A stretch of DNA of 64,000 nt. Source: Craspedostauros australis. Lineage: Eukaryota; Bacillariophyta; Bacillariophyceae; Mastogloiales; Achnanthaceae. Shown here piece by piece: positions 1 through 64,000 of the stretch (position 1 is its first letter; each line of letters opens with the position of its first letter). Position numbers and translations under genes: made by a program. Below the pieces are notes generated by a model. It saw nothing but the letters and a program-made list of their open reading frames with translations. It did not search any database and was not told where the DNA came from. Location: NCBI GenBank assembly GCA_026770025.1, contig JAMXDE010000003.1, positions 2,170,001 through 2,234,000 on the forward strand, read 5' to 3'.

Positions 1-226
1 GAAGCCTTTCCGACGACCGTCAGACGTGGTCGCCGTAGATGATCTGCAGATGCACCAGAATACGATTGCTCTGGTCTACACTTCCTCTGCTTTCCAGTCT
101 CGCACATTGGTACTGGCACTGATGTTTTCGTTCGTATCCAAGAGTATCGCAAGTCTTCAAAAGTGTGGTGCGATGCAGATGTTGCATCACTTGCCACCCC
201 ACAGGGCTGCACGTTGCTGTGTTGCA
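1..226. other. flank left of the transposon, no gene seen
   Basis: Short stretch before the transposon target site. Only overlapping short open frames on both strands are present and none resembles a protein I know. It is best read as the pre-insertion sequence of the element that starts at 231. Confidence 0.5.
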
Positions 227-230
227 TTAT

Positions 231-395
231 GAGCCCGATCAGTGAGTCGACCTGCACTTTGTCATGGGACTCAATAACTTTTATCTAGTAGATCCAAACC
301 AAGCACATAGTAGTAATCCTTATAGTATTCTTACAATTAATTAACCGATCGATTTTTGTTGTATATCTTTTTTTAAGTTTTATGTACAGTCAAAG
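231..395 (+). repeat. left terminal inverted repeat of the transposon
   Basis: The outer 48 bp match the reverse complement of 6194-6241 exactly. After that the match is patchy, with shared islands such as TAATTAACCGAT and TTTAAGTTTTATG, and it fades near 395. Confidence 0.85.
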
Positions 396-889
396 ATATG
401 CTGAAGTCCTATGAGTCGACCCCATGAAATTCCTGGTTGTTTTTCAGAAGGTTCTATGCTGTTCCGAAGTATTTATCGCCGGGTGATCAGTCACGGACCT
501 GCTCCGGAAGGAGTCGTTCGTTTGGTACACGTTAAATACACGTTAGCATCTGCGACATGATCTCACATTTTGCTCGTCACAAAACACATCACACAAAACA
601 CATCACACATCCAAAATCATCGCCATCCCCTCACAATTTCGCAAATCATCGCCACTCTTTCGCTCCATCTCACAACTTCCCTCGCCAATGCCATGCGCAC
701 TCGCTGTTGTGGTCCATGCTTGTGCTCGCCCTGGTAGTGTTCGTGTAGTAGTAGTAGTTGTAGTTGTTGTCGTTGTTGCTGAATGATCGACCTTCCTTTG
801 AATGCTCTCCTTCCTCACTTCGTCTCAGACCAGTGCACACCATCACATCGAACTAGCAAATAACTACTCTCTCCAGCACCAATTCAACC

Positions 890-3800
890 ATGCTCCCCTC
901 TGCCGCTGCCAAGGCCCTCCCCAACGATGCTAACCCCTCCCCCAGTAAGAAACCGCGTTCTGCTCGCCTTGCATCTGCTCCTCCCTTCGATTCGAAGGGG
1001 TTCCTGCTGCCTACTGCAGAGCAACTGTTGCCTGACAAGCCGTCTGCTACATTGAGGAAGCCGAGCACCATCACGCAAGTGATCGATGTGAAGCCGATGC
1101 ATGCAGCAGATGGCAGCCTCGTCCCGAACAGTACACATGCGCATGCTCGCGAGCTGCACGTGTTCGTACACATCCACGATGGCAACGGAGGTGTCTACAA
1201 CAACTCCAACGTCAGGGTGCGCTCGGAAGGACGAGGTGTCGGCGATGGTACGTTGGTGAGCGTTATCGTGAACGCGCCACCCCCGCCTGCTGCAGCTGAT
1301 GTTGCACCACCTGTCGAGCCTGCCCCACTGGCGAGGCTCCCTCGTCGCTGCAATGCTGTTGTTGCTGGTGGCTATGCAGACACCTCCAACGACAGCGACA
1401 CCACCTACGAGGACAACGACAGGGGGAAACGAACGCGCGCCAGCAGGAACAGGAGAGGAGGTCAGTTTGGGCATGACCCGGAAGAGGGGGGAAATTGGAG
1501 GCGCCCTGCTGTGATTCGTGTGATGGAGGAGCTCACGGATCACTTCGATGTGAACGTGTTCAATTCCATGCCTCCCACAGGATTCGTGCTAGGTGGCAAT
1601 TGCGACAGGCGCACATGGTGGAATGCAACACGTGTGTGGGTCACTGTGGCAACTGCGCTCTGGGGTGTCTTGCTCCCTCAGGAGGCTCCGCCAACTCGCC
1701 AGATGCAACAGGTGGTGGCGTTTGTCCATGCTCGCGTGGACCTCCCGCCTCCTGCACTTGGTGCGAACCTGTACACCCTATGTGTGAGGGGAGAAAAGAC
1801 ACTTGCTAACGCTGCCAGAGCTGTGCTCGCTGCATCTACATCATTCACTAACAGCTCCGCAATCCTGTCTCGTCACGTGAAGACTCTTCCAGAGGAACAA
1901 CGCAATCGTGTCGAGCCCACGCGTGCCACTATTACTAGGAGTCAGCTAACAACATTGCGACGTGGGTTTGATATGTTTAGCCGTGGCGAGGTCATCCCAT
2001 CGCGAGTTCTCCAGTATCGCGTGCCTGCCTGTGACCTGTCTGGTGTGGTGTCCTTCCTCATGACAACAACAACATACAAGCCAGGGTTGAGTCACATGGT
2101 ACAGTATGGTGGAGTTGAATTCGAGAATGTCCCGGTGTTCGATCGTGGTAGCACCTCCATCAAACAACTATTGGACATGTACTCATCTACGACTAACAAT
2201 CCAGTGGGAAGGCCCGCGTTCATCCTCATGACAAACCTCCTCACACGCAAAAGCAAGATCAAGACGGGCCTTTCTTCCTTCGAGAGTTACTTCTGGATGG
2301 CAACACAGAAGCTCAAACAGGCAATTTCGCGCCTAGTGGACCTGCTGAAGGCTAAGTATGATGCCGATGGGGAGGGAAAAAACGATGCCAATGACGAGAG
2401 CGACAACGACGACGAGCCGGATGACGTCATTGCGCAGCATGTGCGCACTGCCGATTCTCTGTTGCATGCGCTCGAACTGCTTGTCGTGTTTGTCAAATGG
2501 GAATTCACCGCGTCGCACATGCAGCTTCGTTGTGACGACCCCATGCATTCGGCCGCGTTCGCGCTCACCACCAAAAAGGACAAGAAGAAGGCAACAACCA
2601 CATCAACCAACCAACGCAAAGCCCACACCAACAAGCACAAGTGCAAGAAGAACACCACCATCACAAATGACATTTCTCCCACCACCTCAAACAAACAACC
2701 ACGTAAAGTATGCAACAGATGTGGCGCAGCAATGCGATTTGTGGATGATCGTTTTGTCCCTTTTGTCACTATGCTTAAGGACAGCGAACTCACAGAACAC
2801 AAGGACGAGTTGCAGTCAATGCTTGTGGCAGCGCCGGGATTCGCTGATGAAATTGTTAACTACATGGCTCACAAAGTGCGTGCAAAGGTTCAATTCAGAC
2901 AAATCGACATTTATAAATCCACGACCAACAACAATGGCAAAAGAGCCTATGTGGTACTCGACCATAAGCAAAAAATTCTACCGACAGGCCAAGGCGAAGC
3001 CCAACAAGAATATTGGGGGAAGAAGGGAATGTCACTGCTTGGGGCGATGGTCATCACGTGTCACAATGATATTTTTACTTATCAGTTCATTGACATTGTG
3101 GTTGGTGGAAGACCGACACAAGACACTCTTCAAGTTGGTGGACTACTTGACATTGTGCAAAAAAAGGTCAAAGAAATTCTCCCATCCGTGACTGAAATCA
3201 TCCTACAGAGCAATAACGCTTGTTGCTTCGCCAGTCACGAGCACATCCCACTGATCACATCGGTACTCAACAAGAACCTTGCGACACGAAAAGCAGCCAA
3301 AATCATCGCGTGGATTTACACGGAGGCCCAAACCGGTAAGAGCATGCTGGACACCCACTTTGCGTTCATCACCCGTGTACTGCGAAAATACGTGCAAAGT
3401 GGCAAGGACATCAAGACCGCCCGCCAACTCTACGAAGCACTGAAAGCTGGTAGCATCGCGGGGACAACAACGGTATTGGTCAATGCACGAAACCTCCAAG
3501 GCCACATCACGACATTGCCAGGCGCACCAAAAAGACGATTCCGAGCGTCTGGACAACAGGTACGTCAGACTCATGAGGTGAAGTATGATGATGGCCAGGC
3601 GCGGCTGGTGGCTGCATCTGGCATCACGGAAGACGTCGTGGTGAAGACCACCGAATGGGATGGCTGGATCATCAATGAGGTGGGTGTCATCGAGGACCGA
3701 ACGTTCACGTCCGACAAGCCGGCAATTACGTCCGAATCATTCAGGAAGACGGACAAGACGCGAAAACTCGGTCGCACAGCGGCAGAGAGCAAGGGGCTGG

Positions 3801-4414
3801 TGTTCGGCAAAGCCCTCGAAGACGGACATGAACATCTTCCATGTGATCACACCACGGCGCTACAAGACCAAACCGCGGAAACACAACACCCACCACTCGC
3901 TGTGCCAGGCTGGGCTAGCAAAACCACGCGCAAACCAGCGAAACTACCAGACTACATCGCGACGAAATTGAAGGACATCAGTGAAGCGTCCGCGAAGGAC
4001 CCGAAAAACAGACCGTCCGAACACGAAGCACACGAGCAATTGATGGACGACAACAGGACCAAAACTGACTGGTACGTACAACTGCACGCAAACCCCATGC
4101 GCGTCAAAGCGTCGCTGTCGGCAGCGTACAACACCAAACAACGCAAGGAAAAGAAGGAGGCTGCCCTCATCAAGACGGAAACCACCACCAACCCAACAGG
4201 CAACACAACAGCAACAGCATCTGCAATTGTGGCGACCCACGATGCGCCAGCTGAAACACAGGAGGAACGAAGAGAGGAGGAGTTGCAGAGAGAAGAAGAG
4301 GAGCTGGATCATCAGATGTGGTGTGATGCTGACACACTGAAGGCCAACACAGAAAGTGAGGCTGTGTTGGATGATGGGACGGAAAATTGTGATGGGCACG
4401 TACTGCCGCGATAA
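890..4414 (+). CDS. DDE-type transposase-like protein, possibly inactive
   Basis: This 1174-residue frame is the only long one inside the inverted-repeat element, so it is most likely the transposase that would cut and rejoin the element ends in the nucleus. The N-terminal 200 residues are low-complexity and basic. A C/H-rich stretch at about 525-620 (RCDDPMH then CNRCG) could bind zinc. The putative catalytic core lies at about 685-830: VLDH (D691), a QSxNAxCF motif at 773-780, then TEAQTGKSMLDTHFA (E812, D821). The second acidic position, usually SDN in related transposases as I remember them, here reads SNN (N775), so catalysis may be lost. The frame is otherwise intact with no stops. The start is the first ATG after a CA-rich leader. 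Transposase nature is fairly sure from context; the family is not named. Confidence 0.7.
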   Translation: MLPSAAAKALPNDANPSPSKKPRSARLASAPPFDSKGFLLPTAEQLLPDKPSATLRKPSTITQVIDVKPMHAADGSLVPNSTHAHARELHVFVHIHDGNGGVYNNSNVRVRSEGRGVGDGTLVSVIVNAPPPPAAADVAPPVEPAPLARLPRRCNAVVAGGYADTSNDSDTTYEDNDRGKRTRASRNRRGGQFGHDPEEGGNWRRPAVIRVMEELTDHFDVNVFNSMPPTGFVLGGNCDRRTWWNATRVWVTVATALWGVLLPQEAPPTRQMQQVVAFVHARVDLPPPALGANLYTLCVRGEKTLANAARAVLAASTSFTNSSAILSRHVKTLPEEQRNRVEPTRATITRSQLTTLRRGFDMFSRGEVIPSRVLQYRVPACDLSGVVSFLMTTTTYKPGLSHMVQYGGVEFENVPVFDRGSTSIKQLLDMYSSTTNNPVGRPAFILMTNLLTRKSKIKTGLSSFESYFWMATQKLKQAISRLVDLLKAKYDADGEGKNDANDESDNDDEPDDVIAQHVRTADSLLHALELLVVFVKWEFTASHMQLRCDDPMHSAAFALTTKKDKKKATTTSTNQRKAHTNKHKCKKNTTITNDISPTTSNKQPRKVCNRCGAAMRFVDDRFVPFVTMLKDSELTEHKDELQSMLVAAPGFADEIVNYMAHKVRAKVQFRQIDIYKSTTNNNGKRAYVVLDHKQKILPTGQGEAQQEYWGKKGMSLLGAMVITCHNDIFTYQFIDIVVGGRPTQDTLQVGGLLDIVQKKVKEILPSVTEIILQSNNACCFASHEHIPLITSVLNKNLATRKAAKIIAWIYTEAQTGKSMLDTHFAFITRVLRKYVQSGKDIKTARQLYEALKAGSIAGTTTVLVNARNLQGHITTLPGAPKRRFRASGQQVRQTHEVKYDDGQARLVAASGITEDVVVKTTEWDGWIINEVGVIEDRTFTSDKPAITSESFRKTDKTRKLGRTAAESKGLVFGKALEDGHEHLPCDHTTALQDQTAETQHPPLAVPGWASKTTRKPAKLPDYIATKLKDISEASAKDPKNRPSEHEAHEQLMDDNRTKTDWYVQLHANPMRVKASLSAAYNTKQRKEKKEAALIKTETTTNPTGNTTATASAIVATHDAPAETQEERREEELQREEEELDHQMWCDADTLKANTESEAVLDDGTENCDGHVLPR

Positions 4415-6075
4415 CACTAGTTGTGGAGTTTTGTGGGTGGCAGACCATGCTACTACAACGAGTCTAGAGGCCATCCAAAAACCACCCAAATATCTGCTTG
4501 TCATGCTATATCTCAACAACACATCGTTTAAAATTAAATCTAAACATTGCATTCAGACGCCTGACTATCGTTTAATCATAATATCGAAGTTAAATTACAA
4601 TAGAAAATATTTTGGAAGTCATGTTGGTTTGCTGTGTTTGTGTGGTGGATTCGGAAAAAATGTTGATGCCACAATGTTGCCCTCCAATGAGCACACATGA
4701 TCATCATCATCATCCTTGTATTTCAGCAAACTGTGCATACCATTCGCTCTGCATACCCCCCAGCTATCGACTCCATGAAGGCTGGCCACAGACATTGGCT
4801 CTGCATGCAGCAATGCAGCCACACACTGAAACAGAGCAATTGCCAAAAAACGTGTTCAATCCGGATGTGGTATGGATACGGATCCATACCTCATCCATAC
4901 AATCCTGTCAGCCCCTCCAAGCGCTCCTCGTGCATTCCAACACTCCATGGTGACACGCGGATGCATCCAGAATGGGATGGGAGTGCCTGGCCGACGTGAT
5001 ACACCTCCACATGATGATGTGGTGGTGCATTTTTTGGTCTCATGAACAACAACCATTCTGCAGATATGGTCAGCTGCAGCCTCTTCCAGACAACTTGAGC
5101 GGAGCATACTTCGCGATGACCATCTTCAGCCAATGTCGCACCCATCTTGTATGGGTGGCTTGACGATTGAGGGGCGTCTTCCCATCGCCCCTCACCGCCA
5201 AAGCCACGCGACTGGTGCCAGGCGAGCCCCAACCAAAACTCCTCAAAACCACCTTTTCCTCCGCGCGGACACCTTCCCGGTGCTCCGCGAGCCTCAAACT
5301 TCGAAGGCGCCTTCTTCGTGCCCCTCTTGAGGCATCCTGCGCATCCATAGGCGCTGATATGGCCAGTGTGTGCCACACATAGGCCAAAACCAACGAGCCG
5401 ATTTGGAGCCAAATTGTTGATCGTATTTCTGGGGCCTACGACGGCCCCAAATCAACCCCTCTTCCTGCCTCCGTTCGTCCACCCACCAAACGTTGCGTGG
5501 AGGTGACGGCGATATGCTTGAATCTTGAATTGGCCGGCTGGTTGTTGCGGCGCCAAGCATACCGTTCGACGGCCATCGTGGTATTTTTTTGGTGTTTGCT
5601 CCACTTCCATGTCGGTGTGTCGAGTTTGCCACTCTCAACCGGCCTCACATGTTGGGGGATGTGGAGATTTACCTCCAATTGTACCGACTGTCCAAAAAGA
5701 CCACGACACAAAACACTCGAGGAGTACCAACTCCACTCAACCACTTCGCCACGACGAAGCAGACCTGATGATGTTGCGCATCGTCATATCATTGGTGTTT
5801 CATGACGAAGTATCCAATTTCGTGACGTCGATGACGGATTGGACAAGCACACGGTGTAAGTAACGTAAACGATAATACACCGCTTCCCCCAACATTCTAC
5901 AACTAGTGCTATCGTGGATGGACTGTTGGATGGTCTCATCCGAACACCTGAAAAAGAGACTAAACAATTCAAAATCGGAACAACCTTGCTGAAACGAAGA
6001 ACAGCAAAGGGTTAAATTGAATCGATGTAGTCGGAAGAAAAAGGCTGAGTCCCTAAAGCAGTCTAAAAATGCGCA
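4415..6075. other. 3' interior of the transposon, no gene recognised
   Basis: The stretch is AT-rich at 4500-4640 and GC-rich at 5160-5470. Several overlapping minus-strand frames of 80-170 codons (4891-5412, 5070-5393, 5294-5638, 5436-5744) compete with each other and show no domain. It could be a decayed passenger gene, a spliced gene I cannot resolve, or spacer. Confidence 0.4.
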
Positions 6076-6241
6076 CATTGACGGGTCCATAAAACTTAAA
6101 ATAGGATCTAACTTAAAAATCTATCGGTTAATTATTTATATGGAGATTACGAGGATTACGAATATGTGCTTTGTTTGGATATCGGAGACAAATGTTATTG
6201 AGTCCCATGACAAAGTGCAGGTCGACTCACTGATCGGGCTC
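6076..6241 (-). repeat. right terminal inverted repeat of the transposon
   Basis: This is the reverse complement of the left end. The outermost 48 bp are identical, and inner similarity reaches about 6076-6100, where the complement of TTTAAGTTTTATGG matches the left repeat at 373-384. Confidence 0.85.
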
Positions 6242-6245
6242 TTAT

Positions 6246-7230
6246 GCTCGCTGGCGTTCCTCAAGTGCGTTCTACTGTTCCACGTGGGCATTGTTGTGCG
6301 CAACGCATGCCGCGCATAAGTGTTGGTGTCTATTGTCACGGTCATGGAATACGCCACCAATATTGGGTCTTTTTCATTTATGTCAAAAAACTGGCATGCG
6401 TGGCCAGGAGCGAAGTGCTCTTTACGTCATTTTGTACCTGTCACTTATGGCATCGCCATCTCTTATTTCGATCACGATCGTTCATGTCAACATAGAGCAG
6501 GTCGTAGAATTTCACATTCCTTGATAGAAGAGAAACAACTTGTTGTATTCCTGCTTTATTGGCGTGCCAAACTGAATGTCGATTCATGTCGCACAGGTCA
6601 CCTCAGACACTTTCCCACCAAACCCATCGCTTCCAATCATCATGTTCTGCACACAAACACAACAGGCCCAGCCTTAGAATGCGTTTGTTTGTGGCGGAAG
6701 TGCGCGAATAGTTGGTTTGGTTCGCATGACTGCCCTGGTCATTTCGGAGAAGCGCCGCCAAGGAACCTGAGTGAATTGGAACCACGAATAGTCATGCGGT
6801 AGTTTGTTTCGAACCCGGGACGCTCCGCCTTTGGTGCTTCCTCCGGAGCCGAAAGCAATCGCCATCTCACCGTTTCAGCACCTCGCAAAGCTTGTCAGGT
6901 CCCTGATGCCGTTTCGGGTTCCATCTCCTCCTTGTTTTGTGCAATACGCATTACAAGCACCCCGTTGCATGGGATAGGCACAATTCTGCGGGCCTGATCG
7001 ACCTGTATCCCGGGATCGGCATCTACTGCGAGTAATATTTCGTCCTTCTCTATTCTCATAAAAAGCCAGAGAACGCGACTCCAAAGCCTTCTCTCACAAT
7101 TCTTCCCATCGGTTCTTCCACATACGAGCACCAACACTTCCAACTGGATCAACCAGCTGATCGACAATCCACCAACTCCAACACAAAAACAAAACAAAAC
7201 AAACAACCACTACCGCTTCTCTTGCCAAAG
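6246..7230. other. intergenic, presumed upstream region of the vWA-protein gene
   Basis: I see no gene. The last 60 bases before the ATG at 7231 are rich in CA and AAC (for example repeated ACAAAACAAAAC), as in the leaders of other genes in this window. A T-arm-like motif on the minus strand near 6809-6822 does not fold into a tRNA. Confidence 0.5.
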
Positions 7231-10200
7231 ATGAAGATCTCCGCTTCCATCGCCATGTGGGCGCTCTCCCTCGCCGGGACTGCGCTTGGTGATGACAGTG
7301 GCAACAGCAAGAGCTGCGAGTCCGTTCGAGTGCGTACGCACGGCTCCTGCGAGGGCCTGCTGGACTCCAACCCCATCCAGCTCGTGTCCAGCACCGCCAC
7401 CACGGCCACCATCAACGTCCGCCAAGTCCTCACGCAGCGCAAGCTCGACTGGATCGGCGTGCAGACCTGGGATGTCGACAACCCCGACGTGGCCTGCGCC
7501 GAGCACTACGGCGGAATCCCCCACGGCGTCAAGCTCATCGCCGAAGAAGATATTGTCTGCGATGCGGCAAAGAAGGTCGCGACCGTCGAGATCTTCGTCA
7601 TCGACAAGGACATCGTCGAATTCAAAGGTGACACCGCGCCCTTCGACAACACCTGCGATGATGACGATTACCCTCACCTGGCCAGCGCGTTCAAATCATG
7701 CGCCTTGACGTACGAAGTCCCATGTGGATGCTCCGACGATGAAGCCTTCGCCTCCGCTTCCGCATCTGCCTTCGCCGACGTCTCCACCGCCAACGTCGAA
7801 CAAAAGCGTCGTCTCGATGCAGCTTTGGGTACGTGAATCTTCGCTCCGCAACGGCCAACACCCCGCGACGCTCTGTTCTACTCTGTGTTACCGTTGCGCT
7901 CCGCCTTGCTTTGCTTCGCCGCGATTCGCACCAAGTCAAATCTAACACTTCGCAACACCCTCACTTTGCCATCGCCTCCTTTCCTCCGCCGACTTTCCAT
8001 GTCTAACCGCCCTCTTACGCGTGCATACAAACTACACACGTCTCTGTTGATATCATTCTCGACACACCGCAGGAGAGAAGCCATCGGACGAACCGAGCAT
8101 GGTACCAACCAACCACCCGACCAGGTCCCCCACCTCAGCTCCCACTGCCAGTTTCAACCCAACCACGACCGCCATGCCGGCTGCTCCAGGCGGACCCGGC
8201 TGCGCCGGGCTCGTGAGTCTCCCAGCAGACTTCGTATCCCCAATGCCCTTTTGCTACGATTCCCCCGGCGGCCGTGGTGGCCGTGGCATCCGCCCCATCC
8301 CCGACCACACTTGTTACGCCATGGATCAATCCGACAACTGCGGTGTCATGGACTTCGTCATCCAGGGCCTCTCCACGGACGACTTCTACCGTTGCAGCGA
8401 TGTGTGGCTCTGGTTCACAAACTGCGTCGCGTCCTACGGCTGCACCTTCTTGCCTAGCTACGCCAAGTTCCACTACGGCAAGCCAAACCGCAAGATCATC
8501 GACAGATCGTATGCCGATCCGCCCCAGTACGAGTTCTTCGTTAACGGCAACGGCGTGACAGGAAAGTTCCGCTGGATGTGCCCAGACTTGGCAAGTGCCA
8601 AGGGTATGAAGCACTTTGCCGACGCTGTCTACAGACAAGGATATCCCGGAAGCGCCGACGGAAAGAGCACCCTCTTCCAGACACCGGTTGGAACATGCGA
8701 GAGCGAGGCCCCATCCCAGAGCTTGGTTCCCTCGACGAGCGCAGCACCAACTCCCACACCCTCCATCTCCTGTAAGGACGAGCTCGGTCTCTTCTACCCT
8801 ATGGCCAAGAAGATGAGCGCGTTCCGTCAAGGATTCGGCGCCCCAGATGGCAGTCGATGGACCACCATCGTCACGCCAGACTGCGAGTACCAGATCCTCG
8901 ACCAGAGCACCGGCAAGATCGAGACGTTCGACTTGCCACTCCAGCAGGTGAAGGGTCTCTCCGATATCTTCAAGGGAACGCTCATCGACAACGGTGCCGA
9001 GCCTGACCACATGCACCCGCTCTCGATCAACTACATGTCGAAGCCAAACCTTGGTGACGGCAAGTACTACAGCCAAATCGATGTGAGCCTCGCTGTCAAG
9101 ACCGCTCCGTTGCGATTCCAATTCGACACCTCCCAGGCGCGCGACGGATTCCACGGTAAGCTCCACCAGCTGTACAAGCACCGCGGCCGCTTCTGGCAGA
9201 CCGTCGATGCCACGAACCGTTGTGGCCGCAGCCCATTGTGCTTTGACAAAAAGCCAGCATCCACATGCTATGTCGACTTCGAAAGCCAGAACTGCGCCGA
9301 GTATGACTTCGTCATCGCCGACCACACAGGAGAGATCTACCGCAGCGCCGACCCCTGGGAGTTCTTCAACGCCTGCCTGGACACCATCCCATACTGCCGC
9401 ATCCACGACAACTCTCGATGGAACCACGGCGTGCCCATCCCTGGATCGACGGTATTCGGCCGCGCCTTCTGGACGTGGCCGGATGTCCCGAAGACGTCCT
9501 CCGTTCTGGGGAGGGGCGGAATGACCAGTCAGAACCGATACGTCTGCTTCGACTGGGAAGGTGGAAACGCCTTCGAGGTCTTCCTCAAAGAGATGATTTC
9601 CTCCGGTTCGTTGGCACGGGAGCCAGCCCAATGCACGGAATCCCCCACTCTCGCACCGACGGCGTGCACCGACGGATTCTTAACCCAGGCACCGCTCAAC
9701 ATCGCCCTCACTATCGACATCTCGTACAGTACCTACAACATCACCTTCGACGGCGAGGTCGGAGATCAGAACGAAGATGGAAAGCCAAACACCATCCTCG
9801 ACGCCGAGATTGCCGCCGTCCACAAGCTGCTCACCGCCATCCAGAACACTGAAGGCCTCAACAACGGAAACGTCCAGATCGGCGTGATCGTCTTCGAATC
9901 ATCCGCCACCTACAAGGGATCCTACATGCCACTCGGTCAATACAACCCACTGGGTTCCGATGGCTTCGTCAACGAAGTCCTCCTCTCCGACCTCAGGAGC
10001 ATCAAGACTGAGACGTACGAGTACTACGCCGCCTTGAACAACATCGGATACACCAACTTCGACGATGCTTTGGATAAGACCATCACATTCTTCGAGGAAC
10101 GCAGCGAAGCGCTGGGAGAAGACTACGCGGACTGGACCAACCTCATGGTCTTCCTTTCCGATGGTGTCCCAACAGTCCGCGGAGATGGTGATAACGAGCA

Positions 10201-12022
10201 GCCATGCTTCCGCAACGAGACTTGCTCCCACGGATCCATGCCACAAAACACTCCTGATGATCAGTTCACGCCACTCTGGGAGCGTGGCCAGCTCTCCTAC
10301 TGCACCAGCGGCGATCCAAACTGCATCAATGACAAGTACAGGGACTGCGTGCTCGGCCTCGCTTGCTCCAACGCGCCGCAGACCATGGTCTTCGACAGCG
10401 AGCTGGCGCGCCTGGACGAGCTCAACGTGATAAGGCTTGCGATCGGAGTTGGGTCCGAGAGTGATGTGTCGCAAGATTCCGCCTTGAGCATCATCGACAG
10501 CAACCCATTCAAGGACGTCCACAATCTGCTCCCACGCCAGGTGCACAGCGCCGATGACCTTGCTATCGCCCTTCGCAACCTTTGCTTCGAGAACACAGCC
10601 AACCCCACCAATCTGGCCTCCGAGGCGCCCACCGCTGTCCCAACCGCCGTTCCCACATCCCTTCCAACCGACGAGCCAACCAGCGCTCCCACCAAGCTTG
10701 CCAGCGCGTCTCCGTCAAATGCGCCCACCGAGACTCCCACTGTGGACGTCTGCGAATACCAAGTGATCGACTTCACCGAAACTGCCACCGGTGAACCCAC
10801 CGGTGACGGCAGCGTCACACCCAATAGCTGGGATGTGTACGGCTTGCGCATCATCACCAACTCCGCAACCGGTGTCAGCGAGGCTCGGTACTACGACACC
10901 AAAGACGAAGCTGCCGGAAAGGGTATCATCATCCAGAAGGACGGCTCCCGCGACCCCACCATGGACCCAGACGGAGGTGAGATCGTGCTCACCCTCGGCA
11001 TGGTTCATGAGAAGAACATGAAGCTCACCATCTTCGGCGCCACCGATGGTTACTCCATCTCCGCGTTGCTTCCACCAACTTCAGAAGGGCCGGGCGAAAA
11101 GACGACGAACTACCACGAAGGGTCCGCCGGTGTTGATGAAGTCGCTGTGGATGTTGGCGGGATATACCAAATCGTGGTGAGCCTGGGCGGTCCAGGAGTG
11201 CTCAGCGAGATCAAGCTTTGCCGCAATCCCAACTCCACCCCAGCGCCCATCGGTCTTGCAAGCCACGGCTCCACTGATGCCCCCACCCAGGGTCCGCAGC
11301 CCCAAACCCAAAACTTCCTCGGCGAACCAAGCGGCAGTGACGACAAGTGCCCACCAAGCGTCAAGCTCATCAGCAGCATGGGATCTACCCGCTTCACCAG
11401 TATGCCGATCCAGATTTCCGAATACAACGGATCCTCTGTGAAATTCTCGGCTCGGCAAACGGTACGAGCCACAGCTGCCGAGTTCTACACCAGCTACAGC
11501 CCGGACGCCTTTGACACTGAGTGCGCGCTTATTGAGAACGCCCCACAGTATGTGGGTGACACCTACGAGGCCTTCTGCATCGGCTTGGCGAAGGTCGCGA
11601 TCGTTGACGTGTTGGTGTCCGATCCTGGTCTCAACGCCGAGCTTGACACTGCCACCGTCCCCATTTGCTGCCACGCACCCGATGGTGTGGCTAAGCCAAC
11701 GGTGCGGTATACCTTCGAGCTCAGGTGCGAGGACCCTTGCCCATCTGACGGTTCTTCTGGGGCCGAGCGCAAGCTCGCAGAAAGCAACGGTGAGACTGCG
11801 AAGGGTGCTGATGCACCTGATGCCAGCTTCTACTGCAAGCCAATGGAATTCCCATGTGGCGACAACCCCGACATGGTCCAGGTTTGCCACTACTCCTCCA
11901 AGCATGGATACAGCACCTACTGCATCCATGCCAGCGAGTCCGACGTGGTCTCCTACATGCCAAAAGATTCTTGCGGCAAGTGCCCCGACGAAATTCTGTC
12001 CGCACAGACCGCGACTGCATAA
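7231..12022 (+). CDS. secreted modular protein with a von Willebrand factor A domain and PT-rich linkers
   Basis: Two exons, 7231-7828 and 8073-12022, joined across a 244-bp GTACGT...CAG intron in phase 1, give 1515 residues. The join reads ALGEKPSDEPSMVPT and runs straight into a PT linker, which supports it. The start is MKISASIAMWALSLAG, a clear signal peptide; a TTG nine bases earlier is not needed. Modules in order: a Cys-containing domain (about 25-195), a PT linker, a Cys-rich module with CYAMDQSDNC at 280, a related module with CYVDFESQNC at 598, a vWA domain from about 740 to 985 with the metal-site motif DISYS (D748), a second PT linker (about 1045-1090), a domain around 1095-1265, and a C-terminal domain resembling the N-terminal one. 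It is probably an extracellular or cell-surface adhesion protein. The exact role is unknown. Confidence 0.85.
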
Positions 12023-12684
12023 TCCGGCCCTGTTCTGTACTGTTCAGCAACCCCATCTCTGTCGTCTTCACATTCCCTTTGGGTACTCTGCTCGAGATTA
12101 CGACACTGCAAGACAACACCAAACAATACCAACATTCGATGACTACTCGTGCAATTGCCGATAGCCACCAACTATTATATTAGAATACAATATGATCTGA
12201 AACCCCTTTCTGGTCGTACAAGTACGCAAACGCTGGTCAACCATCGCGTTGCTTGCAAGAGCAACTGTTGTGACTCTCTCAATGCATTGTACCAGTGACT
12301 CGTCAAGGTTATGTGGTCGATGCATTACATGATGCGCACTTGTACACGTACGAGTGAGAAGTTTGGATCGAATGGAGCTCCACGAACAACCAGCAGCCTC
12401 GATCCTCTCGCTTGTGCACGCTCTGTTCATTCTGTGCCTGCGCACTTGTTATGTTTGCGTGTCTATGGTATTTCTCCAAGCTTCTCCCACGCATGGTTTG
12501 AACGTTGCGAGATATCTTCGTCGTATGTGCTTGTGGACAAGTTCTTTGGACCGCCACAAGACTGCTGTCATCGCCATCAGTCTGCTCATGCCATACGATG
12601 ATGCCATGGTGGTTGCTTCGCCTGCACGATGGCAACTCCGCTGCTCGTACGTACGAATATCCCGTCCGCCACTCGATGCTCAAT
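12023..12684. other. convergent intergenic region
   Basis: This lies between the 3' ends of the vWA gene (plus) and the retropepsin-like gene (minus). An AT-rich patch at 12171-12195 (TATTATATTAGAATACAAT) may hold the 3' processing signal of the vWA gene. No gene is seen. Confidence 0.45.
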
Positions 12685-13869
12685 TTACAATTCGCCATCT
12701 CCCACGTCCGGCTTCGTCCCGTCGCGAGCTAACTTTGGCGCTGGATCTGACGGACCAAACCCAATTGTCTTCCTTGGTCGTATGAGCGGAATGAAGAACG
12801 TTTCATCTCCGCTCTGCAATCGCAATTCCTCATTCTCTTTATCCAACACGCCCTGGTGGCGGTCCAGAAAGTCGGACCCGAGTTGCAGGCCCATCCTGGT
12901 GCCATCGACATTGTGAATGGCGCCTGTCTTGACGATTTCCAGCCGGTCCATCGCAAACGTGCCGTCCATCATCTTCAGCAGAATGGGAGGCGAAGCCTGC
13001 GGCGCGGCCGCATCTGCTTCAGTGTCGCCCGGCGTGCATTTGCCGTCGCCGTGTTTGCTTGTGCCTGTGCCCGCATCTGCGTTGCCTGCGGAACGTTTTT
13101 CCTTCACCTTGCCCTTACCCAGCCATCGTTTCCACCAGCTCTGCTGTGTTGATGAGGAGAGCCCGACCGAATCAATCGCAACGTACTCTTTGCCGGATCC
13201 CGAGTCGCGCCAAACACGCCAGTGCGACGGTGAACCCCCAGCTTCCTTGTGCTTGTTGAAAAGAATCTGAAGTCCTTCGGTCGTTATGCGTGACGTCTTG
13301 AGTTTGACATCCACCATGGTGTTCAAAGGGACGACCTTTGGCTTGGCCGCAGAAGCGGTTGCTGTGGCGGCCGCGGTGGCAGATGTTGGGTGTTGCTCAA
13401 CCTTGAGATGGGGGATGATGATGCCGCACGGTATCTGCGGAAGCGGGGCTTTGTCCACATGCAATCCAGGATGCGTCGCCGTAGCCTCGGATGCATCCTG
13501 CTGGTCGCCAGAATCGCGCTGGTCTTCGAACTCCATGTCGCTCCACCAAGATTCGGGCTCTTCAGCGTCCTTGCCTCCGGCAGCTCGCGTGACAGCAGAT
13601 GGCGCAGGAGCTGCGTTCGCAAAGACGCCGGTTGGCAAAAACCCAGACGAACTCAACGCTGTCTGGCTTGGCACGTCGGGGCTTGTCGCCGTCGCGCGCT
13701 GCGTTGTCAACTCCAAAGCGCCGACGCAAAGCGCAGCCGCAACTGCGATTGTCGCCGACGTCCGAAGCAAGGAAAGGGACGGTCTCCGAAGACTGCTGAC
13801 CCTGTTCGCAGCGCTCTTCGAGCTACCGTCCTCGCTCGTCGTGTCTGCGTTTGTTGTTGCCGATTGCAT
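12685..13869 (-). CDS. membrane-anchored protein with a retropepsin-like C-terminal segment
   Basis: A single-exon frame of 394 residues, starting at the first ATG (MQSATTNADTT); the longer open frame would begin with TTG. One hydrophobic segment (SATIAVAAALCVGALEL) near residue 38 could be a signal anchor. Low-complexity Ala/Thr and acidic regions follow. The C-terminal part has GLQLGSDFLDRHQGVLD followed by ENEELRL and IPL. This matches the second half of retropepsin-type aspartic proteases, which carry a G.DFL..H..VLD..N..L.L pattern. I do not find the catalytic D-T/S-G triplet; the nearest candidate is AIDSVGLSSS, with an extra residue. It is either a degenerate or unusual protease-fold protein, or the similarity is limited to that segment. 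Confidence 0.6.
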   Translation of the reverse strand: MQSATTNADTTSEDGSSKSAANRVSSLRRPSLSLLRTSATIAVAAALCVGALELTTQRATATSPDVPSQTALSSSGFLPTGVFANAAPAPSAVTRAAGGKDAEEPESWWSDMEFEDQRDSGDQQDASEATATHPGLHVDKAPLPQIPCGIIIPHLKVEQHPTSATAAATATASAAKPKVVPLNTMVDVKLKTSRITTEGLQILFNKHKEAGGSPSHWRVWRDSGSGKEYVAIDSVGLSSSTQQSWWKRWLGKGKVKEKRSAGNADAGTGTSKHGDGKCTPGDTEADAAAPQASPPILLKMMDGTFAMDRLEIVKTGAIHNVDGTRMGLQLGSDFLDRHQGVLDKENEELRLQSGDETFFIPLIRPRKTIGFGPSDPAPKLARDGTKPDVGDGEL

Positions 13870-15900
13870 ACCTTCCGACTTCAAGTATCCAAGAGGCGAC
13901 GCTGTCAATCTATTAGAATACTATATAATATATTGTATTGTATTATAATATGTTCAATCTCTGCACGGCATCAAGTATGGGCATGGTCGATGTGTAATAA
14001 TACTATGCTAATAGCGTGGTGCCATGTTGATGCCTGGTGTTGCCCGCGTCTCGCCGAATCTGTCACGTGGATCGCTTCGCACTTTGATGTTTCCGAGTGA
14101 TGCACGATTCGACCCAGTCGAACAACAGGCACGTTTCATTCGAAGTGTCAACAACAACAATCCGAATTCAAACGGCAATCAAACCGCCGAAATCGGAGTC
14201 ACACAATTGTCATGTGGATTGGAAGGCAACGGCAACTGCACGACTTGAATTTGAAAGCGAACAACAACATGAACACAAAATGGCAAAACCAGAAAAATGA
14301 ATTCCGACCAACACACAAAACGGACGAGGAGCAACACGCAGAGATGGCATTGGCAACAGCAAAATGGTCCCACTATTTGTGGCAAGCAACTGCGCGGTGG
14401 GTGCGGTCACGCCTTTCATTTATGCCATACAACATGCCTCATTCGATGTACGCACAGTGCATGGCTTCTTGTAACTACTATTATACTATATATGTATGGT
14501 ACATGTGGATGACCTGTATGACCACCTCTCCAGTTCTGCACGATCGAACACAGCATCTACTTCGATGTTAGATATTTCCCAGGCAATCCAATCCCTTCAT
14601 CTCCGCGGCGTTTGGTCACCTTCTCGCTGTGCTGCGCATTCCATGCCATGATGCGCGGCGCCGTCCCAAATGCAACACTGCATCCACGCCAACATTGTGA
14701 GTATCGGGAGCGGCACGATGGGTTGCACATGGATGTGAAAAGTCGGTGCGCGATATCATGCATGCCACCGTTGTGAGCTGGTGCCGTTGATGTGTCGTGT
14801 CCACGGTTGAACCATACCCTACACACGTGCAACCATGAATCGACGCGTCACTCGGAAGTGACAATTTCCGTTTGTGTCTTGTGAATTGGAACTTCCGTTT
14901 CATCTCTTCCCAGGACATTCAGGATCGACCATGGCGCCAATCGGGACACATCATTGTCACACACGGTGCGCGGCGATGGCAAGTGCGTGAGGACGAGCAG
15001 GAATAGGTATCTCAGGTACGGCACACGCAGGTGAGAGAAGAAGTCTTGTGGGAGAGTGGATGTCCGCAGCGGCTTGGCATGCCCACGATGATCGTTGTAT
15101 CGGCACCCAGGAATTGGACTCAGCTATGCCCATCCCCGGCTCTATTCTGTTCGCTGTGGGGCCAAACTTTCCCACCCGCTTCCGTTCATCTCCCAACTGC
15201 CGACAACTCCAATCATTCATTCATCCATTCGCCATCTTCCCCAATCACGGACATCCCATAGCCACTGATGCTTCCAATTCGCAGGCGCGCAGATGGGTGG
15301 GATGGGTATGGCATAATTGGAGAGGGATGGACGTATGCGTGGGTACTCTCCGACCAGCCACCAAAACCGACCAAGGTGTCATTTTTGTCTGTTGTTGTAT
15401 GTGTCCATCATCAAACTATCCAAAGTCACGTGGGCGGAAGGAGAAATGACGCCCATTCGTGTGAACGAGCGTTCCCTCTTACGCCTTTCGTCCAGCCCAT
15501 TCGCGAAAAATTGTGAACAAACGATCGTTGGCCATTGCCCATCCCTCGATGGCACCATTCTCGTGTTACACCCGACCATGCTCCACCTACGAGCACATCC
15601 CATCACCTACCTTTCCACCCAGAAATTTTGCTGACCATCATTGTGTTGATCGCGAGTTCCGAGCACAACCCTCACAAAGCGTACAGCAACCCCTTGCTGT
15701 CGCTCGGTCTGCCGATCTCATCCATCTCTCTGTCATCACAAAATTGGCACAGAGACAACACCAACGCACTACCACATCCAGACAGCAGTTCCGAGCGGCC
15801 GCCCAAGCAACTCCCTTGTCACTGACACTGCCATCCCTGCCATTTTCACAAGCTCGACGTCCACATCCAAGTCCAAGTCCACGTCCAGCTTCCGACCATC
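13870..15900. other. divergent intergenic region
   Basis: This separates the start of the minus-strand retropepsin-like gene from the start of the LPMO-chitinase gene, so promoters for both should lie here. An AT-rich block (TATTAGAATACTATATAATA and following) sits at 13911-13950. The last 60 bases before 15901 are CA/TCCA-rich leader. Short open frames (for example 14212-14571 and 15513-16145, plus) show no domain. Confidence 0.45.
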
Positions 15901-18755
15901 ATGCAAGCCCAACAACAACAACAACAACGACGCGTTCGCAACGCGATGACGCTCACCGTCTGCATCTTCATGATGCTCTTGCAGCAAACTCATGGCCACG
16001 GCTTCATGTTCGACCCTCCGAGCCGCAACTACGTGGCCCACGTCCAGGGCGTCAACCCCAAGGTCGGATCCGAGATCGGCGTGCCTTCCGTCGAGTACTG
16101 TCCGCATTGCCTCAACCGCAGCAACGGCCTTTGCGGTCTGTCTGAACAGCACGGCCAAGACGGAGCCTTCGGCGATTACGACGCGTGGTTGGATTCCACC
16201 CGCCAGCACGTGATGCCATGGATGTCCCAGGCAACCTACATCGAAGGCGATGCCGTCATGATCCAGTCCAACCTCTGGGTGCACCACGGCGGGCACATGG
16301 AGGTTCGTGCGTGTCCCATGGGCCGGCAATCGACGAAGGATTGCATGGAGGATCACAAGCTCACCTTTGTGGAGGATGTCGCATACGGCATGCCAGCTGG
16401 TGAGTAAAGGGCGCAAGTCGTACCTATGCGAAGGCGAAAACCGTTGAAATATTGCGCCTGCCATTATTGCATGTGGGTGGGAATGGACACGCGGAAGGGC
16501 GCGTCGGGTTTCCCATGTCTCTTGGCCACCAACTCGCACCTTGTGTCCTGTTGCATCATTCACATCACGTCTCACACGCTCCACCTTCCGCATGCTTTCC
16601 TTTTCGAACATGCGTCATGGCGCCATCGCGCGACGTCCTTTTCTTCGTCATCGATGGTATTCGTGCGTGCGCCCGGTGACATGAACAACCCTCCGATCGA
16701 GCAGACCCCAACTACCCCGAGCGCGGCTACTACTACGGTGGCGCGCAATGGGATGGCTACGACTTCGCCATGAGCTTCAAGCTTCCGGAAGACTTGGTCG
16801 GAACCGAAGTTCTGCTCCAGTGGCGCTATGTCACTGCCAATTCTTGCACTCCCATTGGATACGCGGACTACTTCGCTTCCAACCCAACCATTCCAAGCAG
16901 CTTCTGGAATAGCGAACTACGATTGTGCCCAGTAGACCTTCCGTGGGATGGCAGTCTTGCCAACGGAGCACCGGAGCAGTTCTTCAACTGCGCCGAAGTC
17001 TCGATCACTCCGAAGTCCTCCACGGTGGACGGCACTGATCCCACCACAACCACCAGCAGCACCACTTCCGTAATCACGACCAATTCAGCGCCAACCACCA
17101 CCACCACCACTGCATCCACTGCAGTCGACGAAACGGGCGACATCAACAATCGTAGTGGCCCGAATCTGATCGCCTTTGTTGGCAACTGGCTGGAATGTCC
17201 GTCCGTGGAACAGTACAGCCAGTACACGCACGTGATGATCTCGTTCGCCGTGAGCTACCGATGGCAACCCGGCAAGAACGCTTGCAGCGCAACCTGCGAG
17301 ATCGAAATGCCGCCGATGTGCACCGGCGCGTCCGCGAACACCTTCGTGAAGGATCTCCAGGACGCTGGCAAGAAGGTCTTGCTGAGCTTTGGCGGTGCTG
17401 GCATGGGAGGGAGCTGGTCAAGCTCGGTGGATGACTGCTGGGAGCACTGCTTCGGCCGAGAGGCCCAGGTCGTGGGCCGCGTGGCGGAGATCGTCCACAC
17501 GCTCGGCCTCGACGGTGTCGACATCGATTACGAGTACTTCTACGAAGACAACCAGCGTAACTCCGGGTTCAACAAAGGCAAGCAGGCGCAGCACTTCATC
17601 ACGCAGCTGACGACGGGACTCCGTGACGCGCTTCCGAAGAACCAGGGGTACCTCATCACCCACACCCCGATGGATATTGACCTTCTCCCAGGCACGGCAT
17701 ATTTCAACATTCTGAGGGACATCAACGACGCCATCGACTTCATCATGCCGCAGTATTACAACGGAATCACAAGACCAATCCTCGACGGCGTGACCGGATT
17801 CCGTCCCGGATATCCATCCACCGGTGAGCATTTCATGGCCATCGCCACGCAGGTGTTCCGCGGTGATACGACCAAGGTGTTGCCAGGATTCTGCAACGGC
17901 GACTGCGCCGGAACAGGTTCGAATGCCAACGGTCCTCAGGCCGCGAAGGTGATGGAGGATCTGCTTGGGTATTTGGGTGGGAGCTGTCCAGGCGGGGCCT
18001 TCTTCTGGGTTGCCACTGACGATGTCGGTGGCGCATGGTCCACCCAAGTGCAGGCGGCCATGTCCAGTGACGACTGGAAAAGGAATTGTGCAGGGCTGGA
18101 AGTCGGAGTCATCACCTCGCCTCCGACCATCTCCGATGACGCCGCGCCAGCAACACGAGGGCCAACCGCATCCCCCGTGTCCATCGAGCAGCCGACACCT
18201 GCAACACCCGTGAACCCTCAATGCCGAAGTTGCACCGGTGGTTCATCCGGAGAGTGTCAGAAGCCCAGTGACGGCCATTGCTGGCCTTACAGACACGCGG
18301 CGACGCGTGAATGCTACACGGGCACCATCGATTGCGGGGTCCAACAGGCGGAACCGGCCGCATCGCCCACCAGCTCGCCCACCGCATCGCCCACTAGCTC
18401 GCCCATCGCATCGCCCACTAGCTCGCCCACCGCATCGCCCACTAGCTCGCCCGTGGACAGCACGCCAATCACGGACCGCCCCACTGGTGCTCCCACAAAA
18501 CAAGCCGATGGCGCCAGCGGCAGTGTTGACGAAGATTTGAATTGCGGCTTGGAGTGGGATCATTGCAACTTGCCCGGCAAGTCATGTTGCACCGATTACG
18601 AATGCATCCAATACGACAGCTACACCTCCATGTGCCGCCCAATCGCAGGGAAGTGTCTTCCAGAAGGAGAGGCGTGTCTTGGCGAACAGCTGGCGTGCTG
18701 CAACGGCTTGGAATGCCAAGGCGACGAATGGTACAAGTTCTGCCAAGAGCCATAG
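15901..18755 (+). CDS. secreted LPMO (AA15-like) fused to a GH18 chitinase, with Cys-rich C-terminal modules
   Basis: Exons 15901-16399 and 16705-18755 join across a 305-bp GTGAGT...CAG intron in phase 1 to give 849 residues; the join reads GMPADPNYPERGYYYGG. A signal peptide (TLTVCIFMMLLQQTHG) leaves His33 as mature N-terminus in HGFMFDPPSRN. His129, in HHGGHMEVRACP, is the second copper-brace histidine. LQWRYVTANSC and FFNCAEVSI close the LPMO. A Thr-rich linker (about 275-310) leads to GH18 (about 319-640) with FVGNW, LLSFGGAG and the catalytic DGVDIDYE (D436 to E443, with E443 the acid). A Cys-rich segment (CRSCTGG...CWPY), an SPTASPTSSP linker and a second Cys-rich domain follow. The enzyme should oxidise and hydrolyse chitin outside the cell, for remodelling or degradation. 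Both active sites look intact. Confidence 0.92.
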
Positions 18756-18821
18756 CTTCATCCCCTGGGATTGTGAACAACCCCGGATGTCCTGTAGGAA
18801 TAGGAGTACAAGTACAAGTAC

Positions 18822-18845
18822 AATAAAACAAGATAATACAATAAA
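18822..18845 (+). terminator. candidate polyadenylation signals of the LPMO-chitinase gene
   Basis: AATAAA occurs twice, at 18822-18827 and 18840-18845, 67-90 bp after the stop codon, in a locally AT-rich stretch. This is the best poly(A) signal candidate in the window. Confidence 0.55.
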
Positions 18846-19887
18846 AATGGAATAGACACCGTGCTCCATGTATGGTGCCAGTGACGATTCGGCCTTGCTC
18901 GTACTTCGTTAGCACCCTCCGAGAGCAGTATGCTCCAAGGTGCTTGTCGCAGGTAAGGACCGGAGTCAGCGTGGAAGGAATTTGGGTCACCCCTGATACA
19001 GTAGCCGTTTCATCGCGTCGCCATCGTCACCGTGGAGGCGGCAGATATGAGGCTCTGGTCAGCCATGCGCCAAAGGTTGACTCGCTTGGCGAAGACGTGG
19101 TGGTTGTGCCGAGACAGGCCGATGATGTGAACGAAGCGCGGATCTTGCGGTCTTCGCGTGCGTCGGCCGAGAGAAGCTTCTTGGGATCTCTATCCGGAAT
19201 GAGGCGGCTGGGATCGGTCCACTTGAGCACTTCGCTCCTTTTGGGTCCACTCTACCATACGAGCACGGTTCCGTGAGCAACGGTTTTCCTTCGTAGGTGC
19301 TCCTTGCTGCCTTGAGCGAGTTGAAAACGCGACTTCGTCATCAATCCGAGGGAGGGCATTCGTCGAGGACTGGGGACGAGTTGAGCGAAGAACTTCAATG
19401 CATTGGCCATGGGACTATCGATTGACATGGTGGGTGATCTTCATCTTTGTTTGCGCTCCGCTGCGTTGCGTCTGGTCGGAGGTCCCTTGTTGATGTCGGA
19501 TGTTGCCGATGCTCATTCTTTTGTTTGGATTTGAGTGGTCAAACTTGTCGAGGACTTCGGAGTATCTTTGATTGCGTGCGGAGCGTGGTGAACCAATCAA
19601 AACTCTGCGTAACCATGACTTGGGCGTTGTGTGGTATCCACAAAAAACGTGGTCGTGTACCATGGCACAACCTCGGCAAGCAAACAAGCCTCTTGGTACG
19701 TCTCTGTCTCTCCCTCGCTCCACCAATACGAGTACAGAGGGACGTGAGGATGAAGTATCCACCCTCGCATAGTACTGAAAGGCACTACGGTTTCGCTTTT
19801 GACAAGTGAAAACGGAATTTTGCGCCTCTCGAAGCATGTCTGCACAAACAGCAACGTCGTTGGCAATGGTACACCACCGCCCAGTCA
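18846..19887. other. intergenic; possible broken small gene on the minus strand
   Basis: On the minus strand an ATG at 19410 opens 52 codons with a mitochondrial-presequence look (FFAQLVPSPRR, then LMTKSRFQLAQGSKEHLRRK) ending at a stop at 19252. Another frame at about 19027-19230 continues with protein-like composition (LKWTDPSRLIPDRDPKKL). The two frames do not connect by an obvious intron. This may be a small frameshifted gene or chance; I do not recognise it. Confidence 0.25.
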
Positions 19888-19889
19888 TA

Positions 19890-20636
19890 TCCATAATGAT
19901 TTTGGCCTGGTACTGGCCTACGTAGCTTGCGTCCGGACGCAAATTGGACGCTCAGTTTGCGTCCCCACGCAAATTGGGCCAATTTGCGTCCGGACGCAAG
20001 CGGCGACTCAACGGACTCGCCCAAATACGCTTTATGAGAAGCCGTTTTTTTTTCAAACCCTTTTTCGCTGGCCATCTCGACTCACGACATGACTCATGTC
20101 TTAGTTCTATAATAATCGCTGCAGTTGTGGTAATTGAACAAACAATAATCATGATTCGTGCTCCACCCTCCTTGTTGTGTTACACCGTTGCCAGGATTTT
20201 GGTGTTGTTGTCAGGAGCGTGGTGGATGACATCGAAATCAAAAAGTAAAAGCTCATTACCTCAGATCCCATGACGTCAGAAAAGCAAGACAGGCGCACGG
20301 AAAGGAACCCCTGAGACATGACCAATGACGCCGTGCTGCATCGCGAGGTTTTTTTTTTGAAATCGCCAAATAAGTGAGTTACTCGAAGGAGTCAGAAAAA
20401 AAAACAACCCACTTTCGGGTTTCGGACCGAAATCGGGTTTTTTTTTCTGCAACACGGGACATCGTGGAGGAACATGGGACTTAAGTAGTACAAGTGGTAT
20501 TTTCGGCGAGCTTGCATTTGCGTCCCCACGCAAATTGGCCCAATTTGCGTCCGGACGCAAACTGAGCGTTCAATTTGCGTCCGGACGCAAGCTACGTAGA
20601 GAATGCGTCCGGACGCAAGAAAAACGTCATTATGGA
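19890..20636. mobile_element. short non-autonomous inverted-repeat element, copy 1 (CGT/ACG motif type)
   Basis: A 747-bp element starting TCCATAATGA and ending in its complement TCATTATGGA. TA lies on each side (19888-19889 and 20637-20638), which fits a TA target duplication, though the flanking ATAT is palindromic and blurs the edge. Each end has an inverted repeat of about 110 bp containing dyad motifs of the form TTTGCGTCCGGACGCAAA. There are seven in all: 19926-19943, 19956-19973, 19983-19999, 20517-20534, 20544-20561, 20574-20590 and 20603-20618. The interior has no credible gene. A near-identical body recurs at 29561-30306, which proves a mobile or dispersed repeat. Confidence 0.85.
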
Positions 20637-23600
20637 TATCAACACGACCCGATGCGTCGACTTTGCTTCTTCGACTTCTGCATTCCATACTGTCTTTTCG
20701 CGTCATCGCCCAAACTATTTTGCATTCGGCAATGTGTCTACAGCATGGTTGTTGCCATCGCGGCACCACTTTCTGTAAAAACGTCGGAACCCACCCATGG
20801 CAAGGGCAGACATTGCTTTGCTCGAGAGCGTCGATGGCAGAGAGAACCCACATCAATATTATCCATACTCATACTATTGCCAAAGCCATTTCTAACCTCG
20901 TCGTGGAGAATCAGAAAGTGGTAGCATCGCGTCATGGTCTCTTTCCACACTTGGCAACTACAGCCAACCCCGATGCAGACCTCAGCGAAATCTCGGGGGT
21001 AGGATGGACTCGATGCAAGCTATGGTCCAGGTACCGACTGCTTCAAAGATGCCTGCGATGTCTAGGCCGTTTTCTGGTCTTGGGGCTTTCCAGTTGGTGC
21101 AGAATAGTGTGCAAGGAGCGGCAGGATCATGGCACATGTCGAATACCGTTTTCCGTTGGTCTACGCAATCTTGTGGTACCTATCAGGACATAGGGCCACG
21201 TCTCATCCATCGAACACTGATACACCCTACTCTCTCACCTTCGGTCGCGTAACATGATACCGTGGCACATGGCCTGATGGCCTGTCATGCAGCTGCTTCC
21301 AGTGCATCGATGCCAACCTGGTACGATGTCTTGGGATGGTTGAAGTTGAAATCATCGCGCAAGTTGCAATGAAGAACGACGACGACGACAAAAGACCACC
21401 TGGATCACGTTACCGACATCGCCAAGACAATGCAACGGGAAACACTAGAGCAGAGATGCGGAAGATGATGCAAACAGCGAACGAGATATTATGCTTCAGC
21501 AAGACTCGCTTCTGTTTACTCGTGGTACCCTGCGCAAAACGGTCTCTTCATTCCCGTGTTGGTGTACTACATGGACATGTTGCACAGAAAACGTGCAATC
21601 AGTAGCTGCCCACATGGAGATACATTGTAGAGAGTGCTGTGGCGTCTCCATTGCTGGTGCCTAGGGCAACGTACCGTACCTTACCGGCATTTTTGCAACG
21701 ATGGGTACGTTCATGGCATAACACACGAACTCGATGCGAACATGCACCGTGTACAAGCAGAGCATAAGCGCTACGCATACCAATACGTACCAGACTCTCT
21801 ACCACTCTGTTGGATGGAGATGCTGCTTTTGGGCGGAGGCAACTTTTCGCATTCCACAATGCGAGGCATCGCGAAGAGATCATGGAAGCACCGGCACGAA
21901 AAACCAACCAGACGACAAAGAACGCAAAACGAAGCATCTGTCGTGCTTTGCGTCTGGATACCGATACGTGGTTCGGCGTTGGGAGAGGCGAGAGCAACTG
22001 CGAAGAACAACCCAAGGAAAAGCGGCTTCTCCGGCGCGAAGCGCTCCATGGCGTTGGCGCGCGTACAACGAGGAATGATTCTCCGAGGCTATCGGAGATG
22101 CCGTGGTACTACATACATTCGAAGCCGACCAAAGCTTGGCAGAACAGCCCCATTCCGTTTCCATTGACATCCTCTCTCTGCCGAGGTGCCCTTTGAACAA
22201 AATAGAACAATGTGGTGGGAGAGACCAGACGAATTCCGGCACTGGCGGGCCCACACGATGATGTGTTTGGAACGACTCTGTACCATGGATGTAGTTTGGG
22301 GATCTGTATTTGTGACGGCAACGGCAACGGCAACGGCAACAACGAACGCCTCCACTCTGCCGTTGCTATCACAAATGTAATGAAAAACAGGATTGGACGG
22401 AACCAATCGACCACTTCAGCTACCAATAGGCGCGCGTCTTGGTACGACTCGCAAAGGAAGCGCGCACATCTGATCCTTCGGCAGAATCGGCACTTCAATG
22501 CATGTTGTAAGAACGACTACTCTCCAACCTGCAGTTCTAAATCGATACGCCCGCAACTTCACTCATGCTCGTACACAAGTTGGTGGTTAGGTAGATGGAT
22601 ACGTGTACGCACAAGCGGAGGCCGCAACTTCCAAGCTTTCATCTTGGAGCGGGCATGAGCACGGTTGTTGGCATTGTCAGGTACGTCGCTCTCCAGTTGT
22701 TGTCTGGAATATACTCTACATCATGTAGTCCATGTGGACGTGGTTGGTGTATTCGTGCCATCCGCCTGATTTTGGAGATTGGAGTTGAATTCGTGATCCT
22801 CTCGCAGGTGGCCACAGTGTGAGAGTGCCATATTTTATTTATTTCAAGATGTGAGCATTTTGAGGATGCACGAGACGCGAGGAGACATTGTGGTCGCCGA
22901 CCCACGTCACCCCTCTCGTCGCTCACAACAGGCAGTTTTTCTCCGATCGTCTATTCGCTTGGTCATTTGCACAGAACTTATCTGCGAATGCAACACGGAT
23001 CAATGTCGTGGTGGTGGGTACCAAGGCATTTCGTTGTGCCGTGGTAACTGGAACAAATGAACCCTATTTCTCCGTTGTGCGTTGTCACAAGAGTCACAGC
23101 ATCTACTTCAAGTGAAGCATTATTAAGCGAACAATGAGTGTGGACGAATCGCCAAGGAATGCCGGCCATTTTGTTTATTCGCACAGCGGTATTGGTCCAG
23201 AATTCGCACCAACGGCCGTCGCGACCATTGTTGAAGTGGAATGCTGCGCTGGTACACTCAGTTCTTGTGACCACGCAAACGCGAGCAGACGAGGGGTTTT
23301 CTTTGTACCTGTTACGCCAGCAAGGAACGAAAAATCAGTGGTTGGTGTGACATTCGTGGATGGACATCACGCGTTTGGCCAGGTACCGCTCTCGATTCAT
23401 CACAATCGAGGCTCTGTTCTGCGACTTCGACTTGGGAGGAACGAACAACCGTTGCGCGCACCGTAGGACGCAAGGAATAGTGGACTTTGAATGTTGGAGG
23501 ACATCCGTAAACGCGTAGGCATTCTGCACCGAACAATCACAACGTCACGTGCAACTCCTGATAAAGGTGGAACGAGATTGCTTGGGCAGCAAGCGGCACA

Positions 23601-24112
23601 GGGGCCTTTCTGAAGCACGAGTTGCTGGTTCGCGGACTTGCGTGATCGCCACGATCGTGGGCTCCGCGATTCTCCATCTCCCGCTTTCTACCGACAACCA
23701 CTGGTGTGGCACAATTAGAGGAATGTGGAGTAGTCATCTTCCACCGAACGCGAGGAAAAGACCAGCAGAGTCTCTGTGACCCGGGAGGGATCATACATCA
23801 CACGAGCTACGAGTACAAAGACGAGGATGGTGCACATCAGTGGTGTTGGCAGACGTACGCAGGAGCAATCCGACTCACTCACTTTCTGCGTCCATCTGAA
23901 AGCCACAAACATACCTCCTCCCATTACCTCAACGAAACGATCATCAATAGCACATACTTTCTCGTGCAACTGAACCATCTCACCCATCAGCTTATCACCA
24001 ACCAATCGCCATCAGCATCAGCATCAGCATCAACACCAACACCAACACCAACACCAACGCAGTCGTCCTCATACAATCAACTGCCATACATCAGCAACCC
24101 TGCGTCTTCGAA
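20637..24112. other. long intergenic region
   Basis: No gene is supported in 3.5 kb: open frames are short, overlap on both strands and show no domain. A short GGCAAC-type microsatellite lies at 22315-22340. The last 100 bases before 24113 are a CA-rich leader with CATCAG and CACCAA repeats. Confidence 0.45.
24009..24057 (+). repeat. short tandem repeats in the presumed leader of the HA-domain gene
   Basis: About four copies of CATCAG are followed by about four copies of ACACCA/ACCAAC. They end about 55 bp before the ATG at 24113. Confidence 0.7.
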
Positions 24113-26599
24113 ATGGCAACGGCAAACACAGAAGCAATGACAATGCCAGTCCATCGCCAAGCTCAACGGCAGCAACAGCAACAACTATTTCCGTCTTTGT
24201 TTGTCAACCAAACCAGGGTCGCGAGTAGCACGGTCAAAGTCACCCAGTTGGGACACTCCGCGCTGGACTTCGACGCCATCGACATGAGCGCCAAGGACAC
24301 CGTGAACTTCAGTTATGACGAACACCACAGGGCATCTCTCGTCGACTTTCACCAGCACCCCAGGTCGACAGATTCCGCCACTTTTGGTGAGATTGCGAGT
24401 GTGCCCGCAACGAGCGCCACCGCAGGTTCCGCCCTATCGCCATTCTCCCCGCCCATGCCGGCATCCCCACGCTCATCAACGCGTTTCTCAGGTGGATCCT
24501 CAGCTCAGGCTCCGACTATGTGGCCAAACACACACATACATGTTAACTCAGATCCGAGCATACATGGCTGCATGGCTTCGGGGGTAGGGATGGGTACGAG
24601 CAACACAGAGGCGCTGATGGCATTCAACCCCGATGTCGGACGAGCGAGTCAGTTGCCCTCGAACAGGGCCCCATCGACTATGGTGCAATCGAACACGGTG
24701 ACATCGAACATGATACCATTCCCATCTCCCAACGCGCCTCACGGCGGTGCGGACATCTCGCCCATGGGTCCCACTTTGGGCAGTCATACTGAGATTCACA
24801 GAGATCGTGGTATGCATACGGCGGTGATCCCAGCTACAAACACGAACCAAACCACACGAGAGCAAATGGATATCGGCAGTGCACCAAGGCAGGCATTCGA
24901 CTGGCTATTGCAGCCCATTCAAGAATGTAACACATGCCAGAATCACAACTCTCACCAAACGTGCACCATGCAAAATGACTTCGCCTGTCACCTGAACTGT
25001 CACGACCTCGAGCCTCTGCCCTTTTCGCCCTCTCACGACCTCGATACTGATTCTGATCAACAGAGGCATGATGCTACCCACTCGTTTCAATCCGAGACGA
25101 CAGCGAACACACTTGGCGCATCATCGGCCCATCCCTTCGAATTCCTCCTCCCAACCTGCGAGAGCCGCAGCCACAGCCACAGCCACAACAGCAGCAGCAG
25201 CAGCAGTCATAGTCATATCCATCGCCAGAGCACTCCCGGCGGAACGGCCGGTGTGGCGAATGATATGCAGCCCCACTCGCCACCAACTTGCTTCAACAAA
25301 CGAACCCCAATGTCACCCTTCGACATGTCGCAGACCGGGGACTTGATCGCTGCGACTGTTTCAACCTGCTCCACGCAGGGGCCTCCACAAGCCTCTGATG
25401 AGATCTCGTCTTTCCAGCGTGGATTAGGAAACGACATGGACACCAATAATATCGGCGATCATGGCGCCATTTCCACCCAACAGTACGTATCACCATTCGA
25501 TATCATCATCGATGATGACAGAAGCACTTCTACAAAACGCAGAACTTCGTCACGTGCTCCATGCTCCGCATCCCTTCCAGAGCAAGCGGCATCCAAGCGG
25601 CGCCGGATCTCACCATCTCCAATTCTACAGCAGCGACCAATTCTGTTGGAGATGTTGGCTTCCATCGATTTTCCGTCCCTGATCTTGCCCCAATGGGTTG
25701 GTACGGAACAACTCGACAAGCCAAGCCAGATCCAGGAATACGCCAGTCTGAAGGGCGACTGCGATGCCGACACTGACACACACGACGATCTTCTCGGACA
25801 AGACTATGGCGCGGCTGCGGCTGAATGCGCTTCTGGTGTCGATCATCTCAAGAATGGTCACGTCAAGGATGACCGCCACGGCACAACCAATGCAAATGCC
25901 ACCGGGGCATGCCTTGTCACCGGCAATGTTGAAGACGGCAACGATCAGCTCTGCGGCACAAATCAATTCACTCAATGCGGTCGAACCAAACTCGACGACA
26001 TCACCGACGACGCCACCGACAGCACCTCCAACAGCAGCAACAGCCACGAAAAGTCTCAGTCGCCATCACCGTCATCATCACCATCTCGACTGCAGCCCCA
26101 ATCGTATCTACCCGCACAAAGGCAAGCGCGGTGCAAGCAAGAAACAAGGTGGAATACGCGATATACTGAGCTGTACCAGTTCCGCGAGAAATACGGGCAC
26201 TGCTCCGTCCCCCACTGCTACGATGACAACATCCAGCTCGCACAGTGGGTTAAGCGGCAGCGCAACCAATACAAGCTCAAAGCAGATGGCCGCCATTCCA
26301 CCCTCACCGCAGATCGCGAGGCGGCGCTGGATTCTATCGGCTTCGTATGGGACAGCCACTATGCGCTCTGGGAGGAGAGGTTCCAAGACCTGCTCAAGTA
26401 CAAGGAAGAGCATGGGCATTGCAATGTCCCAGCCCGATACACGGTCAACCGCCTCCTTGCCATTTGGGTGAAGTGCCAACGGAGGCAGTGCAAACTTCTG
26501 CGATCTAGAAAACGCAGCAACATGACCGAGGAACGGATCGATCGGTTAGACGCCGTTGGTTTCTGCTGGCACATCCGGAACGTAAAACAAGCTGAATAG
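24113..26599 (+). CDS. nuclear-type protein with two C-terminal helicase-associated (HA) repeats, paralogue 1
   Basis: Intronless frame of 828 residues starting MATANTEAMTMPVHRQ. About 670 residues are Ser/Thr/His/Gln-rich and probably disordered, with a poly-Ser/His tract near 350. Two conserved islands stand out: QAFDWLLQPIQE (about 262) and AATVSTCS (about 415). A basic stretch SKRRRIS may be a nuclear signal. The C-terminus holds two tandem HA repeats: first at about 678-745 (WNTRYTELYQFREKYGHCSV ... LAQWVKRQRNQYK), second at about 752-825 (WEERFQDLLKYKEEHGHCNV ... WVKCQRRQ). No helicase motifs occur. HA repeats without a helicase are common in diatoms; DNA binding is inferred. The paralogue at 62041-64000 shares the islands and both repeats. 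Confidence 0.88.
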   Translation: MATANTEAMTMPVHRQAQRQQQQQLFPSLFVNQTRVASSTVKVTQLGHSALDFDAIDMSAKDTVNFSYDEHHRASLVDFHQHPRSTDSATFGEIASVPATSATAGSALSPFSPPMPASPRSSTRFSGGSSAQAPTMWPNTHIHVNSDPSIHGCMASGVGMGTSNTEALMAFNPDVGRASQLPSNRAPSTMVQSNTVTSNMIPFPSPNAPHGGADISPMGPTLGSHTEIHRDRGMHTAVIPATNTNQTTREQMDIGSAPRQAFDWLLQPIQECNTCQNHNSHQTCTMQNDFACHLNCHDLEPLPFSPSHDLDTDSDQQRHDATHSFQSETTANTLGASSAHPFEFLLPTCESRSHSHSHNSSSSSSHSHIHRQSTPGGTAGVANDMQPHSPPTCFNKRTPMSPFDMSQTGDLIAATVSTCSTQGPPQASDEISSFQRGLGNDMDTNNIGDHGAISTQQYVSPFDIIIDDDRSTSTKRRTSSRAPCSASLPEQAASKRRRISPSPILQQRPILLEMLASIDFPSLILPQWVGTEQLDKPSQIQEYASLKGDCDADTDTHDDLLGQDYGAAAAECASGVDHLKNGHVKDDRHGTTNANATGACLVTGNVEDGNDQLCGTNQFTQCGRTKLDDITDDATDSTSNSSNSHEKSQSPSPSSSPSRLQPQSYLPAQRQARCKQETRWNTRYTELYQFREKYGHCSVPHCYDDNIQLAQWVKRQRNQYKLKADGRHSTLTADREAALDSIGFVWDSHYALWEERFQDLLKYKEEHGHCNVPARYTVNRLLAIWVKCQRRQCKLLRSRKRSNMTEERIDRLDAVGFCWHIRNVKQAE

Positions 26600-28743
26600 T
26601 CAGCTGGACATGAAACCAAAAGAAGTCCACGCCCACCATGGCGAAACAGCCTATGACAGCATCATCCGTACTAACAAATGAAATCATCGATGAATTAAAT
26701 GATTTGAAACTGCAAATGCATCTATGTTTACTCTCCTCGACTTCTCTTGATCATGCAAGTACATCTGGAAGCGAAGGCAGATGTTGTGTCCCCCGCTACT
26801 TTGATGCCTTGTGTTTCTATGTATGTATATACTTCCATGGCTGAAGATACGATGGACGGCTGAGCACTTCCACCGAGCTCTTTTCACTCTGCTCTCCAAG
26901 CACACCTGTCAATGTGACAGCGACCAGTGGTCAGCTGCACCACTGTTCCAACATGGCACGAACAACACATGCCAGGAGGACAGCAGCATAACACAAGATA
27001 AAATGATATGAATCTAGCGCGTGGAACAGCCAGGGCAAACTCCCATGAGATGCATGTGAAGTTGCACCGTTGCACACGATGGCAACGGAATTGCAGGCTT
27101 GGTGCATTGTATTGTATTCTATCTCGTACTCGGAATGAAGCTCCAGCTCGGAATAGGATACCACACAAGTATATACTCTGGAGTACATGCATATATGCAC
27201 CGGCATGGGAAAGTACCGTTGCTCAGAGAGGATGGAACAGTACGTGATGCACAGACCTCCATCTTTGCTCTCTTCAAAGTTGCAGTCCCAAGGTGTCCTT
27301 TTGAAAACAGTTCATTTGCTCTCCGAAACGTGTCATGAGGACACAAGACTCACGAGGAGAAGCGTGAATTGAGAACATAAAAAGACTAAAATTGATTGTT
27401 TCGAAAATGTGTGTTGTGAAATGACGGACAGACGCCGGTTTCGCCAACTGCGAGCCATGCTGCGACATCCCCTTTCTGGGTCCATACCCTTACACCTGGT
27501 GTTGGTCCTACTGCCGCCCTCCGTGGCAATGGCCATGAAGATGTCAACAACAACCACTCTATTCCCTACAGAAGAAGATTGGTTGCGATTATCGATCGAT
27601 TACTGCCGATTGGTGTTTCCTTACTCCCTTGTCTGCACGGGTGGTGAGCTTGCCATAGTTGACGATGCTTTGCGCTGCCATTGATCGATGACGCATTGGA
27701 ATCGGCACCGAGCGGCTTGTTCTATGTGAGACCGAAAAGAAGAGCGCTCATTGCATAGAAGCTATCACATTGCGCAAGCCGTACTCTCCGACCCCCCATC
27801 CCCTGTCGACCTCACATGCCAATAGATACGTTGACCGCAATCGCAAGAGTTGCTTGTGCTATCGCCTCCACAAACACTATTCAATACAGCAACGCCTGAC
27901 CAAGTGCAGACACACACGCATTCCAGTCAGAAAACCACATCATGAACAGATCACTGATCCTTCATGATGAACTGGAAAGGCATCATTGAACAAGCACACT
28001 ACTATCCATACTGGTGCAGTCCGCTTGTCGTTTGCTGATCACTGTTGACCATGCAATTATTATGTATCAAAATTCTGTTGTGTTTCTATTGCTGCTGCAA
28101 TATCACTCTCGTTCGAGGAGCGATCGGTATTCCATGCTGCGGGAGAAGCCTACAATAGCTCCCGTCTGTCAGTATCCTCTTCAGCAGGAGAAGCTGCACT
28201 ATCGGCATTCAAGGTTGTACAAGCAGTGATCGTCAGCGTTCAGGCGCTCATTAACATCCGGAGTTGTCTGCTTTGATCGTTTTCTATCTGTCTGCTCCGC
28301 ATTCTCTGTCTCTCTGACTCACTCGCTGACTCACTCTCGCACGCACACACCCGTACACCGAAATGGCTCTGTTCAGCAAGAGTTGTGTCGCAGAATAAAG
28401 TCTAGAGAATATCCACAGCTGGGGCAGCATGTGTCATGTGGAGACCTCGAACTCCTCGGACCAAAGTGGAGGTTGAGCTGTACGCACTTTCCTCTTCCGT
28501 CTTTCCTCCAGCACCGATCCCGGCCAAGTCGATTGTTCTCTGCGATGATCCCGCTCCGAAATTGGATGACGTGGTTGGCATCGACAACTCGAAATGAGCC
28601 AGCAGAATATCAATTGTGGTGCGAGGCTCGTTCGCCTCCATAAATGTGAAGTTTGGCGATCGTGCAGCTCCCGATTCGTGAAAGTCAAGAAGTTTCCTTT
28701 CCTAACGAACTCGCGCGCTTGTCGAAGCGACGACGACGACGAT
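26600..28743. other. intergenic region
   Basis: No gene is supported. A plus-strand frame at about 27421-27684 contains a hydrophobic segment (LHLVLVLLPPSVAMAM) but has no paralogue or domain. CT-rich and CACTCG-type simple sequence lies at 28296-28350. Confidence 0.4.
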
Positions 28744-28866
28744 GACAGACTACGACAGACTACGACAGGCTACGACAGACTACGACAGACTACGACAGAC
28801 TACGACAGACTACGACAGACTACGACAGACTACGACAGACTACGACAGACTACGACAGACTACGAC
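28744..28866 (+). repeat. 10-bp minisatellite, unit GACAGACTAC, about 12 copies
   Basis: Twelve near-perfect head-to-tail copies, with one variant unit (GACAGGCTAC, the third). It is flanked by a GAC/GAT-rich run at 28729-28743. Confidence 0.95.
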
Positions 28867-29028
28867 TGCGTGGAAACGTATTGGCAACAAGATCGGAATG
28901 ATCTCGCTCAAGGCGGACAGGTACTCTTCTTTGGGGGTATTGTTTGGTCAAAGATGCGTTGCTAATGGAATGTGTGCTGCACCACGCTGTGTTCTGCGGC
29001 CACGAGGGTCGCTTCCTCTCTCCAAGTA

Positions 29029-29076
29029 CTCGTGCTTGTGCTCGTGCTTGTGCTCGTGCTTGTACTCGTCCTTGTG
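29029..29076 (+). repeat. 12-bp tandem repeat, unit CTCGTGCTTGTG, about 4 copies
   Basis: Four head-to-tail copies; the last is slightly diverged (CTCGTCCTTGTG). Confidence 0.9.
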
Positions 29077-29560
29077 CAGCAGATGCACCACCAAACTGCT
29101 TCTGTGACACAAAACCTGGTGCCAATTGTTCGTGTGCAAAAGTGTTTGATCGTTCGCACGTTCGCTGCCAAGACCACCCAGCCGTTCGTTCGCGCGACAA
29201 GTTCTGCACAACTGCACCATCTCAGGCACGGAAGAAGACACAAGGAACATCCGAGAAGTCTCCAGATGTGTCGTTGGTTTGGTCAACCGACCGACAATCA
29301 GCCGGTGTCGAAATCACGTGCCACCTTCTGGCAAGTGCCGACTTCGTTATTATTTCGCATGGGGAGCTTCAAGATCACGACACGAGTTGCAGTACTGAAG
29401 TACTACACGCACATAAAACAGCAACGAAAGCAGCAACGAAAGAAGCAACCGCAATAGGCTCAGCAGAAACGATCGACGCAAGTATCCATCGTAACAGCAC
29501 GAATCAAGATATTTGGAAGCATCGTGAATACCAGGCCATACCAATCCAAACCAAGCCATA

Positions 29561-30306
29561 TCCATAATGATTTTGGCCTGGTACTGGCCTACGTGGCTTG
29601 TCTCCCCAGGCAAATTGGAGGTGCAATTTGTCTCCACAGGCAAATTGGGGTCCATTTGTCTCCACAGACAAACTGCGACTCAACGGACTAGCCCAAATAC
29701 GCTTTACGAGAAGTCGTTTTTTTTCAAACCCTTTTTCGCTGGCCAGGTCGACTCACGACATGCCTCATGTGTTAAATTTATAATAATCGTTGCAGTTGTG
29801 GGAATTGAACAAACAATGATCATGCGTCGTGCTCCACCCTCCTTGTTGTGTTACACCGTTGCCAGGATTTTGGTGTTGTTGTCAGGAGCGTGGTGGATGA
29901 CATCGAAATCAAAAAGTAAAAGCTCATTACCTTAGATCCCATGACGTCAGAAAAGCAAGACAGGCGCACGGAAAGGAACCCCTGAGACATGACCAATGAC
30001 GCCGTGCTGCATCGCGACGTTTTTTTATTTTATCGCCAAATAAATGAGTTACTCGAAGGAGTCAGAAAAAAAAACAACCCACTTTCGGGTTTCGGACCGA
30101 AATGGGTGTTTTTTTTTTGCAACACGGGACATCGTGGAGGAATGTGGGACTTAAGTAGTACGTTGCCATTTTCGGCGACCTTCCGTTTGTCTCCACAGGC
30201 AAATGGGGGTCAATTTGTCTGTGGAGGCAAATTGAGACTTCAATTTGCCTGTGGAGACAAGCTACGTAGAGTTTGTCTCCACAGACATGAAAACCCTCAT
30301 TATGGA
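29561..30306. mobile_element. short non-autonomous inverted-repeat element, copy 2 (TCT/AGA motif type)
   Basis: A 746-bp second copy in the same orientation as 19890-20636, with the same TCCATAATGA ends and TA on each side (29559-29560 and 30307-30308). Positions 29827-30018 match 20156-20347 with one difference in 192 by eye. The seven end-proximal dyads lie at the same places but read TTTGTCTCCACAGACAAA and close variants: 29597-29614, 29627-29644, 29655-29672, 30186-30203, 30214-30231, 30244-30260 and 30272-30289. It has no coding capacity. The CAA repeat starts 380 bp beyond its right end. Confidence 0.85.
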
Positions 30307-30443
30307 TATCAAGCAACATCAGCATCAGCGCATCAGCGTCAGGGTGACTTCGGAAAACTCATCCTCCCACCTGGAAAGGAGCGCCTCGTTGAACCGAGAA
30401 GTACTCGCTCCAAGCACAAGCTTACATCGACGCCAATTGCAGC

Positions 30444-31742
<1,299 letters not shown>

Positions 31743-34145
31743 TGTATCGTACATCATGCATCCATCGACAAGTCCAGCACGCAATTGAGAAGGACGCAAT
31801 GAGGTGAGTTCTTACGCTTGCCAGCAGTGCCTTTCGTTGCCAATGCGATGACGCAGCGAGTTAGCCCATTTGCCTCACATCCACGTCTCTTTCCACCACG
31901 CTCGCCCACCATCCCTCTGCAAACTTCAACCTTCACTCAAGTGCATCGCACACCAATGAGTGCAACACAAGACGGCAATGATTCGAGCAAGAACGACAAT
32001 CAGTACGGGCCATCAAACTGCGAATCCTAACTCCGCGCCAGGTGGATCTACCATTACAAACTCACATAGCGGATGCAGTGCGTGGACCGCAACAAGCTCC
32101 ATAGGATCCAAGTTGCGCAGAGGGCTGGAGCGAGGTTGACTGTTGGAAATGCACAGCAATCACACAATACCGCGCCATTTTCAGCACATCGTTTCAACTG
32201 AAAGTAGATCTATGATCTCACACCGCTTCGGAGTTTTCAATAACCGCAATTCAACGAGGTTTCTCATACAGATACATGGCCGATACTCAGCGTTTGCTTG
32301 GTGTGCACTGTCGCTGTCAATTCTCTATCCAGCAGAATCGTAGATTCGCTGTCTTCCCTTGCAGTCTCAGCTCTACATCCTCTTGACTGACACGATTTGA
32401 CCTGCGCAAGTCGAACTTTGCTGAAACCACTGTCTTGCCGACTTGATCGGCGTTAATGTTTGTGTAGATGACATCAGCGTGAGGTTGTGCATGAGCCGCA
32501 CTTTTCCGCAGGTGACGACATCGTTGTCCGTCGGGCCAGGCTCCTTCAATGAGATCGATTGCTTTTGCTCTATCGTCATTCACTCTGGGTCGCTTGTCCG
32601 CGAGTACTCCATTTTCAACTTGCTGGGGATGCGCAGTTGCCCGGCCTTGGGGGAGCCGGTGAGGGTTGTGCAATATCGCGGTGCTTGGAAAACGAGCGAC
32701 GCAATCTGATTGAAGCGGTCCAACTTCTATCGCTCCGCTCGAGCTGCTCCCGCGTGATTTTCCTGCCTGCACCACCACAGGCCGTTGAAGCGTCGGAAGA
32801 CCTTTCTTGTATCAATGAGTACTCGCACGTTTTACTGCCAATGGGCTTCTTTGGAGCGAAACGCAGCGGAGATCTATATTGCTTTGTATAATATAACACA
32901 CAACTACAACAGCGCCTTCCAACATCACCAACTGCTTGCTCGAACGTTGTACTTGTCGGAGTGTTTGTCGTGCAGAAGTAGACCATCTTCTTTTCCATCC
33001 ATGATGTGTAGAAGTATGAGTTGAGTACTGAACTATCGATAGGCGTTTGATGCTTCAGTCGCTGCCGCAGCACAAATCGACGTACGACGGAATGAACAGG
33101 CAGGGCACGATTGGCAATAGAGCAACAGTGTTCGAATGCGCGGGTACGCCAACCGCAACCGCCTTTGCTGCTTGCATCGGCATGTGGAGAAGGGTTGGCG
33201 GAGTAGAGCCGTCGAGTTAGGTGGCTCTCGGGAGTCAACTGGTATTGCGTGCACTGTACGCCTGTCAATACTCGGCGGCCGCCAGGTTATGTACAGCACG
33301 AGTGCGAAAGTTCCAATTTCTCGTTTCGAACAACGGCACACCCCACATCCATCGGCTCAGGTGCCGACACTGGGACATTTCGACACCCAGGTCGTTTCAT
33401 CGCTTTCGCGGCAATCGTTTTCTGCTGACAACAGCGCGCTGTTCAAACTCGAAATACGAGGATGGTACTTCCAGAAAAGTGATAGCTCGTACTCTGCAAC
33501 GACTCTGAGGGAACCCACCGGCGTATTGTCATCAAACGAGCAAGCCTGGTCGAAGCGGGGGTGGACTGGGGGTCAACTGATGAGCATTTTTATCATTGGA
33601 ATGGACGTTGTGGGATAAGCTCGCGCCTCCTGACGACGCGCCACCCTTCTGTCACCGTTTCGCGGCCATGATTCGAACGCCCGGCTTCATTTCCCGAAAC
33701 TGTGAGTCCCTCGTGTTGGGAGTCGCTGAACAAGTACAAGCAGTTGCGCATCTCTGGTCGTGAACTCAACCGAAATTCACCACCTGACTAGTGCACTGTG
33801 CAAATGATGTCCACTTTTGTATGGATGGGAACATACATGGCCCGCAATCAAGAAATTATTGCGACGAACATTTCCATTGTCCAGCTTGTCTCTTGTGTTG
33901 CTTCTCTAGGTACAGACATTGCATTATTATGAAGTGCAACCTGTGCGGGTATTCGATGCGCCTCTTTCGTGCGCTTGGTTTGATGTCTACATAGTATTAT
34001 GCATTTGATCGTATACTGAGTGGATCGTGCAGTCCTGAGCATCGACGATCGGTCTGAGTACGTAGTTGGAGAAGACCGATCTCCAGATAGGTTCGCTGGT
34101 GCCTGTCTTCTCTGTTGCAGTATCCATCGTGACACGAACGTCTAG
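31743..34145. other. intergenic region
   Basis: No gene is supported. Minus-strand frames at 32317-32778 and 32615-33268 lack domains. A T-arm-like motif on the minus strand near 33676-33690 does not form a tRNA. Confidence 0.4.
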
Positions 34146-35934
34146 TTACACAGGGAAGAACGGCTTCCCAGCGAAGAAGTACAAATTTCCATCAAAACTT
34201 TCCCTCGTGACTGCCTTGACGTATGCGTCAAGCTGGTTGATGAATGGGTCACTCAAGTCTCTTGACCCTCCCAACTGGTCGACGAATGGGTCCGTGTGCT
34301 CCCTCTGCCCCCGGCAGGGTGTGACGTGTCTGGAGATACCCGTCCTTGATTCTTCACCAAGAGCGGGGCTTCCGTTGCAAACTCCGTGCGTCAGCGGGAT
34401 TGCTCCAGAGAAATCGATCTTGTCGTCGACGTCAGGTGCGCATGGGTGGTCAGAGTGAATACCTGTGACGCACGGGTTGGCACTACTGAAGCTGGTGGCG
34501 CTTGTTGCCGCATCACGAGCTTCATCCGAGGTGCCAGTCGCAACCGGCGGTGCAGCCACACATGCAGTGGTATGACTCTTCGATGTCAATGCCGATGCCG
34601 ATTGCGTCTCTGAGGTGACGCTGATCTTCTGTGGAAAAGGAGTATTAAATCCTCGCAGCAAAGTGCTTGGGTCTATGGAAAGGATCAGTTCGTTCAGGTT
34701 AGTGGTCGGCGATGGGCCAATACTATCGCGGGTTCGGATGCCTTGCGACATTGAGGCATCTTCAACAGCTGGGGAGCCGACGGGTGTCCTCGGCGAAGAG
34801 ACACTCTCTTGGTACCCTCCTGCAGACTTGTGATGAGCCATGGGAGAAACGAAAGGCGCCGAGGGGAATTGGAACCTCGCCATAACATCAAGGATTGATG
34901 TCTGATTGCTGCCGTGCGCATGCGATGAGAGTGACAACGATGACGACGTCGACGTTGACGGCCATGCGCCACTCTTGCTTTCCTTGTCGATGAACTGTTG
35001 CGGAGAAGAGATCGTGCTCATCGCCTCCGCAGTTGCCGTCAATGCCTTCAGTTTTGACTTTGACTTGGCTTTGGGCTTGGGCAGCCGCTTCATCTGCAAA
35101 CACGCCTTCGGTGTCGCTCGCACGAACAGTATGTGCATGTCTATGATAGCCCAAAGCATAGAATTGGCGACATGAGGTGAGTTGATGCGGGTACCGGGAT
35201 GGAATGGAATTGATAGGCGGAAGCACACAGCGAGATGTTAAGATGTTGACGTGTTGGCATGCGAAGTTGTGAGAGGACCATGTGGATGATTGGGATGGGT
35301 GAAGGTTGGCGAAAGCGATGGACAATCTACGACTGACCTAGACGTAAATCGGTTGCTGCATTTCATCCATATGACGGGGATGGCTTCCTTGCCTTATCCA
35401 TCTCCACGCCGACGTTGACAAGTCTCCATCTGCTTTTTTGTCGTTTTTTGTTTGCGTGGTCGTTTGCGTGATTGTCTGACAAGCCGGAAGTCTGCGAACA
35501 TACCAATACACATGCGCACACAGGGACTTACATGCACCCTTGTCGGAGCCTTCCAAGATCCTGCGGAACTTGTACATGTGCAGCTGCCGTTGGAATGACT
35601 TGAATTTGGTCTGAGCCCGGAAGAATCTACTCATCACGTTGTCGGTGAAGACGCGAGGTTGGTGGACTCGAAAGGACTTGCCGCTTGGTTGCCATGACAC
35701 GATGTGTCCCAGACCGACCCGTTCCACTTCGCTGAGCATCTTGTGCAAGACGTACGGGAACGGGTAGTTGATCTCGTCAAAGTCGACAGCGCAGCGGTCA
35801 AGTGCTTCGTGTAGCTTCGGGATAGCCATGGGCTCAGGAAGTTTTGCTGTCTTTGATGGCATGGCGTTGCCATCTGCTGTTGCTGAAAGTTGTGCTTTGA
35901 CATTCATGTTGATGGAGGAGATTTGGATTGTCAT
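34146..35934 (-). CDS. heat-shock-factor (HSF) type transcription factor
   Basis: Exons 35934-35532 and 35140-34146 join across a 391-bp GTAAGT...TAG intron in phase 1 to give 465 residues; the join reads DKGAYMHILFVR. The HSF DNA-binding domain spans about 48-145: FPYVLHKMLSE, IVSWQPSGKSFRVHQP, FFRAQTKFKSFQRQLHMYKF (recognition helix), FRRILEGSDKGAYMHILF, then CLQMKRL and a Lys-rich tail (KPKAKSKSKLK) that could serve nuclear import. The usual Gly of the ...YGF motif is Lys (MYKF). The C-terminal 300 residues are Ser/Thr/Pro-rich with a twice-used DPF(V/I)(D/N)QL motif near the end. It should bind heat-shock-element-like DNA. Start choice is uncertain; the ATG at 35907 or 35862 is possible. 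The intron interrupting the domain makes the gene look broken unless spliced. Confidence 0.9.
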
Positions 35935-38900
35935 CAGTTTGATTGATTCTTTTATGAGAAAAGAACTGAGGAGCCTGCGGTGCGGACCGAAGAACCCGGT
36001 TCAGGCCACGGCGAGCAAACTTCGTGTGCTGATTGAGGAATTGATCGTGACGCGCTCGGATGTGTGGTGCGGTACCAGAAAAAGAGTCGTCGTGCTTTGA
36101 CTGCTCTTTGTTGTCGCCTCTCTTGTCACATTTGTCGTTGTTTTTAGGTTTCTTTTCTTGTCGTTTTCTGCGGCATGTTGCTGTTCTCGTTTCACTCGCT
36201 GTCGATGTGGTTGCTGGAGCGGCAGCACCAGGGTGGGGAGTTGTGCCAAGAACATACGAGTCGTTGCATCGACCCACCATGCGCTGTCAGACGTGCTCGG
36301 ATGGGATGGAATGAAACAACGCCCTCGGCCATCAGCGCAAAACCAGGTATTGGAGACTCGACGTGCTTTTGTTCTGCTTTGGTGCGTTGGAGGTGTGGAG
36401 GTTTGGACGAAGACGTCTGAAGTTATCGAAAAGAGTTTACTCCACTCTACGTGATTGCTGCCTTTCTGGGACCAGTTACAAAGAGAAACCAACCAGCGCG
36501 TTGTTGGTCGTCGTTGATCTCTGTCCCCCCTCCTGCTCTGTCCTCTTCGCGTGATGTGGTCCCATGGATTAATCGTCGCGTTGGTGTGTCGGAGCCTTGG
36601 GCGGGAGCGCCGAATGGACTCTGTGACCACGCAGTATTTGGACAGGCGGCTCAAACGCACGAAGCGCCAGCAATGAACACAAACAGATATGAATCGAACA
36701 ACATCCTCCGCGATGAACAAGCGCAAAGGATTGGAACTGGAATCTCTGGAGGTGATGTGACTGATGCCTGTTTCGCAGAAGCGTGGCGAGTTTTTGTGGA
36801 AAAATAACCCCGCGCATGTCGGTTTTCGAACGCCGGTAGTGTCAACGATGGTTCCGCAAATCAAGATCAAACCTTGCGAAGGAAACGAAGCGAACATGAG
36901 AACGTGTGACAAACACAACAACAATGGTTCACACCACAGAAGGAACATAACAAGGCACAATCAACATATGGGCATGGAAAGTCGAAGCGATTGAATTGGA
37001 GAGAATCGAAACACGACAACACAATACGCTGCAAAACGAAGAGGCATCACCATTCTTCGTTTCATTTGGTAGGTTCTTCGCTGTCTGGTTGGGCCCATCG
37101 ATTGCTTGAAGAATACGGGGCGGAGTTGCCGCGCATGCGAAAAGGAACTTTCCAGGTATGTGGACACAACCACTCATCGTCCAAATACTCGTACTATCCA
37201 CCGTGAGCCAGACCATAGTACTATAGAGCAGCACTATCCCTGCAGATAGTGGGCGGTGTAGCTGCATGCACTGCTTTCTTTCAAGAGTGCCTCGGGCTCT
37301 TTCAACGGCAACGAGAGCCGTTGCCAACAGGGCCGCCTTCGGATACGAGCCAAGGATACTTGAACACTATCGATTGCATTCACCATTATCATCGTCATGA
37401 TCATCGTCAGGGTGGGTGGTTCACACAAAGGGGACTGTCGCTGGTAGCTGTGTAATGTCCAGCCCCAGCTCAGAAGGACCCAATGCAATCGTCGCCCAAG
37501 GATGAGAACGTTTCCTCTGTTCTGCTCTCTTCGACGTTCCATACAAAATCCTGATTAAGTGATGCGTTTTTGCACCACATAAATCTGAAAGGGAAAACGA
37601 TTGGATGGACGAGAACGGGAACGTTCGGTAGCATGGATCACGTTCGCATGTCGGCGTCAGCGACCGCGATCGCCGCGATCATCATACGATCAATGACACT
37701 TGGTTTTGATACTGGATCGCATGAGGTCCATTGTGCATTGGAACAGAGTGGACACAGAGTCGATGCATTCTCATTCCGTCGTCAACGACGCGTCTTGTCG
37801 TCTTGGGCTTGTTCTTTGGTCTGTCTCTTTGACAGGCTGGGTTCGATTTGTATTCGTCACTCGGCCAGAAAGATCCAATTTACACCTTTTTCCCGATCCT
37901 TGGTTCGCTTATTCGACGCGTACATAGAGAGATGCAAAGCAATCCAGCGGGGTGGACGCTATTGAGAACAAGAGGCTCCCGTATGAAACCGTCCATTTAT
38001 CCTTCGCCTTGCAGTTCTGCTGTTCCAAGTATATTTTTTCTCCTTTCGACTTCTTGTCGATTTTGCATCTTGGGACAGAGCAATACTTCGCAAATAGGGC
38101 AACGCCCACAATAAAAACGGTGCGTGTGAAATTCGCCCAGAGGGAAATAGCACTCCAAAGAAGGACGACTGCGATCGTAGCAGTCCAGAACTCCGAGCGG
38201 TGCACCAACAGCTCGTATCAGTACACATATGTCTCCCTTCTTGGTGCTGCTGGACTTCGATCCGCCCCTCGTCCCACCACAACACACTGCAGGGGTCCAA
38301 AAAGGCAAGGGTGCGCATAATTGATGCGAGGTGACGACACCGAACGTGGCTGTGTGGGTGATGACGATTGTGCTGTATTACTCGCGGTTTGATCCAGAAC
38401 CACAATGTTTCCGATTGTGATGGCGAATGCAACACGCCATCATGGTGCAAAGTTTTCCTGGGATCGCGAGGATGGTGGCGACGTCAATAATTATCACTAA
38501 TGGGTTTCTTCGGCAGACTTGCCCCTCAAAAGGCGCCAATTGTGAAGTCGATCCCATCCTCGTGGCAGGCGGAGGTTGCAACACACTGCACAACATTTGG
38601 GTTCACGATTCGACACCAATCGTCCCGGTATGTGGTGAGAAGCGACACGATGCGATGCTATGTGGTGCGTTATTCGAAGTTGACGTCTGGCTTTTCGCAA
38701 CACATTGGTTCTGGAGACGGCGAACATGAATAGCCTCCCGTGCATTCCTGCTTGGTGACGTCGAATCGATGCCGTTGCTTTTGAGCGTGGCATGACTGGG
38801 TAGAATGCGGGAGCGGATGATATGCAGCATGGCCGGACTGGTCTGTCAACCGACCAGCGATGATATCCATGGAGATTCCAGGTGTCCCTTCTTGTTCTGG

Positions 38901-39331
38901 TCGACGTCGTCATTTCCCAATGATGTAACTATGGAGTACTATGTCACAGTTGGGGACAGCGCATTACTCTACCATAGCGGTGGACGTGAAATATATTGTA
39001 CTCGCATGATGAAAACGCATGGCATCGCAAAGATGAAGAAGATCGACGTGTTCCACGAGTAATGGTCATCGACCGCCACCGTCGTCCATCGTCATTGGCC
39101 ATGAGTGTCGGGAATTGACGTCGACTGGTCACACTTGCATCGCGGTTCCTGTTCAGGCTTCGCTTGCTTGAACCTTTTGGGCGGGGTCTAGTGGAAAGAC
39201 GGAGGTTTGGCGTGAAGAAGAGATACCGTTGGTTCGGCTGACGGGCACCACATGTTTTTGAGGTGAGGTGAGTTCTGTGAATTGGGCGAAACGAACCTGA
39301 CTGAGAAGGTGCGAAGGGGCGAAAATATTGG

Positions 39332-39382
39332 GATGACGCAGGATGACGCAGGGGTGACGCAGGGGTGACGCTGGGTGACGCA
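39332..39382 (+). repeat. five tandem TGACGC-containing units
   Basis: TGACGCAGGA, TGACGCAGGGG, TGACGCAGGGG, TGACGCTGGG and TGACGCAAAG follow each other with 10-11 bp spacing. TGACG is the half-site bound by many bZIP proteins. Confidence 0.75.
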
Positions 39383-39694
39383 AAGCGATGGAGGTGAGGA
39401 TAGCCAAGCATGTGTGGGATGCCATGTGAAGCAGTCACAATGGGTTGATCTGAGCAAAAGCGGGGTTGGTTATGCTGTACCGCATGACATCAGAATCAAG
39501 CGCATCTTGCTGCGCAGGAGTAGCTGTGATTCTGCAACAGAGCTGCTTTGGGGCACTCTTCTACATCAAGGTTAATCGCGGAGTCGAAGAGTCAACAGGA
39601 GGATGCGCCACGACGAGTGATGCTCCGTGCTTATGCTTCATTCGACAAAGCCGACCAACTGCAGTCGTCGCCCTCTGGGTCTGTGTGTCTGCCA

Positions 39695-39800
39695 CAAAAT
39701 CTGTATGTATGTCTGCCTGTATGTATGTCTGTCTGTATGCATGTATGTGTAGTATGTCTGTCTGACGGTGTTCTTGTCTGTATGTACACTTGTCTGTGTT
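39695..39800 (+). repeat. degenerate TGTCTGTATG microsatellite
   Basis: Mixed TGTATG, TGTCTG and TGCCTG units over about 100 bp, with decay towards the 3' side. Confidence 0.85.
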
Positions 39801-40443
39801 GTATGCAAGGCGACATGAGCTCCAATCGAGGTTGCGTTCCGCAGATGGCATGTCGGCGTATCAGACCGAGGACGTGCCTATCGCATCCATTTTATCTGCG
39901 TGGTGGTAGGTCGCCAAGCAGCTCTCTCGAGGGTTCGTCACATGCGGTCGAAGTGTCTCCGTGGGCTCCCGAGCATGGTGTGGTATGGTGCCTAGTAGGT
40001 TGTTTCTGAGAAAGCAGACATCGTGGTCCAGCGATGTCGAAGAATGAAGACGACACTGTGTACGAGTCTTCCATGACACAGTGCTGCGACGACATGCTGG
40101 TCGATCTGATGATTCAATGAACTAGTTGCATGGCGGTTCTTTCATCTATCCACACGTGCGTGGATGCATGCACGCATTGCAGGAAGAATGTGGAATCGAG
40201 TGTTATGCTATGCTTTGGAGAGGAACAGGTAGTTCTACGGCCTCCTCGTTCTATGGTCCAAAGCCGAAGCATCTTTCGCAGCGCACTGTTCACAAAATCT
40301 GTCATTTCAAAAAATTATTAACCATCTCTGTGTCCACCTGCGTGGCAGGGCTATGCGATCCGTCGCATGTTGGCGGATACCAACGCATGGACAGAATGCA
40401 CATCGCCGTTCACATGAGAGGAGGCAATTTGATATCTCTCTCT

Positions 40444-41910
40444 CTATCGCTGTTGCTGCTGTTTTGGTTTGTTGTGCTTGCGCTGCGGCCTGCTGGATGT
40501 CGGAATGTAACTGTTGCAGATGGCTTGGACGTCGCCATCGTGTTCCTTGAGTTTGCGCTGCAGCTCGTTGAGGAGGTATTCGTCGTCATGCTCGCGTTTC
40601 GGCGTCTTCATCCTCTTGCTCTGCTGGATTGCGTGCAGTTCCTGGATGGATTTATCGATGCTCCTGGTGGACAGATGGTGGTGGGTGGATTGCAGTTCCT
40701 GGAAGGCGGCGATCATCTGCTTCGTGTTGAGGTACTCGCGTTGCACCTGGTGGACGGTGCGCAGGCTGAGGCAGACGCCTGCGATGGATGATGGCGGCGT
40801 GTGGTGACGGTGGAGTTGGTTGCAGTTGGAAGTGATGGAAGGAAGAGATTGTGAGCCGTCATTGTTTGTGAAGGACGACAGTGGTGGTGAATTGATGAAC
40901 TGCTTCTCTGCTTTCGTTCGAACTCTCGTTGGCTCAATGATAGAAGCAAGCAAGCTGCAGCCGATCGAGGAGACGCCCGCCAGGCTGATATCAACAAACA
41001 TGAGCAATCGAACAAGCGCACCAACGAACGAACCAACGAACGAGCATAGTGGAGTCCGCTTACCTATCGTGCTGGTCGAATTGGTGGTGCGGGCATGTGC
41101 CAGCTGCACATGATGCATGATGCGTTTGCGGTATTCTTCAAGCGTCCGGGTCTGCTGCTCCAGCTCTTCTTCCAGTTTTTCTGTTTTGGTGACGTAATGA
41201 TGGTTGTCGCAATCGACATCCGTGTGGGCGATGGAATCGTTGGAGCTGAGGATGGAGCGTGACGACGAACCGATGAACGATCGGACTGTGGTGGAGATGA
41301 GCATGCCGGGGCCGCGCGGGAATTGGAACTGTTGTTGTTGCTGCTGCTGCTGCTGCTGTTGTGGTGTGTCAGAGAAGAAGGATTGGCTGCCCACTGATGA
41401 GTCATCGTCATTGTCATTGCTGTGATCGGTGCGCCTGTTGCCCAGTTTGTGATTGTGATTGTGGCTGTGGTTGGAGGCGGCCAGAGGAGGCCCGCGGATG
41501 AGGTTCTGGAAGGCCGCGACGGATGCCTTGAGCTTGCGCTTGACAGTGCTGGGAGTGGCGGATGCGGACGTTGCGGTGGTGGTAGGAGTGCCGCTTCCCG
41601 TATCCTGGCCGCTCTTGGAACGCGATGGGCTGGCTAGGCTCCCCTTGTCGCTGGCCTGCGAGTGCAGCTGCCTGCTGGAGAGCGAGTGTGAATGGGAGCT
41701 GCCGCCAAAGAGGTCATTCCTTCGCAGCTTGCGGCGGCCACCCTTGAAGCCGCTGGGCGACTTGCCTCTGCTGCTGCTGGCGGGGGCCATGTTGCGAGGT
41801 GAGCGCAGCAGCTCGATGTCGGAGTGGCCCTTGAGGGCGATGTCCCTCGCTCTCTGCTGCATGGCGAACTGCTCCGCCTGTCGGATGGCCAGCGTCTGGT
41901 TGGCAAACAT
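40444..41910 (-). CDS. member 1 of an unrecognised coiled-coil protein family
   Basis: Exons 41910-41064 and 40778-40444 join in phase 1 (TIG|VCLSL) to give 393 residues. The 285-bp intron (GTAAGC...CAG) is a multiple of three without stops, so the unspliced frame is also open; the two paralogues place an intron at the same point. The start at MFANQTLAIRQAEQFA is chosen from the paralogues, although an in-frame ATG lies 48 bp upstream. Parts: N-terminal motif with AEQFAMQQRARDIALKGHSD, a basic Ser-rich region, a poly-Gln tract, a predicted coiled coil (KLEEELEQQTRTLEEYRKRI), then a second helical stretch (VQREYLNTKQMIAAFQELQ) and DDEYLLNELQRKLKEH. Members 2 (45737-47153) and 3 (51306-52751) share all helical blocks. 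The function is unknown; the helices suggest protein-protein assembly. Confidence 0.82.
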   Translation of the reverse strand: MFANQTLAIRQAEQFAMQQRARDIALKGHSDIELLRSPRNMAPASSSRGKSPSGFKGGRRKLRRNDLFGGSSHSHSLSSRQLHSQASDKGSLASPSRSKSGQDTGSGTPTTTATSASATPSTVKRKLKASVAAFQNLIRGPPLAASNHSHNHNHKLGNRRTDHSNDNDDDSSVGSQSFFSDTPQQQQQQQQQQQFQFPRGPGMLISTTVRSFIGSSSRSILSSNDSIAHTDVDCDNHHYVTKTEKLEEELEQQTRTLEEYRKRIMHHVQLAHARTTNSTSTIGKRTPLCSFVGSFVGALVRLLMFVDISLAGVSSIGCSLLASIIEPTRVRTKAEKQFINSPPLSSFTNNDGSQSLPSITSNCNQLHRHHTPPSSIAGVCLSLRTVHQVQREYLNTKQMIAAFQELQSTHHHLSTRSIDKSIQELHAIQQSKRMKTPKREHDDEYLLNELQRKLKEHDGDVQAICNSYIPTSSRPQRKHNKPKQQQQR

Positions 41911-44900
41911 CGTGGGTATCTGTCGAAATGCTTTGTTGATGAACAAGCGTTGATTCAATTGTGTTTTCTCGTATTGTGTTCTATTGTATGAAAGAAGTTG
42001 GGCCTATGATGTGAGGTTTGGTCTGCGTGGATCAGCAATCGGTTTTGTGCTGTTGCGGTTGCGCCAAGACAAGTGTGCCGGCGATGGTTGGATGTCCGGG
42101 TTGATTGGTTGCCTCTGCTGCCGTTGCTGAATTCGAAGTTGCGAAAAGTTGTTGCCAATGGTGTTGTGTCAGCGTGCTGATTGGCAGAGCGGTGTGGTTT
42201 GCGTTGGAAATTATCGCCTTCGAACCAACGAGGCGAGGAGGAGAACGACGACAGGGCATGATTTGCGCATGCTTTTTTGCCCTTGGAGCGGCTTCTCCTG
42301 CATCGTTTTCCCTTTCGTTTGTCGCTGATTTCTCACTCTCTGCGCGCCTGTCTGCTGTATCGCTTCGCGCAGCCACGTCTCGTGCGTTGCGCTGTATTTC
42401 GCCTCGTCTTCTTTCGTTGTGAGTTTGTGGAGGCGTTGTCGCGAACCAGACTTTGGGCTGGTTGTGTGATTGTGCAGGAGTACTTCTACTGGCAATCGCT
42501 GGCGCAGTCGTTACCGCCTGCTTGTTCTCTCCTTCATTTGTCCGTGAGTGCATGTCTCCTTCTCAGTACCGCCACCGACATTTCTACGTCACCGCGATGA
42601 AATGGACTCTTGTCCGTAGCCGTGTCGCTTCCGATGGAACAGCGGCTGCCCAGTTCATACTTATGCAGGGCTCTTTGCTTTTTATCACGAAGAAGGCCAA
42701 CTATGACGTCTGTGAGCTTGCTTATTAAATGTTTCGTCCCACTACCATGTCTGGTACGACGTTGCACTTTCCACTGCGCTCACAAGCGAAAAAGCCCGCG
42801 CAAGCAATGCACAAGTGCGGAGAGCAACAAGCTGCGAAACAACGGAAACAAACAGTTGCGGCAAGAACGAACAGGAAATAATCGCCACCAACAAGCCACG
42901 CTTCCGACACAGAGACCAAACATCACCGATCGTGGTTGCCAGTATTCAAAAACTCACGAAGAGCACGTTGCCAGCGACACTTCTGCTCCTTCGAACACCC
43001 CGATAACGCCAACAACCAGAGAGGGCTTCGTTGACGACAGGCCGGCATTATGTGTGACACGCCATGCGAGAAGAAAACCAATCCTCTCACATCGTCTCTC
43101 CATGTGGCAACGTGCCGAGATGCCCTCTCCACGAGGACGACGCTTGAACGACACCTGCGAAACGAGGACTGCTCAAGGGGTCTAGAAGCTTCTCTCTATA
43201 TATATATATCTTTGACTACTCCGTCCTTGTTGTGGATTTGTTCGTGGATTGGATCCATGCTGCTCCTGACATGATCGTATTGCAATGATCGCATCGTCAT
43301 GGTGACATTGTAATCTTGTGTGTTCATGTCTGCGCCCTTTATGCTTGGGCTCCATGACTCGTTTCGCCACGAAGAGCAAGGTGCAACTCAACTCCAACAT
43401 TGCATTCATTGGCTTTGGCGACGACAAAATCCCAACAACACGCACGATTTGTCAGGAGGCAGTACCTGCTGCGACATCACAGTTGTCCACCCCATTGCAA
43501 AGGTCCCTTAACCGCACAGCGCAGATCAAACACACGCACGGTATCCACCTCAAATCATCAACTTGTGTCTTTGCCAACAACACCCATTTGACATGCTTCC
43601 TATGTGAACAGCGATGGATCCAACAGAACCATCTAGGAAGATGCTTCGGCCTCTCCCTATCCGGCTTCGTCTTGAAGACTGAATCTTCCAAGGACAGAGC
43701 CGATTCCGCAAGTTTGTGAGAATGATGAGTGCTGATTTGCAACAGACGTACGAAGGCGGACGTTACGTTGTGCATGTTAGTCTGTTTGGTGAGCGACAAA
43801 CACACTGACAAAAACAAAGTGCAAACTGACATAGGGATACATATTCGCAAACAGACATTCCATTCTACCAAACAGTCAGAGCCGTGTTCGCAGCTTCCCA
43901 ACACATCACTCTTCCCCATGTCGGTGGTTGGCAACCCTTCGCAGCGAAGAAACTTTCAGCCACTCACAGGAACGACGAAGCGGAAGGGCGACGCGACAAG
44001 GACACGATAGAATAGATGACAACACAGAAAAAGAGAGGTGTGGAAGTGGAAGTGGGACACGGTGACGTACTAGCTTACCTCACATAATGTAATGTGGTGT
44101 AATGTAATAATAGAATATAATCATACGTTCGATGAGGATTTGATTTCGATGTTTTGATTGCCTGCAAGGACTGCCTTGGTGGTCACGCTGTGGCGATTCT
44201 TGGGAGGTCCACTTCGTCGTTTGGCGAGTATTGGACCATGCTCGCACAAGCATACCTCGGAACACACACGACAGATCTTCACATGGAGGAATGAATGATG
44301 GTATCACTCCATGCTGCGTCACTTCAGCACGCAGCACGCAGCACACAGCTCGTAAATCAGCCCGGAATACGACGCTCCAGATCGCGTTGTCCTGTTGACA
44401 TCGATCCATAGAAGAGATGCACGTGTAGTCGTAAACATGATGACTGAAACGCACGAAAAGCAGTTGTCGCCAGAATGAGTTACAAGGCTCATGTCCTGAG
44501 CCTTCAACATGGCAGGCGGCCACAGTATTGAATTTGATTGCTTCGCGACAGGGAACATGACCCACGACCCTTTCGATATTTGTACTCTTCTGCCGAACGG
44601 GCTGTGCTGGCAACTGGTACAGTGGGAACGAAAGGCAGCTGCGAACCGCATTCCAAGAACAGCGCGTGACATTAGTTTAAGTACAAGCACGGTTGGAATA
44701 CCTGGACTTGTTGGAGGTGCGGCACCACAGAGGGAGATGATTCATGGAGATTCTATTCCAGTTGAACATGATTTTCACGATCGTTTCTGGTGATCGTGCC
44801 TTGTTGGTCTTGGGGAGCGTCACGAAACTGCACACGTGACTCGACACGCGGGAGGCAATTCCAAGACGACGAATCTCCTAACGTGAGGTAGAAATGAAGA

Positions 44901-45736
44901 AGCGCGCTATCGGAAGCCTCAACATGTCGTAGTGAATCCACAGTGAATCTGCCAGTCTTCCGAAGATGTCCTTAACGCTGCAATGAGTCATGTTGCACGC
45001 TTTGGGCCTGTGCGCGACTAATCGCGCCTTCGCCATGTGAGTCACAAGCTGGAGTTGTTGTCTTCTCGTACGTGTGTCTGAAACCTCTCTGCAACACCGG
45101 AATGTCGTCAGACAAGAAAAAGGTACTGACGTGCACGACGGCGTGTCGCCCGCTTATGGGCAGTTGGTTGTTTCATTTAATGGATCCCTTGCGCTTCGCA
45201 TTTGTGGTTGGGAACTTGTGACGCCAACCAACGAATAGTTGTGAGCGCACTGTTCTTTGCAACAACAGCACGCAAAACCACACTACCAGAAATGTCACTG
45301 AGGAAATCGAAAATCCCAAGCAGAGTGTTGAAGACATTCGAATCCACAACGAATCTCCACACATTCGCAATTCGCATCTGTGTCAAAAACTCCCATCGAG
45401 ACAGCGGACACAAAGCTCGACAACTGCGAACACGACTACAATTCGCATCGAGAAGAATCGACTACCAGCTTCGGGGCGTGTGACGCAACACCGGCGATGC
45501 GATACCACAATGGAAAGCAACACACATGAGAAAGCTCCTCGTTCCGCACGGATCCACCACCACCTCATCCGCGATCCCAGACCCAGCCACCAACGTTCCT
45601 TGATCGTGTCATCCTCTCACATTGCCTCACAAATCGACAACCGGGCCAAACAAAAAGGATCAGCAGAGACGCAAAGACCAGAACCAGAAGCACACCAGTT
45701 GAGAGCCGAGCCAGCACACCACACCATTGAGCCAAG
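41911..45736. other. divergent intergenic region between family members 1 and 2
   Basis: 3.8 kb with no supported gene. The minus-strand frame 42032-42553 is Ala/Thr/Arg-rich and reads like the CA-rich leaders seen elsewhere, so it is probably the leader of member 1. A short TA repeat lies at 43198-43209, and an AT-rich stretch at 44086-44125. Confidence 0.4.
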
Positions 45737-47153
45737 ATGTTTTCCACCCAAAACCAAGCATTCAAGATCGCGGAACGCGTCGCGGCGCAGCAACGCGCCA
45801 AGGAGATCGCCATGAAGGGACACTCAAACATCGAGCTGCGGAACAACTGCCGTCCTGTTGCCAGAAAGAAGAATTCCAGCATAACTTCTCGATCATCCTC
45901 GACGGATTCAACTGCGAAGTCTGCATCGCTCTCCGCTCCCTTCTCTCCAACCAGCAAGAAGCACAGCAAGCCCCTGGAATCGCATCTGCACCGCAACAGT
46001 GACACCAGCGTGTCCAACAGGGACCATTCCTCCAGCTCCGTGGCGGACTCCGACAGCCTCCCCAGCTCGTCGCAAAGCACCACGGCACATCGTCCGAGCG
46101 CGAGCACCGCCCTCGACTTCAAGGGACGCCAAGCCGAAGCCATCGCAAAGGCCGAGGCAAGGATCGCGGACGCCATGGACACGCAAACCAACAAGAAAGA
46201 ACGTATCGAGGACGCCATCCGCCATCACACTGAGATGGCCAAGGCTCGCTTGCAGTACTCCAGCAACAGCATGGGTAAGTGAAGGCAGCGGCGTCGAATC
46301 TGCGCTGACGCATCGCGTGGACATCATCGCGCAGGGTGGACCAAGAGGCACATCTTTGGGATCTTTGCTTTGTGCTGTTTTGGCTCGTCCTGGTCCATTC
46401 ATTTTTGTCAAAGTTGTGAAGGTGTTGCCCAAGCATGCCACAGAATGATGACATGTACACATGTTGGACGGATGCGACATGAATCTATTTGATTCATTGC
46501 TCTGCCTGCTGGTATCATCGAAAATATCACTCTTGCACGTTGTGGCGAGTTGATCCACAGATGGGTGCTCTATGGCTTGCCTTCTCCTGGACTGCTTCCA
46601 AGCAACCTGGACCTCGAACCCAGACACGTACTCACCGAACCCACAACCTCCACGTCTTTCGTCCTCTTCTCTGCCCTATGCCAACCTTCACATCTTCGAC
46701 ATTGCCTTGCATTCGCAATACACACACACCTGGTACTCTCCGCGCTATTCGTATCAACGTCCCCATCTACCTACCTACCCACCTACCTCACCCCCTCTTC
46801 GCAACGACATATTCACTTCCACCATACGTGCAGGCGCCCTCCTCAGCATGCAGGCGGTCAAGAGTCTGCAACAGGATCGCCAGAACATCGTGCATCTCAT
46901 GAACGGCCTGCACCAGATCGAGGAGAACCTGCGGCTGGGATACGTCGACGCCTTCGACCTCTCCTCCATGGATAAGGCCATCGAAGAGGTCGTCAACGCG
47001 GGCGCGGCATCGCCCGCGGGCAGCCGCAGAAGCTCCAACAACTCGCGCCGGAGCTTCAAGGATGAGGATCTGCTGCGGGAATTGACCGAGGCCTTGGAGA
47101 AGGAGAAGCGGATGTCGGCATCGAGTGCCTCCCTCATGATTCCCCAAGCCTGA
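45737..47153 (+). CDS. member 2 of the unrecognised coiled-coil protein family
   Basis: Exons 45737-46274 and 46834-47153 join across a 559-bp GTAAGT...CAG intron in phase 1 (SMG|ALLSM) to give 285 residues, the shortest member. It begins MFSTQNQAFKIAERVA followed by QQRAKEIAMKGHSNIEL. A Ser-rich region leads to a helical block (EAIAKAEARIADAMD ... RIEDAIRHHTEMAKARL). The second exon carries SLQQDRQNIVHLMNGLHQIE, MDKAIEEVVN and DEDLLRELTEALEKE, aligning with the same parts of members 1 and 3. There is no signal peptide, membrane segment or catalytic motif. The presumed leader (45480-45736) is CA-rich. The function is unknown. Confidence 0.85.
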
Positions 47154-48754
47154 TTTGCCAGGATGTGACGCTTCTTCGCATGCGGAGGTTGCGCTCTGGT
47201 TAGCAGTCGTCCTCTGCCGTTATCGAGGTCACGCAAGCAGGCATCGTCATCCGCAGAACGAGACAAAAGAAGAAAAGCGAAGAGTCCGAGAGGATCGCGC
47301 TGGACGAGGAGCAGTCGCAAGCAGTCCATCCAAGTCAGGGAACGATGGACCCAGCCAACATGCATGTCATACTTGCTGCACCAATACTCTAGCATTGCCG
47401 TCGCCATCAAGCATCGCAGCGACTGTTGGAGGGTGGACAAAAAGGGCTTGGCGACATGTCCAATTTTCGATGCATATTCCTGCACATGTAAAATTTAAGT
47501 AGAAACAGTATACACCACCAAGTGCTCCAACAGTCTGTACAGTAGTGGCGGTCGTCGTACGCAGGTGCATGGCTGAGTAGAGGAGGGTAGACTCCCTTGC
47601 GTACCCAGCAGCGCGTACACTATCTTCATCACGCACCGTTTCTGCCGCCGCCGCCGTCATAGCTATCTGCGACTGTCAGGAACGCAAACCGAAGAGTTCG
47701 GCAACCTTTCCCCTTCCAGAGACTGCATCATTCTAGTGCATATAATGCAACGTACAATCATGAGCAGAAACGAACGTTGCCAAGAATGAATCCAGTGGAT
47801 GCGCCGATCAAGTAGTGGGTGACGGCTTCGTGATTCTGCTCACGCCGCTTTCTTTCGCTCTCCTCCTGTTTCAGACTGCGCGTCTACTGCTGCTGCTGTC
47901 GCTGCTACAACCGATGCCGCAGACAAAGCATCATCACGAATGGACGTGATCAACATCATCGATGTTCCAAGGTTGTTTACAGCAAAATGGTGGGAGCCAG
48001 ACGAGCAAGACGGTGTGGTGGGAGATGGAAGATGGCCACAAAACAGAGCAAACAACGACCAGAGCGATGTTGTGATGCCAAGCACGTTTGGTGTTCGGTC
48101 TGGCTGTCAACTTCGCCGATGCCTGATTCGGATGTGTCCAAAGTATGCAGGCTCCCACAAGAACCCCCGCAACATGCACGGAAGCAAGCAAGGACACTCT
48201 TGCAAGAAAAGGGTAACGTCTGGATGGTTCCTGCAGATGGTATACTGGTGGCTCACCATTCCAATACAACAGTGGAGATCGGGATGATGATGACGATACT
48301 CGTACGATGGCGATGACACGATGTCTGCAGCTCGCTCCGTTCGCGGCAGTTCCATGGGCAGCCGTGCTTGCGCGTTCGGATACAAGCGTGCTTCCAAGTA
48401 TTATACAAATATGGTCCGAATATGGCGCGAGTGTGCTTGTGCGTTCACGTTGTATTCAACGCGATGGCGCGTTCGCGATCCATCCGCCAGGCTGCCTGCG
48501 AGTTTGATGGTGCGGTTCATTTTCTCGATCTCCAACGCCTGTCAACATTGAATGTGGTGGCCGTCAGCATCATGATCGTGACGCCTACCGGTTTCGTCGC
48601 CGTGGGCAGCATTCGTATGATGCATTCTAATGTATTGCAATAGATTGTATTATGATTACGATTACGATTGCTACTACAGCTGCGATGATACGATGCTACT
48701 CCAAACCACTCTCTTGTGCACTCTTGCTCTGTCCAAATCGGCATCTCGCTACGA
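47154..48754. other. convergent intergenic region
   Basis: 1.6 kb between the 3' ends of family member 2 (plus) and the DUF6824-like gene (minus). An AT-rich patch at 48628-48670 (TCTAATGTATTGCAATAG and after) lies where the minus gene's 3' end would be processed. No gene is supported. Confidence 0.45.
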
Positions 48755-49396
48755 TTATTCCGAATCGTGACCAGCCCTCCGAGCCTGACGAATGAGCTGG
48801 CGAAAGGTCGACGATACCTTCTCCCGGGCAGCCCGTGGGCTTACAACATACCAGGCCCCCATCAAAGCATCGAGAGAGACGAAGCGACCACCGCGCCTCT
48901 CCACCAGCCGGACAAGACTCCGTGCGAGAGCTGTCTTGTCGCATCTGCTGCACTGCTGGTACTCCACCATGTGCCGTCTCACCGCCTGGAGCAAGAATTG
49001 GTTGCCTGCATGGTGAACGGGCCCAGTTCCCCGTCCAAACTTCACATCGAACTGTGTCACCTCGTTGACATAGATCATAACCTCAGGAGCTGGCCTCCTA
49101 GATGCATGGAGTTCTGAAGCAGCAGAGTCCGAATCGGATAGATTCCAATCGCTCTCACTGAACTGATCGAACTCAGCCATCAAGGATTCGAGGCGATCGT
49201 CAGTCCAGACCGAAGTCGGTTCCGTAGCTTGTTCGGTATTCTCGCCGTTTGGTACGCTTTGCATGAGTGAAGAGAGCAAGGTGCGACTGTACTGGTGGGC
49301 TTGCTGATGATGCTTCAGAATGCAAAAGTAGGAACGAAGGGTTAGTGCACGATGGGACATTGAATTAAAGTGAAATTCAAGACTAACGTCGTTCAT
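48755..49396 (-). CDS. DUF6824-like protein
   Basis: A 213-residue frame. After an acidic Ser/Glu-rich N-terminal half, residues about 110-205 match the DUF6824 pattern as I know it from diatom proteins: DVKFGRG, HHAGNQFL, RRHMVEYQ, KTALARSLVRLVERRGGRF, GAWYVVSPRAAREKVSSTFR. It ends in a basic tail (QARRAGHDSE). The domain's biochemical role is unknown; a regulatory nuclear role has only been guessed. Directly after codon 3, GTTAGT, a CACTAAC branch-like site, a pyrimidine run and an AG outline a 75-bp in-frame candidate intron ending near residue 28, so the spliced protein may be about 25 residues shorter. An ATG at 49264 is another possible start. Confidence 0.82.
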   Translation of the reverse strand: MNDVSLEFHFNSMSHRALTLRSYFCILKHHQQAHQYSRTLLSSLMQSVPNGENTEQATEPTSVWTDDRLESLMAEFDQFSESDWNLSDSDSAASELHASRRPAPEVMIYVNEVTQFDVKFGRGTGPVHHAGNQFLLQAVRRHMVEYQQCSRCDKTALARSLVRLVERRGGRFVSLDALMGAWYVVSPRAAREKVSSTFRQLIRQARRAGHDSE

Positions 49397-51305
49397 ATTG
49401 CTCTGTGCTTTGTGGAATCAGCGCGGCCCATTGCATACACACATGGTCCTCCTCGCTTCTCCTGGACTGCGCACGAAATCGAACCTGGTTGCCATACTAT
49501 CGCGAGAACTTGTTCTCTTGGTTGCCACAGAGGGTGCCAGCGTCGTCTGAGCAAACTCGGTATCGTCGTCGCAGCTTGCACTCCTGCCAGCCGTGTGTTG
49601 CTTGGTTGATGCCACAGCGATGAGCACGCCTTTTCTGTTGCATCGAAGTTTCCAATTGGTAGCTTGATTGGGTGTGTATGTGGAAGGTCGTTTGGACCCT
49701 GCAGAGGCCAGCAGCTCGACCATGTGTTTGTCCAACAATCGTAGACCAATTTGCCGGTGCCTTTGGCTTCACCGTACTTGGAATGCTCGTTCCAGTCTGC
49801 TGGTGATTGCTGTGGTAGCACCATATTTAAATGGCACTATTTGCTTCCTCAAATCGCTCTTACCTTGTCGACTGCCTGCTCTGCCTGCTGCCGGATGGCT
49901 TGTGGCGTGATGTGATGCGATGTGTTGTTGCGGCCCGATATGGTCGGCTGAGCTCAGGTGGTGCGCGCTCTCTCTCTCTCCTTCCTTCTTTCATTTTATT
50001 CTTTTAATGGGCGAATGGGCGCGAGGGACATCTCTTGCTGTACGTCCAATGGTTGTGACATGTGCAGGTCTCTTGGATCTGCTGCTGTTGGGGAATGCTC
50101 TGATGGGATGGACGATGTCGGCTTTCGGTTTCATGCGGCTATCTTGGCCTGTATCTTGTGCCTCCGTCTCTGCCTCTGCCTCTGCCTCTGCCTTTTACAT
50201 AGAGCACAGTGAACTTCGCCCACCGCCGCTGCCTGCGCTTACAATGCCGGAATAGCAAGTCAATATCCCTGTCAGTGCAACGTCTTGCGCAAGCAATTGT
50301 GGAGACCCGAGTTTGCTGGGTTGGATCGGCTGGTTCCGCCAAGTTTGCTCTGCTTCGAGCACGAGCAGAACAACAGATGATGGGTTCAGTTCGTGAGGCC
50401 ATGAAGGCTCCATCGGCCGTGTTTGCAGTCAAGTCAAGTCACGCCGTGTTTGGTCTGATCCTCCAATGGCCAACGATTCTAATCTGCCCAAGAGACACGA
50501 CACATGACAAAAATCTTCTGTGCATGCAGGTCTGCATCACGCGAGCGTCGTCTTCTGGCAGAACGCTCGCACGAAGTTGGCGTGCAAGTAGAGTCTGGAG
50601 TGATTGGCAAGTACAGTCGCACTTGTACTTGCACCAGACACGCACCATCCGATTCCTCTCACACGACACTGTTGGGACACTGTTGCCTTCCCTCTTTGTG
50701 TGCCACAAAGTGGGCAAGTCTCGTACTTCTGCGCGTCGCGATCTGTCACTTCATGCAAGAATCGAATTTCCCCTTGGACTTCCAACAAGCAAAAATGGAG
50801 GGACGAAGGCCAAAATTGTTGAAACAACAGCGTCCTCGCCAGTCTCTACCCGGCTTTGAGCCGAAGGGCAGTTCCAGACGATGATGATGCTGTGTGATAG
50901 TATGGTTTGTAAATCAGATAGTTACAATTGATTTTTTCTGTCGTTTGTTTGGTCTCTCTGTTGTTGCTGTCATGTGTTGTCGCTGTGGTGCTACTGCTGG
51001 GCCGGCACCACGTTGTGTCGTCTCGGTCGGCTCTGGTTGCCTGGTCCGTCCGTCGTAGGGGATTGACGAAACCGCAAGTATCTTGGGAATATAGGCTCTT
51101 TCGTCAACAAAATCACTTAAAATTTCTAAAATGATCGCGAAGGAGTATGGCGTTACTCGCTTCCTCGTGTCTCTTCTATCTATCATATGTATGTATTATA
51201 CTATACTCGTGCGCCACAAAACGCTGTCGGATGCATGGTAGTAATATTCCCCAAGTCCCATCGTTGTAATCCAACACCAGACACGCCTCTCTACTCTACT
51301 CTGCT
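49397..51305. other. intergenic region
   Basis: 1.9 kb without a supported gene. A CCTCTG/CTCTGC hexamer-type microsatellite lies at about 50157-50193. Short frames on both strands show no domain. Confidence 0.4.
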
Positions 51306-52751
51306 CTACTGCTTCAGTGGGACAACGACATCAACGGTCTTGGCGACGACGCCTGATTCCGCGCCACTGCCGCGATGACTGCTGGCGGTGCTGCTGGTGC
51401 CTTTGCTTCGGTTGGTGGCGTTCGTGTAGCTGCTGTAGGCGCTGGATCCAGCGTCATGATCGAAGCCGCCGGATCGCCGCCGCGCCGAGGTCTTGCTGCG
51501 TTGCGGTACGAGGGAGTCGGAGCTTAGCAGCAGCTGGATCCAATCCTCGTCGCAGACGGGCTCTAGCGGCTTCATGTTTGGTTTCATGTTGACGATCTCG
51601 GCGATCGAAGCCTCCATCAGTTTCGTGTTGACAAAGCCCTGTGCGAGGTTGATTTCCAGCTGGGCGAGCCCGTCGAGGACGCGGTCGATGAGCTTGTAGT
51701 CGCGTTGCAGTTCGCGGATGATGTGAGCGTTGCAGCAAGCGGCTGTGTGAAGTTGAAAGTGTGGCGATGCGGTTGGCGCGTAGGGGAAAGAGTTGGGCGT
51801 GGGTGGATGCAAGAGGTTGTTCGTGTGAGTCGTCGCAGATACGGAGACGATGAGATCCTGCTTGAGTGGAATATTGTATTCTACATCAGTACTGCCAGCG
51901 CGACATGCATACTAAAGCGCGTAATGGCAGCAGCACGTGGATGGATCGATTGATCGCGACTTACCGACGGTGTTGCCCGTGGAGTGATCGTAGCGACATT
52001 TGGCCAGCTTGACGTGCGAGTCAATGCAGCTGGCAATCTTCGTCTGCTGGGCTTCCTGTTGCTCCACGGCGTCCTCGATCTTGCTGAGGGCCACATCGAC
52101 GCGCTGCTGCTTCCTCTGCTGGGCGTTGGCAGGCCTCATGGGTGGCGGCGACAATGCCGATGTGCGACGCGGCCACAGACCCGTCGCAGAATGCTCCAGC
52201 GATGTGATGGGCGTGTCCTCTGATCTTGCCGTTTCGGAAACCGTGATGGAGGCAGTTGGTTTGCTGCCATGCGTCGTGTGCGCTCCCGATAGTTGGGAGT
52301 CGTCGCCCTCCTCCACTTCCTCGTCGTCATCGAAGGATCGCTGTGGTGTGTCGGTGAGGAGCGTTCTGCGACCGCGTTTGGTGCCGAGAGCGTGTCCATG
52401 GCCAGCATCGTTGCCGGTCTCAAATTCGATGCCGATGCCGTGTCGCATGCCGCTGCCTTGGCTGTGGCTGCTGCGATTGCTGATGCCTTTGGAAAGGCTA
52501 TTCTCGGCGCTCCAGGTGGAAGCCGAGTTGGTGCTGATGGTGGTGCTGCACGAGATGGATCGCATGCTGAAGGATTTCTGCATGAATCCTCGTCCCCGCC
52601 TTCCATTGTTGCGGGCACCGCGCTTTGATGCTGGGCCCGTCTTGTTGATGACAGCGATGTCGGACCTGCCGTCTCTCACGAGCTCCTTGGCGCGCTGCTG
52701 CGCCGCGAATTGCTCCGCCACTTTGACGGCGTACTTGGTGTTGGCAAACAT
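51306..52751 (-). CDS. member 3 of the unrecognised coiled-coil protein family
   Basis: Exons 52751-51965 and 51742-51306 join across a 222-bp GTAAGT...CAG intron in phase 1 (NTVG|ACC becomes TVAACC) to give 407 residues. The start MFANTKYAVKVAEQFA is followed by QQRAKELVRDGRSDI, matching members 1 and 2. A basic Ser-rich region with an acidic tract (DDDEEVEEGDD) precedes the helical block (VALSKIEDAVEQQEAQQTKI ... CIDSHVKLAKCRYD). Exon 2 has ELQRDYKLIDRVLDGLAQLE and MEASIAEIVN, then CDEDWIQLLL and a Ser-rich tail. The unspliced first exon ends in a stop soon after the donor, so splicing is required here. The function is unknown. Confidence 0.85.
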
Positions 52752-55442
52752 GGTTGCTTGCTATTGCCTATTTCTTGTTCCTTGCCTATTGACTGTTGCC
52801 TATTGACTGTTGCGTTTGTTGCTGTCTGTTTTATGGCTGGTGCAACTGCAGAAGCAACAATCAACCCACGCGTCGCGCATGCTTCGTCGTCCACAGGGAT
52901 ACACACATGTCTGCGTGCATCGATTGTTTCGCTCCGAGGCGGACATGAGATCCAAGGACGCTGAGGCCCATCAGAAACCATCGATCAGCCTCTGTCTGTC
53001 CAGGTTTGCTTTTCGCCTGGTGTGTCTGTGGGTATGGTGTACGAGAGTAAGTTCATCTATCCACACGCTTGTACAAATAGTTGGTCGATCTTGTGGCGCT
53101 GGTGTCGCTTTAGTGAAGTGACCGTTCTCTCCCCACCAAAGCTCCAAAGGGACTCTTCGTCACGCGTCTCTTCGTCCCTCGTCCATCAACGCACGATTCC
53201 GCGGTCATCTGTCACATCGTTCTTACCAGGTTTTGAATGTCGTGACGCGAATTGCCCAAGGTTCGATGACATGATTGAGAGTCATCGTTGGGTCCCGATT
53301 CTCCGTTCGGCTCTTTTTCCTCACTCCTTGCTGTTTGTCACATAGCATCGAAGCGACATTATTGTTGTTTCTTTAGGTCCTCCAGAAGAGCTGATTTCAC
53401 CATGGGCAAGACCTCGGTGTCTGACTTAATGTCATTGCCATTCCTGGTGGTGTCACTACCCCTTCTGCCCATCAGGTCATGCCAGATGCATGGCGTTGCG
53501 ACACGCCAAGGTGCAGAAAAGGTAGTAGCTTTTGCTGTCTGAATGGACGGATGTGTGTGGTTGAAAAGCCTCACACTTCCGCACCACCAATGGGGCAACC
53601 CAAAAGCGCGGATGTCGTTTGTTGCCAATGAAAAGCTAGCATGGGCGGTCTCCCGGTGGCAACCCTGCGTCGTGTCGCGATGGTTGTCTTCCCCTTGTGG
53701 CTTTCCCACACGTGTCTTGGGTCAATCAATTTCGGCGATTGTCGTCACTGTTGGGTATAGTACACATGGTGCCATCGCAGCATCCATCTATTACAAGAGC
53801 AATGCACATACCCGCAGAGTAGTGAGGGTATTGACTCGTCCAGAGGTCCTGTTTGGGGCGAAGAAGACGATGAAAGCCTCTTGGACGGGCCAGAGGCTGC
53901 CCGTTCTGTTCGATTTGGTCGCGTCGCGTGAAGCAGCCTTGTTCTCCGCAACATGCGTTGTGTTCTGCTGGGCCTTGTGGCAGGTCCGCATGGCAGGTGC
54001 TTGTCAACAAGATGTCAGTCTGTCGCATCCCTTCGGCGAAACCATGAGCGAAAAGCAGGGATGTCGTTCGGAGCTATGTTTACCACCGCAACACCCTTGG
54101 GGCTTTTCCATCTCGCATGTCTGTCTGTGAACCCATCCATGATGCTCTGCGCCATACCATAGATCGTTCCCCAACAGGTGCTCGCACGGTCGCCTCTGTG
54201 AGAGTTCAGGTGAGGAGGGCGAGTTCCATTCATTGCACCGTGCACAAACCATGTGCGGGTCTCGCAAGGACGACAGGAAGGAAACCGGTCGACGCTATTC
54301 TTCTCCTTTCTCTCGCCCGACCTCATTCGAATGGCCTCGTTGGCTTTTGTTCTTTATTTTGTGTGATTGTGATACAATAGGTTCCAATCGAGCATGATAC
54401 AATTGATCTGGATGGCGCGACATCGAAGCAGAAGCACAAGAGATGTCTGGTATGGTACCAACTCGGCAAGATTCTGCATAGAAACCTTGATTGTGTAATA
54501 CCATACCACATCTTCATCGGGGCAAACAGCTGCCCTTCGATAACCGCATGGCAAAGAGATACAATAGGAAGCAACAACAGCAGAGAAAGATGGGTTCAAG
54601 CTGCCGCAAAGTGTCGTATGAACTTGTATCGTCTATAATCACGAGGATATGCTCTGTTGGAGAGTGGGAGTACGCATGATGCTGCTTGCAGCACGTAGCT
54701 TCGCGACTTTCTCAAGAGCTTTCATTTGGGGCTGGATGATGTTGGCACTGACCATTCTATCGGACATGTACGTGTGGGAGTACTTTGGGGACATGTAATA
54801 AGAACACTTGAATGGAGAGACTGGGACATGGACGGATGAATGGACATACATGGATACACGTGATAGATAAGATGGTTGGCCAGGCCCGTGTTGGGAGATG
54901 ACGAATGGACGCAGCGTCGCGCCGCTGCTGGTTGCACGATGGATGTGAGGATAGGCGTTGTGCACCAGAGAATGGGATCACTCGTTTGGATGGGGTATTG
55001 CCGTGGGTAGAAGCTGATGTTGCTGTCCTCATGCCTTGCAGTTCGGTTCGTTGCGGAATGGGACGAGATCACCGGACCCTTCCGTATTCCTGCGTTGACA
55101 CAAACACGGGTACTGTGGCGATCTGGATGAGATGTGCGGATTTGGCATTTCACCGATTTTTCGCTGCTTTGGATCACGATGCGCGGTGCTTCCACCACGT
55201 CTTGTGTTCCACGAGTGTGGCCGCTTAGCGCGTGCCCTTGTGCAATTTGCGGTACCGGAGCCCACTGCGGGACAATGGGGCAATGGCCCGGACGTGATGT
55301 TGTGCAGAAGTCATCATCGATGGGCCCAGTATTTCAGCAAATCGCCCAGACGCTACGACGGCGGGATCAAACCCGAAGGCCTCCCCTTGCACGGCATGTC
55401 GGAGCACGTGGGGTACGTCAGTCGCTGTGGTTGAAGCTGGTC
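52752..55442. other. intergenic region
   Basis: 2.7 kb with no supported gene. The first 100 bases above 52751 carry a repeated CCTATTGACTGTTG unit (twice, at about 52783-52812) and are presumably the leader of family member 3. Frames such as 53543-54130 (plus) show no domain. Confidence 0.4.
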
Positions 55443-57777
55443 TCAGTGTGGAGCATGGTCCTCGGAATCGTCGTCGATGCCGTGGTGGTGATCATGCTCA
55501 TCCGCCGCATCGTCGTCGCCGTTGGTGGCCGGTGCAATGCCTGGCAGCACAGTGGCGGAATGGAAGTGATGGACCGTGACTCTTTGCAGGACGTCCTTCA
55601 TGCGGCGGTTGGTGGACTGGAGCTCGTGGATGGTGCGTTCCATGGTTTGGATGAATGACTTCTTGCGATCGCGGGTCATCTTGGCGTGCATTCGGTTGCG
55701 TTCTCGGCTGTAGTCGTTGGATGGCAGGGCAGGGCAATTGAAGGCATGGATGGTGGAAGGAGCACATTCGTGAGATATGGGCGAAACATGTAAGCAGTGC
55801 TTGGAAAGGGGGCAGAGCACAGCACAGCACAGAACATATCACAGCACAACAGGAAACGCCGAACGATGACACTTACCGCAAGGACTGGAGCTGGTCTTGC
55901 GTGAGCCGACGCTTGCTGCCGTTGCGATCCGTGTAGACCCCGCTCTTCCAGTTGATGTGCGTGCCCTCCCCGCCGATGGAGGTCATCTCCCCGTCGATTT
56001 TGATGCGCAGCGGTTCCGGGGCATGCGCCAGCTGCTGCATGTGCGGTGGTGGGGTGGAGTGCGTGAGCTGCGGCGATGCCGAGGGCGACACCACGCTGGG
56101 TTTCTTGCTGGCGCCGTCGTCGGACACGGGAGCTGGGTGCGTGGGGTCGCTCCAATCCCCGGAGACGAAGCGCTTGCGCTTGCCCGAGATGAGCCACGCG
56201 GTCATCTCGTCCTGCGCCGTCATGCCCAAGGCCTCGGATTGGGTGGCGTCCACGAGCAGGCTCGAGATCATGTCCTGCTTGCCGACCTCGTCGCAATTGC
56301 CGTCGGCCTTGTCGCCCGTGATGTAGCGGTGCCGATCGATGCCGTAGTTGGCGTCAGCAGCGGCCTGGGATGGTGCGGTCATGCAGGACGCCAGGGCCTG
56401 GGCGGCGTCGCTGCGGTGGCGGTCCGTCTGCGGAGAGGACGGCGACTTGGATGGGTGCTGGCGTTGGTTCGGCTGCTGCAGCGGCTGCGGCGATGAATGA
56501 GGCTCAGAGGCGCGCCTGGCCGAAGAAGAGCAGCTGGACATGCCCACGAGGATGGAAGCCATGCTGCAGTCCTGCAGAGACTGCTGCAGCACCTTGCGCT
56601 CCGCCTGCAACCCCTTGACCTTGCGCTGCAGGTCCTCCATCTGCGCCTTCTTCCGCAGCCTGGTCTTGCGCGCGTGCTCTCGGTTCCTCTCTCGAGACCT
56701 GGCGATTCTGCGCTCCACGGAGTCTCCCTCAGCAGCGTCATCGTCCTCACTGTTGTGGTTGCTGTGTGCGCTGCTTCGGTTGCGATTGGCGGCAGCAGCA
56801 GCAGCAGAAACAGCAGGATGCTGCAAGTTGGCGCGAGCCGCCTTCGCGTTGGGGGGCGAGCTGTCGTCCAGGCGCAGCGTGGACATTGGCGGCTGCTGCT
56901 TGCTGGTCAGCAATGACTTGGAGGAGGTGGCTTTGGCGGACTTCGATGCTCGCAGGGGCTTCACGCTCACGTTGGCGTTGAGGTTGCCACTGATGCTGGC
57001 ATGGGCATTGGTATCGTTCGTCATGGTGGCTACGCCTGCGGCTGCATTGGCGCCAGATGCATGTGCATCTGCGACGTTGATGCGAATGTCGGACCGTGGC
57101 AATGAAGTCGTGGAAGCTGCTGCTGCGTTTGTGCGAGGTTTCTTGGTGGGTCGTGTGTTTGAAACTGCTGCTGCTGCGTTTGTGTCTTTGTTGCGTTGTT
57201 CGATGGAGGTTGCGTCATTTGTGTGCGCAGCTGTCGTTGCAGATGGTACAAAGGACGTGGTGGTGTCACGTGGGCCTTGGGCGGCAATCAATCGTGTTTG
57301 AAACACGGAACCGTGGGTCTCATTTTGGTCGTGCATACGGACCGAGTCGCAAGTTCGTTGGTCATTGGTGACAGTTCTGCCGGCAGCGCTGCCATGGTTC
57401 GCGACAATGTCACTCGACTGGGCCGCCAAACGTGCGTTTGAGGTGAGCGACGTGCTGTTCGTGTTCGCCTCCATGCGTGCCTGCCCAAGTCCCTCGTGGT
57501 TCGCTCGTTGTTGTTGTTGTTGTTGCTGACGACGCTGTTGTCGCTGGAGCTGTCGTTGGAGCTGTCGCTGAGGATGGTGAGGTTGCTGGCGGCAGTGGAA
57601 GCCATCGTCCTGGTGTTGCGCCAGTTGCGCCGCGGCGTTGAGGGCGGCAGCCATGGTGTGGCCGTCGAAGAGCCGGAGTGGAGACGAGAGCGGAAGCGCA
57701 GCCATGGCGGAGTTGCTGCTGTTGCTGTTACTGTCAGTGGTGGTGGTACTGTTGGTGCCTGGAGGGTTGGTTTGCAT
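55443..57777 (-). CDS. transcription factor with two bZIP-type regions
   Basis: Exons 57777-55877 and 55707-55443 join across a 169-bp GTAAGT...CAG intron in phase 2 to give 721 residues; the join reads LQSLR|RERNRMHAK. The first bZIP (about 352-412) has a basic region RRIARSRERNREHARKTRLR followed by heptads (LQRKVKGLQAERKVLQQSL) and SILVGMSS. The second begins RRERNRMHAKMTRDRKKSF (about 632) with a short zipper (MERTIHELQSTNRRMKDVL). An RRLTQDQLQSLR lead-in precedes it. The rest is Gln/Asn/Thr/Ala-rich, including long Gln runs near residue 70. It should act as a nuclear DNA-binding dimer. The start is uncertain: an in-frame ATG at 57954 would add 59 His/Thr-rich residues that look like translated leader. 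Without splicing, the second basic region is separated from the first. Confidence 0.88.
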
Positions 57778-60700
57778 TCTCGTGTCTTGTGATTTTGGTG
57801 ATGCTGTTGATGTTGTGGTGGAATGGTGTGGGGTACGACCTGAGGTACGGAGTGGATGGAACGTGGGTGTGCGAGTGCGTGTTTGATTGTGAGTGGAGAG
57901 ACGGGTGGACGGATGGGTGGGTGAGCAGGCAAGTGGGTGCGTGTGAAAGGGCATGTGAGCGTGGTCGCGAACAAGCACGCGAGAGTGAGCAGAAACGTGA
58001 TCGTGGTCGCGAGCGCTGAAGTGCACTGCGTTGCTTCCCACCCACCTTTGCTTCCCGATCTTGGTGGTGCTTCTGTTGCTGCTCCTGCTGTTTCCTTTTG
58101 TTCTGCTAATGTCCTGGTATGCGTGGGTGCGTTTATCGGATCCGAAGTTCGTGGTTTGGGAGGGAACGGGTCCGAACTCTGGCCTCTGACGCCGCTGTGT
58201 TCGTTGTTCCGCTTTCCGATGATTCTGTTGACGTCGGTGACGCTGTCAATTGACACTTGGGCTTGAAACGGACTGCTGATACGGCGTCCTGATAGGGTGA
58301 GCCAGGGTTTGTCAATTGAAGTGGCTGCAGATGCTCGTAGCGATCGCGACGATTGTGGTGATGCTGGTGATGACGACGATGGTCCTGTTGTTGGATTTTG
58401 GATGAGAACAGCAATGACGTTTTTGTTGAAGTGTTGTCGTTTTCTGTGCTTTCGCTGCGTCCCGTTTCGTTTTGATTGGGCGCAGTGCTGCTCAGACTTC
58501 CGATTTGTGTCCCTCCTGCTCCTGCTGCTGCAATGCCTGTTCTGGTGCTCTCTGCTCTGATAGGCTCGGTGACGACTGTCGTTGATGCTGTTGCTCCTTC
58601 TTGGTTTGTTGTGGTGGTTGGTTGCTGTCTGACGCTCTTGTTTCTCCTCTCCTTGTTGAGGTTCCTTCCTTCCTTGTTTGGTTGTGGTTTGTTCCAGAGT
58701 GCTTTGTTTGTGTTTTGGCTGCTCGCGAATGAGGCAACAAGTTCTGTGCTTGTCTCGTTTTCGATCGTGCCCGAATGCGGAAAGTGCGTGTTCGCAGCTG
58801 TTGCCTTGTGTCGTGCTGACTTGAGGTTTGTCGTGGAGATTGTCGTTGTTGTTGTTGTTGTTGTTGTTGCTGTCAGTTTCGCCGCGCAAACACGTGCGCA
58901 TGTCTCAGTCTGAGTTCGATTGTTCTTCCTCATTTGGCCGTCCTCTTTCACTCACCGTGACACCAACGCCAGCAGCAACAGCAACAGCAACAGCGTGCAT
59001 GAAGAAGCAACGAACTGTCGCAGAACAAAAACCAGAAGCTTCGCTCCCACTCCTCTCGCGTCATCATTGTTGGATTGCGCACAAACATCGCGAAAAACAG
59101 TTGAGTGTGCCGCACCTGCGTGACTTTTCCGAAGAGTATCGAAAAACGTATGCGCGCAACAATGCGCACAGAAGCGCGGGCCGAAAGCGAAGCCGCAGGT
59201 GGTCGTGCTGACATGACTCCGCTGTTTTCCAGTTTCCCATCTGTTCTGTTTGAAGAAGTGACGTCACAACATCAACTGCGACGCAACTGACGCGCACGAA
59301 AACCGAAGAACAACTGGTTTCCTAAATCTTGACGACATCGTATTCACCAGAGACGTCTTCTCATTGGCTGCGCTCTGTCTTATGCAAGTCCACCGTATCC
59401 GGGACTGTGCAGCTGCTTCCGTTGTCGCAGGTGGCTTTTCGTCGACACGGAATCTTGAAGGTGAGAGGATACCTTTTCCATGTGTTCCACACACAAACAT
59501 CACGTTGCCTGTGTTCCAACGCATCAAGGACAACAACAGCGACAACCAGGAACAGCTGCGTGGTGAGGACGGAGGAGCCGGGGAAACTCGCAGAAGCGAA
59601 GGAACAGCGAACAAACGACACGTCGCCCGATGACACCAAAAGAACCAGCAGCTTCGCGCCCGAAATCGGGCACATCGGCAGCAACCCCAACAACCGCGCA
59701 GTCGCGCAGTCGCAAAGTGCAACACAAGTACTATGCTCCATGAAAAGCACATACGAGCACGAACTCTGCTCGCATGATCGGCACGTGTTTTGCCAGGGAA
59801 CACATGGACAGATTGACACAAACCACGGCTTGCGCGAGAGACACGGCTGTGCGGGGAATGGGAGAACGTTCCGGCACAGCGCTCCGCAACGAGACAAACC
59901 GGAACTCGAACACGGGGGCGGAAAGCAGAGAAAGCTGCAAAGAGGACAAGTACGGAAGCAAAGCCAATCCACCCGGAAACCATCATCCTGTCGCAACGTC
60001 ACTACGACCAACACACACGGGCATTCTGGTTGCTGTTGCCGTTGTTGTTGTTGCTGCTGCCGCTGTTGTCACCGGACAGGGAGAAGATCTGCTTCAATCC
60101 TCACTGTCGCGCTGTCAGATTCTGCTGATCGTCGAACTGCTCCAATCGGACACGGCGCGGCAAATCCACACAAAGATCGTGCTCGTTGCGCATCGGAGGC
60201 TCCGCGTCTCTTGCGCAACAAATCCGATCCACACCCGCCGAGGAGACGTCACCTGCTGTCACCGGCTGCCACTTATCAGTCACCGGAAGATGGAACAGAA
60301 TGTTCCCACCAACGTCATTGGATTGCAGCTGCCAAATGGAACAGTCCTCCCTCCCTCCCTCTGTCTGACCAATCCTCTGCGATGCAAAGCGAGCGGATGC
60401 CGGTTTACTTCAACCGCGTCCGTCACACGCCGTCCTCGTCATCGTAGCGTTGTCTTGCGTCCATCTTGTCATCCTTCTCTCCCCGCCCGTCGGCTGCCGT
60501 CTCTGTCCGCTCGTACTACCCCGCTTCATCACTCCTGCTGTTTCGCTGAACCATTGCGCGCAGCCAGATGCCGCTTTGTTGGATCTTTGTGGAATCAGTT
60601 ACGAGCGTGACACCGAAACAGGACCCACTCGTGACCCATATCCAAATGATGTGGCGCGTCATCGCACAAGCCCACAACCCTTCGCAGCACGCCATGTAGT

Positions 60701-62040
60701 CGTATCTACAAGAGTGACGGGCGACGTGCATCCACTTCGCCTCTGTCTGGAGCAACCTCGCGCCGTCCGTGCCCAACAACAATTTCATCGCGGTTCAGCA
60801 ATGCAAAACTCACCAGGGAGCCGAGCAGAATGTGTATTGTGAAGGCATAGAGTTATCTACGAATACAGAGAGAGTACAGTGACAGTCCCTCTCTTCGCAC
60901 ATTCACGCCGAAAAGATGAAAGCGTGTCCTCAAGATACCTATTGAAACCAGAGAAACCAAGAGTGTCCGCCAACACTACTCAGGAAGAACCAAAGATAGT
61001 CAACGACAATCTTGTAAACTATCGCTTGCACACAAATGGAACAAAACAACAATACGTGATATATATCACACATCTCCCGCGTTTGCTCATATTTCCGCGG
61101 GCTTATCTCCACTCGTTCCTCTGCCAACTCATGATTCCTCCGCCAGCCCAGGATTCCCCAACAGAAAAAAGCGCGTCGAGGTCGCGGCAACGCGTCACGC
61201 CGATACAAACATCTAAATACATTATATTCTATTAGAATAGAATAGAATATTCTATAAAATACAAATCGTTGCTTCTCTCATCCCAACATCGCCCCCGTGA
61301 TGTGCGTCGTCACAGGTACGGGTATACATTGCATGGTGCATGGTATAAGTACGTCGGAGTTGCGTGCTCTCCTGAACATGGAGTTCTAGAGTATGCACTC
61401 GGATGAAGAATGAAATCGATCCATGTCCGCTACGCGCCATTTTCTGCACGTCGAGCTCATCTTGGCATCGAACTTTGGTTCTTGCAGGACGACACCGCAT
61501 TGATGCAGCCGTTGATCTCGCTCGCAGCAGTCGCGGAGTTCATGGCGCAATGGTGGCCGTTCGAGCTGTGATGAAACAGTGATTCTCTCATGTTGCAATA
61601 CTCGCAGAGCAGTACGAAAGATACCGGGATACCTGATGCATGCGCAGAGTACGATCGCACTGCACTTCTTATTGGAGTACTCTGCTCTAGCTTGCACCGA
61701 AATATCGAATGTGGAGTGATACAGTGCCTACTGTATATAAGTGTCTATTCATTATGAGCGTGCATGTGCATGTTGTTGCAAGACCAGGGGATGACATCGG
61801 CCGAGAGTGACCCACTCCAACCATCGCCAGGCTTGCTAGCACATGCTCCACCGTAACCCGCATCTTCGAGTTCATCAGCTGCCAGTCATTCTGCCCGTCG
61901 CGCTTGTCCAAGGATCGAGCAGCGTGACCAGCCCAGCTATTCAGCAGGCGCCCTCGCCCAGTCTATTGTACAAACGAAAGTCTTCGTCCATTCACGGTGA
62001 CCATTCACGGCGCAAGCAACTTCTAGGTCATCCTCTTAAC
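57778..62040. other. long intergenic region
   Basis: 4.3 kb between the presumed start of the bZIP gene and the 3' end of HA-domain paralogue 2, both on the minus strand. Large open frames exist (58133-58951 minus; 59329-60447 and 59774-60610 plus), but they are Thr/Cys/Arg-rich, overlap and lack domains. Part may be leader or an upstream exon of the bZIP gene. AT-rich TAGAATAGAATAG sequence lies at 61223-61256. Confidence 0.4.
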
Positions 62041-64000
62041 TCAGATGCTCTTGCGGATGTGCCAGGAAAAGCCAACAGAGTTCAAGCGACGGATACGCTC
62101 CGCGCTCATGTTGCTGCGCTGCTGTTCTTTCAGCAGCTTGTACTGTCTCCGCTGGCACTTCACCCACACCGCTAGACAACGGTTGGCCTTGTGCCGTGCC
62201 GGAACGATGCAGTGCCCATGCTCTTCCTTGTAGGCAAGCAAATCTTGGAATCGTTCATCCCAAAGCGCTTGGTGGCTGTCCCACACAAAGCCGACGGAAT
62301 CCAACGCCTTCTCTCGATCGGGAGTGAGGGTGGAATGGCGACCATCTGCCTTGAGCTTGTATTGATTGCGCTGTCGCTTGACCCACTGCGCGAGCTGGAC
62401 GTTGCCATCGTAACAGTGAGGAACAGAGCAATGGCCGTGCTGCTCGCGGAATCGACATAGCTCGGCATATCGCGTATTCCACCTTGCTTCTTGCTTGCAC
62501 CGTGATGATTTCCTCGATCGAGATCTTGATCGCGATGAAGATGCCGATGGAGGAGGCGCATCTGGCTGCTGTTGCGGTTGCTCGCACGATCGTGCATGCA
62601 ACTGAGATTTATCGCTCTCAGTGATTTCAATTTGGACGGAACCATTCGGTTGGTCGACGCTCCCCATACCAGTGAGATCTCCGTGTTGCTCAAGACAATC
62701 GCTGCTCACAACAGGACCTGCAACAATTTGAGCTTGTGCGTACACACCGTTGCATGGGTCACGGTCGATGTCCAGATCAAAGGTGATACTGGCATGGCCT
62801 TGTATTTGTCCTCCGTCTCCTCCTGCGGCCTGAGACACGGCCATCGGAGGGAATATGGTCGAACCCTGCGGTTCCATTTGGATCAAGTCAACTGGAAGGC
62901 CGAGAGATGCGGATGAGACCTTGTGGCGCTTCGATCTGTCTTGACGTAGCTGAGGAAGCGCTGATGAGAAGGACGCGCGCCGTTTCGTGTTGGAGCCGCT
63001 GTCATCAGGGTCACCCAAAGTGCGCGTATTGTTGCCGTCGCCCAGCTCAAAGGCAGCACCCAAGGCACTGGAAGGAGGGTCTTGGGTTGATCGTATAGAG
63101 CACGTTGAGACGGTTGCTGCGACCTTCTGTTCGTCTTGTGATATGTCGAAGAGCGGCGTTGCGGTCCGGATGTTGGAGAAGGATGGAATAGACGCAGGCG
63201 TTGCGACAGCGGTTACATCACCAGAAGTCTCGGAGGAGCCAATGCGTCGTGTTGATGAGGCAGTGCCCCAAAGCGTAGTTGCCTCGAACTGGGGAGGAGC
63301 GGCACGGGCAGCACAACTACTGGGCTGCGAATGGCGCTTTGTTGTACCATTCCGGTCGAATGCGATGGGCGAAGGCTCCAAGTCTTCCATGACCAAGCCG
63401 TTGGCACGATCATCTTGCTTCTGCCGATGCTGCTGCAGACGATGGTATTGGCTATGACCGTTGAGGTTGTAATTTCTCATGTTCCTGCCTCTATTGCTGC
63501 TGTTGTTGGCATTGTTGAGGGCATCATTCTCTTGGATGGACCGGAGGACCCAGTCAAAAGCTTGCTTGGTCGCGCTTTCGGTGTTGGTGATGTTGCCGAT
63601 GCTATTGTTGGCCTCGCTACCAAGATCCGCCGCATCGGTGGATGTCGTGACCTGCCCCAAATGCAAACTCACGTTGGGGTCGCCGCCGTAGGCCAGGCTG
63701 GCAGCTGAAGTGGGAGCTAAGGCTGACATGACAGAAGGAAGATCGGCATGGGCAGTTGATCCCGAGGAGGCCATCGCGGATGGTACGAGAGATGATGATA
63801 AATGATCCATCAACGCAAGGTTATGGTTCAGACCGAATGCTGAATGTATCCCATTGCTCATGCCCATGCTCGTTCTCGCGTCCATATTCATATTCATGTT
63901 GCTGTTGGTAATAGAATGCGAATGAGCCAGTCCCTGAGCCTGAGCTTGGCTCTGCGTGTGAATCTGCGTCTGGGTCTGAATCTGCGAGCGCCCGTTTGCG
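62041..64000 (-). CDS. helicase-associated (HA) repeat protein, paralogue 2, N-terminus beyond the window
   Basis: The frame is open from the window edge to the stop at 62041, giving about 652 visible residues. The first in-frame ATG inside the window is at 63897, but the upstream sequence continues in frame as a Gln/Thr-rich stretch (QTQIHTQSQAQAQGLAHS), so the true start probably lies outside. It shares with paralogue 1 the islands QAFDWVLRSIQE and AATVSTCS, a basic KRHK stretch, and two C-terminal HA repeats (WNTRYAELCRFREQHGHCSV ... LAQWVKRQRNQYK; WDERFQDLLAYKEEHGHCIV ... WVKCQRRQ), ending SVGFSWHIRKSI. Between the islands the two proteins differ strongly. A nuclear DNA-binding role is inferred. 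Confidence 0.88.
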   Translation of the reverse strand, partial: ANGRSQIQTQTQIHTQSQAQAQGLAHSHSITNSNMNMNMDARTSMGMSNGIHSAFGLNHNLALMDHLSSSLVPSAMASSGSTAHADLPSVMSALAPTSAASLAYGGDPNVSLHLGQVTTSTDAADLGSEANNSIGNITNTESATKQAFDWVLRSIQENDALNNANNSSNRGRNMRNYNLNGHSQYHRLQQHRQKQDDRANGLVMEDLEPSPIAFDRNGTTKRHSQPSSCAARAAPPQFEATTLWGTASSTRRIGSSETSGDVTAVATPASIPSFSNIRTATPLFDISQDEQKVAATVSTCSIRSTQDPPSSALGAAFELGDGNNTRTLGDPDDSGSNTKRRASFSSALPQLRQDRSKRHKVSSASLGLPVDLIQMEPQGSTIFPPMAVSQAAGGDGGQIQGHASITFDLDIDRDPCNGVYAQAQIVAGPVVSSDCLEQHGDLTGMGSVDQPNGSVQIEITESDKSQLHARSCEQPQQQPDAPPPSASSSRSRSRSRKSSRCKQEARWNTRYAELCRFREQHGHCSVPHCYDGNVQLAQWVKRQRNQYKLKADGRHSTLTPDREKALDSVGFVWDSHQALWDERFQDLLAYKEEHGHCIVPARHKANRCLAVWVKCQRRQYKLLKEQQRSNMSAERIRRLNSVGFSWHIRKSI

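Follow-up and report, generated by a model that had tools for sequence, protein, structure and literature searches.

Two end-motif classes accompanied by distinct transposase C-terminal regions in a DNA transposon family of the diatom Craspedostauros australis

Background

The YqaJ exonuclease is a relative of lambda exonuclease, and the termini of piggyBac elements read CC...GG. Among the closest described systems, the C-terminal domain of the piggyBac transposase is reported to bind a 19-bp palindromic end repeat as a dimer, with the motif TGCGT/ACGCA (PMC8086355 and PMC7351741, in excerpt). Kolobok, which has been recorded from diatoms, is described as having TTAA duplications and 5'-RR...YY-3' termini, and its lineage KolobokE as combining a DDD/E transposase with a downstream lambda-exonuclease-like nuclease of the PD-(D/E)xK type (PMC9587614, in excerpt). 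In ISL2EU, of the PHIS superfamily, the transposase is associated with a YqaJ exonuclease and the target is AT-rich (PMC4482050, in excerpt). Finally, in the Arabidopsis VANDAL/VANC system co-evolution is reported between a protein of the transposon and a short repeated motif, whose types are subfamily-specific (PMC5735166, in excerpt). Apart from the VANC papers, the titles in the literature collection searched included none on the family described below or on such an exchange of ends and domains; papers outside that collection may exist.

The transposon family that we describe here, from the 74.8 Mb genome of C. australis, resembles each of these systems in part. As in the excerpted accounts of piggyBac, a C-terminal Cys-rich domain of the transposase accompanies subterminal palindromic repeats near the tips, and one of two classes of end dyad contains the piggyBac motif TGCGT...ACGCA; the termini are likewise CC...GG. 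However, piggyBac targets TTAA, whereas the C. australis elements have ATAT flanks (34/36 short copies), carry a lambda-exonuclease-like part and encode proteins without a piggyBac match in Pfam or PDB. Compared with the cross-brace zinc finger of piggyBac, the C-terminal Cys/His positions are unchanged in 7/7 aligned sequences, and resemblances to zinc fingers are only weak (Pfam E 0.013 and up, PDB 1.2 and up), the region having no significant match to known DNA-binding families in either database. The pairing of a transposase with a lambda-exonuclease-like nuclease recalls KolobokE, from which the TTAA duplications and 5'-RR...YY-3' termini given for Kolobok set the ATAT flanks and CC...GG termini apart. 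The exonuclease association and AT-rich target are also those of ISL2EU, which is nevertheless described with 2-bp AT duplications, terminal inverted repeats that usually start with GG and a nuclease in a separate ORF; in C. australis the CTAT/CTAT flanks of one informative copy (L008 on C6) fit a 4-bp duplication, and the nuclease-like part lies in the transposase frame. The pairing of protein and motif by class has its parallel in VANDAL/VANC, although VANC is reported to be an anti-silencing factor whose motifs multiply in non-coding DNA through the formation of tandem repeats, whereas the C. australis motifs are end dyads in blocks that appear to be exchanged by recombination.

Results

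All coordinates given here are positions in the window, the 64,000-nt stretch that was analysed (contig JAMXDE010000003.1, 2,170,001-2,234,000, assembly GCA_026770025.1). Two short non-autonomous DNA transposons with CC...GG termini and ATAT flanks lie in it, which a preliminary description had placed correctly to within a few bases; the 192-position block with one difference that it had them share was measured as 191 positions with 1 mismatch. Their parts are as follows:

19891..20635, plus strand: copy 1, short non-autonomous element, G-class, half-site TTTGCGT
19887..19890, no strand: copy 1 left flank ATAT, inferred target site duplication
19891..19923, plus strand: copy 1 left outer tip; same sequence in the consensuses of both classes
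19926..19943, plus strand: copy 1 motif 1
19956..19973, plus strand: copy 1 motif 2
19983..20000, plus strand: copy 1 motif 3
20007..20486, plus strand: copy 1 body; class-fixed differences 0, polymorphisms common to both classes 11
20156..20346, plus strand: copy 1 191-position block; 1 mismatch to copy 2
20517..20534, plus strand: copy 1 motif 4
20544..20561, plus strand: copy 1 motif 5
20574..20591, plus strand: copy 1 motif 6
20602..20619, plus strand: copy 1 motif 7
20627..20635, plus strand: copy 1 right tip TCATTATGG
20636..20639, no strand: copy 1 right flank ATAT
29562..30305, plus strand: copy 2, short non-autonomous element, T-class, half-site TTTGYCT
29558..29561, no strand: copy 2 left flank ATAT
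29562..29594, plus strand: copy 2 left outer tip
29597..29614, plus strand: copy 2 motif 1
29627..29644, plus strand: copy 2 motif 2
29655..29672, plus strand: copy 2 motif 3
29827..30017, plus strand: copy 2 191-position block; 1 mismatch to copy 1
30186..30203, plus strand: copy 2 motif 4
30214..30231, plus strand: copy 2 motif 5
30244..30261, plus strand: copy 2 motif 6
30272..30289, plus strand: copy 2 motif 7
30297..30305, plus strand: copy 2 right tip TCATTATGG
30306..30309, no strand: copy 2 right flank ATAT

Comparison of all seven 18-mers bears out the coordinated difference first noticed between the copies, both arms being altered at 7/7 sites. From copy 1 to copy 2, G becomes C at offset 5 and C becomes G at the paired offset 12 in 7/7 sites, whereas C becomes T at offset 4 in 6/7 and G becomes A at offset 13 in 3/7; the half-sites read CGT in 14/14 cases in copy 1, and TCT (9/14) or CCT (5/14) in copy 2. 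The outer TTTG/CAAA, previously taken as constant, is changed at some sites (e.g. CTTG, AATG, CATG), and the dyads, thought to be kept or nearly so, are imperfect in both copies, with 5 to 7 of 7 arm positions paired. Each copy contains 8 dyads with at least 6/7 paired arm positions, against means of 1.32 and 1.34 and maxima of 5 and 6 in 500 dinucleotide shuffles of copies 1 and 2, respectively. Perfect 7-base arms number 3 in copy 1 and 2 in copy 2 (shuffle means 0.07 and 0.08, maximum 2 each), the two of copy 2 by themselves not exceeding the largest shuffle. The linkers between the motifs also differ between the copies. Independent drift at the seven sites is rejected in view of the change of both arms at every site together with the genome-wide classes.

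These classes are discrete: all 36 full-length short copies examined (18+18) are uniform in motif type across 239 classed sites, a count that omits sites fitting neither class, and both ends agree in class in 36/36. Neither mixed-motif copies nor intermediates with sites of both classes were found among the copies examined, so that the uniform types anticipated in the preliminary description were recovered and the many mixed copies that it had named as evidence to the contrary were absent. The flanks are ATAT/ATAT in 34 copies, CTAT/CTAT in one and GTAT/AGAT in one; for four GTAT left tips with CCC, the pattern used found no GTAT right end.

Defining a class-fixed difference by a majority of at least 90% in each class, we found 20 and 35 such columns in the two end blocks (55 in total) and 0 in the 480-column body, while 11 polymorphisms are common to both classes, every one of them in the body. 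This indicates that ends and bodies have separate histories, and hence that change in place is not enough to explain the motif sites. The original picture of seven sites altered on one body thus fails, as the bodies lack class-fixed differences and whole end blocks, linkers included, differ. Unrelated phylogenies of ends and bodies had been proposed as a sign of simple end swapping; the genealogies do differ, but in every copy examined the ends form matched sets, without mixed copies. Exchange of end blocks, formerly the main alternative, is therefore part of the account but insufficient alone, both ideas being needed. Weighing against the reading proposed below, the nearest body relative belongs to the copy's own class in 34/36 short copies, so that body exchange between classes is not free.

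The suggested search for autonomous relatives of each motif type recovered nine full-length relatives, both classes being represented, with a length of about 9 kb in the two read end to end. As judged from their sequences, they appear to encode one multi-exon protein. A tandem-repeat N-terminus is predicted for it, together with a DDE-type core and a lambda-exonuclease-like part; a Cys/His-rich domain and a long tail lie at its C-terminal end. One relative matches DDE_Tnp_1 at E 1.1e-4, scoring 22.5 bits where the cut-off is 23; the piggyBac domain DDE_Tnp_1_7 gave no match in single-sequence Pfam scans, in which a remote link could be missed. The nuclease-like part shares an open frame with the DRGY motif, conserves D626 and E646-x-K648 (alignment A2) and matches TIGR03033 with E 0.0015 in the C19 relative and E 0.018 in P0002, neither of which reaches the curated cut-off. 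Searches of 5.8 billion proteins, with about 8,000 candidates scored per search, returned no homologue at E <= 0.001, and of the PDB searches one gave nothing below E 0.7 and another no match. The transposase ORFs P0002, P0003 and P0005 had no tblastn match in the window. Pfam matches of exon 1 of L061 to PLN_propep, Drf_DAD and TMEM51 were taken as chance matches to tandem repeats; for the first two, no single stretch passed. In the relative C8 (44%), both the right end and a perfect dyad were absent from the stretch examined.

Motif class coincides with C-terminal type in 9/9 full-length copies, the Cys/His-rich regions differing with class in the proposed comparison of transposases; as the T-class full-length copies are only three, and close relatives of one another, this match reflects few independent lineages. 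The left end, the right end and the C-terminal region, three separated blocks, have a common history, and the core and 3' UTR another, which is seen at synonymous sites too. With gapped alignment columns left out, and for the six of the nine copies that the core counts cover (the cores of C62, C2 and C13:228623 being left out), ORF3 1-800 has 3 sites that split T from G and 38 that split {C7,C13b} from the rest, against 115 and 14, respectively, in ORF3 801-2000 (p 1e-22). At synonymous sites only, the corresponding counts are 1 and 17 in the first part and 39 and 5 in the second (p 6e-10). Likewise, between ORF3 codons 1-255 and 258-667, dS rises from 0.042 to 0.184 for the pair C24-C20 and falls from 0.166 to 0.050 for C24-C7. 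AU topology tests gave no separation of the two histories: a single unrooted tree accommodates both splits, which leaves these tests uninformative.

Proposed mechanism and alternatives

The comparisons indicate that end blocks were exchanged relative to bodies by recombination, as mutually matching sets in every copy examined, and that in full-length elements these sets also match the transposase C-terminus. We consider it likely that one cut-and-paste family comprises two specificity classes, with copies 1 and 2 each a non-autonomous passenger of one of them. The C-terminal region of the transposase, probably dimeric like the piggyBac domain, would bind the 18-bp dyads, and the catalytic core would act on the outer tips; recombination would reshuffle the remaining sequence, while only matched sets of modules would persist. 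The class difference may go back to a diverged lineage that altered its specificity (a single G to C, invariant, in each half-site), after which recombination or gene conversion would have made the remaining sequence alike; recombinants with mismatched modules would arise but fail to spread. The specificity switch of a dimeric dyad-binding protein first suggested for these copies thus fits the match between C-terminus and class, but not in the form of sites changing in place.

Plain end swapping, whereby ends of a related lineage were joined to common bodies without any functional tie to transposase specificity, would account for the differing histories of ends and bodies and for linkers that differ together with motifs. 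We regard it as unlikely, since both ends match in 36/36 copies and the distant C-terminal coding block accompanies them in 9/9 even though the 3' UTR that separates them behaves differently; moreover, class does not strictly dictate the linkers, since G dyads occur together with the T-like linker GGAGGTGCA in C13b and L050. The latter combination would instead suit compensatory evolution in place, in which the seven sites changed singly under selection while the rest stayed static and the C-terminus of the T lineage evolved fast, as would the alteration of both arms at all seven sites and the dN/dS of C24-C20, higher in the C-terminal block (0.113/0.184) than in codons 1-255 (0.005/0.042). 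This is less probable again: synonymous divergence is itself up fourfold in that block for C24-C20 and down there for C24-C7, the polymorphisms common to the classes are confined to bodies, and linkers differ as well as motifs.

Least probable of all, in our judgement, is that recognition of the dyads falls to a host protein or to some other portion of the transposase, for instance its N-terminal tandem repeats, and that the C-terminus agrees with motif class only through linkage. The repeats do diverge between C24 and C20 (80-95% per 100-bp window), and the class-specific region, at about residues 252-712 (58 residues), is long, far larger than one recognition domain; both points also weigh against the main reading. 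Nevertheless, in the 5' 1.3 kb, which includes the first repeats, the G-class C7 and C13b (88% and 86%) are as distant from C24 as are the T copies (87-88%), so this region does not follow motif class. The C-terminal block is the only one to do so among the coding stretches for which several copies were compared, and a host protein would leave the 9/9 match unexplained.

To return to the two-class reading, both partners are seldom still there to be observed when one transposon family has divided into lines that no longer mobilise one another's passengers. In the C. australis genome, full-length elements and short passengers of either class coexist; their cores are nearly identical and their dyads and C-terminal regions different, which opens the proposed code (TTTGCGT versus TTTGYCT), the candidate residues and the putative tip and dyad modules to direct tests. 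Grouping elements of this kind by body sequence conceals the classes relevant to movement. More tentatively, and with some doubt, the family could represent an undescribed superfamily with ATAT flanks and CC...GG termini, in which the DDE core is joined in one protein to a lambda-exonuclease-like nuclease and to a Cys/His-rich part that reads the dyads. The end specificity of the family might evolve by cassette exchange, selection holding the two end blocks and the distant C-terminal domain together and recombination homogenising the rest; tip and dyad recognition would then be separable, exchangeable modules, and close relatives could be isolated by about one base per half-site.

A possible tie between tips and core is drawn from two lineages: the two elements with a divergent core have different outer tips (CCC in 2/2, against CCA in 7/7 other full-length copies), and their motifs remain G-class. 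A T-class short copy, L009, neighbours the full-length copy C2, whose own left end is G-class.

Two discrete classes of end motifs

Two short non-autonomous DNA transposons lie in the window with the same tips and flanks:

19891-20635, copy 1, start CCATAATGA, end TCATTATGG, ATAT flanks
29562-30305, copy 2, start CCATAATGA, end TCATTATGG, ATAT flanks

As the preliminary description had claimed, all seven end-proximal 18-bp motifs are changed between the copies, with both arms affected, and a body block of 191 positions (192 in that description, likewise with one difference) has a single mismatch. Comparison of the half-sites, TTTG-C-G-T in copy 1 (G-class) and TTTG-Y-C-T in copy 2 (T-class; TCT in 9 and CCT in 5 of 14), reveals one G to C replacement per half-site as the invariant change. 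In each copy several of the dyads, called kept or nearly kept in that description, are imperfect.

The genome (74.8 Mb, 90 contigs) is eukaryotic judging from size and gene content, and may be that of a diatom. Searches of it recovered at least 18 places at 94-100% with copy 2 as query, followed by a gap to 88% and lower, and at least 28 places at 91-100%, plus pieces, with copy 1. The fetched copies include 36 full-length short elements, 18 per class, with ten of the 28 G-class places outside this sample. Motif type proved uniform within each copy and the classes discrete: 239/239 classed sites in the 36 copies match their own copy's type, a count that takes only sites assignable to either class and leaves out those fitting neither. 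The pattern TTTGTCTNNNNAGRCAAA occurs 99 times genome-wide on both strands (none for the reversed-pattern control); 96 of these rows fall within T-class elements, two represent a single site on contig C40, 60 bp into an end relic, and the remaining one, on C22, is unplaced.

Ends and bodies of the short copies

Ends and bodies of the short copies have separate histories. Class-fixed differences, defined by a majority of at least 90% in each class of the 18+18 copy alignment, are confined to the two ends: element positions 41-120 have 20 of them and positions 601-760 have 35, against none in 121-600. Polymorphisms shared between the classes number 11 in positions 121-600 and are absent from the ends, some of those in poly-T runs possibly being alignment effects (Fisher p 1e-29 and 0.02 for fixed differences and shared polymorphisms, respectively). 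Over the outermost 37 positions, ATAT included, the class consensuses are identical. Exchange of ends, earlier named as the main alternative to in-place change, is favored by these differing histories, but no mixed-type copy was found among the 36. Body exchange between classes has not been free, since for 34/36 bodies the nearest relative is a copy of the same class; T_L015 and G_L030 are nearest to each other.

ATAT/ATAT flanks were observed in 34/36 copies and GTAT/AGAT in one, while the direct CTAT repeats flanking L008 are consistent with a duplication of 4 bp. At L018/L053 and L009/L035 family elements adjoin or sit within each other's flanking ATAT, an arrangement suggesting that the duplicated ATAT serves again as a target. 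A T-class copy whose body is identical to that of copy 2 (L002 1498-2253) and a G-class copy (L037 1501-2223) occupy the same ATAT in paralogous flanks (left 93.3% over 963 bp, right 93.9% over 512 bp), as would result from whole replacement of a resident element or from two insertions into the site.

Full-length elements and their protein

The same ends enclose long elements at some places, including:

L061, contig C24, 9188 bp, G-class
L062, contig C20, 8796 bp, T-class

Their exons were inferred from open frames. In exon 1 of L061, whose open frame ends near YITLDDDK, a 72-bp unit is repeated in tandem about 35 times (707-3235). The units, each encoding 24 residues rich in S/T/P/N/Q, make up the N-terminal portion of the transposase ORF, and their sequence varies from element to element. 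Exon 2 includes LFDRGY and a lambda-exonuclease-like part, and ORF3 has 715 or 716 residues. The core and nuclease parts are tentatively assigned to families on thin profile matches: DDE_Tnp_1 in one relative (E 1.1e-4, slightly under cut-off) and TIGR03033, under cut-off in a relative (E 0.0015) and in the transposase ORF P0002 (E 0.018). In an alignment of seven ORF3 sequences, two of the dyad-class family and five relatives, H308, C320, C323, C334, C339, C377 and H382 are invariant in all seven, and the zinc-finger resemblance of this Cys/His region is weak. A third T-class full-length copy (C13:228623-244690) probably has an insertion, since its repeats are separated from ORF3 by about 7 kb more than in the others. 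The window has no match to transposase ORFs P0002, P0003 or P0005.

Congruence of dyad class and C-terminal type

Nine of 63 genome matches are full-length ORF3 copies, the other 54 being relatives or pieces at 25-44%. Full-length relatives of each motif type, which the preliminary description had proposed to look for, exist, and end class equals C-terminal type in 9/9:

T ends with T-type C-terminus: C20, C28, C13:228623
G ends with G-type C-terminus: C24, C16, C62, C2, C7, C13:991356 (C13b)

In 100-bp windows L061 and L062 are 96-100% identical in the core (3301-7200) and mostly 96-99% in non-coding sequence away from the ends; identity is 80-95% in the N-terminal repeats, 76-87% at both ends and 77-96% over ORF3 nt ~750-2000. 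With the 5' 1.3 kb of C24 as query, C7 (88%), C13b (86%) and the T copies (87-88%) are equally distant.

Site counts for two competing splits (gap-containing columns dropped)
Region; T vs all G; {C7,C13b} vs rest
Core (6 copies, 3082 columns); 8; 76
ORF3 1-800; 3; 38
ORF3 801-2000; 115; 14
2001-2600 (mostly 3' UTR); 2; 7
Last 200; 21; 5
Left end (columns lost to C62 and C2 deletions); 9; 4

The switch within ORF3 is significant (p 1e-22; synonymous changes only, p 6e-10), as is that between UTR and right end (p 0.003). Across the switch within ORF3, dS goes from 0.042 to 0.184 for C24-C20 and from 0.166 to 0.050 for C24-C7. One history is thus common to three separated blocks, and the intervening sequence has another. 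Trees show the same branch-length shift; AU tests do not separate the two splits because both are compatible.

C7 and C13b, which have a divergent core, differ from the other seven full-length copies in their tips (CCCTAATGA...TCATTAGGG in place of CCATAATGA...TCATTATGG) but have dyads of the G class and a C-terminus of the G type. Linker GGAGGTGCA is characteristic of T ends but accompanies G dyads in C13b and L050. It follows that, across the two core lineages compared, the tip goes with the core and the dyad with the C-terminus, while linkers go strictly with neither.

A proposed recognition mechanism

The putative dyad reader is most likely the C-terminal region acting as a dimer, with the catalytic core most likely acting on the outer tips. 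Ends for which no matching C-terminus is available would not move, so that only matched recombinants would multiply; short passengers would obey the same matching rule as full-length elements. A precedent for such a reader is the C-terminal domain of piggyBac. According to excerpts of two reports, its recognition motif is TGCGT/ACGCA, and a dimer of the domain binds a palindromic repeat at the transposon end (PMC8086355, PMC7351741). The flanks of piggyBac do not fit. Compared by description, as excerpted, Kolobok (PMC9587614) and ISL2EU (PMC4482050) fit in neither flanks nor termini. That transposon proteins and motifs evolve together is a known idea, to judge from an excerpt on VANC (PMC5735166); the literature searched yielded no precedent for a natural mosaic splitting tip from dyad recognition inside one genome.

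Distant relatives and other genes

Seven of eight distant relatives inspected have end-proximal dyads of other sequence, and the C8 relative has none within the stretch fetched:

C14, C4, C24:514300: TGCGTCCTGACGCA or near reverse
C60, C29: AAGTGGACT-N4-AGTCCACTT
C16:1214543: ATGTCCT-N4-AGGACAT
C19: CCTTCC...GGAAGG

The residues following C323 differ among transposase families. As same-motif families tend to be close kin, these motifs are no independent test of recognition. Divergent transposase relatives occur at approximately 50 genomic places (25-44% identity). Several of them have end dyads of their own, and together they offer a natural panel for work on motif recognition.

Other ORFs in the window are:

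16770-18755, +, glycosyl hydrolase family 18 protein (E 5.9e-12)
24113-26599, +, helicase-associated (HA) domain ORF (E 4.6e-39)
55873-58041, -, bZIP-like protein (E 5.2e-6, slightly under cut-off)
62041-63897, -, helicase-associated (HA) domain ORF (E 9.8e-40)
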